From NCBI GenBank assembly GCA_029378245.1, contig JARKIF010000027.1:124001-188000 (forward strand): a stretch of 64,000 nt of DNA, read 5' to 3'. Below the pieces are notes generated by a model, which was not told the DNA's origin, did no database searches, and worked only from the letters and a program-made list of their open reading frames with translations. Shown one piece after another: positions 1 through 64,000 of the stretch (positions within the stretch are counted from its first letter, which is position 1; every line of letters begins with the position of its first letter). This DNA comes from Roridomyces roridus. Taxonomy: Eukaryota > Basidiomycota > Agaricomycetes > Agaricales > Mycenaceae. The position numbers and the translations under genes are program-made.

Positions 1-830
1 AGGGTCGACAAGTGACACATAGATCCGGGGCGCGGCAGTACTGTGAGATTGCAGGCGTTGGGCAAGCGACGAAGGCCACCTGTCGGCATACTCGCTCTCG
101 TGGAACGCGCGCGCTTTTGTCGAAATGAGACGAGAGCTGGTGTTTGACGCTGGATGGATCCATGGTGGTCGTGGTTGGCTGTGTAAAACGTACACAGAAA
201 AAAAGCAGCACTTGGCTGCCTTCATTTCCGACCCCGGCGACCCAGTTGTCCAGTATGGTGGTGGTGGTCGTGAGGTCGTGAGAAGTGGACACCGATCACA
301 ATAGATCGGGGGCATCCGCAAACTGCTTCATGTACGTCGAGATCTCTTGCTGGCGATGGAAGCGGCTTGCATAGCGACAGGACTTGACCGGGCCATTGGA
401 ATCGTAGTGAGAACGAAACTCACCTTGCTCACTTGCCTTGATGCTGCTGGCGGTTGTAATTGCATGGGCTGTCATTAAGTCTGAGGGGGTGGTTGTAGTT
501 CTCTCCTAGGCCTGTATCTTCCAGATTAAAAGCAGCACTTGGTGAGTTTGGCAAAGGAAGTCCCATAGCGATGAGAATTTTGACTGGAGAACGACAATGC
601 CGATGATGGAGTAAATGCGGTGCTGCATGTTCAGAACGAGAGCGACCAGCGCGGTGCGACACACAGTACGTTGGTCTCGTAGTATATGGTGGCCAGAAAG
701 TGGAAATTCATTACTTCAGCTTGTGAGAGAAGTCCCGGCGATGAGAACGATGATGGCCGACGAAGACAATGAAGTGAATACGATGCAATGTACTGAATGT
801 TCAGGACGGGGGGCCACCACATGAATGATG

Positions 831-886
831 AGACGAACGTACTGTGCGTAGAGACGAACGCGGTGCTACGCACAGTACGTTCGTCT
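831..886. repeat. Perfect 20-bp inverted repeat (hairpin repeat family, double copy)
   Basis: Positions 831-850 are the exact reverse complement of 867-886, separated by a 16-base loop. The loop begins a second copy of the repeat core (GAACGCGGTGCTACGCAC), so this site is two family members in opposite orientation. Sense of any transcript is unknown. Confidence 0.9.
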
Positions 887-1023
887 CACAAATGGTGGCC
901 AGAAACTTGAAGTCGAAGGGTTGTGCATGTGATTGTCGGCGGTCGGCCGACTGTGCTCCGATCAAATCGGTCACTGAAGCCGACCTGATTCCCTCCCATC
1001 TTCCTTCTTCTCCTACTGCTGGG

Positions 1024-1052
1024 CGAACGTACAGTGCGTAGCACCGCGTTCG
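1024..1052. repeat. Hairpin repeat copy
   Basis: The copy carries nested inverted segments: outer CGAACG/CGTTCG and inner GTGC/GCAC around a 3-base loop. It differs from the 2255-2283 copy by one base. Confidence 0.8.
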
Positions 1053-1183
1053 CTCTGGCTGTTGTCTTTCACTTGGTGTCCCCACCGATCCTCCGAGTCC
1101 GCTTGTGCACAGTTCCCGCCGAGGACGACAACGATGGCCGACAGCGACACCGACCACGTTCAGGCAGAGCCGCCCACCAGCGA

Positions 1184-1210
1184 CGAACGCGGTGCTACGC
1201 ACTGGACGTT
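1184..1210. repeat. Hairpin repeat copy
   Basis: This copy is in the opposite orientation to the one at 1024-1052. It has GAACGCGGTGCTACGCAC followed by a slightly diverged right arm ending GACGTTC. Confidence 0.75.
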
Positions 1211-2254
1211 CCTCCAGCATGGTGGTTGTGGGTTCGCGCGAAGTCAGAGTGGGCGGCTCCATTCGCATTGCCTTGCTCAACCTTGGGAGGATGGCCAATA
1301 TCTGAGCCGAGTCGACGCTCCCTCTCTCTCCACCGAGACTGTGCTTAGCACCACGTTTGCTTCACGGGTGTCCTACCTCCCGCTGCCCTGGACATCTCAC
1401 GCTCGTGCACCACGTTTGCTCGCTCACGACACGCAGACGCCACCGTTCTTCTTGCGGCATCCTAAGGCCTCCTCCCCCTGCTGGAAACCCGCACCTGTAC
1501 CAGAGTACGACAAGACTGTGCATGCCTGTCTAGGTGCGTTTTCTCTGCTCGTGTCCTCGGCGTCATTGCTAATTACTTTACCAGCAGCCTTTTCGAACTC
1601 TCTTAATAATCCAATAATCTTGCACGCAAAGTGATCTCCGCGCAGGGGCGAGTGGTCACCTTGTGGATGATGAGCACGAGCAGGTTGAGCTCCAGCTCTT
1701 CGTCGTTTTTTTTTTGGATATCTGGGCTACAAGATGGCACCGTGTAAGTTCTTCTGTGATTGTTGAGGCATACATGTGAGTTGTCCCGTCGTCTGTGAGA
1801 ACGCGCTGACCCGTTGCAGTGGTGGATATGGTTCAATCTGACGCATATGTCCGCATCCAGATTCAACCCCCCTCGCCTACTTGTCTCTACGGCTGTATGT
1901 TCTTCGTCCACGCTCCCAGTCGCTGACTGAAACGCCGCTGCAGATTACTGAGGATGTATAGTCACCCCTCCGCATAAGTGACGCGCAGGGCCCTGTGCTC
2001 CGGGGCGCGTTGCTTGGGTGGCTAGACAGGGCAGAAGACGAGAGTTACAGGGCAAGGGGAATGGAGCGGCCTTTTGGATGAACGTGTTCATCGGTCCTAA
2101 CGCAGTCTTAGTGTACCCATACATAGTAAATTCATATTTCTCGTCCCATTCGAAACGCTCCCGGGCCGCGAAGGTGCAAAGTGCAGTCGGGCTGGGTGTG
2201 GCCGAATTCGACACTGACACGTGACTCAATCTCATCTTCTCTCCACCATCACAG

Positions 2255-2283
2255 CGAACGTACTGTGCGTAGCACCGCGTTCG
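2255..2283. repeat. Hairpin repeat copy
   Basis: It shares CGAACGTACTGTGCGTAGC and the flanking CGCGTTCG with the 831-886 elements almost base for base. Confidence 0.85.
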
Positions 2284-2320
2284 TCTGCCTGGTCTCTTGC
2301 TGTCGGACGCAGTTTGATTT

Positions 2321-2346
2321 GAACGTCTTGTGCGTAGCACTGCGTT
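2321..2346. repeat. Hairpin repeat copy (diverged)
   Basis: The core GTGCGTAGCAC is intact between GAACG and CGTTC arms, with two or three substitutions. It lies only 38 bases after the previous copy in the same orientation. Confidence 0.75.
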
Positions 2347-2526
2347 CTATCTTCTCAGTCGACATACCAGCAAAACCTTTGTCTCTCGTTTGCTTCGGTG
2401 CACGCCTCGTGCACAACTCGGCTCTCAAAGCACTCAAATTGCCTACGTCCTCCCTGCCTTGATCACTAGTGTCTCATAAGTACGTCCAACAACAGACGTT
2501 CCCTTCCTTGCAGCTCAACTTTCTAG

Positions 2527-4895
2527 ATGCAGCCTCCGTCGCAGCTCAACGTCTCTCCCATGGAACCAGATGGCCTGTACCCGCCCACGTTTCCCCAAGT
2601 ACGCGCGATGAGTTTTTCACATTTATATTTCATTCAAAATTGTCCAGACACATCGAGGCTTTGACGGCATTGTCAAGAATGACCAAGGAATCTGGGCGGT
2701 TCACTACGGTGATCCCCACGTCTTCCTCGAGGCGCCACGCCCCCATCCTACCGGCGATCTCTACAGCCTCCCCAAGGGGAATTTCAAGGCCCCGCTGTGG
2801 CTCAGCCCGCATGCACCCTACGCCGCTCTCGTTCCTCGGTACAACCCGTTCTATGGTGCCCTGTTCCAGCGTCTGAATTACACTGCAAAAAACATCCCTG
2901 TTGTTACTGAAGGAGTATACGAAGGGGGCAAGGTCGTTCGTAAATCTGGGCTCAAACCGGATGTAGCCGAGTCCTGGTTAAGGCTAGAGAGCCTTTTGCG
3001 CCTGACACTGCGCGTGATGTGGGACATTTACGGGAATCGGGGGGCGAAGGAAGGTGTCTACGCCTTCCAGATGCCTGTGTGCTTTGGCTACCTGGAGTTC
3101 AGGCCCATCAGCCATGCTGAGATGGTTACACAAGTCATGAATGCTCGGGATGCCTTTCTTCCCCTCATGGCACAGATTACCGCTATGATTATCCTTCTCG
3201 ATGCTCGTCCCTGGAGCTCTGGCGGCTGGAGGGAACCATTGCTGAAGCTGGCGAAACTGCACCCTCAGTGGTTGACGGATTTGGAGAATTCAGCAGTTGG
3301 GGACATGACCATTGAGCGGATCGGGGGGTTTATTGACTTGACGATTACCCGTCAGAACCCTCACGACTTCATTCCCAGTGATGGTGACTGGCTCTTCAAT
3401 CATTTGTTGTGGAAACATTATGTCCCACTATACTTCTTCTACGGGTTCCCCACGTCTCTCGCGCACCCTACCCCCAGTCTCGCCCGCATTTGCCTTGTCC
3501 CGACAACACCAGAGCTGGATTACCTTCGCCAATTGCCAGGTGATGTGGTCTTCTCTCGGTGGCGCCACGACGGCAAGGTCTGTTATTCGACCCATGAAGC
3601 GCTCAGCCCCGACTCCTCTCCGGGTGCTCCCGCTGCTACTACACATCGCGCTCCGGGTCCACAGAGGTCAGAGACTGCTGTCTCGCTTCCTGCTGTCGAA
3701 CGTGATAGTGGGCAGCTTCCCGGGGAAACGATCCACAATTTCCTCGAACGACGTCATCTACATAACAAAAAGTGAATGCTCCACGAGTCACCACAAGCCA
3801 AGCAGTCCCGAGAAGCAAGAGAAGCGCATGCAGCCAAGGGAAACCCTCCCGGCAGAGGTGGCAGGGCCCGTGTATTCATTTGGGAGCCGGAGCATGGGTT
3901 TTACATCCGGCGTGCGTACAATCGTGATATCGCTGCCGCGAGATGGGATGAGTTTAGCGCAGGGCAAAGGGTATTTGATGCCTTTTCAGAACAGTGGGAT
4001 CTGTGCACCGAGCTGGCTTCGCACGAATCACCAGATGAAGATGACGATGGCGACTTTGACGACGAGTTCCTCATGATGTCTTCATCTGTCCCGCTCTCGG
4101 CCGCTGTTCCTTCTACAACAAATGCCCCCACGGATTATTTCGATGTATTACCTTCCGATGCGAGGCCAGAATTGAGGGCGAAGAATGGCGAGCAGGCTGC
4201 ACCGGACCTCGCGGCTGCTTATGCTTTGGACCCCAGTGTTTTTCCAGAGGATGGTTCCCTCAGGGAGCAGCCGGTACCTTCTGTTGCCGACATAGTCCGG
4301 GAGCGGTTTGGTTTTGAGCAACCTCAGACGCTCATAAGCCCGGCCAAAGCACTGAAGGACTACAGTTGCCGTTCGGCAGTTGGGGATTCGAAGTGGGTGA
4401 ATACCAATCTCAGCGGACTGCCAATCTTTCTCCTGCTCCTCCGGGACAAAAGTCCCATACCGGCTGATCTCCTCGACATCGCTAATCCAGACTCAGCCTT
4501 GTCTGACAACTATATACAGTTGAAACAGGTGTGTATTCTGCATTTTCCTCCAATGCCCTCAATGATATCTTCTTTCGCTAGGCCAGACCAGTTCTGCAGA
4601 GAAAAGTGGCCAACAGGTCAAATATGTCTCGTGGTGGCCGACACCAACTGCCTTTGGGTCCTCAGGGATGAACACGGGATGGTGGAATAGAAACTGTGAA
4701 CGTTGGTTCATGGCCAGATTGGAGGAAATCGAAGCTAGTTCAGGCGAGACGGAGCTATGGACCTACGCACAATGGAAGAGCAAAATACGCTTCAATAGCG
4801 ACTCTCCAAAGATTGCTGCCAATCTGGACAAGGTAGCTGCTGAATACATTGACTCGCGTCGGTTGAGTCCCGCTGTACATACCACTGTATCTTGA
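2527..4895 (+). pseudogene. Agaricomycete-specific hypothetical protein, interrupted by one in-frame TGA
   Basis: Three exons read as one protein. Exon 1 (2527-2598) starts MQPPSQLNV. A 49-nt GT-AG intron (2599-2647) leads to a long exon, and a second intron (4529-4586) leads to an exon containing VSWWPTPTAFGSSGMNTGWW and ending at 4895. The reading frame is continuous except for a TGA at 3773-3775. The sequence on either side of it (ERRHLH before, ESPQAKQSREARE after) looks coding, and the second part matches my memory of this fungal family, whose function is unknown. A 48-nt intron (3772-3819) could in principle remove the stop, but it would also delete the conserved ESPQ segment. I therefore favour a nonsense mutation. 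No domain with a known activity was recognised. The acidic stretch near 4025-4070 lies between the two conserved blocks. Confidence 0.7.
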
Positions 4896-5555
4896 TTAAT
4901 ACATCCATTTGAATCCTGATTTGCAGCAAGTGCACGCCCCGGCAGATCAACCACGGTGATCCGCCGATGGTAGATGGTCCACCGACCATCGGCGGGCGAT
5001 TCGACGACCATCGGCGAGCGATTCGACGACCATCGGCGGGCGATTCGACGACCATCGGCGGACGGTTCGACGACCATCGGCAGTTGGTCGGCCGATGGTC
5101 GGCCGATGGATTTAAATGATGCCGAAATTTTAAATATCGGCTTCCCTTTCGGCGGCCCTGAAATTAGATTGAAAAGTTGATCTTGAGGCGGGGCCGAAAT
5201 CAGCAGTGATTTGCCGAGTTTTAAAATACCTTTAGACAGCACTTTTACTCTGACTTTCGAAACTGCTTTAAAGTCTCTGGATTCACATTTTTTCAACTCA
5301 GATTTCACGGTCAACGAAAGGTAATTTGATATCCCAACTTCCGCGGCCATCGTTTTGCTTCTTGATTGATTGCAAATCGGATCACCTTTCAAATGGTCCT
5401 CAACTTTCCATTTCAAGGTCAGTTTCGGGCCCCGTTAAATTGATTACGATATTACCGAAAGCGTAGACATCTTAAAAGGCCCTTAAATTCCTGGAATTTC
5501 GCTGTGAGTGAGTGCCCTCCTTTATGTGTGATCCCTTTGGTCTGACTTTTGTAAG
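4896..5555. other. Intergenic stretch, no gene recognised
   Basis: After the 22-bp tandem array the sequence becomes AT-richer, with no supported coding frame. A minus-strand frame across it only translates the repeat array. The 3' end (from about 5500) runs into a splice acceptor of the truncated paralogue that follows. Confidence 0.5.
4961..5109. repeat. 22-bp tandem repeat array with palindromic borders
   Basis: GACCATCGGC occurs at 4984, 5006, 5028, 5050 and 5072, a strict 22-bp period, separated by 12-base spacers close to GGGCGATTCGAC. The left edge (CCGCCGATGGT, 4961-4971) is the inverse complement of 4985-4995. The right edge carries two direct GGTCGGCCGATGG-like units in inverted sense. 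Because 22 is not a multiple of three, the array is unlikely to be coding. Confidence 0.85.
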
Positions 5556-6898
5556 GACTTTGATGTATTCCTCGACGTGAACGACCGATTCCTGCTCAGC
5601 ATCAATCCACCATCGAATGCGATGGTACCTACACATCGCGACAATTCAGGCTGGGCATTGCTCAATGCTCTATGTCAGAAGGTGCAGGACATTCATACTC
5701 TGCCGATCGTTATCTAAACTCATTTCAAGATCCTGAAGTCCGCCAATCGTGTTTTACACGGTCGGTCCATTTCTTATACTCGTAGGTCAGTTACTCACTA
5801 ATCGGCTCCAGACGACGATATCGAGAGGACGCCCGTGGTTTTCAATCCCTCGTCCCTGCCAACGTGGGTGACTGGGTCCCCGCCTCTAGAACAATCTTTT
5901 GCCACCGTGGAAGGACAAGCTGACATGGACGAGCAAGTCCCCTCAGTCTCTCCCCGGCGGGAGTACGTCTGGCGAACGATGGAGACGCAGCAGTCGTTGG
6001 CTACCGTTGCTGCTCAGATTCATCGCGATCTCAACGTCAGGCGGACGCCTATCCACAAACTCGCATGGACGAACGTGCTGAGCGCACATCGTTGCCCGGG
6101 TTACGTTCGTGAAGAAATAACACTTGCGACGAGGACGGCGGATAGTGTGGTGGTATTGCATGATTCGCCAGACCCGAAAGAAGTCTGCCCGTTATGTCAC
6201 CAAGTCGTAGGTAAGCACCAGCAGCGCTTGTATGATACTCCTGCTCATTCTGCTCTTTTTCAGATCAGGGCTCGCTGCCCATCGTCGCATGTACTTCGTG
6301 CGGGGCACTAGGCCATGGCTACCCTTTTGCAGCTACAGACCTGGGCGTGTGCCACCTTTGTGTCGAACAGCTGCCCCAGTGGGATGAAAACTTTGAGGAA
6401 CTACCAGCGTCCGTATCCCTTCTCCTTTTTGGCGATACACGGACTCACATTTCATGTCAAGCAGCAACGATGTCCCGGACGCAGTTTCCGAATCACCATC
6501 TCACCCTCTCGTTGAGACGCACGATCCGGCCTGGGCTTCCGGAACACAGCATTCGGCCTGGATTTGGGGGGCGCCCGACTCACGCTACGAAGAACCTTGA
6601 GACATGGAGGTGGACAACCCTGAGCCCGTGTTCGTGTCTATTTCATCTTGATCGGCATGCGGTGTTGCCCTCGTCTAGTCCTGCCCCATGCTACTCTGTA
6701 GCGTTTGGGCGGCGTGATGTGCACTTTGGGAGGAAGGGGGATGAGGCCTGCGAGATGGGCTCTCCGAGCTGGGTCTTACTCACTCCGTGGATCTGGACAC
6801 TCCACCTCGATCCTTCGCTCGCCTCCGGTTTTCCCACCGAAATCCCTTTCCGTGGTCCAATGGCCTGTGGATGTGGGCAACCACACAGGTGGAAGTGA
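5556..6898 (+). pseudogene. 5'-truncated plus-strand copy of the pseudokinase/PHD family
   Basis: The first recognisable exon begins at 5556 with DFDVFLDVNDRFLLSINPP, the degenerate catalytic-loop region of the family. It continues through LNALCQK, the short exon ILKSANRVLH, and the long linker exon with SPRREYVWRTMETQQSLAT and HRCPGYVREEITLATRTADS. The first half of the zinc finger (VCPLCHQVVG) follows. After a 3' intron the second half is diverged (CTSCGALGHG, CHLC) and lacks the Trp of the usual WSH motif. The glycine loop, VAIK-like lysine and HPN segment are absent upstream, so the gene lacks its front. Beyond about 6450 the frame is uncertain. A Trp-rich segment near 6830-7000 (NPFPWSNGLWMWATTQVEV) may be part of a tail but was not identified. 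It lies on the opposite strand to the six complete paralogues. Confidence 0.7.
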
Positions 6899-7139
6899 AG
6901 CTGCGCAATGTGCAGCTGGGCTCGGACTCGGAGCGTTTTAAGGCGCCGAGATTCGAATTTGGGGTGCAAGCCAATCATTTCGTTCCTTTTACTGGGCTCG
7001 CTCGGCTTGTGTTGCGTGTACGCTGTATCGAAAAAAATCGGCGGGAAGCGCGTCACTGCATCAAAGCGTCACTGCATCGAAAGTCGGGATGGCCCTCTTG
7101 GGCTTGCTCGTGCGGCAGTCATCCGGCCATGAAGGATTG

Positions 7140-7440
7140 ACGCCTTTGGCAGTAATCTGGGCACATTGATCACGTGCAAACTCTCCGCTTTTTTCTTGGC
7201 TTGGCGAAACGAATTCTTGTAATGGAAATTGGAAATAACGGACGCAAAACGGATGTAGTAGCGGAGTAGCGGTCTTGCGTGTATTATTTTCTCGTCGTCA
7301 TGTACTCATACGGATCACGGTCGTGCTGCGGAGGAGGGGGCGGTGACACACAGTGACACACCCGTCGGATGTGTCGTGATGGCGAACTGCCTCCGTTGGT
7401 ATATTTGCCAGTCTTTCTTTGAATCTGATGGCCACACATA
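7140..7440 (+). promoter_or_regulatory. Upstream region of the membrane-protein gene
   Basis: About 300 bases separate the truncated paralogue from the ATG at 7441. No classical TATA box is evident. A GC-rich stretch of GGAGGGGGCGG type lies near 7330, followed by direct repeats of TGACACAC at 7344-7360. The promoter call rests on position only. Confidence 0.3.
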
Positions 7441-8568
7441 ATGAAGACGACACGAATCCTGGCCTTGCTCGCCGTCGTCGCCGCCGCCAATGCTCAGAGC
7501 CTCCCCCTCAGTGGTGGTGCCGGTGGCAGCCTCCCATCATCCGATAGCAGCAGCCCTTCGTCGGCCTCTCCCTCTGCCCCTACCTCCGAGTCTGCTGCTC
7601 CCAGCAGCGCATCGGACCAGGCCCCTCCACCGCCCTCATCCAGCTCAGCGCCCACGTCGCCGTCTACAACGCTACCTTCTTCCACTACACCACCACCTCC
7701 AACATCAACATCGGCGACCCCCAGCCAGCCTCCCTTCTCGCCCACCGTTTCCAAAATCGTCAGCACAAACTCCGCAGGGGATGTTGTCACAGTGGAGACC
7801 ACCATCACCAATACCAACCCCGCACCCAGCGGTGCGGCTTCGGACACGGCTCCCTCTTCCTCTTCCTCCGCAGCACCGAGCTCCGGCGGCGGATTGAGCA
7901 CGGGTGGTATCATCGGCTTGGCAGTAGCCGGCGGTGTAGCCCTCATCTGCATTGCAGCCTTCTTCATCTGGAAGTTCACGCGCAAGCGAATGAGCGACTT
8001 TGACGACAACGAGAACATCAAATGGCCAGAGCTAAACGACCACTCGGGTGCAGGCAATGCCTCCATGGCGCCCTTACCCGTAACCAACACGGGTCGGTCG
8101 GGATTCGGGTTTGACGGTGGAGAGGACTCGCGTCCGCCGTCGAGAGCCACCACGTTCGATGCCTCTACGGCCGACCTCCATCACGAGGACACCTACGCCG
8201 TCCCTCCACTCCCGCATCTCAACCCCAACCAGCCTTACCGAGACGACCCTGGCGCGTACTACGACCCGTACCATGGTCCCGTTCCACAGGCCTTCAACGA
8301 GGGTCCACAGCAGGAGTGGGGAAACGAAGCTATCCCGATGACACAAATGGCGGGTCGTATGTCTCCTGGACCACAGGCGGGTCGTATGTCTCCTGGACCA
8401 CAGGCGGGTCGTATGTCCCCTGGACCGCAAGCCGCCTACGCTGCTGGCCGAGCGTCGCCTGGTCCACAGGCTGCCTATGGTCGCGCTTCGCCTGGTCCAC
8501 AGGCTGCGTATGGTGGTGGTGCGAGTGGGAGGATGTCGCCTGGCCCGCAGGCGGCGTATGGACTGTAG
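7441..8568 (+). CDS. Secreted-type single-pass membrane protein, Ser/Pro-rich, with MSPGPQ repeats
   Basis: A single exon encodes 375 residues. Residues 1-19 form a signal peptide (MKTTRILALLAVVAAANAQ) with likely cleavage after Ala. Residues 20-150 are very rich in Ser, Pro, Thr and Ala, as in heavily O-mannosylated wall-anchored ectodomains. A Gly-rich hydrophobic segment at about 155-177 is the only membrane span and is followed by WKFTRKR, a stop-transfer anchor, so the tail is cytoplasmic. The tail ends in a series of MSPGPQ and ASPGPQAAYG repeats (residues about 303-375). This layout matches fungal wall-stress sensors of the Mid2/Wsc kind, although no cysteine-rich WSC domain is present, so the sensor role is a guess. 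A broken copy of its 3' half lies at 15619-15999. Confidence 0.85.
   Translation: MKTTRILALLAVVAAANAQSLPLSGGAGGSLPSSDSSSPSSASPSAPTSESAAPSSASDQAPPPPSSSSAPTSPSTTLPSSTTPPPPTSTSATPSQPPFSPTVSKIVSTNSAGDVVTVETTITNTNPAPSGAASDTAPSSSSSAAPSSGGGLSTGGIIGLAVAGGVALICIAAFFIWKFTRKRMSDFDDNENIKWPELNDHSGAGNASMAPLPVTNTGRSGFGFDGGEDSRPPSRATTFDASTADLHHEDTYAVPPLPHLNPNQPYRDDPGAYYDPYHGPVPQAFNEGPQQEWGNEAIPMTQMAGRMSPGPQAGRMSPGPQAGRMSPGPQAAYAAGRASPGPQAAYGRASPGPQAAYGGGASGRMSPGPQAAYGL
8350..8565 (+). repeat. Coding repeats of the SPGPQ tail
   Basis: 27-base units encoding AGRMSPGPQ are repeated in direct order and grade into units encoding AAYGRASPGPQ. Near-identical codons in the first three units show recent expansion. 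Confidence 0.85.
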
Positions 8569-8761
8569 TACTACTAGATATCCGCCTCCTCCCTTTCGAC
8601 TTCTTACTCGGATCTCTACTCCTCTCTCTCTGTGGCTCGGCTCGAGTCGGTCAAAACGCACCTACATCTAATACTACACTCTTGTTTTCGAATCCCGCTT
8701 TCAATCACTTATCGCTCATATACAGCAGATGTCGGTTGGTAGAATCTGAATAGCAAGAAGC

Positions 8762-8945
8762 ATGCATGCATTTGGAGCGGGACGTACATGGGACTCAAGG
8801 AGTTAGGACGGTAAAGAAATTCGTATGTGGGAGTGCATCAGGCGTAGAGCGCTCTACTGTACGGGATGAATGATAGATGAGTACAAAGAGACCGATCAAC
8901 ATTCCGAGGCTGGGCGAGATGGATGGGTAGCGTAGATGACCGGGC
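8762..8945. repeat. Conserved inter-unit block, copy 1
   Basis: This block lies between the membrane-protein gene and the stop codon of pseudokinase gene 1. It contains GGAGTTAGGACGGTAAAGAA, a GTACATCAG-like segment and GACCGATCAAC followed by GAGGCTGGGCGA. Nearly the same block recurs at 16195-16340, and shorter diverged forms at 19735-19865, 22845-22960 and 26575-26665. Each sits at the 3' side of a minus-strand paralogue and marks the duplication unit. Confidence 0.75.
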
Positions 8946-9237
8946 AGGTACTAGTAGCGAGGTAAGCTCAGGTAACGAGACCGAGCCGACGAGGATGACT
9001 CGTAAACGGCATGGAAGCGATGGGTGGGCTAGCTGCGTCTGCTCCACGCGCAGCGCGTCGTGTACTAGCAAGAATCCAATGGACTATTGTGACCGAACAG
9101 AGGCACTGCAGCAGGAAAGAAATCAGCACCGACGCGCGCGTACGAGACCGATCAAATCCCAAGGCGGAAAGGATATGGCGGGGTAGGTGTGTAGCGAGAT
9201 AATGAGATGGATTTCGCCGACATTCGGTACATTCCGG

Positions 9238-12200
9238 TTAAGCAACGGCGGCGGTTGTGGCTGGGGTTGGGAAGGATCCAGTGGCATCCATGCTGGCCAG
9301 CTGGCTTGAGGCCATGCGTTCGTTTCGATACAACTGTTGCTGCATTTGGTGCAGAAAGTGGACGAGTCGGTTGTAGTGCTCTTTCCGAGCCCTTAGGTCC
9401 ACGGCGACACGGCGCACTTTGTCCATGAACGCGGCGATGAAGTGCACTTTGTCCATGAACGCGGCGTCGCCAATACGGGCACGCTGCGCATTGAATTGCA
9501 CGAGCTGGCTCTCCTGAGTTGCGATGATATTTTTCAGGTTCGTTGCGCGCTCTAGCAGCGTGTTGAAGGTCGCACGGGTGATCTGCCGGGGCTGCGCGCC
9601 CCCGCTGGCACCCGCAAGAGCAAAGGGGTGGGACGGCGAGGGGCGACGCATGACTTCGGGGTTGGCGTCGTTGTTGGGCATGTTGGGAGACATGAAGTTA
9701 TTCGGTACCGTCGCGACACTTTCTTCCTGCGACTCATCCGTTGATCCAAGGGTCCCCCCGTGCATGCCATTCCGATCGCCCGGTCGAATCCCAGCCCGAA
9801 AATTGCCCTGATCCATGGCCGTCTTGAACAGTGCGGGTCGATTATTCTCTATAAATTGAATAATCTCCTCGGGAAGGCCGCGACGGCGGAGTTCTACCGG
9901 GGGTATGGGAAGACAGTTGAAGACCAGCTGCAGGAGATCGCTGATGCCAGCGGGCATCGGAGCCGGTCCGTTCATGCCCAGTCCCCGTTGCGCGGTCGAT
10001 GTATCGTTCCTCGAGCGCTGGTCCATCACTGTCTGGACGTGAACGCCGTCAAACTGCATCGGACGCTCTTGGTATACCTGTACAGGCCCCGATTTTGCAG
10101 GTTGAGTGTCATGGACCCTGCGGTGGAGCGCTGTGTCGGTATTCAATTCTTGGAAGTAGGCATTCAAGGGTGTGTCCATCGATTGGGGACGAGGTGGGAT
10201 GGCTGCATCGGGACCGGGCAATCCGACATCGTGATTCGTTGCAGAGCCCGTTGAAAAACCAGAGGCGCTGGGAGGCACGGGGAGCTCTGGAAAGCGATTG
10301 ACGGGTTCCTCGAAGTATGGAGGGCCAGACGAGAGGCTGAAAGGTTCGTCGCAGATCCTATCATTGACCGGCAGTCGAGCGCCGAAAAACCGCGATGGCA
10401 AACAGAGGAAGCAGATAGATTCCCGGTGGTCCGGAGTGGGGTTACAGTCCCGGTGACTCCACGACTTGCACGAACGACATTTGACCGTGGGACGTGACCC
10501 TGGTTCTAGAAAGGAACAAAATAAGGGGATATATCGCACAACAGCTCGATCGAGCGTACCTTCTTGTCCACAAACACAACGGAAAACCTCTCCGGAATTC
10601 ACCACTTCGTGGCAAACAGAGCACACCTCCTGTATTGTGGGTGCATCGTGTGACACGACAGCACTATCTGCCGTCCGGGTCGCCAGCGTTACTTCCTCCC
10701 GGACGTATCCCGGGCAGCGGTGGATGCTTCCGCCATCGCTGGAAACGAGCCTATGGATGGACGCTCGATGCAGGTCGAGATCTCGAGCAATCTGGGTGGC
10801 AATGCTGACCAAAGATTGTGGGACGTTCATGGTCCGCCAGACGTATTCCCTCCTAGGGGGTACTGGGGTTGCCACATCACGAGGAGCTGCGATAGCCTCT
10901 TCGTTGTGTACGATGGTTTGGTCCAGGGAGGGCATCGGCGGGAGTTGGAAGAGTGCAGGATGGCGAGGAGAAGAGTCGAAAACAGTAGCCGTCCTTTCAA
11001 TATCCTCATCTGGCGGCGAAGTAAGTGAGGCGATTTCCCAGCATTTAAATGACCATACCGTGTAGTACGCGATTGGCCGACCTCAAGACCTACACAGAAA
11101 ACGTCAGCGCTTCGAGCAAGCAGTCATGAGTGTAGACCGACCTTTTGACACAATCCGTTAAATAAGGTCCAGACGCTGCGTGTATCATCCTCTTCGCCAT
11201 GGACCTTATCAGCGTCGGTTGGTGGATTGACACTGAGCAGAAATCGGTCATTGATGTCGAGTAAGACGTCAAAGTTCTGCTGGATTGAGCCAAGGGATAA
11301 CACCATACAGAGGACCATACCTCGGGTCCCAGCGGAAGAGCGATGCCCTGAGTATTCAGATAATTGATTCCCGACTGTAGAGGGAATCAGCATAGGAATG
11401 GAAAGGGGATGGGTTCACTACCGAGAGGCCGGAAATCTGCAAGCAGGTAAAGCACGGAAGACGGAGACCACCGAGAACACGAACCATTTTGAATCCAAGC
11501 TCAATGCTCGTGTCAAGATCATCCTTTAGGGCCGCGGCGAGTGGACCTTCTGCTGTCCTCCGTTGGGCTAGCAAACGATCAGTTATCCAGGGCGACCCGC
11601 GAAACGAGGTCTGTACCATCTTCATATGCGATAAAGTGAGGGATGGACGTCGGCGACGAGATCCCCTCAATTCGCAGCACATTGGGATGCCTGGGGAAAC
11701 ATGAATGTTGTTCTCTCAACAATATCCTTCTCGCTCACAGTAGTCCTTGCGAGAGTAGAACTGTTGCCTCCAAGCGCTTTCCTCGTTTTAGTGACGAATC
11801 GAGAATGTAACAGTATCGCACACCTCACGAGCATTCCTTCCTGCATCAAAAACCTTGACAATAACAGCTCGACCCTTGGTCTTGCCTGCGTGAAGAAGAT
11901 AGCCTGGCCCGCGTCCGATTTCGAAGGCGACGCTAAGATTCTTGTTCCGGATAATCTGTGTCGGCGTCAACGTTGCTTCAAGTTCAAACAGAGTCAAGTT
12001 CCCCCACGAACCTTCAACCCGTCTCGATCCTCCTGTCGCCTCCGTTTTGCCATAGGTTCTCCGAATACATGTAGATCTAAGGATGAGACCAGTAAGCAAC
12101 CAGAATCCTATGCCAGTACGCGGAAAACTCACCTTCGCTGTCCTCCCGCCGTCGCTTCACGCCATGGTAGATATTCACCAAATCCCCCTGGACATTGGTA

Positions 12201-12250
12201 AAAGTGCCTTCGCCGAGAGTGAAGCCGCTGGCGTTGGAGATGAAAGCCAT
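9238..12250 (-). CDS. Pseudokinase/PHD-like finger protein 1 with coiled-coil tail
   Basis: About 12 exons joined by 40-60 nt introns give about 820 residues. Exon 1 (12250-12133) encodes MAFISNASGFTLGEGTFTN and a basic KRRRE patch. The kinase-like part (about residues 60-250) keeps a glycine loop (GRGPGY), the VAIK-type lysine (VIVKVF), a helix-C glutamate and HPNVLRIEG. The HRD and DFG motifs are replaced (NFDVLLDINDRF, SVNP), so it is probably catalytically dead. A conserved linker (PPRREYVWRTMN) leads to a PHD-like finger with CSVCHE, CVC and KCRSCKSWSHRDC. The tail of about 400 residues has a helical block (NTLLERATNLKNIIATQ, AAFMDKVRRVAVDL) with an internal 10-residue duplication. I have a weak impression of a chromatin-remodelling subunit such as Swi1, unproven. 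No frame break was found. Confidence 0.8.
9414..9466 (-). repeat. 30-bp in-frame duplication in the gene 1 tail
   Basis: The 23 bases at 9414-9436 recur exactly at 9444-9466, a 30-bp period. This duplicates AAFMDKV in the coiled-coil segment without disturbing the frame. Confidence 0.85.
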
Positions 12251-12700
12251 TCAGGACTCGGAGGAGCGAGATGAGGGCTGAGTGCCACGAGAACTCTATG
12301 GCCTCGTGCAAGCACACCGCAAAGCTATGTCGGCCCGAATGCGGCGGGGAAATTGGAACGCAAATGACGGTATGGTATCGATTTTGAGCAAACCACTCCG
12401 TCGTGTTAGATGGTGCCTCAAGAGAGTATCAGCACTCGCGCAACGGCAGGGTGTTGTGGGAATGACGACAGGGGTGAGCTATTATTGACCACCATCCAAT
12501 GTTGATGCTCTGAAAGAGGGAATTCGTCGTCCGCAAGCAGAATGCGGAGGCCATATGGCGAGAAGTGGTACGATTTGAGCGCTCAGCTGCTGAGCTGCTG
12601 AGCTGCCGAAAAGAAGGGAATGTTATTGCCAAATGCTGTAAGTAATCCCGCCTCCTCCTCTTGTCGTCAAGTCACTTGGTTTATTCAGGATATTGGACAC
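12251..12700 (-). promoter_or_regulatory. Conserved upstream block of gene 1
   Basis: The 450 bases upstream of the gene 1 ATG resemble those upstream of genes 3, 4, 5 and 6 (about 19227-19690, 22490-22800, 26105-26540, 30146-30610). Shared landmarks are GCAAAGCTATGTCGG, a CAACGGCAGGGTGTTGTGGG-like stretch, GAATTCGTCGTCCGCAA-like sequence and, furthest out, AAGGAAACAG followed by ATTCGAAGG. Co-duplication of this block suggests that the paralogues carry their promoters with them. Gene 2 has lost it. Confidence 0.5.
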
Positions 12701-12949
12701 AGCAAAAGCCCTAAGGAAACAGTATTCGAAGGTTTGTATGTATGTATTAAGAGTAGCGGGGACAGCAACAGAGACACAGGCAGCGGCTAAAGATACAGTC
12801 GAGAGAAAAGGGTGGATGGCGAGATGGGCGGGGCGGCGCGGGGTAGCGAAAACCTGCGGCGAGACCGAGACCGAGTCTCAGGCTGGCCCCAAATGGTTGG
12901 GGGGCACCAGTGGTAGGCTAGGTGGAAGCGACCTGTGCTCCGTTTGTAG

Positions 12950-13090
12950 CACGTCGTGTCCATCTAAACAAGCAGTCCGAGTTAGTGATTCACATGGAAC
13001 GAGGTCAATGCGGACTCACACCTCAAGTTGTGATGTGTTGTGAACCTCCTTCCACACGTTCCGGCTACATCTGAATACGGCGGGTCGTTG
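12950..13090 (-). pseudogene. Relic of a C2H2 zinc-finger tail downstream of gene 2
   Basis: Read on the minus strand, this stretch gives CGRRFTTHHNLR followed by a GTGTGAGT donor and an intron whose bases match the intron inside the first finger of gene 3 (16619-16680). The flanking bases to 12820 also resemble the 3' end of gene 3. Gene 2 now stops before reaching it, so it is a remnant of a former tail. Confidence 0.6.
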
Positions 13091-13212
13091 TCTGCGTAGG
13101 CGCGCAGGTAAAAGCCCGGTAAAGCTGATCGGCCTGTTCTGTTGCTGAGCACAAGAGGAGTTCAATGGGGCAGTCGGTGAGTGGCGTGAATGTTAGCTGG
13201 GAGTATGGGACT

Positions 13213-15108
13213 CTATGTCCGACTCGGAGATGATAATACCATCAATGAGATTGTCTTGAGCGGATGCCCCCTGGGCAGGCCCGAACTCTCCGAACAAATA
13301 GCACATATACGCTCGTTCGAAATGGGCCCACAGTCCATGTGACTCCACGTCTTGCATGAGCGACATTTGACCGTGGGGCGCAACCCTGGTTCTGGAAAGG
13401 AATGGGATCAGCGGAGTACACGCTTGGTAACTTTGCCTACCTTTCTGGCTGCAAATACAGCCGAAAACCTCTCCAGAATTCACCACTTCATGGCAAACGT
13501 AGCACACCTCCTGGACAGTGGGCGCATCGTGTGATACGACTGCACTATCTGCCGTCCGTGTGGCTAGTGTCACTTCCTCCCGAACGTATCCCGGGCAGCG
13601 GTGTATGCTTCCGCCGTCGCTCCGAGCCAACCGGTTGATAGATACGCGGCGCAGGTCGAGATCTCGGGCGAGTCGGGTGGCGATGGTAACTAAGGATTGC
13701 GGAACGTCCATCGTCCGCCAGACGAATTCCCTGCGAGGCGGTACTGAGGGTGCCTCCACGTGATTACTTGGGATGGCTTGATCCCGCGGCGCCACCGGCG
13801 AGGGTTGCAAGATTGCTGGCGAGAGAGAAGAGTCGAAAACAGCAGGTGTCCTTTCAATATCCTCATCTGTCCGGTGAAGTAAGTAAGGCAACTTGCAGCA
13901 TTGAAATGAGCCACACCATACAATACACGATTGGCCCACCTCAAGACCTACACACGAAACGTCAGCGCTTTGATCAAATCGTTATGAACTGCAGTGACCT
14001 TTTGACACAATCCGTTAAACAACGTCCAGACGCTACCCGCATCGTCTTGTTCTTGGTGCGCAGCATTAGCGCCTGTGGGTGGGTTGATACTGACCAGAAA
14101 TCGGTCGTTGACGTCGAGAAAGACGTCAAAGTTCTGTGGTGGATTAAGACAAGGGAGACGAGCAAAGGGAAGGCCATACCTCAGGTCCCCGCGGGAGCGT
14201 GATGCCTTGAGTACTCAGATAATCCATTCCCGACTGTAAGGAATCAGGAATGGCTCCGAGAGAAGAAGGAAGGTTTTCATACAGAGAGGTCGGAAATCTG
14301 GTAACCAGTCAGCCAACAAAAGTGGATATATACGAACAAAGAAGCGAACCATCTTGAATCCAAGCACAATACTCTGGTCAAGATCGTCCCTGAGGGAGTG
14401 GCCCTGCCGCTGTCTTCCGTTGCGCTAACAAACACTTAGTTGCATACCACGACTTATGAAATGAGCCCTACCGTCCTCATACACTATGAAGTGATGCGTC
14501 GAGGTTGGCGACGAGGTCCCTTCGATTCGTAGGACGTTGGGATGCCTATAGAAGGCCCATATTAGGATAATCCCAAGTGTGGGTTTTCGCTCACAGCAAT
14601 CGTTGCGATACGTTCACGGTAGCCTCCAGGTGCTTTCCGACTCGTTTCAGCTGCGACTCAAGAAGGTACCACGGGTACCAGTATCACACCCCACGAGCAT
14701 TCCTGCTGCTTGCGTTGAAAACCTTCACGATAACCGCCCGACTCTTGATCTTGCTTGCATGAAGCAGATAGCCTGGTCCGCGTCCTATCTCGCGGGCGAG
14801 GCTGAGGTGCTTGTTCCGGATTATCTGTTCGGGTTTGGAACGTTGCTTCAAACTGAGTCCAGACTCTTCACGAACCTTCAATCCATCTTGACCCTCTTCT
14901 CGCCTCCGCTTTCGCACAGGCTCTCCCGGTCCAGGTACATCTGGGGCATCTGCAGCGGGGGACTCGGTTCCTGTGCCAGTACTCAAAAATCACCCTCGTG
15001 GTCCTCCCGCCGTCATTTCACGCCTTGGTATATGACCAGGTCGCCGTGGATATTGTTTAATGTGCCTTCGCTGAGAGCGAAGCCGCTGGCGTTCGATATG
15101 AAAGCCAT
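13213..15108 (-). pseudogene. Pseudokinase/PHD-like finger paralogue 2, inactivated
   Basis: The exon order of the family is present: MAFISNASG start, EIGRGPGYLLHA, HPNVLRIEG, the FDVFLD region, PPRREFVWRTMD and the PHD-like finger ending KCRSCKTWSHMDC and ICAIC. Two lesions are clear. At 15013-15015 the codon that is CGA in the other copies (GVK-R-RRE) is TGA, ending the frame after about 34 codons. In the AEGPLA exon, 8 bases present in the paralogues are missing near 14400, shifting the frame. The last exon runs only about 30 codons past the finger and has no added domain. The conserved upstream block is also missing, replaced by unrelated plus-strand sequence. It is most likely a pseudogene. 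Readthrough or short products cannot be excluded. Confidence 0.75.
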
Positions 15109-15190
15109 CCAGATTCCAGAAGGAGCGAGATGAGAACTGAGTGTGGGGTAATAATACATGACTAACACGGATCGCCACTCTTATGTCAGC

Positions 15191-15540
15191 ATGTCACATG
15201 GTCCTTCCTCCTCGTCGTCGGCCTCGATCCACCCGTTCTGTGACTGGAATCCACCTCGAATTAATTCCCTTCCGTTTAACGACACTTATCAAGCTTCTCT
15301 GCGCGAAAATGCGGCCTCAACATGACCTCCCCATTACTGTCGGCTCCCAACGGAGACTCTGTCGGATGAGACTCTTTCTCTCGTCAAGAATGAGCCCTAC
15401 TTTGGTGCATATCGTTCGATGGATTTGGACTACCTGAGGGCTTTGGTACGTCTTTCGTCGCCGCCTGCTCTGACCGCCGCACCCACCGCAGACCAGGAAG
15501 ACAGGAAGGTGCACGTCGATCTCTACGACTAAGAAAAACG
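15191..15540 (+). pseudogene. Short broken gene fragment, function unknown
   Basis: From the ATG at 15191 the frame reads MSHGPSSSSSASIHPFCDWN and continues for 44 codons to a TGA at 15323-15325. The same frame then continues with DETLSLVKNEPYFGAYRS and DLDYLRAL up to a good splice pair, GTACGT at about 15446 and CCGCAG at about 15492. The composition on both sides of the TGA looks coding, so this is probably the front of a gene with a nonsense codon. I do not recognise the family. Downstream it abuts the truncated membrane-protein copy. Confidence 0.4.
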
Positions 15541-15618
15541 GAGGCAATCGCCGCCGCCGCCACCCGCATCGCTGCCATATACCAACGAACTTATTCGCGC
15601 AACTCCTGCATACACCAC

Positions 15619-15999
15619 AGGAGAGGACTCGCGTCCGGCGTCGAGAGCCACCACGTACGATGCCTCCATCACGAGGACACTTACGCCGTCCCTCCACTGC
15701 CGCATCTCAACCCTAACCAGCCTTACCGAGACGACCCTGGCGCGTACTACAACCCGTACCATGGTCCCGTTCCACAGGCATTCAACGAGGGTGCGCAGCA
15801 GGAATGGGGCAACGAGGCTATTCCGATGACACAAATGGCTGTGGCGGGTCGTGCGAGTCCGGGACCACAGGCGGGTCGTATGTCTCCTGGACCACAAGCT
15901 GCCTACGCCGCTGGCCGTGCGTCGCCTGGTCCGCAGGCTGCTTATGGTGGTGCGAGTGGGAGGATGTCGCCGGGCCCACAGGCGGCGTATGGGCTGTAG
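15619..15999 (+). pseudogene. Truncated, frameshifted copy of the membrane-protein tail
   Basis: Sequence from 15619 matches 8116 onward of the intact gene (about 90% by eye), including the MSPGPQ repeats and the terminal AAYGL codons. The signal peptide, Ser-rich part and membrane span are absent. Thirteen bases are missing after position 15668 relative to the original, which shifts the frame. Homology continues past the stop into the conserved inter-unit block, so the duplicated segment was 3' gene end plus spacer plus pseudokinase gene. Confidence 0.85.
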
Positions 16000-16194
16000 T
16001 ACGACTAGGCATTCTCCTCCTCCCTTTCGACTTCTACCGGATCTCACTCCTCTATTCCTCGTTTCCCTCCTCTGTGGCTCGGCTCGAGCCAGCCAAAACG
16101 CACCTACCTATGTACATCTAATACTACATACTCTTGTTCTCGAAACGCTGCTTACTGCTCATATGCATGCATTTTGGAGCAACTACATAGTCCA

Positions 16195-16340
16195 TGGAGT
16201 GGGACGGTGAAGGAGTTAGGACGGTAAAGAATTCGTATGTGGGAGTACATCAGGCGTAGCGCGCCCTACTACAGATAAGGGGAAAGAGACCGATCAACGT
16301 TCCGAGGCTGGGCGAATGGATAGGTAGCGTAGATGGTAGG
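16195..16340. repeat. Conserved inter-unit block, copy 2
   Basis: Near-identical to 8800-8945, including GGAGTTAGGACGGTAAAGAA and GACCGATCAACGTTCCGAGG. It separates the truncated membrane-protein copy from the stop of gene 3, as copy 1 does for gene 1. Confidence 0.8.
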
Positions 16341-16429
16341 TCAGCGAAAAGGGGCTTCAGAACCGCGACATAAGCGGAGTATGGCGCCAAAGTGGTGAGG
16401 CGACATTAACTACAAAGAGAGAGTGTGTG

Positions 16430-19226
16430 CTAGGCTGAAGCGACAAGTTGTACTCCGAGCGTAGCACTGGTAGGCTGCATACCGGCTACTTGTGCGTTGA
16501 GGGGATTTGCTCTACAACGCTTGGAATGGCGTGCTGCAGTGCCTGCAGTTGTGAAACGTTGCCCGCAACCCTGTTGGCAGGGGTATGGACGGATGCCGTC
16601 GTGCGCGTTCTCATGACCTAACAAAGACGACAAGCAGTCTGAGTTAGTGATACAAATGGACGAGTAGATGCCGACTCACGCTTCAAGTTGTGAGGTGACG
16701 TGAATGTGGCGTCGCACCGAGTACATTTGAAGTGGGCGGCGGGTCGTTTCATGTGTATGCGAGCAGCGTCGGTAGCGACCACACGTGGGTCCAAATCTGT
16801 CGTGCCATCCAATGCCCGCCTTGTTGAGATGAAATCCACGCTGCGGGACCTGGGCGGGACCTGCAGGGTTCCAGGGGTAGGGTTATAAACCCCTCGGTGC
16901 AACGCGATGTCGCTTTCCAGCTCTTCGAAACCGGAATTGGTGGGCGTGTACGTTGATTGTAAGTCAGGTGGGTTGTACAGCCAATTGTCGGTGTTGTGGT
17001 CATTCAATCCCCAGCCCATCAATCCCAAGCCCGTTGGATCATCAGGGGTGCTGGGAGGCACGCGGAGCTCTGGGAAATGATTGAAAGGTACAAATTCGTC
17101 TTGTTCAGGGAAGACTTCTTCAGGGAAGAGTGGAGGGCCGTAAGAGAGAAGGCCGTTGGGGTCGTCGTTGATGAAACCGTCAAAGGTGTCGCCGAGAGGG
17201 CGAAAGTCGGGGGTAGCTGCGGACCAAGAGTCAGCGCTTTGAAGACGACAGGATAAACATGGTGGTATACCCATCCAGGCTTGAGCCGAGTTCGCCAATG
17301 GTTCGTCTGGTAAGATTGCGGTGTCGCTCGTTTCGGCAGGATTGTTGGACGACAAAAACATCGGGGCTGCCGATATATCCGAGGGGCTCCAGAAGCAAAA
17401 ACGACAAATGGGTTCGTTCAGAGTGGGCCTACAGTCCTTGTGACTCCACGACTTGCATGAGCGACATTTGAACGTGGGACGTGAGCCTGGTTCTAGAAAG
17501 AACTGAGATCAGGCGGAGTTCCCTCATGGCAACTTTGCCTACCTTCTTGTCCACAAAAACAACGGAAAACCTCTCCCGAATTCACAACTTCGTGGCATAC
17601 CGAGCACACCTCCTGAATGGTGGGTGCATCGTGTGACACAACGGCGCTATCTTCCGGCCGTGTCGCTAGTGTGACTTCCTCTCGAATGTATCCCGAGCAC
17701 CGGTGTATGCTTCCGCTGTCGCTGAAAACGACATGATTGATGGATGCACGGCGCAGTGCGAGATCGCGAGTGATTTGAGCAGCAATGAAGGCCAAGGATT
17801 GTGGGATGTCCATCATCCGCCAGACGTATTCGCGCCGGGGCGGTACTGAGGGAGCTTCCTCACGATCAGCTGGGATGGCTTCTTCATTTTGAACGGGGGC
17901 TTGGTCCGACGAGGGCATCTGCAAGAATTTCGAGGGCGCCTCCGGACGAGGAGAAGAGTCGAAAACAGTAGCCGTCCTTTGGATATCCTCATCTGGCGGC
18001 GAAGTAAGTGAGGTGATTTGCCAGCATTTAAATGAGCCACACCGTGCAGTACGCGATTGGCCGACCTCAAAACCTACAGAAGAAAGGTCAGCGCTTCAAG
18101 CAAGGCGTCATGAGCGCAGAACGACCTTTTGACACAATCCGTTAAACAAGGTCCAGACGCTTCGGGTGTCGCCTTGTTCTTGGTGGGCCGTAGTAGCGTC
18201 TCTCGGTGGATTGAGACTGAGCAGAAATCGGTCATTGATATCCAGGAAGACGTCAAAGCTCTGCTGGATTGAGACAAAGGAAACCGAGGAAAAGGAAAGC
18301 CATACCTCGGGACCCGGCGGTAGTGTGATGTCTTGTGTACGCAGATAATCTATTCCCGACTTTGTAAGAGGAATCAGCATGGCTCCGACAGAAGAAGGAA
18401 AGTTTTCGTACAGAGAGGTCGGAAATCTGGTAACCGGTCAGGCAACCAAAACGGATACGACCGAACACACGAACCATTTTGAATCCAAGCATGATACTCT
18501 TGTCAAGGTCGTCCCTGAGGGCCGTGGCGAGTGGCCCCTCCGCTGTCTGCCGTTGGGCTAACAAAAGCTCAGTTTCATATCGCGACTTGTGAAATGAGTA
18601 TTACCGTTTTCATACGCTATGAAGTGATACATTGACGTCGGCGACGAGGTCCCCTCAATTCGCAGCACATTGGGATGCCTGGCAAAACGTTAATGCTGTT
18701 CTTCCAAGTATCCTTTTCGCCCACAATAGTCCTTGCGAGAGTAAAACTGTGGCATCCAAGTGCTTTCCTCGTTTCAGTGGCGAGTCGAGAAGGTAACAGT
18801 GTCACACACCTCGCGGGCATTCCTTCCTGCGTTGAACACCTTCACAACGACCGCCCGCTCCTTGATTTTGCCTGCGTGAAGGCGATAGCCTAGCCCGCGT
18901 CCTATCTCGAAGGCGAGGCTAAGATTCTTGTTCCGGATAATCTGGTCTGGCGTCAACGCTGCTTCAAACAGAGTCAAGTTGCCCCACGAACCTTCATCCC
19001 GTCTCGATCCTCCTGTCGCCTCCGTTTTGCCATAGGTTCTCCGGATACATGTAGATCTGAGGATGATACCAATGAGCAACAGACTCCTATGCCAGTACGC
19101 AGAAAACTAACCTTCGCTTTCCTCCCGCCGTCGTTTCACGCCGTGGTAAATATTCAGATTCCCCTGGACATTGGTAAAAGTGCCTTCACCCAGGGTGATT
19201 CCACTGGCGTGCGAGATGAAAGGCAT
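16430..19226 (-). CDS. Pseudokinase/PHD-like finger protein 3 with C2H2 zinc-finger tail
   Basis: The front half is that of the family and intact: MPFISHASGITLGEG start, EIGRGLGYRLHAG, VVVKVFNAG, RIEGTSSPTSM, AEGPLATALRDD, FDVFLDINDRFLLSLNPP, PPRREYVWRMMD, and a PHD-like finger (CSVCHE, CFC, KCRSCKSWSHKDC). The tail has a Pro/Asn-rich linker with ELESDIALHRGVY, also seen in gene 1 as ELNTDTALHRRVH. It ends in two zinc fingers, CTRCDATFTSPHNLKRHENAH and CQQGCGQRFTTAGTAARHSKRC. A phase-1 intron splits the first finger exactly where the neighbouring C2H2 genes are split. The protein is about 730 residues. DNA binding is plausible from the fingers. The kinase-like part lacks HRD and DFG. Confidence 0.8.
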
Positions 19227-19765
19227 CCGCGACTCGGAGGTGCAAGATGAGAGCTATAGGCACGAGAACTCTATAGCCTCGGGCAAACAAGGTGTAGTTG
19301 TCGACGACACACTGCAAAGCTATGTCGGGCCGAATGCGGCGGGCGAAATTGGAACGGGACGTTGACGGAAAGCAATGACGGTACGGTGTAGATTCTGAGG
19401 AAATGGATGCCACTCCGTCGTGTTGGATGGTGCCTCAAGAGAGGGTCAGCGCTCGGGCAACGACAGGTGTTGTGGGATATCAATGATGACGGGGGCGAGC
19501 TATTAGTGACCTCCATCCGCGAGAGAACGCGATCTTCTCAAAGAAAGAATTCGTCGTCCGCAACCTGAGTGCGGAGGCCTGGCCACATGTCGAGATGTGG
19601 GGCGAGTTGAGCGAGAAGGCAATGGTATTTGGCCGAATGCGGTGATGTCGCCTCCTCCCTGGTCAAAAACTTGGTTTATCTGCGACATAGTGAGACTGTA
19701 AGGAGATACAATTCGAGGGATATATATGTGACATTGAGGGTAGTAAATTCGTAGGTGAGAGTACA

Positions 19766-22489
19766 TCAGAATCGGCGTGGTGCACCTCTACGCCGGGCTC
19801 TACGATGAGAAAGAGACTGATGAGAGGAAGCCTGGGCGAGAGTGGATAACGAAATGTGGGGAAGGGGCAGCGAGGTCGGCAGTGAAAGCCGCGGCTCAAA
19901 GCCGAGAGAACCGGCAGGAGCAGTAACAAGAACGGTGGGATTGAGACTCCCTTTCGAAAGATTAACCGACATCGTGGTTCTTGTACATGTTCGCGGTAAA
20001 ATGACAGTGCCACCTATGTCTAGAAGGATTTGAAGCATGACGGTGCCCTGCAGAAAATCCGTGAGCGGGTACGCGATACGAAATACAGGGAATAAAGCGC
20101 ACATTCGCCTGGACTACCACTTGTTGCACCGTCCCGTATTGTGTGTTGCCACAGCCATCCCAATAGAAAACACGCTCGAAGTAAGCAGCGGTGATGGGGA
20201 ACGTCATAGTATTAGGTGTGGAAGGGGATGGCGCATTGTATTCGTCAGGTAAAACGTCTTCGACTTCCTTCTGCGGTCCTCCCGCCTGCCAGTGGAAATC
20301 ATAATCCAAATTGTATTCCATTAGTCGGAATTGCCGGATTTCCCACAACCCACAAGTACCGCACTGCGCTTCGTCCCCCAACGGACCCTTGCGCCGGCGT
20401 ACAGCGATGCTCTCGGGACTGCCGCAGTTGGAACAATGCCATACACCATCGATCACGTTGGCATGTTGACCCTCTGCAAACTCCTTCTCCTTGGCTTCAC
20501 GCTGCAGTGGTCGCGCGCGTTTGGCCGACACGGGCGACGAGAAAAATGTTTTGGCTGCGGAGCCAACTTCATCGGCCGATCCGGCCAGGAAGTTGACATC
20601 CTGTTTGTGAACGGGTAGATGTTCCGATCGCAGGGGTACACCCGAGGCGCTGGAGAAACAGAAGGAGCAAATGGACTCGTTCGGAATGGGGCCACAGTCC
20701 CTATGACTCCATAACTTGCACGAGCGACATTTGAGTGTGGGGTGGGACCCTGGTTCTGGCAAGCAACAATCTAAGGGGATATATCACACAGCAGCTCGAT
20801 CGTACATACCTTCGTGTCCACAGACACAACGGAAAACATCTCCCAAATTCACCACTTCGCGGCAGACGGAGCACACCTCTTGGATGGTGGGCGCATCGTG
20901 TGATACGACAGCGCTGTCCGCCGTCCTGGTTGCCAGCGTTACTTCCTCCCGGACGTATCCCGGGCAGCGGTGTACGGTTCCGATGTCGCTCCAAACCAGC
21001 CGATTGATAGATGCGCGGCGCAGGTCGAGATCTCGGGTGATTTGGGCGGCAATGTTAGCCAACGATTGCGGCATGTCCATCTTCCGCCAGACGTATTCCC
21101 GTCGCGGCGGCACTATGGGTGCCTCCTGGGGATCACTTGAGAGAGGTCCGTCATGTTGCGCGATGGCTTGGTTCGACGAAAGCACCGGAGAGGATTGCCA
21201 GAGCGCCGGAGGGCGAGGAGAAGACTCGAAAGCAGTCGGTGTCCTTTCAATATCCTCATCTGGCGGTGAGTAAGTGAGGTGATTTGACAGCATTGGAATG
21301 AGCCAGACCGTGTAATACGCGATTGGCCGACCTCAAGACCTACACAAGAATGGTCAGTGCTTCAATCAAGGCGTCAAGAGCTGGAGTGACCTTTTGACAC
21401 AATCCGTTGAACAAAGTCCAGATGCTGCGTGTATCCTCCTCTTCTTGATGTGCCGGATTGGCATCGGCTGGTGGATTGATGCTGAGCAGGAATCGGTCGT
21501 TGATATCAAGGAAGACGTCGAAGCTCTGTGTCGGATTGAGACGAAGAAAGATGAGCAGAACGGTGGCAATACCTCGGGTCTTAGTGGAAGAGTCGTGCCT
21601 TGCGTACTCAGATAATCGATCCCCGACTTTGAAAGAGGAATGAGCATGACTATGGGATGAATAGGTTTCTTACAGAAAGGCCAGAAATCTGGGAATGAAT
21701 GAGGTAACGAAAGGGGATACGACCAACACGCACCATTTTGAATCCAAGCACAATGCTGGCTTCAAGATCGTCCCTGAGGGCGAAGGCGAGTGGGCCTTCC
21801 GCTGTCTTTCGATGGGCTTGCAAAACAGTGAGTTCTATTGTGCTTCAAGGACCTGTGAAGTCGGTACCGTCTTCATACGCTATGAAGTGATGAATGGACG
21901 TCGGCGCCGAAGCCCCTTCAACCCGTAGCAGATTGGGGTGCCTGAAAGACCGCCCATAAATGTGAATCCAAGTCCATGTTTTCTTGCTTACAGTAGTCGT
22001 CGCGAGAGGGTCATCGTGGCCTCCCAGTCCTTTCCGATTGATTTCAGAGTCAATTTGAGACGGCAACCTGGGCGTCACACACCTCACGAGCATTTCTTCC
22101 AGCGAAAACCTTCACGATGACCGCTTGACCCTTGATCTTCCCTGAATGAAGAAGATAGCCTTGCCCGCGTCCTATTTCGAGTGTGAGCTTGAGATGTTTG
22201 TTTCGGATAATCTGCGTCGATTTGGAGCATTGCTCTGAAACCCGAGTCCACAACCTCCACGCACCTTCAACCCATCTCGATCCTCCTTTCGCCTCCGTTT
22301 TGGGACAGGCTCTCCCGACCCCGATTAAGCGACCAAGCTCTTGTGTCGATACGCAGAAAACTCACCTTCAATATCTTCCCGTCGTCGTCGTTTCACGCCC
22401 TGGTAATCGTATATGACAAAGTCCCCGTGGATATTATTGAATGTGCCTTCGCCCAGAGTGAAGCCGCTCGCGTTGGAGATGAATGCCAT
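19766..22489 (-). CDS. Pseudokinase/PHD-like finger protein 4 with GATA-type finger tail
   Basis: Exon 1 begins MAFISNASGFTLGEGTFNN. The kinase-like exons are intact (EIGRGQGYLLHSG, AVIVKVF, HPNLLRVEG, AEGPLAFALRDD, FDVFLDINDRFLLSINPP), as are the linker PPRREYVWRKMD and the PHD-like finger (CSVCRE, CVC, KCRSCKLWSHRDC). The tail contains GVWHCSNCGSPESIAVRRRK then CGTCG, a C-x2-C-x20-C-x2-C finger at about 20346-20448. The context resembles the GATA-like end of Agaricomycete Snf5 as I remember it, but the residues after the last Cys pair (LWEIRQFRLMEYN) have decayed from that pattern. An intron at about 20034-20086 joins a last exon ending at 19766. The extreme C-terminus is the least certain part. 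Confidence 0.75.
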
Positions 22490-23264
22490 TAGGAGGGGCA
22501 GGATGAGACAAGCATGAGAGTTGAGTGCAAACAGGCTGTATCTGTCGACCCGGACCCACACCACAGCATCGTATGTCGGGGCCAATCTGGGCCACCGGGT
22601 CTGTTGATGGTCTCACGGCGTATATTCATTGTCCGCAACCTGACTGTCTGTGGGGATGAATCGAGAAAGAAGCTTGAAGCACCACGAAGTAGGATTAAAG
22701 CAGGAATTTAAGCAGCAGTAACTTCAAGAAAGGCAAGAGCCGTGTTTCCAAATCGAGTAATCCCGCCAAAAACCTCGTTTATTCGCCATATGTGAAACAA
22801 AAACCCCAAGGAAACAGAATTCGAGGGTACATACGTCGCGGTGAAGGGAAGTTAGGACGGTAACTAACTCGAAGTATGTAGGCGAGAGTACATCAGAGTC
22901 AAGCGCACCTCTACGCCGGCTCTACGTAGAAAGAGACAATAAAGGCCCCGGATGAGTGTGGGTAGTAGCGACTTGCGCTCAGTGCGCAATACTAGGGCGT
23001 ACGCACGGCAAAGATATCGTGGTATTCCCATGATTGGCATGAACTAACACGACAGGGACAGCTGAATCGCCCGCATGCTGTTCGGCCAATTACATGAGCA
23101 AGCCGCGCCTCCTTTTGATATTTTCCGAGATGGACTGGGCTGTCTATTCGTCAAATAGACCGACCTACAACGCGTGTTAATCACAACTCGATGATTCATT
23201 TGAAACTTACGCGTGCGCGTTCTGCAGGAGGCTTGGCGGCTGATCCTATTCTATTCGTTTCGCT
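22490..23264. other. Spacer between genes 4 and 5
   Basis: The first 300 bases are the diverged upstream block of gene 4. From about 22795 comes the AAGGAAACAGAATTCGAGGG landmark, and then a conserved inter-unit block to about 22960. The remaining 300 bases to the stop of gene 5 show no gene. Confidence 0.6.
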
Positions 23265-26104
23265 TCACAGGCGGATTTTTTTGAGCGGCCTTTCGTCCAT
23301 CGGCCTGGGTGCAGACGGCTGATGATGCGGGAGCCCGCCGGGTAGGAACATCTTGAATTCGTCCAAGAGATCCGGCGCGTCTCTAAACAGATGCTGGACC
23401 CGGACGTACGATGGCGATGCCGGTATCGGTATCTGGTCCTTCTGATACGCCTGCAGAATATCCAAAAACTGCTTGTACGTAGAGAGATCATCCGTGTAGC
23501 GCGCCTTGATCCTGTTCAAGTACTGAATGGCGTGGTTAAACTCGACGCCCGGAGCCGGGTGATTTTCCGGCGCGTGGTTGCTGCTGTTGTTCAGGTTCCC
23601 GAGGAAGGACGTGGCAGCGTTGGTTTGCATTTGGGGGTAATTCGGATTTTCACCACCAAAGGGCGGAGGCTCAAATGTAGCCTGAGATGATACTTGTGGC
23701 GGGTGTGGAACGTGGTACAGCAGGGTGGGTGAATGCGAGCCTGGGCCGTTGCCTATCGGAGGGAGAACAGCAAATGGCATGGGATGCACGATATTAGACC
23801 CAAATCCAGGGATGTCGGGCGCGATGCGGGAGTGCTGGTCATGGCTATAATCCGTGTTCGGGATGGACGTGCCGGTGGGGGTCGCGACGGTGATCGTGTG
23901 ACCAGACTGGGAGACGTTGATGTGAGGTAAAAACGTGTCGAATCCTCGGATGAGACTAGGGTTGCCGCGAAAGAGCTGGGAGACGCGATGTATGGTGCCG
24001 GGGGTGTCAATTCTGTACTGCCTGTGAGTAGACACGTGAAAGGAGAGCGCAACTTGATTTTTGAAATCCTTCATCATGTCCAATAAGTGGTTGTAGACCT
24101 CTGGGCGATCCCAGAACTGGGCCTTGACCGCGTCGAGGTAGCTGAGCGCATCAATGACATTGAGTGGGTGATTAGACTCTGGAGCACCATCAGCCCGATC
24201 CGGCATGTCGTGTGTATTGTCCTGGAATATGTCGGCGGCAAAGGAGAAATCGTTTGTTTCTGTAGCAGCCTCGCCATCCTGTTCATGAACGAACAAGTCT
24301 TCCGCGCGGAAGGGTATATCCGAGGTGTTGAAGAAACAAAAATAGCAAATGGACTCGTTCGCAAAGGGGGCACAGTCCCGGTGACTCCACGACTTGCATG
24401 AGCGACATTTGACCGTGGGGCGCAACCCTGGTTCTGGGAGGCAACGGGATAAGAAGGATATAATGCGCGGCAGTCAAATTGTGCGTACCGTTTTGCCCGC
24501 AAACACAACGGAAAACCTCTCCGGAAGTCACTACTTCGTGGCATACCGAGCAGACCTCCTGGACAGTGGGCGCATCGTGAGATACGACAGCGCTATCTGC
24601 CGTGCGTGTCGCCAATGTTACTTCTTCACGAATGTATCCGGGGCAGCGGTGGATGCTCCTGCCGTCGCTGCGAACCAAACGATTGATAGCTGCGCGGCGC
24701 AGGTCGAGGTCTCGGGCGATTTGGGTGGCAATGCTAGCCAAGGATTGCGGGGCGTCCATCGTCCGCCAGACGTATTCCCTCCGAGGCCGTACTGAAGGAA
24801 CCTCATCGCGGTCAGCTGGGGTAGCTTCCGCTTCAATTTGGATGATGGCTTGGTCCAACGCAGGCGCCAGCGATAGTTGTGAGAGCGCAGGCGAGCGAAC
24901 AGCAGCATCGAAAACGGCGGGCGTCCTTTCAATGTCCTCATCTGGGGTGAAGTAAGTGAAGTGATTTGGCAGCATTGGAATGAGCCTTACCGTGTAATAT
25001 GCGATTGGCCGATCTCAAGACCTAAACACAAAATGTCAGCACTTCGAGCAAGCCGTCATGAGGTAGACTGGCCTTTTGACACAATGCATTGAACAAGGTC
25101 CAGACGCCGCGTGTATCCTCTTGTTCTTGACGAGTTGCATTAGCGCCGATCGGCGGATTGATGCTAAACAGAAATCGGTCTTCGATGTCCAGGAAGACGT
25201 CAAAGCTCTGCTGGATTGAGACAAAGGAGGGGGGAAACAAAAGAGGGCCATACCTCAGGCCCCAGCGGTAGGGAAATGCCTTGCGTATTGAGATAATCGA
25301 TTCCGGACTTTTGCAGCAGAATGAGCATGGGCTTCGCACATTGAGGTAAATAGCTTTACCGAGAGGCTGGAAATCTGAATCCAGTGAGGCAAAGAAGACG
25401 GATAAGGCAGCAGACACGAACCAATTTGAATCCTAGCACGATGCTCTTGTCGAGATCATCCCTCAGAGCCGCAGCGAGTGGGCCTTCCGCCGTGTTCCGA
25501 TGGGCTGGGCATACATTCAGCGGTATACCGCGACCAGTAAATTGGGAACGGTACCATCTTCATAGACGATAAAGTGGTGTATGGACGTCGGCGCCGAGGT
25601 GCCTTTGATTCGCAACACATTGGGATGCCTGTGGAAGGTGCATGGGAGTTCCAAGAGTGCATGGTTGCCGCTTACAATAATCCTCGCGAGACCAATGCCG
25701 TGGCCTCCAAGTGCTGTCCAGATCGTTTCAGCGTCGGGTCCGCCAACGGGAATGGTGCCACGCACCTCACGAGCATTCTTTCCTGCATTAAACACCTTCA
25801 CAATCACGGCCCGATCCTTGATCTTGCCTGCGTGAAGAAGATAGCCTGGGCCACGTCCTATCTCGAGTGTGAGCCTGAGATTTTTGTCTCGAATAATCTT
25901 CAATCCATCTTGATTCTCTCGAGGCAGGGTATCTCGACAAAACGCATGATTGAGCTTTATCTAACGGCGCTCGGCAGAAGAAGAATCACCTTGGTTGCCC
26001 TCCCGCCGTCGTTTCGTGCCATGGTAGATGTTGAGGTTGCCGTGAATGTTGTTGAAGGTGCCTTCGCCGAGACTGAAACCGCTGGCGTTGGAGATGAATG
26101 CCAT
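23265..26104 (-). CDS. Pseudokinase/PHD-like finger protein 5 with Sin3-type PAH1-PAH2 tail
   Basis: The front half is intact: MAFISNASGFSLGEGTFNN, EIGRGPGYLLHAG, VIVKVFNAG, HPNVLRIKG, AEGPLAAALRDD, FDVFLDIEDRFLFSINPP, RPRREYVWRTMD, CSVCHE, CVC, KCRSCKSWSHRDC. The intron between DGLK and IIRDK found in other copies is absent here. After FVHEQDG the tail has two paired amphipathic helix domains. The first (about 24170-23930) has SYLDAVKAQF, YNHLLDMMKDFKNQ and, after a short intron, VSQLFRGNPSLIRGFDTFLP. The second (about 23550-23345) has QYLNRIKARYTDDLSTYKQF, DILQAYQ and FRDAPDLLDEFKMFLPGG. Together with the HTITVATPTGTS linker this matches the N-terminal part of the corepressor Sin3. In Sin3 these domains bind transcription-factor peptides. 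The gene ends KKIRL, about 780 residues in all. Confidence 0.85.
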
Positions 26105-26540
26105 CTAGCAGGACCGAGAGCTGGATGGCACGGGAGCTCTAGCCAAACTGTAGTTGTCGATGGTGCGCACCGCAACAAAGCTATGTCGGAACGAATGTGA
26201 GGTCCGCTGTCATTGTCGCGTCTCTGCGAATACGGCGTTGGAACTGGACGCGGGACGCGAGGGGTGCCGATTCTGAAGGAGTGCCACTCCGACGCGTGAT
26301 ACAAGGATAGGCGCTCGCGCAACGACAGACTGTTGTGGGAATGGGAACGGGGGCGAGCCATTGACCACCGGTCGGAAGAGCACCCTCCCGCTCATTCTCT
26401 CCCTCAAGCCCGAGGCAGGGTTCAATTGAGTTCGACGAGCAAGAAGCGAGTTCATTGCCCAATTGAGTAATCCCGCTTTCTCCTTGCTCTCTTTGCAATC
26501 TTCTGCTCAAAAGCTTCGTTTATTCAACATATGTATGCGA
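26105..26540 (-). promoter_or_regulatory. Conserved upstream block of gene 5
   Basis: It shares GCAACAAAGCTATGTCGGA, GCGCAACGACAG followed by GTTGTGGGAATG, and the terminal GTTTATTCAACATATGTATGC segment with the upstream blocks of the other paralogues. No regulatory factor site was recognised within it. Confidence 0.4.
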
Positions 26541-26714
26541 CAGAAGGAAACTCTAAGCAAACAAAATTCGAAATGTAGCAGTGAGGGAGGCAAACTCGTA
26601 GGTACATCAGATCGGCGTGGTGCGCAGACTCTACGCCGGGCTCTATGAGCGAGTAGCGAAATGGGCGAGGCAGCGTCGGCAGTAAAAGGTTACGCCTCAA
26701 AGCCGAGGCCTAAC

Positions 26715-26830
26715 CAACGAGCGCAGTATGGCGCCGAAGTGGTGGGGGCGAGAGTGCTAGGAAGCGACTTGTGCTCCGTGTGCAGTTGTTGGCGGCAGGG
26801 GTGTGGACGGATGCGCCGAGACGAGCGGTA
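26715..26830 (-). pseudogene. Relic of a C2H2 tail downstream of gene 6
   Basis: AGTATGGCGCCGAAGTGGTG (26729 on) matches the region just after the gene 3 stop (16378 on). GGCAGGGGTGTGGACGGATG (about 26796 on) matches the second-finger coding sequence of gene 3 (16572 on). The stretch between is deleted. Gene 6 stops before it, so the old tail survives only as debris. Confidence 0.6.
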
Positions 26831-26839
26831 CGGCGTGGG

Positions 26840-29800
26840 CTAAGGGTGCGTGGGCGACGGGGCGCGGGGCAGACTTCCGTAGTCGCTGTCCAATGACGAG
26901 CCGAAGCCAGAAGTCTGCACGGATAGTTGGTATCGTGAATTGGGGGACATAGTGCTCTTCGCATTCTTGGTGAGCCGCCTCCATTGTAAAGATGAAGTAG
27001 GCATTGGTTTCTGCTCCGGGCGGTCAGGACCTTTATAAGTCACTGGCCAGTTGACAGGTACAGGATGCCCGGCAGTTCGAAAAACTGGTGCGACCACACG
27101 CGGATCAGGGGGTATGACGGGAACGGGTGGTGGGGGGTAACGCAGGGGCGCGGGTATGGCGAGGGGACGACCGGTATAGGGAGAAGTGGGTCTGAACCGG
27201 GAGGCAGGGGAGAGTTGCCGCCGAGCGCGCGTAGTAGAAGATGGCGAGTGGTGCGAATCCAACGGTGTCGACGGATGCGGCTCTCCGTCGCCATTGACCA
27301 TGACCCAAGATTCGGCAGGGCTGTCTTCGGCATCGCTGTGATGCTGAGACGGACGGTTTCGGCGCGAGGTGTCCACTTTCGCCCCGGGGCCCGCATGGGA
27401 ATAATGATTTCGCCACTGCTCCGACTGCTCACCAGGAGACTTCTCAGGTGGAACATCCGGGACATGGATTTGGGTCCCAGGCGGAGTCAAATTGTTGTCC
27501 TCAAACGTTGCGCGGTTGGGCGATAGTGGCGGCGGTGGGGGTGGTGGAGGTACCAGGTTGCCGTTCCGGTCATACAACGGGCGTGGAGGCGGCGGTGGGC
27601 GGCTGGGCGGGGAAGGGTCTCGCTCGTAATCAGCCTCATAACCCACTGAAGCATCGGAAACGAGGTTCTTGCTCGTAGACGAAGCGCTGTCATTGCGAGA
27701 GCGAGATCGTTTGGGTTGGAGTGGGGGAAATGTATTGGAGGGGATGAATGGTGGTAAAATGGTGGATCCGTTAATGGGAGAGAGGGAGGTAACAGGGTGA
27801 AGCGGCGGGGAAGGCTCGTGGACACGGGCGGACGAGATGGAGACGAGGAGTTTGAGAGTGCCCCTGTCGTCTCCAAGCTCACAACAAAGCTTAAAGAGTT
27901 TTTCGTCGGTCAGGGCCTCGCCAATGGCAAAACTGCCAATCTCGGTGCGATAAATGGCGAACTGCCGCTGATCCTCGTCGTCGAATATATTGAACTATGC
28001 AAGTTGAGAGCGGCTCGAAACAAAGAAAAACGGAGGCAGACCTTGACAAAGACACTCTCGCGAATCCAGGCTGGGTTGCTAGCGTTGCTGATATCGACAT
28101 TGACATATCGCTCCGAGTCGGCGGTGACAAGGATAAGGACACGGTCGGGAACGGAATGGGGCGAGCTAAATTCGGGTGTGGCAGGACGTCTCGGAAACGT
28201 AGGATCGAGTGATGACAGAATGGTTTGGGTTGCGGAAGCAGCCTCGCCATCCTGTTCATGAACGAAGAGGTCTTCCGCACCCGAAGTTACATCCGAGGAG
28301 CTTGAGGAACAAAAATAACAAATGGATTCGTTCCGAGTGGGTCCACAGTCCCTGTGACTCCATGTCTTGCACGAACGACATTTAACCGTGGGGCGGGACC
28401 CTGGCTCTGAAAGACAATGAGATAAGGGGATATGGGATATATATCCCACAGCAGTTGGACTATACCTACCTTCTTGTCCGCAAACACAACGGAAAACCTC
28501 TCCCGAATTCACGACTTCGTGGCAAACGGAGCAAACCTCCTGGATAGTGGGTGCATCGTGTGATACCACAGCGCTGTCCGCCGTCCTGGTCGCCAGCGTT
28601 ACTTCTTCACGAACGTATCCCAGGCAGCGGTGGATGCTTCCGCCGTCGCTCCGAGCCAGACGATTGATGGACCCCCGGCGTAGGTCGAGATCTCGAGCGA
28701 TTCGGGTGGCAATGGTAGCCAAAGATTGCGCTACGTCCATCGTCCGCCAGACGAATTCCCGCCGAGGCGGTACTGAGGGTGCCTTCTTGTGTTCACTTGG
28801 GATAGCTTCTTCAGTCGGGAGGATAGGTTGGTCCAACGAAGGACCCGGAGAGGGTCGCGACATCTCTGGTAAGCGACGAGAAGAGTCGAAAGCAGTCGGC
28901 GTCCTTTCAATATCCTCATCTGGCGGTGAGTAAGTGAGGTGCTTTGCCAGCATTGGAATGAGCCATACCGTGTAGTACGCGATTGGCCGACCTCAAGACC
29001 TACACAGGAAACGTCAGCACTTCGGGCAAGCGGTCATGAGTGTAGACTGACCTTTTGACACAATCCGTTAAATAAGGTCCAGACACTGCGCGTATCATTC
29101 TCTTCAGAATGGGCCGGATTAGCGTCGGTTGGTGGATTGATACTAAACAGGAATCGGTCGTTGATATCCAGGAAGACGTCGAAGTTCTGCTGGATTAAGA
29201 CAAAGGAATACGACCGTAAGATGACAGTACCTTGGGTCCCAGCGGAAAGGGGATGCCTTGAGTATTCAGATAATGTATTCCCGACTGTAGAGGGAATTAG
29301 CATGGGAAAAAGGAAAGGGATGGGCTCCCTACAGAGAGGCTGGAAATCTGTGAGCCGGTAAGTTACAGAATACGGAGACCACCGAGAGCACGGACCATTT
29401 TGAATCCAAGCTCAATGCTCGCGTCAAGATCATCCCTCAGGGCAGCGGCGAGTGGACCTTCTGCTGTCCTCCGTTGGGCTGGCAAACGATCAGTTCTACA
29501 GCACGACCCGCGAAGCGAGGTCTGTACCATCTTCATATGCGATAAAGTGATATAGGGACGTCGGCGACGAGATCCCCTCGATTCGCAACACATTGGGATG
29601 CCTGGAAAAACATGAATGTTGTTCTCTGAGCCGTATCCTTCTCGCTCACAATAGCCCTTGCGAGAGTAAAACTGTGGCATCCAAGTGCTTTCCTCGTTTT
29701 AGTGGCGAATCAAGAAGGCAGCAGTAGTACACACCTCACGAGCATTCCTTCCTGCGTCAAAAACCTTCACAACAACCGCCCGACCCTTGATCTTGCCCGC

Positions 29801-30145
29801 GTGAAGAAGATAGCCTGGCCCGCGTCCTATCTCGAAGGCGAGGCTAAGATTCTTGTTCCGGATTATCTGTTTAGCTTTAGAAACGTTGCTTCAAACCGAG
29901 TCCAGACTCTGCACGAACCTTCAGTCTATCTTGATCCTCCTTTCGCCTCCGGTTCCCCATACGTTCTCCGCAGTGATCTGAGGGACAGGAAGAGTGAGGG
30001 ATTGGATGTACCAGTACTCGGACAACTTACCCTCGTTGTCCTCCCGTCGTCGTTTCCCGCTCTGGTATATGACTAGATCGCCGTGAACGTTGTTGAATGT
30101 CCCTTCGCCGAGAGTGAAGCCGCTGGCGTTCGAAATGAAGGCCAT
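26840..30145 (-). CDS. Pseudokinase/PHD-like finger protein 6 with Bck1-type MAPKKK regulatory tail
   Basis: The front half is intact: MAFISNASGFTLGEGTFNN, EIGRGPGYLLHAG, VVVKVFDAG, HPNVLRIEG, AEGPLAAALRDD, NFDVFLDINDRFLFSINPP, PPRREFVWRTMD, CSVCHE, CVC, KCRSCKTWSHRDC. After FVHEQDG the tail reads VPDRVLILVTADSERYVNVD, NPAWIRESVFVK, a 48-nt intron, then IFDDEDQRQFAIYRTEIGSF, GEALTDEKLF and DDRGTLKLLVS. This is the ubiquitin-fold-like region near the N-terminus of the cell-wall-integrity MAPKKK Bck1/Mkh1. It is followed by that protein's Pro-rich stretch (SRSRNDSASSTSKNL, RNGNLVPPPPPPPPLSPNRA, GTQIHVPDVPPE, WVMVNGDG). The Bck1 kinase domain is absent. The predicted product is about 900 residues. 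The tail is a partial regulator copy, not a functional MAPKKK. Confidence 0.85.
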
Positions 30146-30610
30146 CTAGGAGTCGGAGGAGCGAGATGAGAGCTGAGTGCCAGGAGAGCTGTTAACGCAG
30201 CACACCGCAAAGCTATGTCGGACGGAATGCGGCTTTGGAATTGGACGCGATGGCGGCCACGGCACAATCCCGACTCTGAGGGAGTGGATGCCACTCCAAT
30301 CTCGTCGAGTTTCTTCAGAAAACCGTGACGGTGAATTCTCGACGATCGCGGACGGCAGAGTGTTGTGGGGATGACGACTGGGACGAGCTATTAATTGACC
30401 CTCCGGCTGCTCTCGCGGATGCTCTCGAGGATGTCGTCGTCATTGCCAAGTGTTGATCCTCTGAAGCACGGAGTTCGATGTCCGTAAGTTAACCGCCATA
30501 TGTATCGAGATGAGCGCTGAGCAAGAAGGAAATGTTATTGCCAAATACGGCAAAATCCCGCCTCTTCCCGCCTCGTTCTCGTCAACAACTTTGGTTTATT
30601 CAGTAGTATG
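30146..30610 (-). promoter_or_regulatory. Conserved upstream block of gene 6
   Basis: It carries the same landmarks as the other paralogues (CGCAAAGCTATGTCGGACGG, GTTGTGGGGATGACGAC, GGTTTATTCAGTAGTATGCG). The last copy of the block marks the right border of the pseudokinase array. The C2H2 cluster begins 300 bases further on. Confidence 0.45.
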
Positions 30611-30902
30611 CGACACAGTAAGACCCTAAGGAAACAGAATTCGAAGGTGTATGTATGTAACAGATAACAGCGACAGCGAGGCTAAAGATACAGTGCAGGA
30701 TGGATGGATGATATGAGACAGGATTGGAGACTCGAGGCAGGAGAGACAGGCAGGTATTGAGGCGCGGGGTGCGTTTGGGTATGTGAATGAATGTAATGTA
30801 AGGTATATGCGCGATTAGCGGATTAAGGTGAATCTGCAAAGGATGATCAGGCACCGGATGAGGGAGTAAGGAAAGGCTGACGAACTATAACGATACAAGC
30901 CA

Positions 30903-32757
30903 CTATTTGCGGCACTTCTTCCTGTGGCGGTTGAGAACTCCCTGGGTCGTGAAGGTCATACCACACAGGCAACGGTAGGGTCGGTGCTTGTTGTGGCTGT
31001 TAATGTGATCTGCAGACGAGGGTCAGACAAAGAAGGGCAAGAACGACGACGAAGACGTACTGATGAGATTGTGCCTCGCCGTAAAGGTCGAGCTACAAGT
31101 CGGAACAGGACAACTAAAGGTCGCGACATTGATGCGTCTCGCATTACTCGCTTGCTTGATCTTGTTCGAGGCCACCTCAGCCTTGAAGGGAATCGGAGAC
31201 GGCGGCTGCGAGACCTGGAACTCCTGCTGCGACCCACCCGGGGAACCATGGCTGCTCAGGGACCCAGTGCTCTCCGCCTTGAACACACCGAGACCCAAGC
31301 TAGCCGAAGTCCCTTTCGAGCGCCTGCCCCTCGGCATGGGACTGCCAGTGCTGGAAGCGCGGCCAAGAACGGACACATGAGGAAGCTGCTCCTCAGGGCC
31401 ACGGATCGCAGTAAAGGTACGACGGCGTCCAACGGTGACAGCCTCGTTGTCGGTCCCCTCGGCGTCCTCGAAGGCGGGCGAGGTCGGCGACGGGGTCGAG
31501 AACGAGGCAGGTGTCTGCACGTCGCGGAAGTGGAAGCTGCCGTGAGGTGAACTGCCGCGAGACCCATTGCTGACACTGCGAGAGTTGGGGATGCTCAGCG
31601 CTGAGCGGTGCGCGCCACGGCCTCGCCCGCCCTCAGGATCGAGAGCATTGAGGTCCGAGACGCTGCGAGTCCGCCGGGAAGTGCAGGCACCTCTGCGTTG
31701 GAGCCCAGCACCAGGGACCGTCAGGAGGGAAGGACTGGTCGCCTGGGGCTCGACGGTAGCGGAATCCGTCGACACCCGAGTATCGATCGGATATCTCCAA
31801 TTCATGGCGAGGCTGCCGTTCGTGGACCGCTCCCCGGTCTCGTTCATGGGCATGCCCCATGAGACCCCGTTAGAGAGAGGCACGTCGATGGTGGTACCGA
31901 GGTCTTGTACCGAGATCTGGACTTCCGAAGAGTTGTTGCCGTAATGGGAGAAGTCGCCTTGAGATAGGTCGTTCGAATAGAATTGACCGTTGTTGGTGGT
32001 GGGCCCGCTGAAAGACGCTGAGCGACCACGACCAACGCCATCGACCCAACTCTCCTCTGGCGAGCCACTCCCGGTGGAGTGACTCGAGCTGCGCAGCCGA
32101 GAGAAGGCGGGAGGGCCGGTAGGAAGGATGCTTTGCTCCACGTTGGGATACCCTTCGTCGAGGACAAAGTCGCTTAATGCAGACGTGAGAGGCGACAAGG
32201 ACGGCGAGAGTGCAGGCGATGAGTGTGGGGAGTAGTTGTGCTGCGGTGCCCAGTACGGTCGCAGCTCGTCGTTGTAAGACTCTTCAGGAAAGACTGAGAT
32301 GAAGAATTACAATGGCGCCCTGGCGTCTGGAATATAACTTACTGTCACCAGAGAAGCTTGAGGCTGGGCTATAGCCTTCGACGGGTGAGCTTCGTCCAGA
32401 GGTGGCAGGGCTGTATCGTCTCATGTCCGTGAACCCAGAATAACCATCTAATGGCGACAGCTCTGGATTGGACGAGTCGAACGTCTGGATGAACAGGGAG
32501 GGAACGGTAGAGTAACAGCGGTCGGTGGGGAGATTCATGTCTAGACACCGTTCAGCATACGATCGAGTCCACCACAGCAGCTCGATATTACCGTTATAGG
32601 GCTCAAACATGCCGAGATTGAGAGAATCCCTACAGCAAAAAGATGTGAGCTTTGAGCTTTGACCACGCCGACAAGACACCAACATGAGATCCCGCTCTTC
32701 ACAGTCAGGCGGGGCGGCCTCGATGATGTTGATGGACGGAGTGAACTCCTCAGTCAT
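30903..32757 (-). CDS. C2H2 zinc-finger protein A
   Basis: Three exons. Exon 1 (32757-32343) starts MTEEFTPSINIIEAAPPDCE. A 49-nt intron leads to a long Ser/Pro/Gly-rich exon. A second intron, inside the first finger, joins the last exon ending at 30903. The fingers are CPVPTCSSTFTARHNLINH then INSH, and CLCGMTFTTQGVLNRHRKKC: C-x4-C-x12-H-x3-H followed by C-x-C-x12-H-x3-C. The product is about 590 residues and otherwise disordered, as in many fungal transcription factors with a C-terminal finger pair. DNA binding is inferred. It is the first of a series of minus-strand genes with the same finger layout and finger-1 intron. Confidence 0.8.
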
Positions 32758-33523
32758 TGTAGCAGTATGATTTGGTGAGGAGGAGGAGGGAAAGCGCAGC
32801 TACCGATACACCACTTGACAGCTTTTTTAAACGAAAGGACTGCCCCCGGAAGCGCATATTTGCCCTGGGCTGTGTGTTCGATAGAAAAGGTGTTAATTTC
32901 CTAATTTGAAAGGAGGCGATGTGCCCCGTCATCAGGTGGCCGCCCTGCAACACATTCTACAGCTTTGCCTTTCCGCCGTCAGTCGAGAACACTACGCACC
33001 GCACGCGCTGTCAGGGACCGCGGGAGGGGCATCCTCGCCTTCGGACATATATCATTGCATTGCATTGCAGTTATTTGTAGCTCAAGAGCAGTCAAGGTCG
33101 CTGCTAGTTCGGATAATCTGACGTGCATAACAGACAGGAAAGCAAGGAACACGATGTACGCAAGATAATGTACGCAAGATAGCAGTTACAAAACAAAGGT
33201 ATAGTGCCGGCGGTGGGACGGAGATGTGCAAAATTGGATAAGCGCGCACACTGCATGTCGCGCATAAAGTAGTGATACATTACGGAGAATAGACGCCAAT
33301 CGTCGACCGACGCCGAGGCGAAGCATTGACGCCCAAGAGACGCGCGCTACTAGGCACTTGGACTGAAGCAGAGACTTCTCGTCCGAATGCCACAGAAACA
33401 GCGAAAAAACAGTTAAGCGCTGCTTTTTAAGGACCCGAAGACGCTCACGAGCGCTAGAGAGTCGTATAAAATCAGTACGAAGCACAGTAATGCACAGTGA
33501 ATGCTTACCTTCGGGCTTCCATC
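32758..33523. other. Spacer between C2H2 genes A and B
   Basis: No gene is supported. The stretch holds the putative promoter of gene A and the 3' end of gene B. Confidence 0.5.
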
Positions 33524-35113
33524 CTACGAGGAGCATTTCGACCTGTGGCGCTTCAAGACATGCGCAGTCCCAAACCGCTCACCACAGCCGCACTCAAAGT
33601 TCTTGATATCCCGGTGCGAGTTCATATGGTTCTTCAGATTGTGCTTGGCCGTGAAATCGTGTCCGCAAACGCTGCAGATGAAGTCCCCGATCTTGGAGGG
33701 ATCCTTGCGCCGGGCAGTGGACGCACGGACTGTTGCGTCTGTCCCGACCTGAGAACGAATCGGCTGCGAGGTCATCGGGCCCTCCGGCGACATCTGACCG
33801 TCCCACAGACTCGAGGCGTCAACGTCCTGTCCTTGCCCATCAGCCTTGCGATGCTGGGGCGGGTAGGGGCTGCGCTCCTTGCGACGGGGTCGCGCTTTAC
33901 GAATGCCGCCACTGATGACGGTAAAGGAAGGTGCGTGTTCAGCGCCGCCATTATAATAGACTTCGTCGGCGTCCAACTGCGTAGGAGCTGCCGGGCGGGG
34001 TATCGGCGACAAGGACGAGGAGCCGGGCGCCTGAGTTGACACGTTGCTTGATGGATACACCCAACCTTCGCCCATATACGTCTGAGGACCCTGCGGGGTG
34101 ACAGAGGGGCCCTCATAGCCCGCCTGTCCACCCAGGGACGCAAAGTCCTGAGGAATGAGCCGGCCCATGTGCGATTCATCGTGAATGTAACTGGGGTACG
34201 GCTGCGGCGTTTCCTCGATAGACAGAGCCTCCAAGTTCCTGTCTATGCCATTCACCGACGGGTCGATGGACGGGAAGCGTCTCTGCATCCCATATCGTTC
34301 GGCCCGCGTCTTCGACCGCCCACGGTAGGTCTCCAGACCATCGCTGAGATCGTAGGGACTGGGGTGAGGACTACGGTAGCGGTATGGGCTGGGCGACCCT
34401 CCTCTGTAGGTGGATCTCTGGCGGCTGGGGGAGGCGATCATGGGGTTTGGCAGTTGCATGTAGCTGGGCGTGCCAGGGGACACTGGAGCGGCCGATGACG
34501 TCTCCGATCCCACTAAAGAGGCGGGGGAGTGAGGGGAAGGGCTTGGAGGCGACGCCGGGAAGTATTGGCTGGGCTGCCACCCGGACTCAAGGAGCTCGGG
34601 TGTCGTGTCCACACGGAGATTGCGTGTCCAATGGGGCGAAAGAAACTCGGGGCTGAACGGCACGGGAGAAGGCATGGGCTCCTGGAGGCGCAGCTGACCG
34701 TAAGGAGGACGAGTGGGAGGAAGGGGTTCGTCGCAGTCGTCGTCCTCGAGGGCGGACTCGGAGGCATCACACGGATACATGTGGGGCAAGTGAGTCACTC
34801 CTGGGAAGACCGCGTTGTCTGATTGGGCCCGGGGACGCAACTGAGCCTGATCGAAAGAGCTCGTCTCCTGCCCGAAGCTTTGCGACCGGATGGCGGTAAG
34901 CGAAGCAGTGCCATCCGAATACACAAATTCGTTTCCTCCGTGCCTTTAGCAGGGTCAGTAACCAGGCCTTCGAGAGACAAGGGCTACTAACGGCGGGGAA
35001 GGGGAATCCTCGATGCTGATCGTGACGTCGCCATCCTCCTCGGCGGTGCTTGGAGCAATGCCCGAACCCGATGTGTGGCGCGCAGATGTGGCAGGCAAGT
35101 AGTAGTACTGCAT
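33524..35113 (-). CDS. C2H2 zinc-finger protein B
   Basis: Exon 1 (35113-34992) encodes MQYYYLPATSARHTSGSG and an acidic DVTISIEDSPSPP segment. A 48-nt intron (34944-34991) leads to one long exon ending at 33524. The body is Ser/Pro/Tyr-rich. The C-terminal fingers are CSVCGHDFTAKHNLKNHMNSH and CGCGERFGTAHVLKRHRSKC. Unlike its neighbours it has no intron in the first finger. The product is about 510 residues, probably a nuclear DNA-binding protein by analogy with fungal C2H2 regulators. The target is unknown. Confidence 0.8.
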
Positions 35114-36388
35114 GGTGAGCGAGTATGAGCGTCAGCTGGACGATCGAAAGGGAGTCAGAGTCGAGAGGCGGGGGGGTGGAGGAGAAGGTGTATAAAGGCG
35201 GAGTCAAAGCTATATAGGAGTAGCTGTAGCCAGGCCGGTGTCTGCCGAATGCTGTCGAGGCCTGCGATGCCGAGTGACCTCCGGCAGTGGGTTGCTTATC
35301 TGGAGACGCATGAGTTTGATGCGGAGTTTGGAGTCGGAGCTACAGTACAGATAGTCCCAGGTTGCCGGGAGTTATTGAGTTGGGAGGATAGCGGAGTGAG
35401 AGCGGCACATTGGGGATACGTTGTGCATCAAAAAAATAAGAGAGATTACACCGTCTCTACTGACAAAATAAGCAAAGATCTCAACAGCAGCGGAGGCGCA
35501 CGACGCACCAGATGAAACATACGCAGAATCCCGTGGCTGATACGGCAGGGCGTGTCGTTGGATGCACGGGGTGCGTATCCCGTCGTGATAGTACATCCAG
35601 GGAAAGCGAAGTCACTTGGCCCCAGAATCCGATTGGAAAGGGTCCGTAAATCCACATAGAAACCACAGCCTGCAGGGCAGTATGCAGTGTGCACTGGATC
35701 GCACTGCCCATTCCAATTTCCCGCCGCCTCAATGCGCCGCAGACTTCCAATCAGAAGACAACCAGCCCCCGAACAAGCTCGGCCCGAACGTCTCCATTCT
35801 GCGCAGATAGCGTTCCAAAGGACCAGGGTGAGGAAGACGACCGCAGGAGAGTTCAGTCGTGGTAGCAGATAGAAGAGAGCCCCGGGCGTCTCCTATGGCA
35901 GAATCTTTGGTTCACGTCATCAGGCACAATTTTGCAAAAGTGGACCCGTCCATGTGGTGGCAGACATCTAGCGCTAGTCTTAGACGCTGGGAACGAAGTG
36001 AGGCGGTCAAACGCGCGCTTTGTAGCGCTGGAGGTACCAGAAGCCGACCGCCGAGCAAGTTGACTGTCGGGAGTAAGTCAGATGACAAGCGGACGATGCC
36101 AAATTGGGAATTTCTTTTTCACACGCCTCACACGCCGGCGCCAATCTAGCTAGTTTAGTTCAACGCTCATTCGGGAGTCGGGGTTGGACCTGCGACCACG
36201 AGTAGAAAAAGCATTCATTCCCTTTTTATTTTGTCTCATTTCTAGAGGAGCTATAAGGTACGAATCGGGAAGCATGCAACAATTTATCGAATAACTAAAA
36301 CCGCCCCATTAAATAGCAGCCTGAGGCGAGTGAGCTGGGTTCAAGCAGCAGACGAGTCTGAAGCAATGTAAGTGTTTCGACCCAAGAA
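35114..36388. other. Spacer between genes B and C
   Basis: About 1.3 kb without a supported gene. Several short frames exist on both strands but none has domains, and splice signals do not join them into a coherent product. Confidence 0.45.
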
Positions 36389-37858
36389 TCACGACTGAAA
36401 CAAACCATCGGCATCAGGATTCCGCACAACTCTGCACTTTTTTTCATGCCTTTTGTTGGTACTGGAAGTGTGAAATGACAGGCCACATTTGGCACACTTG
36501 AAAGGGCGAATATTATCGTGCGCGTTCATATGGTCTATGACACCGATATGATCAGTGGTCAGGCCACCGTACTACTATTCAACGTACTTTTCAAATTATG
36601 GAGGGCGGTAAAATCTCTTCCACACCGGTCGCACTTGTAATTCGCAGGTTTTGTCCGGCGTAGGTCCGACGCGTTTTTGTTTGCGTCAGAGCCGATTTGG
36701 AGTCGTGGAGATGGTGCAGGGTCAAGACTCGGAATCTGGAAGCTGGGGCCCGGCGAGAGGTGGGTTGACGCGGAAGACGGGGAGTAGGTCTCGGGAGTGG
36801 ATGGGGGGCTTCCATTCCCAGCGAAGAAACCGCCTTCTGGGCGTTGGTTCCCGAAACTCCCTCTCCTGGGCAGCGGCACCGTCAATAGCTCCCGGCTCGT
36901 AGGCGCCGTATGAGAGTGTGTCGAACGTCTGCGCAGAAGTGCTCCGGAGTACGGATGTGAGGGCGTTGGAGGGAGCAGTCGGTCGTGCGACTGAACGGGA
37001 CTGATGCCATCGAAGGACAACAATGATCCCGAGCTGCCTTCAAACTCCGCCGTTGTGTGAGAATGCGTCGGTGAAGGCCCTCCAGAATACGTAAATGGTG
37101 GCGTCGAAGGGAGTAGATCGTGGGGCCGAACGGGGCTGCTAGCATGGGCAGACAATGATGATCCCGAGCTGCCTTTAAACAGGCTGCCATCCGAGCCCAA
37201 GAAATTGAGCTGAGGCAAAACTGGCGAGAGAGTTTCACTGTCGTTTGGTTTACGCAGATACGGATCTGTGTTGGTGGGTCCAGCGAGCTGCTCCTGTCTA
37301 TATGTATCTATAAAAGAAAGTGAAGCCAATACAGGAGCAGAAAATAATCGGCGCACCGGCATATAAGTGGGAGTAATAACCCCCGTCGGAAGTAGGAGTG
37401 GGAAGGAGGCCTACTGCGACGAGAGGAATGTCAGCGAGTGCGGAGAGGACAGGTGATATAGCATATGTACGCGAATGTTCCGAGCTCGGGGACGGGCTGT
37501 AAAACCCTACGTCCAAGTTCGGGGTTCCCGTGTCGGGGAACAATCCATGAGTGAATAGATTTGGAACTATAAACGGCCATGAATCCAATGCAAAGACCAG
37601 CGACAGAACACACACGTGAAGAATCCGGGTGTGCAGGATAAACGAAATTTTGCCCGAATTCGAGATTTTCGGGCGCGTATGCTGCATCACCATAGCTGCT
37701 GTATGAAAAAAAAACTATCAGCCGATTCACTGCAGTGACGTGGGACCGTACATGTTGCCCCTATTGCTATTGTTGGGGGGAGTGGCGATAATGGTAGGAA
37801 CCTCAGAGGTCGTCTCTTCCGCGAGCGTAGCCTGAGGGTAGGTAGGTTGGGCAGCCAT
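36389..37858 (-). CDS. C2H2 zinc-finger protein C
   Basis: Five exons fit by phase. Exon 1 starts MAAQPTYPQATLAEETTSEV. A 31-nt intron leads to YGDAAYAPENLEFGQNFVYP. A third exon has LFTHGLFPDTGTPNLDVGFY. A fourth begins DTYRQEQLAGPTNT and contains two repeated Ser-rich modules (SSGSSLSAHASSPVRPHDLL and SSGSLLSFDGISPVQSHDRL). The last carries the second finger. The fingers are CDRCGRDFTALHNLKNHMNAH and CAKCGLSFHTSSTNKRHEKKC, with the phase-1 intron inside the first. The internal module repeat suggests duplication within the disordered region. Role beyond likely DNA binding is unknown. Confidence 0.75.
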
Positions 37859-39517
37859 GTTACCGAATCCGGCTCGGCGGGGGCCTTTTGAATCCTCCAA
37901 ACACGAGGCGCCAGCATGTAGATCCCTCGGGCGACGCGATTCCAAATAGGATTGACAGGTTTGTAGAATTTCTTCTTGAACCAGTGCTTGGAGAATTACT
38001 TGGTCGTCAGTTCGGCTCGATGGGCCGGGTCACATCCATCTATGAGTAATCCTGCCTTTCAGCGATCCTGGTCCCATCCCAAAGCCTCAATACGCACGGA
38101 ATCAAAGCTCGCGAGAGTAAGCCCAAGTTTAGCAGCCTCGAGGATGCGGCGGGAGCCATAGCGATGCGTCCACGGTCCAAAGAGAGAGTGGTATATCCGA
38201 AAGGGGATGCAGGCATCACGAGATCTGAGGGTTACTTCCTGCCAATCCTCTTGCCGTACTACCCAGCGTTCCCACCCGCACGCCACACTAGTCTGCGGGA
38301 AATTTTACAACTCCGCGTCATAGCTCGTCTCCGGTGACCATGGATGCTGAGGCGCGCGCAGCGGCACATACTTGTAACATGATTTTCCCCCACGGCGCGT
38401 CGGGGTTCCCTCAACCGAGTCGGCGAACCCATCTATTTCCCCGTCTAGGACCTCGAACCCCTCCCCCTCGCCCTCGCCCTTGCCCCGTGTATCAGCCTCA
38501 ATGAGTCATTGGACTGCCTTGCAAAACCCACCCGGAATCACGGCTTGTTTCACATTAGGTTTTCACCCAGGCGCCTCCCCGTCCATGACCTCGTCCCACT
38601 CGCCCTTTGCCTCGTGGATCAGCGTCCACGGGCTGCTGAACCGCCTCTGAAATCATTCTTTCTAGAACGCACCTCAATCCGTATCATCTCACCTTAGCTG
38701 CAAATTCCCATCCTGCGCCACGAACTCTCATCTTTAATTTAACGATACATACACACTTCATTTCGGAGGCTTTTCACGCGGCAAATTATCTTTTAAGCCG
38801 GGCTTCCTTTAATGTCTTACGACCGAACGGAACACGATCGTCATGATCCCCGCTCTTCTCCTCGGTGCCTGCCGTTCCAGATCTTTGCAACCTGCGTATG
38901 CATCCAGAATTGAAGCGATGCACCGTTGACAGACAAGCTTCAAGCCGCAGCGCCTCCCCGTCAGATTTTCTCGAACGCGGCCGAACGCCTGGACGACCTT
39001 CTAGCACGCCCTGCCGCGCGCACGAAACAAGCTCTTCATAACGGTCTCTATTCATTTGGCCGATATCCATGTTTTTCTCTGCGCATACGTTCCATCCACG
39101 CCGTCAAGACTAAACGGATTTGGACTGGCGCCGCCCGTTCTAGACTGGTCTAAGTTTGGGAATTTGACTCGTTCCCTGCGCAGCCTTGAACCGAACAGAT
39201 ACACGCACAACGGTGCAGGCAAGCTTGATTGGATACACGGTGGTAACATTAGACACTAAACAACCTCGTACATGAGACCGAAACCCATACTATGGAACTA
39301 TAACTTGAGACTTGAGACTAGATTAGCAGACCTGTACAAACGGCAAACGAGCGAAACTGAGACACAATGCGACCTGACCTGCAGAAACCGGGCTTGAACC
39401 AAGTACGTATTGGAGCCAGAGAGTAGAGCGGAAACCTAAAAATCACTCGCGTGTGAGTATACATGATTGACGACGGCATCAAAAAGCACTCACCAAGAAA
39501 GGATCCAACGGCAAGAA
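37859..39517. other. Spacer between genes C and D
   Basis: No complete gene is seen. A minus-strand frame at 38059-38330 is annotated separately. From about 39250 the sequence resembles the 3' flank shared by genes D, E and F. A Pro/Arg-coding imperfect duplication lies near 38440-38620. Confidence 0.45.
38059..38330 (-). other. Possible gene fragment, unknown
   Basis: The frame reads GWERWVVRQEDWQEVTLRS, then IPFRIYHSLFGPWTHRYGSR and LGLTLASFDSVRIEALGWDQ before a stop. The residue composition looks coding, but there is no start or domain and no splice context. It may be a remnant exon of an unrecognised family. Confidence 0.25.
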
Positions 39518-40764
39518 CTAGGCAGAAGATTCGCGTGCATACAGCGGACGAAGGGAAGCCTTACAAGTCTTAGAGTGCCGCGCCGCCGTGCCTGGAGTCG
39601 TAAACGTGCCCTCACAACGAGGGCAAGCGTAGGGGCGGATGCCGTCGTGGGCGTTCTCATGATCTGCGACAGTCGCTGTCAGTGTCAAGGAAGAAGGCGC
39701 AGATAAAGGGAACGCACGAGTGAGATTGTGGCGCGCCGTAAAAGTGGCTTTGCAACGTCCACACTGGAATCTGGCGGGGCGCTTCCTGCGTTGACGAGCA
39801 GCGTGGGCATTCGCATGCGACCCCACCACCAGCCGCGGTAAGCTCTGCCCATCGGTGTGTGCTTCATGGGTGCTCGAAGAAGGGCTGGGCGCGCTGAGGA
39901 ATGAGAAAGTGGAGGGGGATACTGGGGAGTGTGTGTCCGGGGTGGAGAGGCCGCTGTCGAGGAAGCTGAGCCTGCCACCAGGGCTCTGGTCCTCAAAGCT
40001 AGGACGCCTCTTTCTTCCCAACGACGACCAGATGTCAGGCCACGTGTACGATTCTCGTGCTATATCCGAAGGATCGACGCGAGCACTGCAAGGCGGGGGA
40101 AGCAGCCTTGGACCGAGATCAAAGGCTTGGCCGTCGGCAACGATGACTGAGGGAACTGATTGTCGTCCCAAGAGACCGGCGGACGAGAAAAGAGCTGACG
40201 GCTGAGGCGGCCTGGTGGCACCCAAGATGTCTGATTCTGGGCCGTCGTCGAAGGCGGCGGCTGATAATGACGTCACGCCGTGGCTGCCCATGGCCTGCGA
40301 GTCAAGGAGCGGGAGCTGAAGCAGGACTGGTGAAAACTGGGCCAAGTCGTCGAGGACGTGGGTGTGCTGGGCATAGAGGTATTCCGCCGGCGAAAGATCC
40401 ATGTTTTCGAATGAATCCAGGAAGGGGGAAATCATTAATTCAGGACTGGTGCTTGGATCTGAAGTGGGGAACTGTGACGGAACGTGCCATCCGGTGTGCG
40501 TCGGCGAGCCAGCTTGCAAAGAGGTAAGTGAAGGACGACGCGGGAATGAGCAAGGTCGCGCACCTGGATACGGGGAAGAGTAAGACGCGCCGTCATCAGG
40601 ACTGCCGTCGTCCGACGACGCCATTCGCGTCCAGTCATATCTGCAGCGCGTCAGAGATGAATGGCTGCTAATAGTGGAGGGAGATAGACCGACCCAACGC
40701 GTCGTTGGTTAGGGGGTGTAGCCGGTATGACCGCGATTTCGACAAAGATGTCTTCGCTGGACAT
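39518..40764 (-). CDS. C2H2 zinc-finger protein D
   Basis: Exon 1 (40764-40694) starts MSSEDIFVEIAVIPATPPNQ. A 53-nt intron (40641-40693) joins, in phase, YDWTRMASSDDGSPDDG. The main exon is Ser/Pro-rich, with DTHSPVSPSTFSFLSAP upstream of the fingers. A 54-nt intron (39664-39717) splits finger 1. It is a multiple of three without stops, so unspliced RNA would also stay open. The spliced fingers are CGRCKATFTARHNLTHHENAH and CPRCEGTFTTPGTAARHSKTC. The C-terminus ARESSA resembles that of genes E and F. The product is about 370 residues. Likely a DNA-binding protein. Confidence 0.8.
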
Positions 40765-41960
40765 GGAGAAGTGTGCTGGTAGGGGGGGTGGTGAATCCAG
40801 CAATTGGCCTGCTCATATGAAGCCGCGATGGCGCGCCTTTTCATTTCAATGAGCCTCATGGCAAATGCGTGTTGTCCCAGGTTCTCCCACCGGGGTAAGA
40901 AGACGGATAGTTGAGGCAATTTTACTTTCCGTTTTCTGCCGGGTGACTGGCCATTAGCTACCGTAGCTTGGTTCCCACCGACGTTTTGGAGTCGGGGTGA
41001 CACAAGGGCCAAGGAAATGAGGAGCACGACACTTTGAGCTCCGTTGCATTCCTTTGCCAGCGCAGGGGGAGAGCGGGGAAGTGGGAGAGAAAGGGAATAT
41101 ACCAAAAGGACTTGCCACATCGGCTATCATATCTCGTTCGGCCGAATCGGCGAATCCTTCTCTCATCTTGCTCTCATCGATCGGAGTCATCGGCCGCGGC
41201 CGTCTGGTTTCCCGTTTTGATTCCGCTGCTCAGTTTCCAAGACCCGCTGACGCTTTGGTGCGGTCTGGGCCGCCCAAGAACGGGTGCAGTCAATCCCGAA
41301 TTATTATCCCGTCGCGCTGATTCATTTCAGACACTTTCCTGGGCAATCATCAATCCGAGTGAAGGTTTCATCCATTCATCTTTGATTCATCTGTCTGTTA
41401 AGCTCATTCCTTTCCCTCCACCCGTTGTTCAGAAGTTAATCTACACTTTCTTGCACTTATTGAGGCGGGAGAAGCCCCGACAAACCGGTGCTACACTGCG
41501 CCTTCAGGGTCGACGTCTGTCGCGGCCACGTATGCGATTGGACACTAAGTACATACGACTCTGGGGTCCTCGGGATTGCACAGACATGTGATTCCAAAGC
41601 GCCTATATGTTTGTGGGGCAAGGCGCCTTAGCGGGCATGTCGGCGTCCTTCCCATGCCCCCATTCAAATTCCTCAGCAAACCTAGCCCGGCAGTTTTCAC
41701 GTCCCCATCCCACATCTCTTGATCTTCAAGAGGCTGGGCTTGATCGGCCGGGCTACTGGTGGGGCCCAACGAAGGGTGGAAACCGTATCCTGCGTGTCCC
41801 TCCGCCGACGAGGGTATGTAGTGTATTCAATTGTTCCTGTGCCACGCCACAGTTGCCGTTTGAACCCTCTGGTGGCAATCTCCCACAATTCAACAGCTTT
41901 GCTTGACCGACGTACGTATGCGGAGTCCGGACACTGCACTCACCACAGGATCGCGTGGAG

Positions 41961-42345
41961 TCCCGTTCCCGCTCGAGTCAACCGGCTCCGCGTCTTGACC
42001 AGAGCGATCTTATATTTCTTGCGCTTGCCGCTGAGCGTGGAGCACAAGGAAGTATTGCAGTTCGCCGGCGCCGCTTGTTCAGCACGCTGTGGAGCGACAG
42101 GTATGCACCCATTTTCAAGCAAGTTGCCACACAATTCACAATGCTCAATGAGCGATTCCCGCTCGAGTCAGCCGCGTTTCGGCGAGAGCGATCTTATATT
42201 TCTTGGGCTTGCCGGCGGCGACGCTGAGCGTGGAGAACAAGGAAGTTATTTCAATTCGCTACAGTCACTTGTTCGCCGCTGTGGGTCGGAAGGTATGCAT
42301 CGATTTTCAAGCAAGTTGTCACCCAATTCACAAGTGCAACTTTCA
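41961..42345. repeat. About 190-bp tandem duplication
   Basis: CCGCTCGAGTCA occurs at 41969 and 42159. Both units then carry GAGCGATCTTATATTTCTTG, CTGAGCGTGGAG, ACAAGGAAGT and TTTTCAAGCAAGTTG in the same order. Divergence of roughly 15-20% by eye shows that the duplication is not recent. A third partial unit may begin near 42350. Confidence 0.8.
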
Positions 42346-42477
42346 ATATGCGATTCCTTCGGGGTCATTCCAAGATGATGATGATCCAACCTCTGCTGAA
42401 CATGGACCCATAGTCTTGAGAAAAGGAACCAAAGTTGGATCTGTTGACCGACCAACAGCAAATAAATAAATAGTAAT

Positions 42478-42720
42478 ATTAGAGACTAGATTGAACCTCG
42501 TAGACGAGACCACAGAGAACCAGTAACTACTATGCAGTAAACTAACAATATGACGGGGCTAAGCAGTAATAATTTGAGACCTGTGGATAAAACGGAAACG
42601 AGCGACTCAGCGAAGACACAGTAGCAAATATCTAGATATCTGACCTGGACCGTGTATTCTTGGAGCCAGAGTGGTAAGTACATCCAAACCAGGTATTAAC
42701 GCAGACGGAAGCGTAGCAGC
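42478..42720. repeat. Conserved 3' flank of gene E
   Basis: TTAGAGACTAGATTGAACCTCGTAGACGAG-type sequence followed by CTATGCAGTAAACTAAC, GACCTGT and GGAAACGAG matches the 3' flank of gene F (46524-46755) closely and that of gene D (39255-39480) more loosely. It probably includes the transcript end. Confidence 0.7.
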
Positions 42721-42725
42721 GGGAA

Positions 42726-44283
42726 CTAGGCAGAAGAATCGGGCACATTCATCAAACGAACGGAAGCCTTACAAGTCTTGGCATGGCGGGTCGCCGTGCC
42801 CGCAGTCGTGAACCTCTGTCCACACCCATTCTTGCAGGGAAACGGGCGAATTCCCTTGTGCGCGTTCTCGTGGTCTACGACACGACCGATTCGTCGTCAG
42901 TGAAAAATTTGGGCGGTTCAGACATGCACACAGATGAAACAGAAAATTGATACACGTACTGTTTAAATTGTGGCGGGCTGTGAACGTGCGGCCACATTGC
43001 TCACATCGGAATTTGGCCGCCCTCTTCCTGCGCAGATGCGCCGCGTCGACATTCGCGGCGGACCCCACCACCGCACGTGGAGGACTGGTAGCGACCGGAC
43101 CTTCATCCTGCGAGGAGCCTGGATTGGGCGACGGGCTCATGAAAGAGGAGGAAGACTCGCTCAAGGTGGGTGTATCCGGGGTGGAAACACCTGCGTCGTG
43201 GAGCAGTTCGAATGGTACTACTCCAACAGGATAGTCCCGTATGCTCTGGGTGCGCAGGAGAGCCCTGCGCAAGTTCTCATCTGTTGCGGCCTCCGGCCAC
43301 GTGCGAAAAGTGCGCAGCGATCCCCGCGGTAATCCCGAGCTGCCAGTGGGATCGACGCCGCGAAGATCAAAAGCAGATGGGGCGTACGGCGGTGCCGTAG
43401 AGATTTGACCGGCTTCGGGAATGGAAGACTCCTCGGGGTGATCGACGAGCGAGAACGAGGCAGACTGCGGCGAGTTCGGGCTGAACGCAACGTATTCGTC
43501 GTTGCCAGCGGCGCCAATGGGGGCGCATGAACTACAACCGCAACCGTGCATCACAGAAAGCTGTTGAAGCGGAACTGGATGGGCTGTGCCTCCGCCATGA
43601 TGATGATGGACCTGGGAATCCATGCACTGCGTCTGGTTGCTAGCGAGTGCATCCCCGAGATGGAATTCCGGGGGCAGGAGGTCGGCATGGGTATACAGAT
43701 ATGAATAGGGCGGGACGGGGGGAGTGAGGAAGGGATGCGAAAATCCGGCGTTGGACTGGGTATCTGTGGCGAAAGACTCCGCTAATAATGGGTTTTATGA
43801 TAGGGAATGGCCAAAATCTTGCTAAAGCCTACGAGAGTGTTCATCAGGCGAACTGAGGCGGAGACTCCTGTCGGAGATGGCGATGAGGGGATTGGCGGAT
43901 CGAACTTGCGCGGCACCGTAAAGAGTCATTGAATCCACAGCTGTGAGGGTTTTAGCGAATAAAGGACGATGTCAGCTTGTTAAACGTACGTGGATCATAA
44001 ACAGAGGGGGGAGGATGGAAATCGGAGGCCAATGTGTGAGGATAGTCGAACTGGGTTCCGGCTATTCAGAAATTAGTGAGTGAAACGATACGACGACATG
44101 CCATTGGCGTACGTGACTCAAAAGAGTGCAAGCTCTGCCCCTCAACCACCGGCATCAGCGAGTAACCAAACCTAAATATCCTCAGTGACTATAACACAGC
44201 GCATAGAAGATGGGAACTCACGTCTCCTCCTCATTGCTAGCTGTTACAGGAGGCGTGCAGGTCCAGGGAAGTTCTGATGCCAT
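42726..44283 (-). CDS. C2H2 zinc-finger protein E
   Basis: Six exons fit by phase and splice site. They begin MASELPWTCTPPVTASNEEE, then FGYSLMPVVEGQSLHSFES, GTQFDYPHTLASDFHPPP, an exon containing DSMTLYGAAQVRSANPLIAI, the main exon (ESFATDTQSNAGFSHPFLTP and a His-rich VHHHHGGG run), and the last finger exon. The fingers are CEQCGRTFTARHNLNNHENAH and CKNGCGQRFTTAGTATRHAKTC, split by the usual phase-1 intron. VGSAANVDAAHLRRKRAAKF just before the fingers is a likely basic nuclear signal. E, F and G share every exon border, so they are recent tandem duplicates. DNA targets are unknown. Confidence 0.8.
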
Positions 44284-45542
44284 CGTAGGTTCGGTATTGG
44301 CAAGCCATATTTACCTGGAGCCGCAACGCGCCTTTTTATGTGTATTCTGTAGGGTGGCGTTCCTAAATGCTCCGAAAGCCCGAAATAAAAGCTGTTCCAA
44401 CTTCCAACGTCATTGTCAATATTGAGTGACCCGATCGCTTAACTGACTTCTGCTGTGTCTGCTGTGGCCTGCGTCGGCGCCGCATGGCGCTGATTCATTT
44501 TTGCTCCCGCATGTAGCATGGGATCTGGATTGGAGCCCGTAAAGTACGTCAAAGAGGGAAAGTTCTGAGCTGTAATAACTTGTATTCGGAAGATTTTCGC
44601 GCAGCCCAGGTCCGGAGAGTCGACAGTAATTCAACTGGAAGAGGAAATGGTCTAAGCAAGGCAGTTGCCATGGTGCCAGGCCCGGTGGACTTTGGGAGAG
44701 ACGCCGGGGCAGATGTACTTGGCTTGGAGCGCGTGCGTGAAAGTTTTCTCAAGTTGGAGCGAGTGGGGCTGCGGGCAAGTCGAAGAATAATCTGTCGGGC
44801 CTGGCGGACTGCCTTTCGCGGAGCTGGAGGTAGTCACCTAGTTCCCAAGTCTCACTGTCTCAGCACGGCCCCCGAGATTTTCCCAGATGGATCAGTGGAA
44901 TGGAAGATGAGTGCGCCGTATCTCGCCCCTTCTCCGCCGACTCCCGACAGAGGATTCGGTCTCGACGGTCCCTTATTTGCGTGCGCACACCGTGTAAGCA
45001 GCTCCACGGACTCTTGAAGTCTCCTCGTTTCGAGCGTCCAAGTCTTGGGTTCAAGAAGCCTGAGGTGACAAGATATCCAGGCATCTGGGACAATTGTTGG
45101 AATACCGGATCCAAGAGGATACCGGGCCACGCAGCAGAGGATGGCAGCCGCCGGCGAAGATTAGCAGAGATGTGGCGAGAGAAGACGTCGGACAATGGAA
45201 TCATTTGGTGGCTGTGCACCCTCATCGAGTCATTTACTGCGATTTTCTTGACACTGGACGAGCCCCCAGGGCTGAGACTCGCCCAGTCTCAAGAGAACAA
45301 GTCAAATCATCGTCCCCCGCCGAGAAATGGGCGAAAAGGTCAAAGGAAAGACGAAGATAAAGGAATCAAGGGTTTTGAATCTTCCGGTTGTCCAATCGAC
45401 TCCATTTCGAGGTGGCTCGAGCGTCATCTGGGCACGTGCACATCTTCCAGGCCTTTTGGGGGTCAAACGCCACTCTTGTCGACTGCTTTTCTCTCGCTTT
45501 CCCCTCATCCACAAACGCACCTCAGACACACCCCGAGTCGAT
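44284..45542. other. Spacer between gene E and histone H3
   Basis: A shared divergent upstream region of 1.26 kb for gene E (minus) and histone H3 (plus). No gene is supported. The 100 bases before the H3 ATG include a pyrimidine-rich CTTTTCTCTCGCTTTCCCCTC stretch split at 45488-45507, typical of fungal promoters near the start site. Confidence 0.4.
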
Positions 45543-46275
<733 letters not shown>

Positions 46276-46523
46276 GCGTTTACGATGTGGAGCACCCAAC
46301 GATCTCGTTTTACTAGCTCTAGCCTCTTTCTTGTATATGTACTTGCACCTGTGTGCCCTGCATTCTATCTAAATGACCTTCGTCGTCAGTGGGCGCGTGA
46401 TGGCGCATCAGCACTGCCATTCGGCGGAAATGTTCCGAACCCAGCGCGATAAGTACAAAATTCCGGCCATCGTGCAGCTCAAACTCGGTCTTGCATGCTC
46501 CCACAAGTTGCACACATATAGAT

Positions 46524-46755
46524 ATATTAGAGACTAGACTGAACCTCGTAGACGAGACCACAGAAAACCGGTACGTACTATGCAGTAAACTAACACTAAC
46601 TAATTCGGGGCTAAAAGAGATTAGAGACCTGTAAATAAAAAAGGAAACGAGGGACTGAATATCTGCCCCGAGCCGTGTATCTTGGGATGCAGACCTGGGA
46701 CTACATCGGATCCGCGTAGTAAACGCAGACGGAGGCGTAGCAGCGAGACTCGGAA
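46524..46755. repeat. Conserved 3' flank of gene F
   Basis: It matches 42478-42720 (gene E) in AACCTCGTAGACGAGACCAC, CTATGCAGTAAACTAAC and the CGCAGACGGAGGCGTAGCAG segment next to the stop. The last part is the monomer that was amplified beside gene G. Confidence 0.7.
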
Positions 46756-48323
46756 CTAGGCAGAAAATTCGGGCACAGTCTTCGAACGAACGGAAACCTT
46801 ACAAGTGTTGGCATGGCGAGCCGCGGTGCTCGCCGTTGTGAACCTCCCATCACACCCCTTCCTGCAGGAATAAGGCCGAATTCCGTTGTGCGCGTTCTCG
46901 TGGTCTGGACACGACCGAGCCCCCGTCAGCGAAAAATTTGGGCGGTTCAGACACAGCCAGCACAACACAAAAAGTTGATACACGCACTCTTTAAATTGTG
47001 GCGGGCTGTGAACATGCGGCCACATTGTGCACATGGGAATTTGGCTGGCCTCTTCCTACGGAGAAGCGCGGCGTTGACATTCGCGGCAGACCCCACTGTG
47101 GCACGCCGAGGGTCGGCAGAGCCAGGACCTTCATCCTGTAAAGAGCCTGGATTGGGGGATGGGCTCATCAAGGAGGAAGCGGAGGATGATCCAGCTGTGT
47201 TGGGGGTGGACACAAACGAGGAAGAGGACGCAGTCAACGTTGGTGTGTCTGGGGTGGAAACGCCTCTCTGCTCGAGTGCCATTTCAGCAGGATAGCCCCG
47301 TAAGCTCCGATGGCGCAGGTGAGCCCTGTACAAGCTCCAATCCGCGGTGGTCTCGTTGTCAGGCCACGTGCGATACCTGGGCAATCCCCGCGTTACACCC
47401 CAGCCGGGATCGGCGCGAAGAGCAGAAGGGGCGAGGATCTCCTCCGGACCCAAATAGAGGCCGGCGTCGGGATCGACGAATGAGAATGAAGCAGACTGCG
47501 GCGAGTTCGGAGTGAACATATATTCTTGGTTGCCAGTGGCGTCGAATGACCTCTCGAGACGCACTGCACCCGCCTCGAATAGAGGAGAAGGCTGGGTCCG
47601 CGTCTGGTTGCTGGTGAGTGTATCGAAATCCCCAAGGACGTTCGAGTCGATGTCGAATCCTGGGAGCCAAATGTCTGCATCCACCTGCGAGCTATCCGGC
47701 ATGGGAGAAGTGAGGAAGGAAGAGTCGGCGTCTGTGTCTGTGGCGAGGAAATCCGCTAATAGTGGGTTTAAGATGGGACGGAACGGTTCAACAACTGGCT
47801 AAAGCCTACGCCAGGATTCATGAAACAATTGACGGTGGAGATGCCCGTCGAAGCTAGCGATGGGGGGACTGTTGGGGGACTGGATTCTGGCGGAGCCGCA
47901 CAGAGTCATTGGATTGGCAGCTGTGAGAGTGTTAACGAGCGATACAGGATGATTAGACTAGACGCACGGGTATCATAAAAAGAGGGAGGAGGATGGAAGC
48001 TCCCGTTCGAGGTCGGATGGTGAGGATAGACGGGGTCAACGGGAAGTTGGAAGCCCCCAGGTCCATCGGAGGTCGGGGTGAGAGGGTACTGGGTTCCGGC
48101 TGCTCAGGAATCAGAGAGCGAGCGAGAAGACATGACGACATTGTGGCCTACGGGACTGAGCGTACAAGCTCACACCAGAGCGCCCGCCGTCGGACACTGG
48201 CGTCAGCGGATAGTCACGATAACTGCACCACCCTCAGTCACTATAACACAAGTAAAGTGAAAGAAAAGCTGACGTCTCGGAATCACAGATTGGTATGGGA
48301 GGTATGACAGGAGGGGAGGACAT
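46756..48323 (-). CDS. C2H2 zinc-finger protein F
   Basis: Exon structure parallels gene E: MSSPPVIPPIPICDSE, then YRDYPLTPVSDGGRSGVSLY, GTQYPLTPTSDGPGGFQLP, MTLCGSARIQSPNSPPIASF, the main exon (DFLATDTDADSSFLTSPM and DSSQVDADIWLPGFD), and the last finger exon. The first intron donor is GTCAGC, weaker than in E and G. The fingers are CAQCGRMFTARHNLKNHENAH and CRKGCDGRFTTASTAARHANTC, with a Cys-Asp substitution just after the second Cys pair relative to E. SAANVNAALLRRKRPAKF precedes them. The product is about 400 residues, likely nuclear. Confidence 0.8.
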
Positions 48324-49570
48324 GGTCGCAGAGGCATATTGATCAAGTGCCTCCTCAAGCCTTTTATAATACTCCGCTGTAATGACGGCTTGCAAGATCG
48401 TCGGGATCCTCGTGTGCAACACGTGTTCAATAACACCCCACTTGGTCAAGCGTGGATTCCTGATTCATCTTCTTGCTGTTCAACCTGGGAAGCAACGCCA
48501 ACTGGGGTTCAGGAATGTGTAGATTCGAGACATGGCAGACACAGGAGTGGGTCCTCTAGTAGCGTATATCCCTCGCCATATGGATATTCGAGTTCGCGCA
48601 AAGTTCCCGTTGGAGTGCCACTGTGCGGCAGCGGGGCGCTCGGCGGGTAGTTGCCATGGAGAACCCGTCCACAGCAGTACACGAATAGCGTGGGTGAATG
48701 ATAGGTGCTTGAGCGCTTGAGCGCTTGAGCTTTCAATAGGTTTTTCAGGTCAAGTGGATCGTCGTCTTGACTCTTGAAAGTTGCTTCAAAGTTGCCACTT
48801 CCAGGCCGCGGCTGGTCAATTCGTTGTGACCACCGTTCTGACTGCAGCAGTAAGCATGTTATCGAGTCCAGAACAGCGAGTTTCAAGTTCCGTGTTCATT
48901 TTTGGGCAATCTTGGGCCTTGGCGGGTGCTGAGGTTAAGGGAAGAGGGTCGCGGATCAAGGCTGATGCATCACGTCCGAGTGTTCCGTTCCCTGTCAGTC
49001 ATCACCATGTTATTATTGTTCTTCGCCGTCGCGTTAGCAGTGCACTTTGCCACTCCCCTCTGGTCCCGGAGGATGTGTGCGGCGCACTGGAAACATCTAA
49101 TCTCCGTTCTCCGGACAGTATGCGCCACTTCAGTTCATCTCCTCCGGAACTCCGTCTTCTCCATGTTTTCAGCCATCTGGAATCTGTTGGGTTTATTTCA
49201 ACGGGTCGAGTTCTCACTTTCTGCCAACGTTTTCAGTTTCAGACCCTTTGCGATGCTCGGCTAGTGTATACAAGGGGCCATGGATGCCATGCCTCGGGAC
49301 CGTACTGTCGTGGTAAGAGCCTTAGCTCCTTGTCGACGCTGAACTCTCAGGGAGCGGGAACGCGCATGGTCGATTCCAGCGGCGCTCGGCCCACTCTACC
49401 TCCATACAAAATGCCACTCCGTTCACCTAGTTCTCGCCGGGATGACCCGGCGGAGCACAACACCAGTGCCGCCACCCTGCAAGTCTTGACAACTCTACAT
49501 CATTATTTCGCCACCGGAACGCTCAGACACATCGTGGGCGGTGATACTTGGCATTGGATTGGGTTCGGGT
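48324..49570. repeat. Segmental duplication, copy upstream of gene F
   Basis: This stretch matches 52067-54290 (with the TIR element removed) at many points: ACACGTGTT, CAGCAGTACA, TTTCTGCCAACGTTTTCAGT at 49212, GAGCGGGA-like and CGGCGCTCGGCC with CTCTACCTCCAT. No long gene is convincing inside either copy. A short GCTTGAGC triplication lies at 48711-48732. Confidence 0.65.
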
Positions 49571-49734
49571 CATGTTGATTACATACGGGGTTTCAAATGC
49601 TGTTGTTGAACTTGATGTTAGTGGGTTTCGTGTGTGTATCTTGGGATGCGGACATCCAGGCCAGAATCACTAGTAACTGAGAGCAGAAAGAAGCGCGGTA
49701 CCGAGAACCAGAGAAATTTCAAATCGGGGATGGA

Positions 49735-50510
49735 GAGGCGTGTATCCGGGAGTCCAGAGCTGTAACTGCATTCAAGTTAGGCAGGAAACGCAGAGGGCAG
49801 AGAAGCACCGAGGACGACAAAAATCGGTCATGAAGGAATGCCGAGCCGCCACTGGAACTATATCGAGTCAGGTATTGAACGCAAGCGGAACCACAGCGCC
49901 GAGAGAACCAGACAATTCGGTCATGGAGAGAAACGGGAGCCATTATCGGCCGAGGTCTGTAGCTGTATCGAGTCAGGTAGCAAGCGGAGACGGAAACATA
50001 CACCGATAACCGGAGAATAGGGGCATGGAGAGGAACCAGGGGATCGTGTCTCGGAAACCAGAACTACATTGAAGTCAGGCAAGAAACGCAAACGGAAGCG
50101 AAACACCAGGAACCGGACAATTCGATCATGGAGAAAAACCGGAGCCGCGTATTTTGGGATCCAGAGCTGTAGCTACATGGAGTCGGGTAGCGAGCGCAGA
50201 CGGAAACATACACCGAGTACCAGAATTTGAGGCATGGAGAGGAACCCGAGGCGCGTATGGATGGACAGGAACCCGAGTCGTGTATCTCGGGGGTTCCAGA
50301 CCTGTAACTACGTCGAGTCATGGTAGCAAACGCAGACGGAAACATACACCGAGAACCAGACAATTCGGTCATGGAGAGAACCCGGAGTCATCTTGTGGCA
50401 GTACGCGCAGACGGAAGCGAAGCACCGAGAACCAGACAATTTGGTCATGGAGAGAAACCCGATTCACCTGTAGCCACATCAGAGCCAGGGAGTAACCGCA
50501 GACGGAGGCG
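49735..50510. repeat. Minisatellite of about 90-110 bp units beside gene G
   Basis: About eight imperfect units contain GAGAACCAGACAATTCGGTC or close variants, ATGGAGAGAAACC, CCAGAGCTGTAACTAC, GAGTCAGGTAGCAA and CGCAGACGGAAACATACACC. The same phrases occur once each in the 3' flanks of genes E and F, so the array is an amplified 3' flank. Confidence 0.75.
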
Positions 50511-50539
50511 TACCAGCGAGAACTACGCGGTCATAGTCA

Positions 50540-52066
50540 TCAACGAGCGGAAGCCTTGCAAGTCTTGGTGTGGCGAGCCGCCGTGCTCGCAGTTGTGAAC
50601 TTCTGGCCACATTGCTTCCCGCAGGGAAACGGGTGAATTCCGTTATGCGCGTTCTCGTGGTCTACGGTACAACCAAACCCTCGTCAGTGAATAATTTCTA
50701 CGGTTCAGAAATAGACGCACTCTTTAAATTGTGGCGGGCTGTAAAAGTGCGGCCACATTGCCCACATTGAAATTTGGCAGGCCTCTTCCTGCGGAGACGC
50801 GCGGCGTTGACATTGGCGGTGGAGCCAACGACAACACGCCGCAGGTTGGTAGCGTCTGGACCTTCATCCTGCAAAGAGCTTGGATTGGGGGAAGGGCTCA
50901 TCAACGAGGAAGCGGAGGATCCAGGTGTGTGGGGGGTAGAGACAAACGGGGAAGAGGACTCGGTCAAGGCTGGTGTGTCCGGGGTGGAAACGCCTCTCTG
51001 CTCGAGTGACATGATTCCGTCAGGACAGCCCCGTAAGATCCGATTGCGCAGGAGCGCCCTGTACAAGCTCTCATCCGCTGTGCCCTCACTGTCAAGCCAC
51101 GTGGGGAGCGATCCCCGTGCGGGATCGGCGCGAAGAGCAGAAGGTGCGAAGATCTCCGCCAGACCGAAATGGAGGCCGGCATCGACGGCGACTGGAATTG
51201 AGGGATCTGAATCGACGAATGAGAGCAAGGCGGACTGCGGCGAGTTCGGAGTGAAGATATATTCTTGGCTGCTAGTGGCGTCGACAGAGGCGAATGACCT
51301 CTCGAGACGCAATGCACCCGACTCGTATAGAGAAAGCTGTTGAACTTGCGGGATTGAGGGGGGGCAGGCAGTGCCGTGATGGACCCCGGGCCTGGGATAC
51401 TGCATCTGGTTGCAGGGGAGTGTATCAAGATCCCCAAGGACGTTTGAGTCGATGTCGAAACCTGGGAACCAAATGTCGGTATCCAACTGCGAGCTATCCG
51501 GCATGGAAGAAGTGAGGAAGGGAGAGTCGGCGTTTGTCTGGGTGTCTGTGACGAAGTCCGCTAATCGTGGGTTTAAGATGAGACGGAACGGCTCAACAAC
51601 TTGCTAAAGCCTACTTACACCAGGATTGATGAGACAGAAGGTCGAGATGGCCGTCGGAGCTAGCGGTGAGAGGACTGTTGGCGGACCCAACTCTGGCGGA
51701 ACCGTGAAGAGTCATTGAATCGACAGCTGTAAAGTGATGAGAGAGCGACTCGGAGACAAGCTGGTATTGGTGAAGCTTACGAGCGTCATAAGCGTAGGGA
51801 AGATGGAAAATTCCATCGGAGGTCGGGGTGAGAGGGTGGGACCACTGAGTTCCGGCTGTTCAGACAGAAATCAGAGAGCGAAACGACACGACGACATGGT
51901 GGCCGCGTACGTGACTCAAAGGAGTGCAAGCTCTCCCCCTCAGACATCGGCGTCAGCGGATAATAGTAACCTTGACTACAACACCCTCAGTCGCTTAACA
52001 CAAGTAGAGTGAAAGAAGAGCTCACGCCTCGGGATCACAGGCTGGTATGGGAGGAGGGGACGACAT
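50540..52066 (-). CDS. C2H2 zinc-finger protein G
   Basis: It is a close paralogue of F with the same exon plan: MSSPPPIPACDPE, an exon with MTLHGSARVGSANSPLTASS, then DFVTDTQTNADSPFLTSSMP and DSSQLDTDIWFPGFD. A GTAAGT donor at about 51620-51625 confirms the intron that is weaker in E and F. The fingers are CGQCGRTFTARHNLKNHENAH and CGKQCGQKFTTASTAARHTKTC. The reading frame stops at KASAR, about ten codons earlier than E and F, and the lost end merges into the minisatellite. The product is about 390 residues. Confidence 0.8.
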
Positions 52067-52825
52067 AATGGCGGAGGCATATTGTCCAAGTTCCGCGACA
52101 AGGCCTTTATAATACACTCTGCTGTATGGCGGCTTCCATGATTATCGGGATTACAACACGTGTTGAATCCAATCCAAGCCTAGTCTCGGGACCAGATTTG
52201 ACGACACAAAGCATGTATACAATCCAAATCCCACTTGGTCGAGTGTGGATTCCAGTGCAAGGCGCAGCCTGACGCATCTGTCAAATGGTTCCGAATTCTT
52301 GGTGTGGAGGCCTGGGACTAAGATTTACAAGGGCCAGCCGTCGGCGGGAATCAAGGGGTAGTCGCCGTATGGTTAGAGCCGTCTTTGACCCGTCGGCGTC
52401 TACAGCAGTACAAAGATATTCGCTCGAGCTTCCAATGGATCTTTCAGGCCAATTAAAGGTGATCGTCAGGCAACGTCAGCTCGTCAGTCGTCTTTTGGTC
52501 GTCTCGGTCCTTGGAAGTCGTCTGAAGCAATCGGTCGTTCCGACTTTGAAATGCAACTATCCATGTCCACACCAGTCCAGAGAGCTTCCGTACTTCAAGT
52601 TCCCTGCAATTCTCGCGGGTGCTGAGGCTTGGCTGAGGCTAAGTGGCATTGTGGGACGAGATGGTGGAAGCCAAGGGCCGCGGATCACCTGATGCTCTAA
52701 GGTCACGGGATGTTCCGTTCACTTGTCAGTCATCTCCATGTTCGCCTTCAGAATCGCCATCGTGAACTTCTCGGATTCTCTGGTCCCGGAGGATTCATGT
52801 GCACCGCATTTTGAACGTCCTATGT
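52067..52825. repeat. Segmental duplication, copy upstream of gene G (left part)
   Basis: Homologous to 48324-49095. GTTCCGTTC then TGTCAGTCATC and CTGGTCCCGGAGGAT are shared. The homology breaks at 52825, at the border of the TIR element, and resumes at 53739. Confidence 0.65.
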
Positions 52826-53738
52826 TATGACGGTTCGTTTGTACAAAAATACATTTTGCGCCCGCGCGAACAATTTAGCGCGCGCGCCCACTTGAGCACA
52901 CGCAGACTGTAGATTACATAACTAAAGCTACGGGTACAGGTGCTATTGCCCAGCCAGCTCATGTCCGCTCAACCAAGTTCCCCACAAAGTGTCCAGCGCT
53001 ATTCCTGCACGGGAAGTGGGCACCAGTGACCTGACCCAATGGACTCCCGTGCAGAGATGGACGGGCCTGCTCCGGAGTCTGAACACCATCCAGGTCCGTG
53101 GGAAGCGCGACAGGTTGAGGTACTTCGCGGGTGGCGGTAAAGCGCCGCCGGTATTGAATGGGTCTCGTTGGTTCCGGAGGTTGGTAGAGGAGGAGGACAA
53201 GAAGGAATGTTTAGTAAGCAGCTGGGTAGCTGGCAAACAGGGACAATGATCGGCACCGCTTCGATACGTCACTTGCTGTCAATTTTTTTCTTCGTCCCAC
53301 TCACCACCTCGACGGTAGACGCGACACCAAGATTCCAGACAACGGTTCATGACTCTGAGACTCGGACCCACAGCCTAAAAATCAACCTCCACCTCTTCCT
53401 CATGGACCGCAACCCCGCTGAGCCTTGATAAAACATGGCTTGATTCGGCTTGTCGACACACTTCGCTGCTGGGAACTGGCAGCCGCTGGCAAGTCCCCAG
53501 CGGGCCGTGGTCGCATTGTGTTGGCGTTGTGTTCCTCGAATCCTCAGCTTGTGCCACACAACCTGTAGCCTTGGCTCGGAGTTGGGCTCCGAGCATGGTG
53601 CCGAGTTGTGCCGAGCTCAGTAGTCTTGTATCTAGTTTCACGTGTCATCAAATTGATTAAATTGGCGTAGCCGATGGCGCGTGCGCTGGATGTCTCGCGC
53701 GCGTGCTAAATCAATATTTGTACAAACGAACCGTCATA
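52826..53738. mobile_element. Non-autonomous TIR element, 913 bp
   Basis: The left end TATGACGGTTCGTTTGTACA continues two bases to a 22-bp inverted repeat that matches the right end exactly (53717-53738). CTATGT flanks both sides (52820-52825 and 53739-53744), a probable 6-bp target duplication. The paralogous segment near 49090-49100 has no insertion. GC-rich subterminal segments (TTTAGCGCGCGCG on the left, CGCGCGCGTGCTAAA on the right) are also inverted. No transposase-length frame is present, so mobilisation would need a helper in trans. Superfamily not assigned. Confidence 0.85.
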
Positions 53739-54290
53739 CTATGTAATCTCCGTTCTTTGGACAGTCCGAAATCCAGCTGCTCCAAGCTTGCCTCTGCAAC
53801 TCGGTCTTCTCCTTGTTTCCTGCCTTCTGTCGGATTTCAAGTTCTTTCAACTTGATTTCTCACTTTCTGCCAACGTTTTCAGTTTCAGGAAATCTGGAGG
53901 CATGCTCGGCTGGTGTATACAAGTGGGCCATACGTACCTCGGCAGTCGGGACCGTACTGTGAGTCATGGACCGCCGCGAAAGTGGCCACGGTGAGACGCT
54001 TGAGCCTTATCCTCCTTTTGGCGCGGAATTCTCAGGAGCGGGAGCGCGCATGGTCGTCGTCAAGCGGCGCTCGGCCAACTCTACCTCCATTCAGGATGCC
54101 ACCCCCGTTCACCTCGTCCCGAAATCTTATCATGGCGGGTCGCCCTTTTTTTTGCCAAGATTAGCTAGTGGCGGGAAACACGAGTTGTGCCCCCTCTCCG
54201 CCGACGGGAGCCCCACGGAGCCTGCAAATCTTGACAGCTAGTATTTGGCCACCCGAACTTACAAACATCGTGGGTCGTGTGCATAGCCGT
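53739..54290. repeat. Segmental duplication, copy upstream of gene G (right part)
   Basis: It resumes homology to 49096-49570 with ATCTCCGTTCT, TTTCTGCCAACGTTTTCAGT, GGTGTATACAAG, GACCGTACTGT and CGGCGCTCGGCC. It restores the collinear order interrupted by the TIR element. Confidence 0.7.
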
Positions 54291-56334
54291 GTGCATTTAT
54301 CTCATTCGTCATACTTATATGAGTCTGGATTGGCTCTAGTTGACGTGTAACCTGGGAGCGCGCTTTGCACTGGAGTGCGTTCTGACCATATTGAATTTCA
54401 GGATCCCATACGAGGTTTCAAATGCTGTGGCTGAAGTCGGTCCTAGACTCTGCACGGTAATTAAGGCAGGCCTGGACTTCCTAGAGCCCTTCAACCCACC
54501 CGCGGAGAGCAGGCAGCGGGAACCAGCATGCATTGATTATCGTCCCACTGAGCGAGTTCAACATTACCTCATTCAGTCCGTTCACGATTCATCTACTAGT
54601 ACTTAGATCCGAAATCTTATCACGGTTACCGAAGTTTCCAAGATATTTCTCCGAGATGGAGGTTGGAGCCGCGGAGCGAAAAGAGTGCGTGGACGAAACC
54701 CGTATTATCCTGCACGGACCGCTCTCCGCCGATCGAGTCGCCGACGGAGGATTCAGTCGGCCCTGTGTCATGCGCGAGTCACTGTTACTCGCCGCGTGCG
54801 CACACCTACGGTGCCCCACGGACCCATTCAAATTCTCAACAACGCCACTCTCCCGCCTATCTTGTTCGTCCGCGTCACATTGCCCGCTTGGCCCGCTAAT
54901 TGACGCGTCGTGGGTCCATTCTACTATTTGACCCGTTACGAGTCCGACTGGGAGCTTTCTCAATTGAAGTTCCACGTTCTTATCTTATCTACTTTGCCGA
55001 ATTCAAAGACTGCTTCACTCGAATTTCTGTGCTTGACCAACTCAAAGGTGTGTACGACATGTTCAACTGTTCAACCTCTTGGGGTTATTTTTGATTCATT
55101 TTGAATGGTTACGTTCCCCGAGCTTCCATTGCTCGCTCAAACGTTCAACATGGACCTACCAACTCAAGAATACGGCGGTCTTAGGTGTTGGAATAGCCCG
55201 TCGAACATTGCGACAGCAGACTGGACTCGAACGTTCCATATTATTCCATCTGGTTTTCCAGTCGTTTCTATACGATTCCTGGACGTTCTACTTGGTCCTC
55301 GTATACTCCTCTTGGAGAGATATGAAACCCCGTCTATGAGTGTTTTTTTTCGTCGTTTATCACCACTCGCACTGCTGGAACCGTGGTTTCCGAGCGAAAA
55401 GAACCGTGAACGGCCTGCTTTTCACACTGAATCAACCACTTACATTGATTTTGGGCGCTGAATCAACTGTCAAGTTACCGGTTCTTGGCAAATCGAGGTC
55501 AGGTGTCCAACTTTCTGGTCCAACTTCAACTCTCCACTTTCGATCAACTTTTGATCTCGTGATGATGGCCGTAGCCCTTGCCGACCCGACTCTTGATGCG
55601 CTGGCCCGAACTGGTCGCGAGCGTGTCGTGTACGGAATCTCTCAGCAGCGTAAGTGTCCCGAACCAACCAGCATGTTTGAGCGTCTAGTGAAAGGCCTCT
55701 GGATTTGGGCAGCGCCGAACGTCGGATAGCACCATCTTCCATGGCCGTTGGCTGCCGTCTCTGTGCCTTGACACTTCCAGAAATCCAGGTCAACAATGCT
55801 TCTATCATGAGGATCCTCTCTGACAATCTCTGACTCGATGGCCAGCCTGCCGGCTATAAATCCGCAGGATTAAATGTCCCGCAACGTCGGGCGGGCACCG
55901 TGCCGCAAAGCGGGAGCGATGCTGGGTGGCGGATCACATCGGCTGTCATGGGAAAGCTGAATATTGTCACTTGACAGTTGAGGGCAAAAGTTGATTTCGG
56001 GAGCTAGAATAAAGAACGATAATAAATGTCATACCCGTCGTATATAGCTCGAATCCATTAAGTTGAATCAACAACCACGGTCAACCCAACTTTCTACATT
56101 GGGCGCTTCAGTGTTCAAGTCGAAGAACATCACTTGGCGATTTTCAACCATAGCGGAAGATAAATAGGTTGAAATTCCGAATATACTCGACATTATTATA
56201 CAAGAAGGATACACTTCTGTACAAAAAATTACACTGGGGATTGGTATGTAGATACAGGTGGAGAAACAAAGAGGCGAGCGCGCCGCTGGCGAACATGTGT
56301 ATGTAATGAGTTATCAAAATAAAGACAAAGAGCT
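54291..56334. other. Two kilobases with no recognised gene
   Basis: Several plus-strand frames of 60-130 codons overlap one another without domains. GAACGTTC-type palindromes recur around 55130-55240. A minus-strand frame at 55470-55826 is equally unsupported. I see nothing that justifies a gene call. Confidence 0.5.
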
Positions 56335-57484
56335 TCATCGGAGGAGACCGGCGGACGCAGGCAGCTTCGATGGCACCCATCGGCGTGCACCAGGATCACA
56401 ATCCTCCACCTCATGCAGCCGTCGTTCCTCCGGGTGGACGAAGAGGTCAAAACAAGAAGAGCACCACAAGCGCCTGGCAGCATGCATCTCCATGTAAAGC
56501 TCATCCAGCGGCAGAATACTCCCATCCCGGACGCCCTGCCGACCGAGCGTCTCGTAATACGGACAAGAGAACTCATGCCGTGCGCGTGAATCCGGGCGGG
56601 AGAGCACGGCGAAGCACCCGTTGCACCACAATCTCAGTACATCTTTATTCTCGGCGAAGATTTCCCGGGGAGTGAGGTGGACGTGCGTGCGTGTATAGCG
56701 TCGGTTGGTAGCGTATGGCGAGCCTCGAACCTTCTTCCTCTTCTTCTTGGGCGCTTGAGAGACTGAGACAAGATGGACGCGGGTTATGGGCTCGGGCTCA
56801 TACTCCGAGTCGGGCGAGAAGGACCTCTCACTCGGGGCGCAGCTGTCGACCAGGGTGGCCTCCGAATCGGTGACGTACAGAGTTTCCTCCGCGTCCAGGG
56901 ATTCCAAGTCGCACTGGGGCAGCACAATGGACTGGGGAGGAGGGGAAAGTGGAACGTCGATATCCGACATCACACCCTCGGCCGCGATAGTTTGGGAAGA
57001 GGCAGCGATGGATTCGAGGAGATCGTCGATATCAGATAAAGCGGCATCCTCCGCGATCGGCATGGTGGTTTGGGAAGGGTCAACGGCGGATGCGGGAGGC
57101 GGAGTGGTGTGGCCACCCCGGGTCATATCAAAGTGGATGCTAAACGGGCCCGGAGACGAGGGCGGGGAGAGGGAACGCGAACTGCCATGCGAAGATTCAG
57201 AATAAGAGGTATCGTCTGCCTGAGATACAGTCAGGGCTCTCCACAGCGAAGGGAATCGTCGGATCTCACGCATGGGCTGTCCAAAGACGGAAGGTCGTTC
57301 TGAAGAAGCGCAAAAGCAGCATCGTTGGATAATCCAGGACTATCGTTCTTGTCGTCCAATGAGTCGCTGGAGAAACGGTCGTCAGATAGACTCAAGGGCA
57401 TGACCCTAGGAATGCGCACAGTTGGGAGCTATCACTGGACGCAGCATCGAAATCGAAGTACTCGTCAATGTCGGAGGAGAACAT
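56335..57484 (-). CDS. Acidic protein H with two C2HC zinc-finger-like motifs
   Basis: Exon 1 starts MFSSDIDEYFDFDAASSDSS. A 51-nt intron leads to DSLDDKNDSPGLSNDAAFAL, and a second intron (GTGAGATCC to CTGACTGTATCTCAG) leads to ADDTSYSESSHGSSRSLSPP. The middle is acidic and Ser/Pro-rich (SDIDDLLESIAASS, SDIDVPLSPPPQS), like an activation domain, with a KKKRKKVRGS basic signal. The C-terminal part has CNGCFAVLSRPDSRARHEFSC and CSSCFDLFVHPEERRLHEVE followed by Asp-Cys: C-x2-C-x12-H with Cys as fourth ligand. It resembles the spacing of the C2H2 cluster, but Cys replaces the last His in both fingers. Probably a nuclear regulator. About 345 residues. Confidence 0.7.
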
Positions 57485-58748
57485 ATCGAAGGGAAAGATC
57501 CTGCAGAGCTTGACGACGCACCGAGCATACTCTTTAAACAACAGGTCCTTTTGTATTCCCTTTTCCATCGAAGCGCCTAAAATAAGGCTTGTGGGCGCAT
57601 ATGTACGGCTTTTTCCTGCTGGAGCGCGACAGTGGGGCTGGATATTGCTGGTCTTGTTGTGCTATGGCGTTGATTTCTGAACGAGTTGCTGGACCCGAGT
57701 ACCATGTTGGTCGACCAAATGCGAGTTGGTAGCCTCGAGGCAGCCATCCGGGGGTCGGGTGCGGTCTAAGCGAAATGGCTTGTCGTAAGTCGAGTCGGTG
57801 ACTGAAGATCGATCTGCCAGCGCGCTCTAATTTTACAGAAAAAATTGGCGAGGGACAAGAGCAGCTGGAGCTTCTGATATGGAACAAGACCCGCTGATTT
57901 GCGCGGGACAAAAGACCGTTCAACGGTAGCAATTGTGGGTGCCGTACCTGCCGTGAACTCGTTAGAATCTGGGTTGAATAAGTTTTTTTAGATGAGATAA
58001 ACCGCCAGCGCACCTCAACCCTCAACCCTCAACCCCGATTTTCCGGGCATTTCTGCGACCAGAGAGAGCTCATGCCCTTCAAGCTACCAAAAAAAGTATA
58101 AGGTTCCACCGAGACAACAGAAGCTGATCTACTTACCGTCATGACAAGGTTGAAGGCATACATAAGGGTTTCCATTTCAAAACACAAGAAGAAGAAGCAT
58201 GATGGATGTGCTACGCGGATTTTGAGTTGTGAGAAATCAAGGTGTACCCACAAATTAGTAATTACCGGGTCAATTGAATTCAGTTCTTTCCGGGGACTAG
58301 CGACTCCATGCACGGTTTGGTCGTCGCAGTTCGTCCAGCCAACGTTTGTGCAGTCCCACGTGTCCCCCCACTCGCCTGGAGGTGAGGAATCGCCGAACGC
58401 AGAAACTTGGAGCTAGCGCTAAGCGCTTCAGCCATGACGCTTCGTTTGTCCACATTATGGAGCGGCGTCGCCAGGGCGCATTTACCAGCCGACTGGGTCA
58501 AGCCTCGCCAAGGAAGCGCCCAGGGCCGGTTGACGCCCACACACGCGGGCTCAAACGCGCATCGGCCGACCGGTGGGCGTATGTCGAGTATAGCAAGCAC
58601 ATGCATGATGTCCGCAGAACAAAGGGAATGACATCCTTGGAAATTCTGTATCTCGGACACTACCGCCGGTCTAGGACACCGTTAATGATTAGAATGGGAG
58701 GGACACACAAGGTAAGTGTACGGTAGCTCGACTCTGAATCGAATTCGA
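57485..58748. other. Spacer between genes H and I
   Basis: No gene is supported. A CCCTCAACC-type short direct repeat occurs near 58015-58035. A plus-strand frame at 58346-58726 has no domain. Confidence 0.45.
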
Positions 58749-61344
58749 TCACTCAATGCGCCCTCGCAGCCAACTCAAGAGGCCTTTCGTGCCCTCGCGC
58801 TCCCATACCTTTCTCTGAGGCACCCGGAACCTGGGAAAGGGGAAAGTCAATCACAGACACAGGGAGAAGGAGGAGTGAGAGAAACGTACACATTCCCATC
58901 GACCAAAAACACGTCCAGGGGCAACAACCCCAGCTCCGAATGAAGCTTGCCAATTTCATTGTCCCTTATATCCAACTCCTCCAATCCCCACCCAGGAACC
59001 TCGCGGTTCCCTTTGAAAAGTATCGCGACGCCCTGGAAGCCATCTAGGTCCGTGATGCGGTTTCCTCGCAGATGAAGCTGTTTAAGCCCTTTACGCGCCG
59101 GGCCCGGGGACGCGTCGTCAGAGAGAATCAGGCTCGAGACAATGCTCGTGCTGAACGATGCGCTCGTTAGGGTGTTGTACGCCAGATTCAGCGACCGCAA
59201 GGTAGGGAAGAGGTCGGCCAGGAGAGGAAGGATGGGTTTCGTCTCCGTAGGGGTGGGCACGATAGTCTCTTCGGGAGAGGCGGTGGAGACGGCGATGAGG
59301 TCTCCGAGATTACAGCCTTCCAGACTGAGCTCCTCGAGCCGCGGTAGGAGAGGCTGGCCGATAGGTGTAGTAGGTAGTGTGAACGAGCGGTCCATGCGTC
59401 GGTTCGCCAGTATGAGCACCTTGAGAGTATGTGCGAAAGGCTGGGCAGATATAACAGCCAGGGGCATCGTAGCCGTGGGCAAAGTGACATCGGTCACTCG
59501 GGGTGCCGGTGCAGACTTGAGTGATGTAGAATGGACGGAGAAGGCGCGTGAATGCCCCAAGGCCTTTGGCGCGGTCGAGGCCGGGAGGGTAAGGGTCTCC
59601 GTTCGGGCGGCATAGTACTGCGGGTCAGCCAAAGATGGAACCTTTGGGGAAGACGACTGCGATGGAAGAGATGACGCCGAGTCATCATTTGCGGAAGCAG
59701 CGGCAGCAGCAGCCGCTCGTGCCCTTCGTTTCCCGCCCTCCGTCAGCAATCCTTGCTCAGCCTCGATTTCCCAGCTCTCCTTCACGACCGGCGGTTTCAC
59801 TGGCCGGATCTGGCTAGCTGGTTTCTGAGGCGAAGGGGCCGCAGCCGCAGCGGGCTTCCCAGAGCCAGATCCCAAGTCGTCCCGCTCCCCACCATCCACC
59901 ACCTTGCCCGTCCTCGACTTCGATCGCCGCTCAGCCTCCACCTCCCACGCTTCCCGGACAATCTTCTTCCCAACAATAACACGAATGATGCCCACAGGTG
60001 GGTCCTCATTCGTGATCTCAAAGTCGAGCGGTTTGCCTAAATCCTTCAAGGCGAACGAGGCACCGCTCTCCGTGACTTTTGTCGAGCCAAAGTCGAAAAC
60101 GGATATGCTGGGGAACGCCGCCGAGGAGAAGGTGTTGCCCTCGAATATGCGGTCAGACACGGCGGCCTTATCGCATCGTAGAACCTTGAGCTTGCGAAGG
60201 GCAGCGAGTGCACCGAATAGCTTGGCACATGACTCGTGCCCGTCAGAGTCCAGAGGGTTCTCGGAGAGGTCCAGGTTGACGAGTGATTCGGGGATGGACA
60301 GATCGATGGCACCCGCGGTGAGCTTGTTATGGGACACATCAAAGATGACAAGTTTGGGGAGAGGGGCGGAGGCGCGCTCGATATCGCTCCCGAAGAGTCC
60401 TCGGGCAGCGCTCTTGGCTTTCGCCTTGGCGGATGAGAAGGGCGCCGAAAACGGAAGGGAAGTCAATGTGTTGTGGGCGACATTGAGATTGGAGAGGGCC
60501 GGCAGGGAGAAGAGATTGGCGGGCAAGGAGGCTAGCGCATTATGAGACAAATCGAGCGTCGTCAGCCCGGCCAAATCCGCAAACTGGTCTGGCAAAGACA
60601 CAATCTGATTTTTATGCAGCTAGTCGGGCTCATTAGCTGCAGCGCGGAATAGAATAGGAGGACGCACATCTATGGACTTTAAGGAGCCGAAAAGAGAGAT
60701 TTCGGGCTGTATCTCTTTAATCTCGTTGCCCCACGCCTTCAATATCTCCAGATCCTGCGTCTCGTACCACGCAGGGCTGGCGCGGTGCTGTCGCTTTTCG
60801 GGCGCTGGAGGTAGTGGTGGCTCCTCAGGAACCGACTTTAAAGGCTCTGGTGTAATCCCGAGGTGTAAATCAAAGAGGGCGGAGGGTATGCACTGCAAAG
60901 ATCGCGTGGAAAGGTTCAGAGAGCCTTTCACGACCTATTGAGATGAGCACGACATAGGCAGTGCCATGTGGGACATACCGGTGCTCTTCGCTCGTTCTAT
61001 AGCCTCTCGAAGAGGCGGTCGTCCAAGTATGTCCTCCGCCTCCGGTGCTGGAGAATCCGGGACGGCATCCTCGAGACTGGAAAAGTTGTCTAGGGAGCTG
61101 CTCTTCTTTTGGGCTTTCTTGGCCTCTGCTCGTTTCAATGCGAGCAGTTCTTTGATGGAGAGTGCGGGGACTGCAGGTTTGTCGAAATCGTCCGCAAAGG
61201 GTTTCTTTGGGGATTTTACTGGTGTGGTGGATCGTCCGACCGTGGACTTTGTTCGGGCTCGGGGGCTCTCGGATGCTTCTGGTGGCTTGAGAGACGCGGG
61301 AGCCTTGCGAGGAGTTCCACGAGAAGGCTGGGGAATACGCGACA
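58749..61344 (-). CDS. LRRC40-like leucine-rich-repeat protein
   Basis: Four exons. Exon 1 starts MSRIPQPSRGTPRKAPASLK, a basic disordered segment with SIKELLALKRAEAKKAQKK. An intron ending GTGAAAG gives SGSLNLSTRSLQCIP. The next intron joins LHKNQIVSLPDQFADLAGLT, the start of repeats such as LTTLDLSHNALASLPANLF and LVNLDLSENPLDSDG. A long Ala/Pro/Ser-rich insert with two WEVEAE/WEIEAE motifs divides the repeats. The end reads LEELDIRDNEIGKLHSELG, then VFRVPQRKVWEREGTKGLLS and WLRGRIE. The start and end match the LRRC40 family as I know it. LRRC40 has no settled function; LRR surfaces bind proteins. The product is about 800 residues. Confidence 0.8.
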
Positions 61345-61487
61345 TGGTCGACGCGCTCGAGGTCGTGCGAGAGAGAGCTGTTTGGCACTGATGAGTCTGA
61401 TCGTCAAGCAAGCCGGTCGGCCGGCATACAAACATCGCCACAAGCTTGCCACCAACTTGCCACTGTCCACCACGACTTCAGGTTTGA

Positions 61488-62961
61488 ATGGATTCACGGT
61501 GAGCTCGAATCCTGCTCCCTTTCTCCCAGAAACACTTGCTCATCTCACACAGACCTTCTTGCGACGCCCTCTGTTCTCTGCATTGTGTCTCAACTGCGTC
61601 GCTATCGAGCCCTTTCCCCGAGCTTTATTCCAACGGCGTGCCTTCCGACTCGCAGCATGCCATCATATCCCACTCTATCCAAAGAGCTAAAGAGGATCTC
61701 GCGCGCGTCGAGGCCGAAATTGCGACCTTGAAAGCGCAACGCGCAGAGCTGGACAAGTTCATCCGTGACCATACGGGCATGCTTTCAGCGATGCGTCGAT
61801 TCCCGAACGAGATTTTCGGGGAGATATTCTCTCGCTGCGTAGACCCCGACGCCGCGTTCGACCCCCTTCGTAACGACGTCTGGATCTTGGCCCGGGTTTG
61901 CCAACGATGGCGTGCCGTCGCGCTCGATATTCCAAAACTCTGGCGTCACTTCGTCCTCAGGGGAATTTGCTGTCCGAGACTATTGAAGCCGTTTTTGAAA
62001 GTGCAGCTGGACCGGGCGCGTTCTGCGCCGCTCTGCATCCGTCTCTTTCAGCCGCCACTCGATGGGATGGACGTCTTGCTAGACGTTCCCGCTCAATGGG
62101 AAGAGGTCCAATTCAGAGACGCCCCATCTCTTGGATTTTTTAAGCGGGCACTCCCATTTCTCACGGCTCATAAGACTCGAAATCACCAGCTATTCTTCTT
62201 TGCTAGAGGGACGAACCGGCATAATTAACATCGTTAATTCACTCCCTGCTCTTGAGCATTTGCAGTTGAACCTCGGCTTCAAACTATTCCCTCGACAATT
62301 GCTACTGCCATGGTCGCAACTCGGCACATGTATCCTTTCGGGACTCCGTGCATTGGATATCCTCTGGATACTTTCTCTTGTCTCGAAGGACACCCACGTC
62401 TCCATTACCGACCTCGGCCACGGACTCGAGCTTGTCACTAGGCGGTCCCCAATTCGCTCGGTACAGATCGCCCGCAGCAACAGCTTACATACGCATGCGC
62501 TTTTGAGGACAATGACTTTGCCAAACCTCGAGAAGCTCGAAATTAGTTGGGATGAAGGCCCTGATATATCGCAGGGGTTTATTTCCTTCTTGGACAGATC
62601 GACCTGCCATCTGAAGCACCTACGCTTGCCGCGAGCAAGCTGCTTTCAATTGTTATTCAGCACACTGAATTCGCCGCATGCTCACGACGTTGTGCGCCTG
62701 GACGTCCCCCACGTTCCGGGCTTGGCGCATATTTCTTTACTCGCCATGCTTTCGGAAAATGAGGAACTTGTCCCGCACCTTCGAATTTTGGCTATTCGTG
62801 GAGATTTGAGGGATATCGAGGCGTTGAATGTCTTGGAATTGCTCGTTGATAGGAAATCTACTATCCGTAGGCTTTCGTTCAAGCTTTGGGGGTGGGATTT
62901 TCAGGAGAGGGAGAGGGATTCGATGGATACTGGATTGGAAGTCGTGATCCTCGAGGGCTAA
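61488..62961 (+). pseudogene. F-box protein with LRR-like region, broken by a one-base frameshift
   Basis: A tiny first exon (61488-61498, MDSR) and a 58-nt intron lead to a coiled coil (RVEAEIATLKAQRAELDKFI). An F-box follows at about 61790-61950 (RRFPNEIFGEIFSRCVDP, VCQRWRAVALDIPKLWRHF). The first frame then ends soon after SLGFF. The downstream frame carries FLSGHSHFSRLIRLEITSY, NSLPALEHLQLNLGF and LPNLEKLEISWDE, typical of fungal F-box proteins. One T too many in a run of six (62136-62141) separates the two frames; with five the protein would be continuous. This is either a recent mutation or a sequencing slip. The family recruits substrates to SCF ubiquitin ligases. Confidence 0.75.
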
Positions 62962-63390
62962 ACAGGCAAGTAAAATCCTTTCTGATCTCCTCAATTCATT
63001 CTAATACTTCTTTCAGTTTAATCCAGGCGATTCGAGGAGGATGCAGTGAGTGCATACGAGGATATCTTCAGAGACTTGACTAAGGTTTGCAGCACAAGGG
63101 CTTTTTTGTCGTGTTCAATGTACATACGGATTTTTTGTTCGGACTGGACAATTCAGGCAAGCCAGCATTAATTCCTAGGAGCTACAGACTGTACTTGAAG
63201 GACGGGCTCTCGTCGCCGAGTTGACGAGCGCCAGGGTCTTCCTCGACCCTTTCCTTCTGGCTATTTCGTACAGAAAAGATACCAAATATTCACCTGCAGC
63301 AATCAATACAGAGAAAATCAGTGGCGAGGGTCTGAATACAGGGGTATATCCTAATGTCACATGTGACTCCGACTTCTCCTTTCGCCCATA

Positions 63391-64000
63391 ATGGCCGCCC
63401 TCAATCTGTTGCCGCAGCTGAACGGTCCGCCTCCTCTGACACAGGCTATCCTTCCGGAAACGCCGCCTTTTGACGTAGCTCCCCTTCTCAGTGCTTATCA
63501 TCTAGTCATTGTCGCCGAAAGCGAGGCCGTCCAGCGCTATGGACGTTGTCAAGACCAACCGAAGGTGGCCAAGGACGCAGCCGCCTATAACGTTCTCGCC
63601 TCACGTGTCGTCGGGTTTCTGTTCCCAGCTCTTTGGAACATGTGACACAGTCTGGGTGATACACCTGTCAACAGAGTTGCGACCGAGGTTGTGTCGGCAG
63701 AGGGCGACACCGAACTTATATACGATCTCGGGAGAAAGTATATTGATCATCTAATTTGCTCCTGTGCGTTTCATTCCTTGATTTCCTTGGGAATCATTGA
63801 CACGGCCACGATAGTCCGTACGACCACCGTGCCACTCCGTCCTCCTTCCAACCATCCATCGCGCCCTTCGATGGACCAATTGGAGGACATGTTGACCGAT
63901 GCGGTTCAGGGCTCAGCGACCGATCATCGCAGCGCAAGGACCAGAGTACGTGCTACCAGTGATCTTCCCCGATTCTCAAGCCTCGTTCCATTAAGGCACT
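63391..64000 (+). CDS. HNH-type family protein, 5' part only, with an in-frame TGA
   Basis: The frame starts MAALNLLPQLNGPPPLTQAI. It reads AKDAAAYNVLASRVVGFLFP, meets a TGA at 63643-63645, and continues in the same frame with LGDTPVNRVATEVVSAEGD, ELIYDLGRKYIDHLICS. A 51-nt intron (63764-63814) leads to PSNHPSRPSMDQLEDMLTDA and a GTACGT donor at 63946. The window ends inside the next intron. The PSxHPSRPS motif recalls the segment before the nuclease domain of basidiomycete HNH proteins, so that domain would lie outside the window. A 36-nt intron could remove the TGA, but that would be unusually short. Identification is from memory and tentative. Confidence 0.5.

What the first reader, a model, noticed from the sequence alone, without database searches (positions are those of the whole stretch)
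9238..30145. Tandem pseudokinase/PHD genes with interchangeable regulator tails
Six head-to-tail paralogues share a front half (degenerate kinase fold, linker, PHD-like finger), but each intact copy carries a different tail: coiled-coil domain, C2H2 pair, GATA-type finger, Sin3 PAH1-PAH2, Bck1 regulatory region. The switch always falls shortly after the PHD-like finger, and genes 5 and 6 share FVHEQDG at the joint. Tails copied from chromatin and cell-wall-integrity regulators, without their catalytic parts, resemble integrated decoys on plant immune receptors. The platform could sense attack on those hubs, or compete with them. I know of no description of this arrangement in fungi, though I cannot search.
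Basis: partly seen in the sequence, partly recalled or inferred. Interest (0 to 1): 0.95.

Follow-up and report, generated by a model that had tools for sequence, protein, structure and literature searches.

The report
Mushroom dead-kinase platform harvesting regulator tails
In the mushroom Roridomyces roridus, a cluster of predicted genes joins one conserved, predicted-inactive kinase-like and PHD front half to fast-changing fragments related to the fungus's own regulators (Sin3, Bck1, an ARID protein and others), and these tails likely serve as baits or blockers for whatever attacks or uses those regulators.

The parts
9238..12250 (-). U1: pseudokinase-PHD front plus a tail of two blocks flanking the ARID domain of an ARID protein, in swapped order (tail homology about 9213-9702 and 9755-10081)
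   Evidence: model; parent C1:2004344-2005615, 78-82% protein; ARID E 6.8e-13 in the parent; DNA blocks
13150..15108 (-). U2: broken copy (stop in exon 1, 8-nt loss in exon 6)
16430..19226 (-). U3: front plus a tail ending in a C2H2 pair
   Evidence: model; C2H2 E 1.1e-7; best non-allelic relatives 70% over 40 and 58% over 52 residues, in a C2H2 array present in this window and on C1
19962..22489 (-). U4: front plus weakly GATA-like zinc-finger tail (homology 20255-20327 and 20350-20535)
   Evidence: model; parent C112:2778004, 81% over 62 aa, 92% DNA over 187 columns
23265..26104 (-). U5: front plus Sin3 PAH1-PAH2 tail (Sin3-homologous DNA 23165-24168); equals FB45DRAFT_1008768 but for one residue
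26840..30145 (-). U6: front plus tail from the regulatory region of a Bck1-type MAPKKK (homologous DNA 26814-28184), no kinase domain
5553..6300 (+). seventh, divergent copy of the front family
   Evidence: exon 9 and 11 hits at C190:129553-130209, finger-like ORF
33524..51603 (-). neighbouring tandem C2H2 gene array, possible source of the U3 tail
   Evidence: self-matches; finger matches at window 33524, 36428, 39536, 42759, 46786, 50546; ORFs

Best explanation
A tandem, haplotype-divergent cluster of predicted genes in Roridomyces roridus joins a conserved, predicted-inactive kinase-like and PHD front half to fragments related to the fungus's own regulators, and the tails would act as baits or competitors that couple interference with those regulators to a response run by the front. 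Shown here: fused gene models, the same front-tail pairs on the second haplotype (with a 2-nt frameshift in the U4 front there, and a frame break at an intron-like stretch of the U5 tail there), relatives of the tails in the same genome, capture of the Sin3 tail within the Roridomyces lineage, fast tail change with the frame kept, and the same design with other tails in other Mycenaceae. Inferred: nuclear location (basic clusters before the kinase-like domain), copying as DNA rather than by RNA (good for Bck1, fair for Sin3), the bait or blocker role, and any output of the pseudokinase or the finger. How it would work: a copied surface of a hub such as the Sin3 PAH pair is held on the front; a factor that targets the hub, from a virus, mobile element, bacterium or rival nucleus, would also bind the tail; the front would then change state or place on chromatin. 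New tails arise behind the finger and tandem duplication keeps many of them.
For: Open models front into tail; public model for U5. Same pairs on C1 for U1, U3-U6. Relatives outside the family for 9 of 9 tails sought, 5 in the window and 4 from other copies; those of the C2H2, cyclin-like, dsRNA-binding and homeodomain tails match only 28-107 residues or are large families, so they name a kind of source, not one parent. Sin3_corepress lies downstream at all four Sin3 matches C84, C102, C118, C442; the Bck1-type parent carries a kinase domain. The U6 tail keeps a parental 48-nt intron; Sin3 and Bck1 homology runs 100 and 26 nt past the tail stops. Both U5 tail alleles and two R. roridus Sin3 proteins form a clade, SH-aLRT 100. 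Relative rate: 42 tail-only versus 4 Sin3-only changes (P0121, outgroup P0122); 22 versus 5 against P0160; all eight printed comparisons go the same way. Pooled omega 0.24 front, 0.79 tail, Fisher 6e-11. Tail indels 14 of 17 in threes versus 12 of 42 in introns and intergenic DNA, p 3e-4. Haplotype identity 89.7-97.4% in cluster genes, 98.9-99.97% at four control loci. Beta-3 Lys kept in 112 of 120, DFG Asp in 7 of 120. Basic run before the kinase-like domain in 82 of 99 parsed, 21 expected in shuffles. Family tails include dsRNA-binding, C2H2, PAH, SCA7, homeodomain, bZIP, GATA, Myb and RRM.
Against: No transcript, protein, interaction or phenotype data; no attacker known. The U4 tail is slow (omega 0.12, 7 changes), and U1's 2.09 rests on changes clustered near its end. 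Bootstrap intervals of four tails include 1, so relaxed constraint fits as well as diversifying selection. PAH cores change almost as fast (13 of 79, 7 of 65) as the rest of the U5 tail (35 of 191) between haplotypes. Front indels are few and not in threes (2 of 5; one is the intron difference, one the U4 frameshift). Divergence is not confined to the family: the gene left of U1 is 87.7% identical and the flank right of U6 97.2%. 27 of 120 members gave no parsable finger and were dropped from tail counts. No NLR gene in the cluster among the 150 scored NPHP3_N matches of 399 candidates.
Confidence: 0.4

Rival explanations
1. Competitor or adaptor proteins: the front is a chromatin-bound scaffold and the tails recruit or titrate partners of Sin3, ARID complexes, GATA-like targets or the Bck1 pathway, as dominant-negative or rewired regulators of the fungus's own genes, without any attacker.
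For: Tails lack the Bck1 kinase, the Sin3 corepressor domain and the ARID core. PHD finger in the front, basic clusters.
Against: The tail changes about ten times faster than Sin3; haplotype divergence and tail turnover are not expected for stable regulators.
Confidence: 0.25
2. Allorecognition: the cluster is a set of incompatibility genes whose front-tail differences between nuclei are read after hyphal fusion.
For: Haplotypes differ several-fold more than at four control loci and in copy content (an insertion of about 9 kb with an extra copy).
Against: Both haplotypes appear in one assembly. No het, NLR or death domain among the Pfam families listed for 120 members. Divergence fits immune loci as well.
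Confidence: 0.15
3. Mostly accidental chimeras: exchange and end-joining in an unstable tandem array append host fragments; fronts matter and tails are tolerated.
For: Pooled tail omega 0.79 with intervals that include 1 in four of five, U2 broken, 41 singleton groups of 50.
Against: Tail frames are kept (14 of 17 indels in threes versus 12 of 42 noncoding). Recognisable tails are mostly regulator or nucleic-acid-binding domains, though I did not test that bias against the make-up of the genome.
Confidence: 0.18

Closest known systems
Plant NLR receptors with integrated domains (NLR-IDs, e.g. RRS1-R, WRKY19)
   Same: Host regulator domains copied onto a conserved platform; independent integrations. 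WRKY19 carries PAH, WRKY and MAPK parts in a table of PMC9528084 (passages seen), close in kind to the PAH and MAPKKK tails here.
   Different: No NB-ARC or LRR here; the platform is a pseudokinase-PHD protein; no effector or helper known.
Putative integrated decoys on Sordariales NLRs (PMC12258605, passages seen)
   Same: Fungal; a kinase domain related to a host CHK2 protein joined to a receptor.
   Different: There NACHT receptors, kinase domain in 12 NLRs; here a non-NLR family with 50 tail groups among 86 tails.
PHD-finger chromatin readers (SHPRH, BPTF, ASH1L)
   Same: Finger matched by profile.
   Different: Joined to a pseudokinase and to swapped tails; histone binding untested.
MLKL and other pseudokinases
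   Same: Kinase fold without catalytic residues; weak profile matches to MLKL, E 0.01-0.1.
   Different: No four-helix bundle domain seen in Pfam scans; PHD finger and exchangeable tails added.

Membership tests
NLR with integrated domain | NACHT or NB-ARC nucleotide-binding domain | tested here: not met
   No such family among those listed at E 0.01 for 120 homologues; ordered front is kinase fold plus finger
NLR with integrated domain | extra domain copied from a host protein | tested here: met
NLR with integrated domain | integrated domain binds a pathogen effector | not testable with these tools
   needs binding assays
Pseudokinase | protein kinase fold | tested here: met
Pseudokinase | loss of HRD and DFG aspartates | tested here: met
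   at the HRD place S, L, P or M dominate; at the DFG Asp place N in 97, D in 7 of 120 (columns assigned by eye)
PHD finger | PHD profile similarity | tested here: met
   profile against PDB PHD fingers, best E 1.4e-5; Pfam PHD_5 at E 0.01 in 17 of 120, below cut-off in P0001
FunK1 fungal kinases | match to the FunK1 Pfam family (name recalled) | tested here: not met
   absent from the families listed for 120 members
MLKL-like cell-death protein | four-helix bundle or HeLo domain | tested here: inconclusive
   none in Pfam scans; the fold was not searched for
Agaricomycete NLR amyloid-like N-terminal motif (PMC9815663) | very N-terminal motif with a core of about 25 residues, three hydrophobics then G[DN] | tested here: inconclusive
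   the family N-terminus fits the wording by eye; the logo was not seen; an own-genome motif search gave 67 matches, mostly at cluster genes and none on a contig stretch next to the 150 listed NPHP3_N matches

The most novel reading that the evidence does not exclude
Mycenaceae carry a non-NLR surveillance system: a nuclear pseudokinase-PHD platform that keeps harvesting pieces of the fungus's own chromatin and signalling hubs as integrated baits, giving a diversifying repertoire within one cluster.
Probability: 0.3. Interest if true: 0.95.

Novelty: new variant of a known kind. Interest (0 to 1): 0.83.

Why it matters
Integrated decoys are known on plant NLRs and proposed on some fungal NLRs. 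A fungal family without any NLR domain that has taken up fragments of Sin3, a Bck1-type kinase, an ARID protein, homeobox, bZIP and other factors would show that the design can arise on other platforms. The tails would then also name the regulators that are fought over inside mushroom cells. Even without a decoy role it is an unusually clear natural system for watching domain capture, because parents, copies and two alleles of each are in one genome.

Tried and rejected
Separate front and tail genes: rejected as the default because frames, exon joints and a public model run through; no RNA was at hand. Retroposed tails: rejected for U6 (parental intron kept), unlikely for U5 (an intron-like stretch that is out of frame in the parent is kept); U4 lacks the stretch where the parent has an intron (by eye), so its route is open. 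Simple coiled-coil tail in U1: replaced by the ARID-protein origin. NLR membership: failed. NLR-type amyloid motif: not shown. LysM-like reading of residues 290-360: an idea by eye, not tested. Residues 288-432 were not folded or searched alone; the fold lists are filled by kinases. Nine searches of the open PMC library found no description of this family; subscription papers and preprints are not held. Papers were seen as listings, and as passages for PMC10197012, PMC12258605, PMC12881547, PMC9528084, PMC9815663 and PMC4986451.

Full report
What is there. The window is part of contig C190 of a 90.8-Mb assembly. Protein U5 equals hypothetical protein FB45DRAFT_1008768 of Roridomyces roridus except for one residue at an acceptor site. 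Six minus-strand copies lie between 9.2 and 30.1 kb. I modelled exons from the alignment of the six copies. Five copies are open from the start through the front into a tail of about 230-470 residues; U2 is broken. A search with one front exon found 75 matches. By my count they mark 27 places on C190:9-258 kb plus two weak ones further on, and 31 on C1:300-652 kb, with the rest on C10, C24 and C480; such counts are lower bounds. C1 looks like the second haplotype: C1:399-433 kb is collinear with the window, with an insertion of about 9 kb that holds one more copy.

The tails and their relatives. U5: two PAH repeats; same-genome relatives at C84/C102 (76%) and C118/C442 (71%), with a Sin3_corepress domain downstream of each. 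U6: 89-91% DNA identity to C491 and C316; the C491 gene goes on to a kinase with GRGTYG loop, HRDLKSDN and SDFG read by eye, so it is a MAPKKK-type kinase; the name Bck1 rests on recalled features, and the Ras-binding-like similarity of the tail is weak (E 0.071). U1: two blocks from either side of an ARID domain (E 6.8e-13 in the parent), in swapped order. U4: 81% over 62 residues to a weakly GATA-like factor. U3: two C2H2 fingers; best non-allelic relatives (70% over 40, 58% over 52 residues) belong to a C2H2 array 14-35 kb away in the window and on C1. Four further tails of the cluster also found relatives: an unnamed gene (67% over 96 and 76% over 72 residues), and cyclin-like (up to 60%), dsRNA-binding (66% over 38) and homeodomain (62-79% over 28-42) sequences.

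How they arose. The U6 tail keeps a 48-nt parental intron. The U5 tail keeps a stretch that is out of frame in the parent; on this haplotype it is read as coding. Homologous DNA runs past both tail stops. So DNA was copied, surely for U6 and probably for U5. Synonymous distance to the parent is 0.17-0.20 for Bck1 and 0.39-0.41 for Sin3, against 0.10-0.12 between tail alleles (my aligner masked frame shifts at gap edges). The same parent segments barely differ between their own alleles (dS 0.005 for Bck1; 0 of 334 codons for Sin3). In a tree of 37 rows both U5 tail alleles group with the two R. roridus Sin3 proteins (SH-aLRT 100), apart from Sin3 of other Mycena; four other PAH-like chimera tails sit on very long branches and cannot be placed. 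Relative-rate tests give 42 tail-only and 4 Sin3-only changes (P0121, outgroup P0122, p 2e-8) and 22 and 5 against P0160 (p 0.001); two of five outgroups were printed.

Selection. Between haplotypes, omega is 0.16, 0.25, 0.26, 0.19, 0.25 for fronts and 2.09, 0.76, 0.12, 0.78, 0.77 for tails of U1, U3, U4, U5, U6. Pooled: 0.24 versus 0.79 (Fisher 6e-11; gene conversion not modelled). Four of five tails are faster than their fronts, U4 is not. Bootstrap intervals of U1, U3, U5 and U6 include 1 (U4 0-0.61), so positive selection is not proven. Frames are kept: 14 of 17 tail indels are multiples of three, against 12 of 42 in introns and intergenic DNA (p 3e-4); fronts have 2 of 5, including the intron difference and the U4 frameshift. 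The three tail exceptions are 1 nt in the intron-like stretch of U5, 196 nt near the start of the U3 tail (an intron in my C1 model) and 2 nt near the U3 stop. So tails look translated, free to change and not decaying. PAH cores are not clearly slower than the rest of the tail. Cluster genes are 89.7-97.4% identical between haplotypes, against 98.9-99.97% at four control loci (five pairs, two from the same place); the gene left of U1 is also divergent (87.7%), so the whole stretch is variable.

Beyond this genome. The front found 142 proteins at E 0.001; the 120 listed are all from Mycena, Roridomyces and Favolaschia. A second search found 122; the 120 listed are from the same genera plus one unnamed metagenome protein. 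About 8000 candidates were scored each time, so the range is a lower bound. In several species many members sit on contigs of one length (9 of 10 in M. vulgaris), which suggests clusters. Of 120 proteins, 93 had a parsable finger; 86 had tails of 40 residues or more, in 50 single-linkage groups, 41 of them singletons. Pfam at E 0.01 over 120 members: dsRNA-binding 10, C2H2 7, PAH 4, SCA7 3, homeodomain 2, and one each of GATA, bZIP, Myb, RRM and DUF6699; most tails have no Pfam name. On the front tree (92 rows; 33 of 89 inner branches open) fronts group largely by species; 49 tail states on 85 rows need 60 changes (48 is the least possible), and nine shared states on 45 rows need 20 (least 8).

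Meaning. A fixed platform, hub fragments without catalytic parts, kept frames, fast tails, divergent haplotypes and repeated tail turnover are what an integrated-bait system would look like. It works like NLR integrated domains but is no NLR. A blocker or adaptor role explains the missing parts as well and the speed less well. Accidental chimeras explain the speed and not the kept frames. I give the bait or competitor reading 0.4 and the strong surveillance reading 0.3. No experiment bears on function.

Noticed in passing
window 33524-51603: A tandem array of C2H2 zinc-finger genes next to the cluster, 64-77% DNA identity between matched stretches, present on C1 too.
   Followed up: partly
window 7429-8568 and 15394-15999: Two related Ser/Pro-rich ORFs, the first with a likely signal peptide and one transmembrane stretch (by eye), lie between cluster members.
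   Followed up: no
window 25766-25932: U5 here lacks, precisely, an intron between exons 2 and 3 that its allele on C1 keeps: an intron loss.
   Followed up: partly
window 24018-24053: An intron-like stretch of Sin3 in the U5 tail differs in length between alleles and is read as coding on this haplotype.
   Followed up: partly
G000 C84:5243-16777 and C102:7590-9432: Several further PAH fragments lie near the Sin3 gene, as if Sin3 pieces were duplicated there too.
   Followed up: no
finger exons of U3 and U5: Synonymous divergence between alleles in the finger is 0.47 in U3 and 0 in U5, which suggests gene conversion among copies.
   Followed up: no
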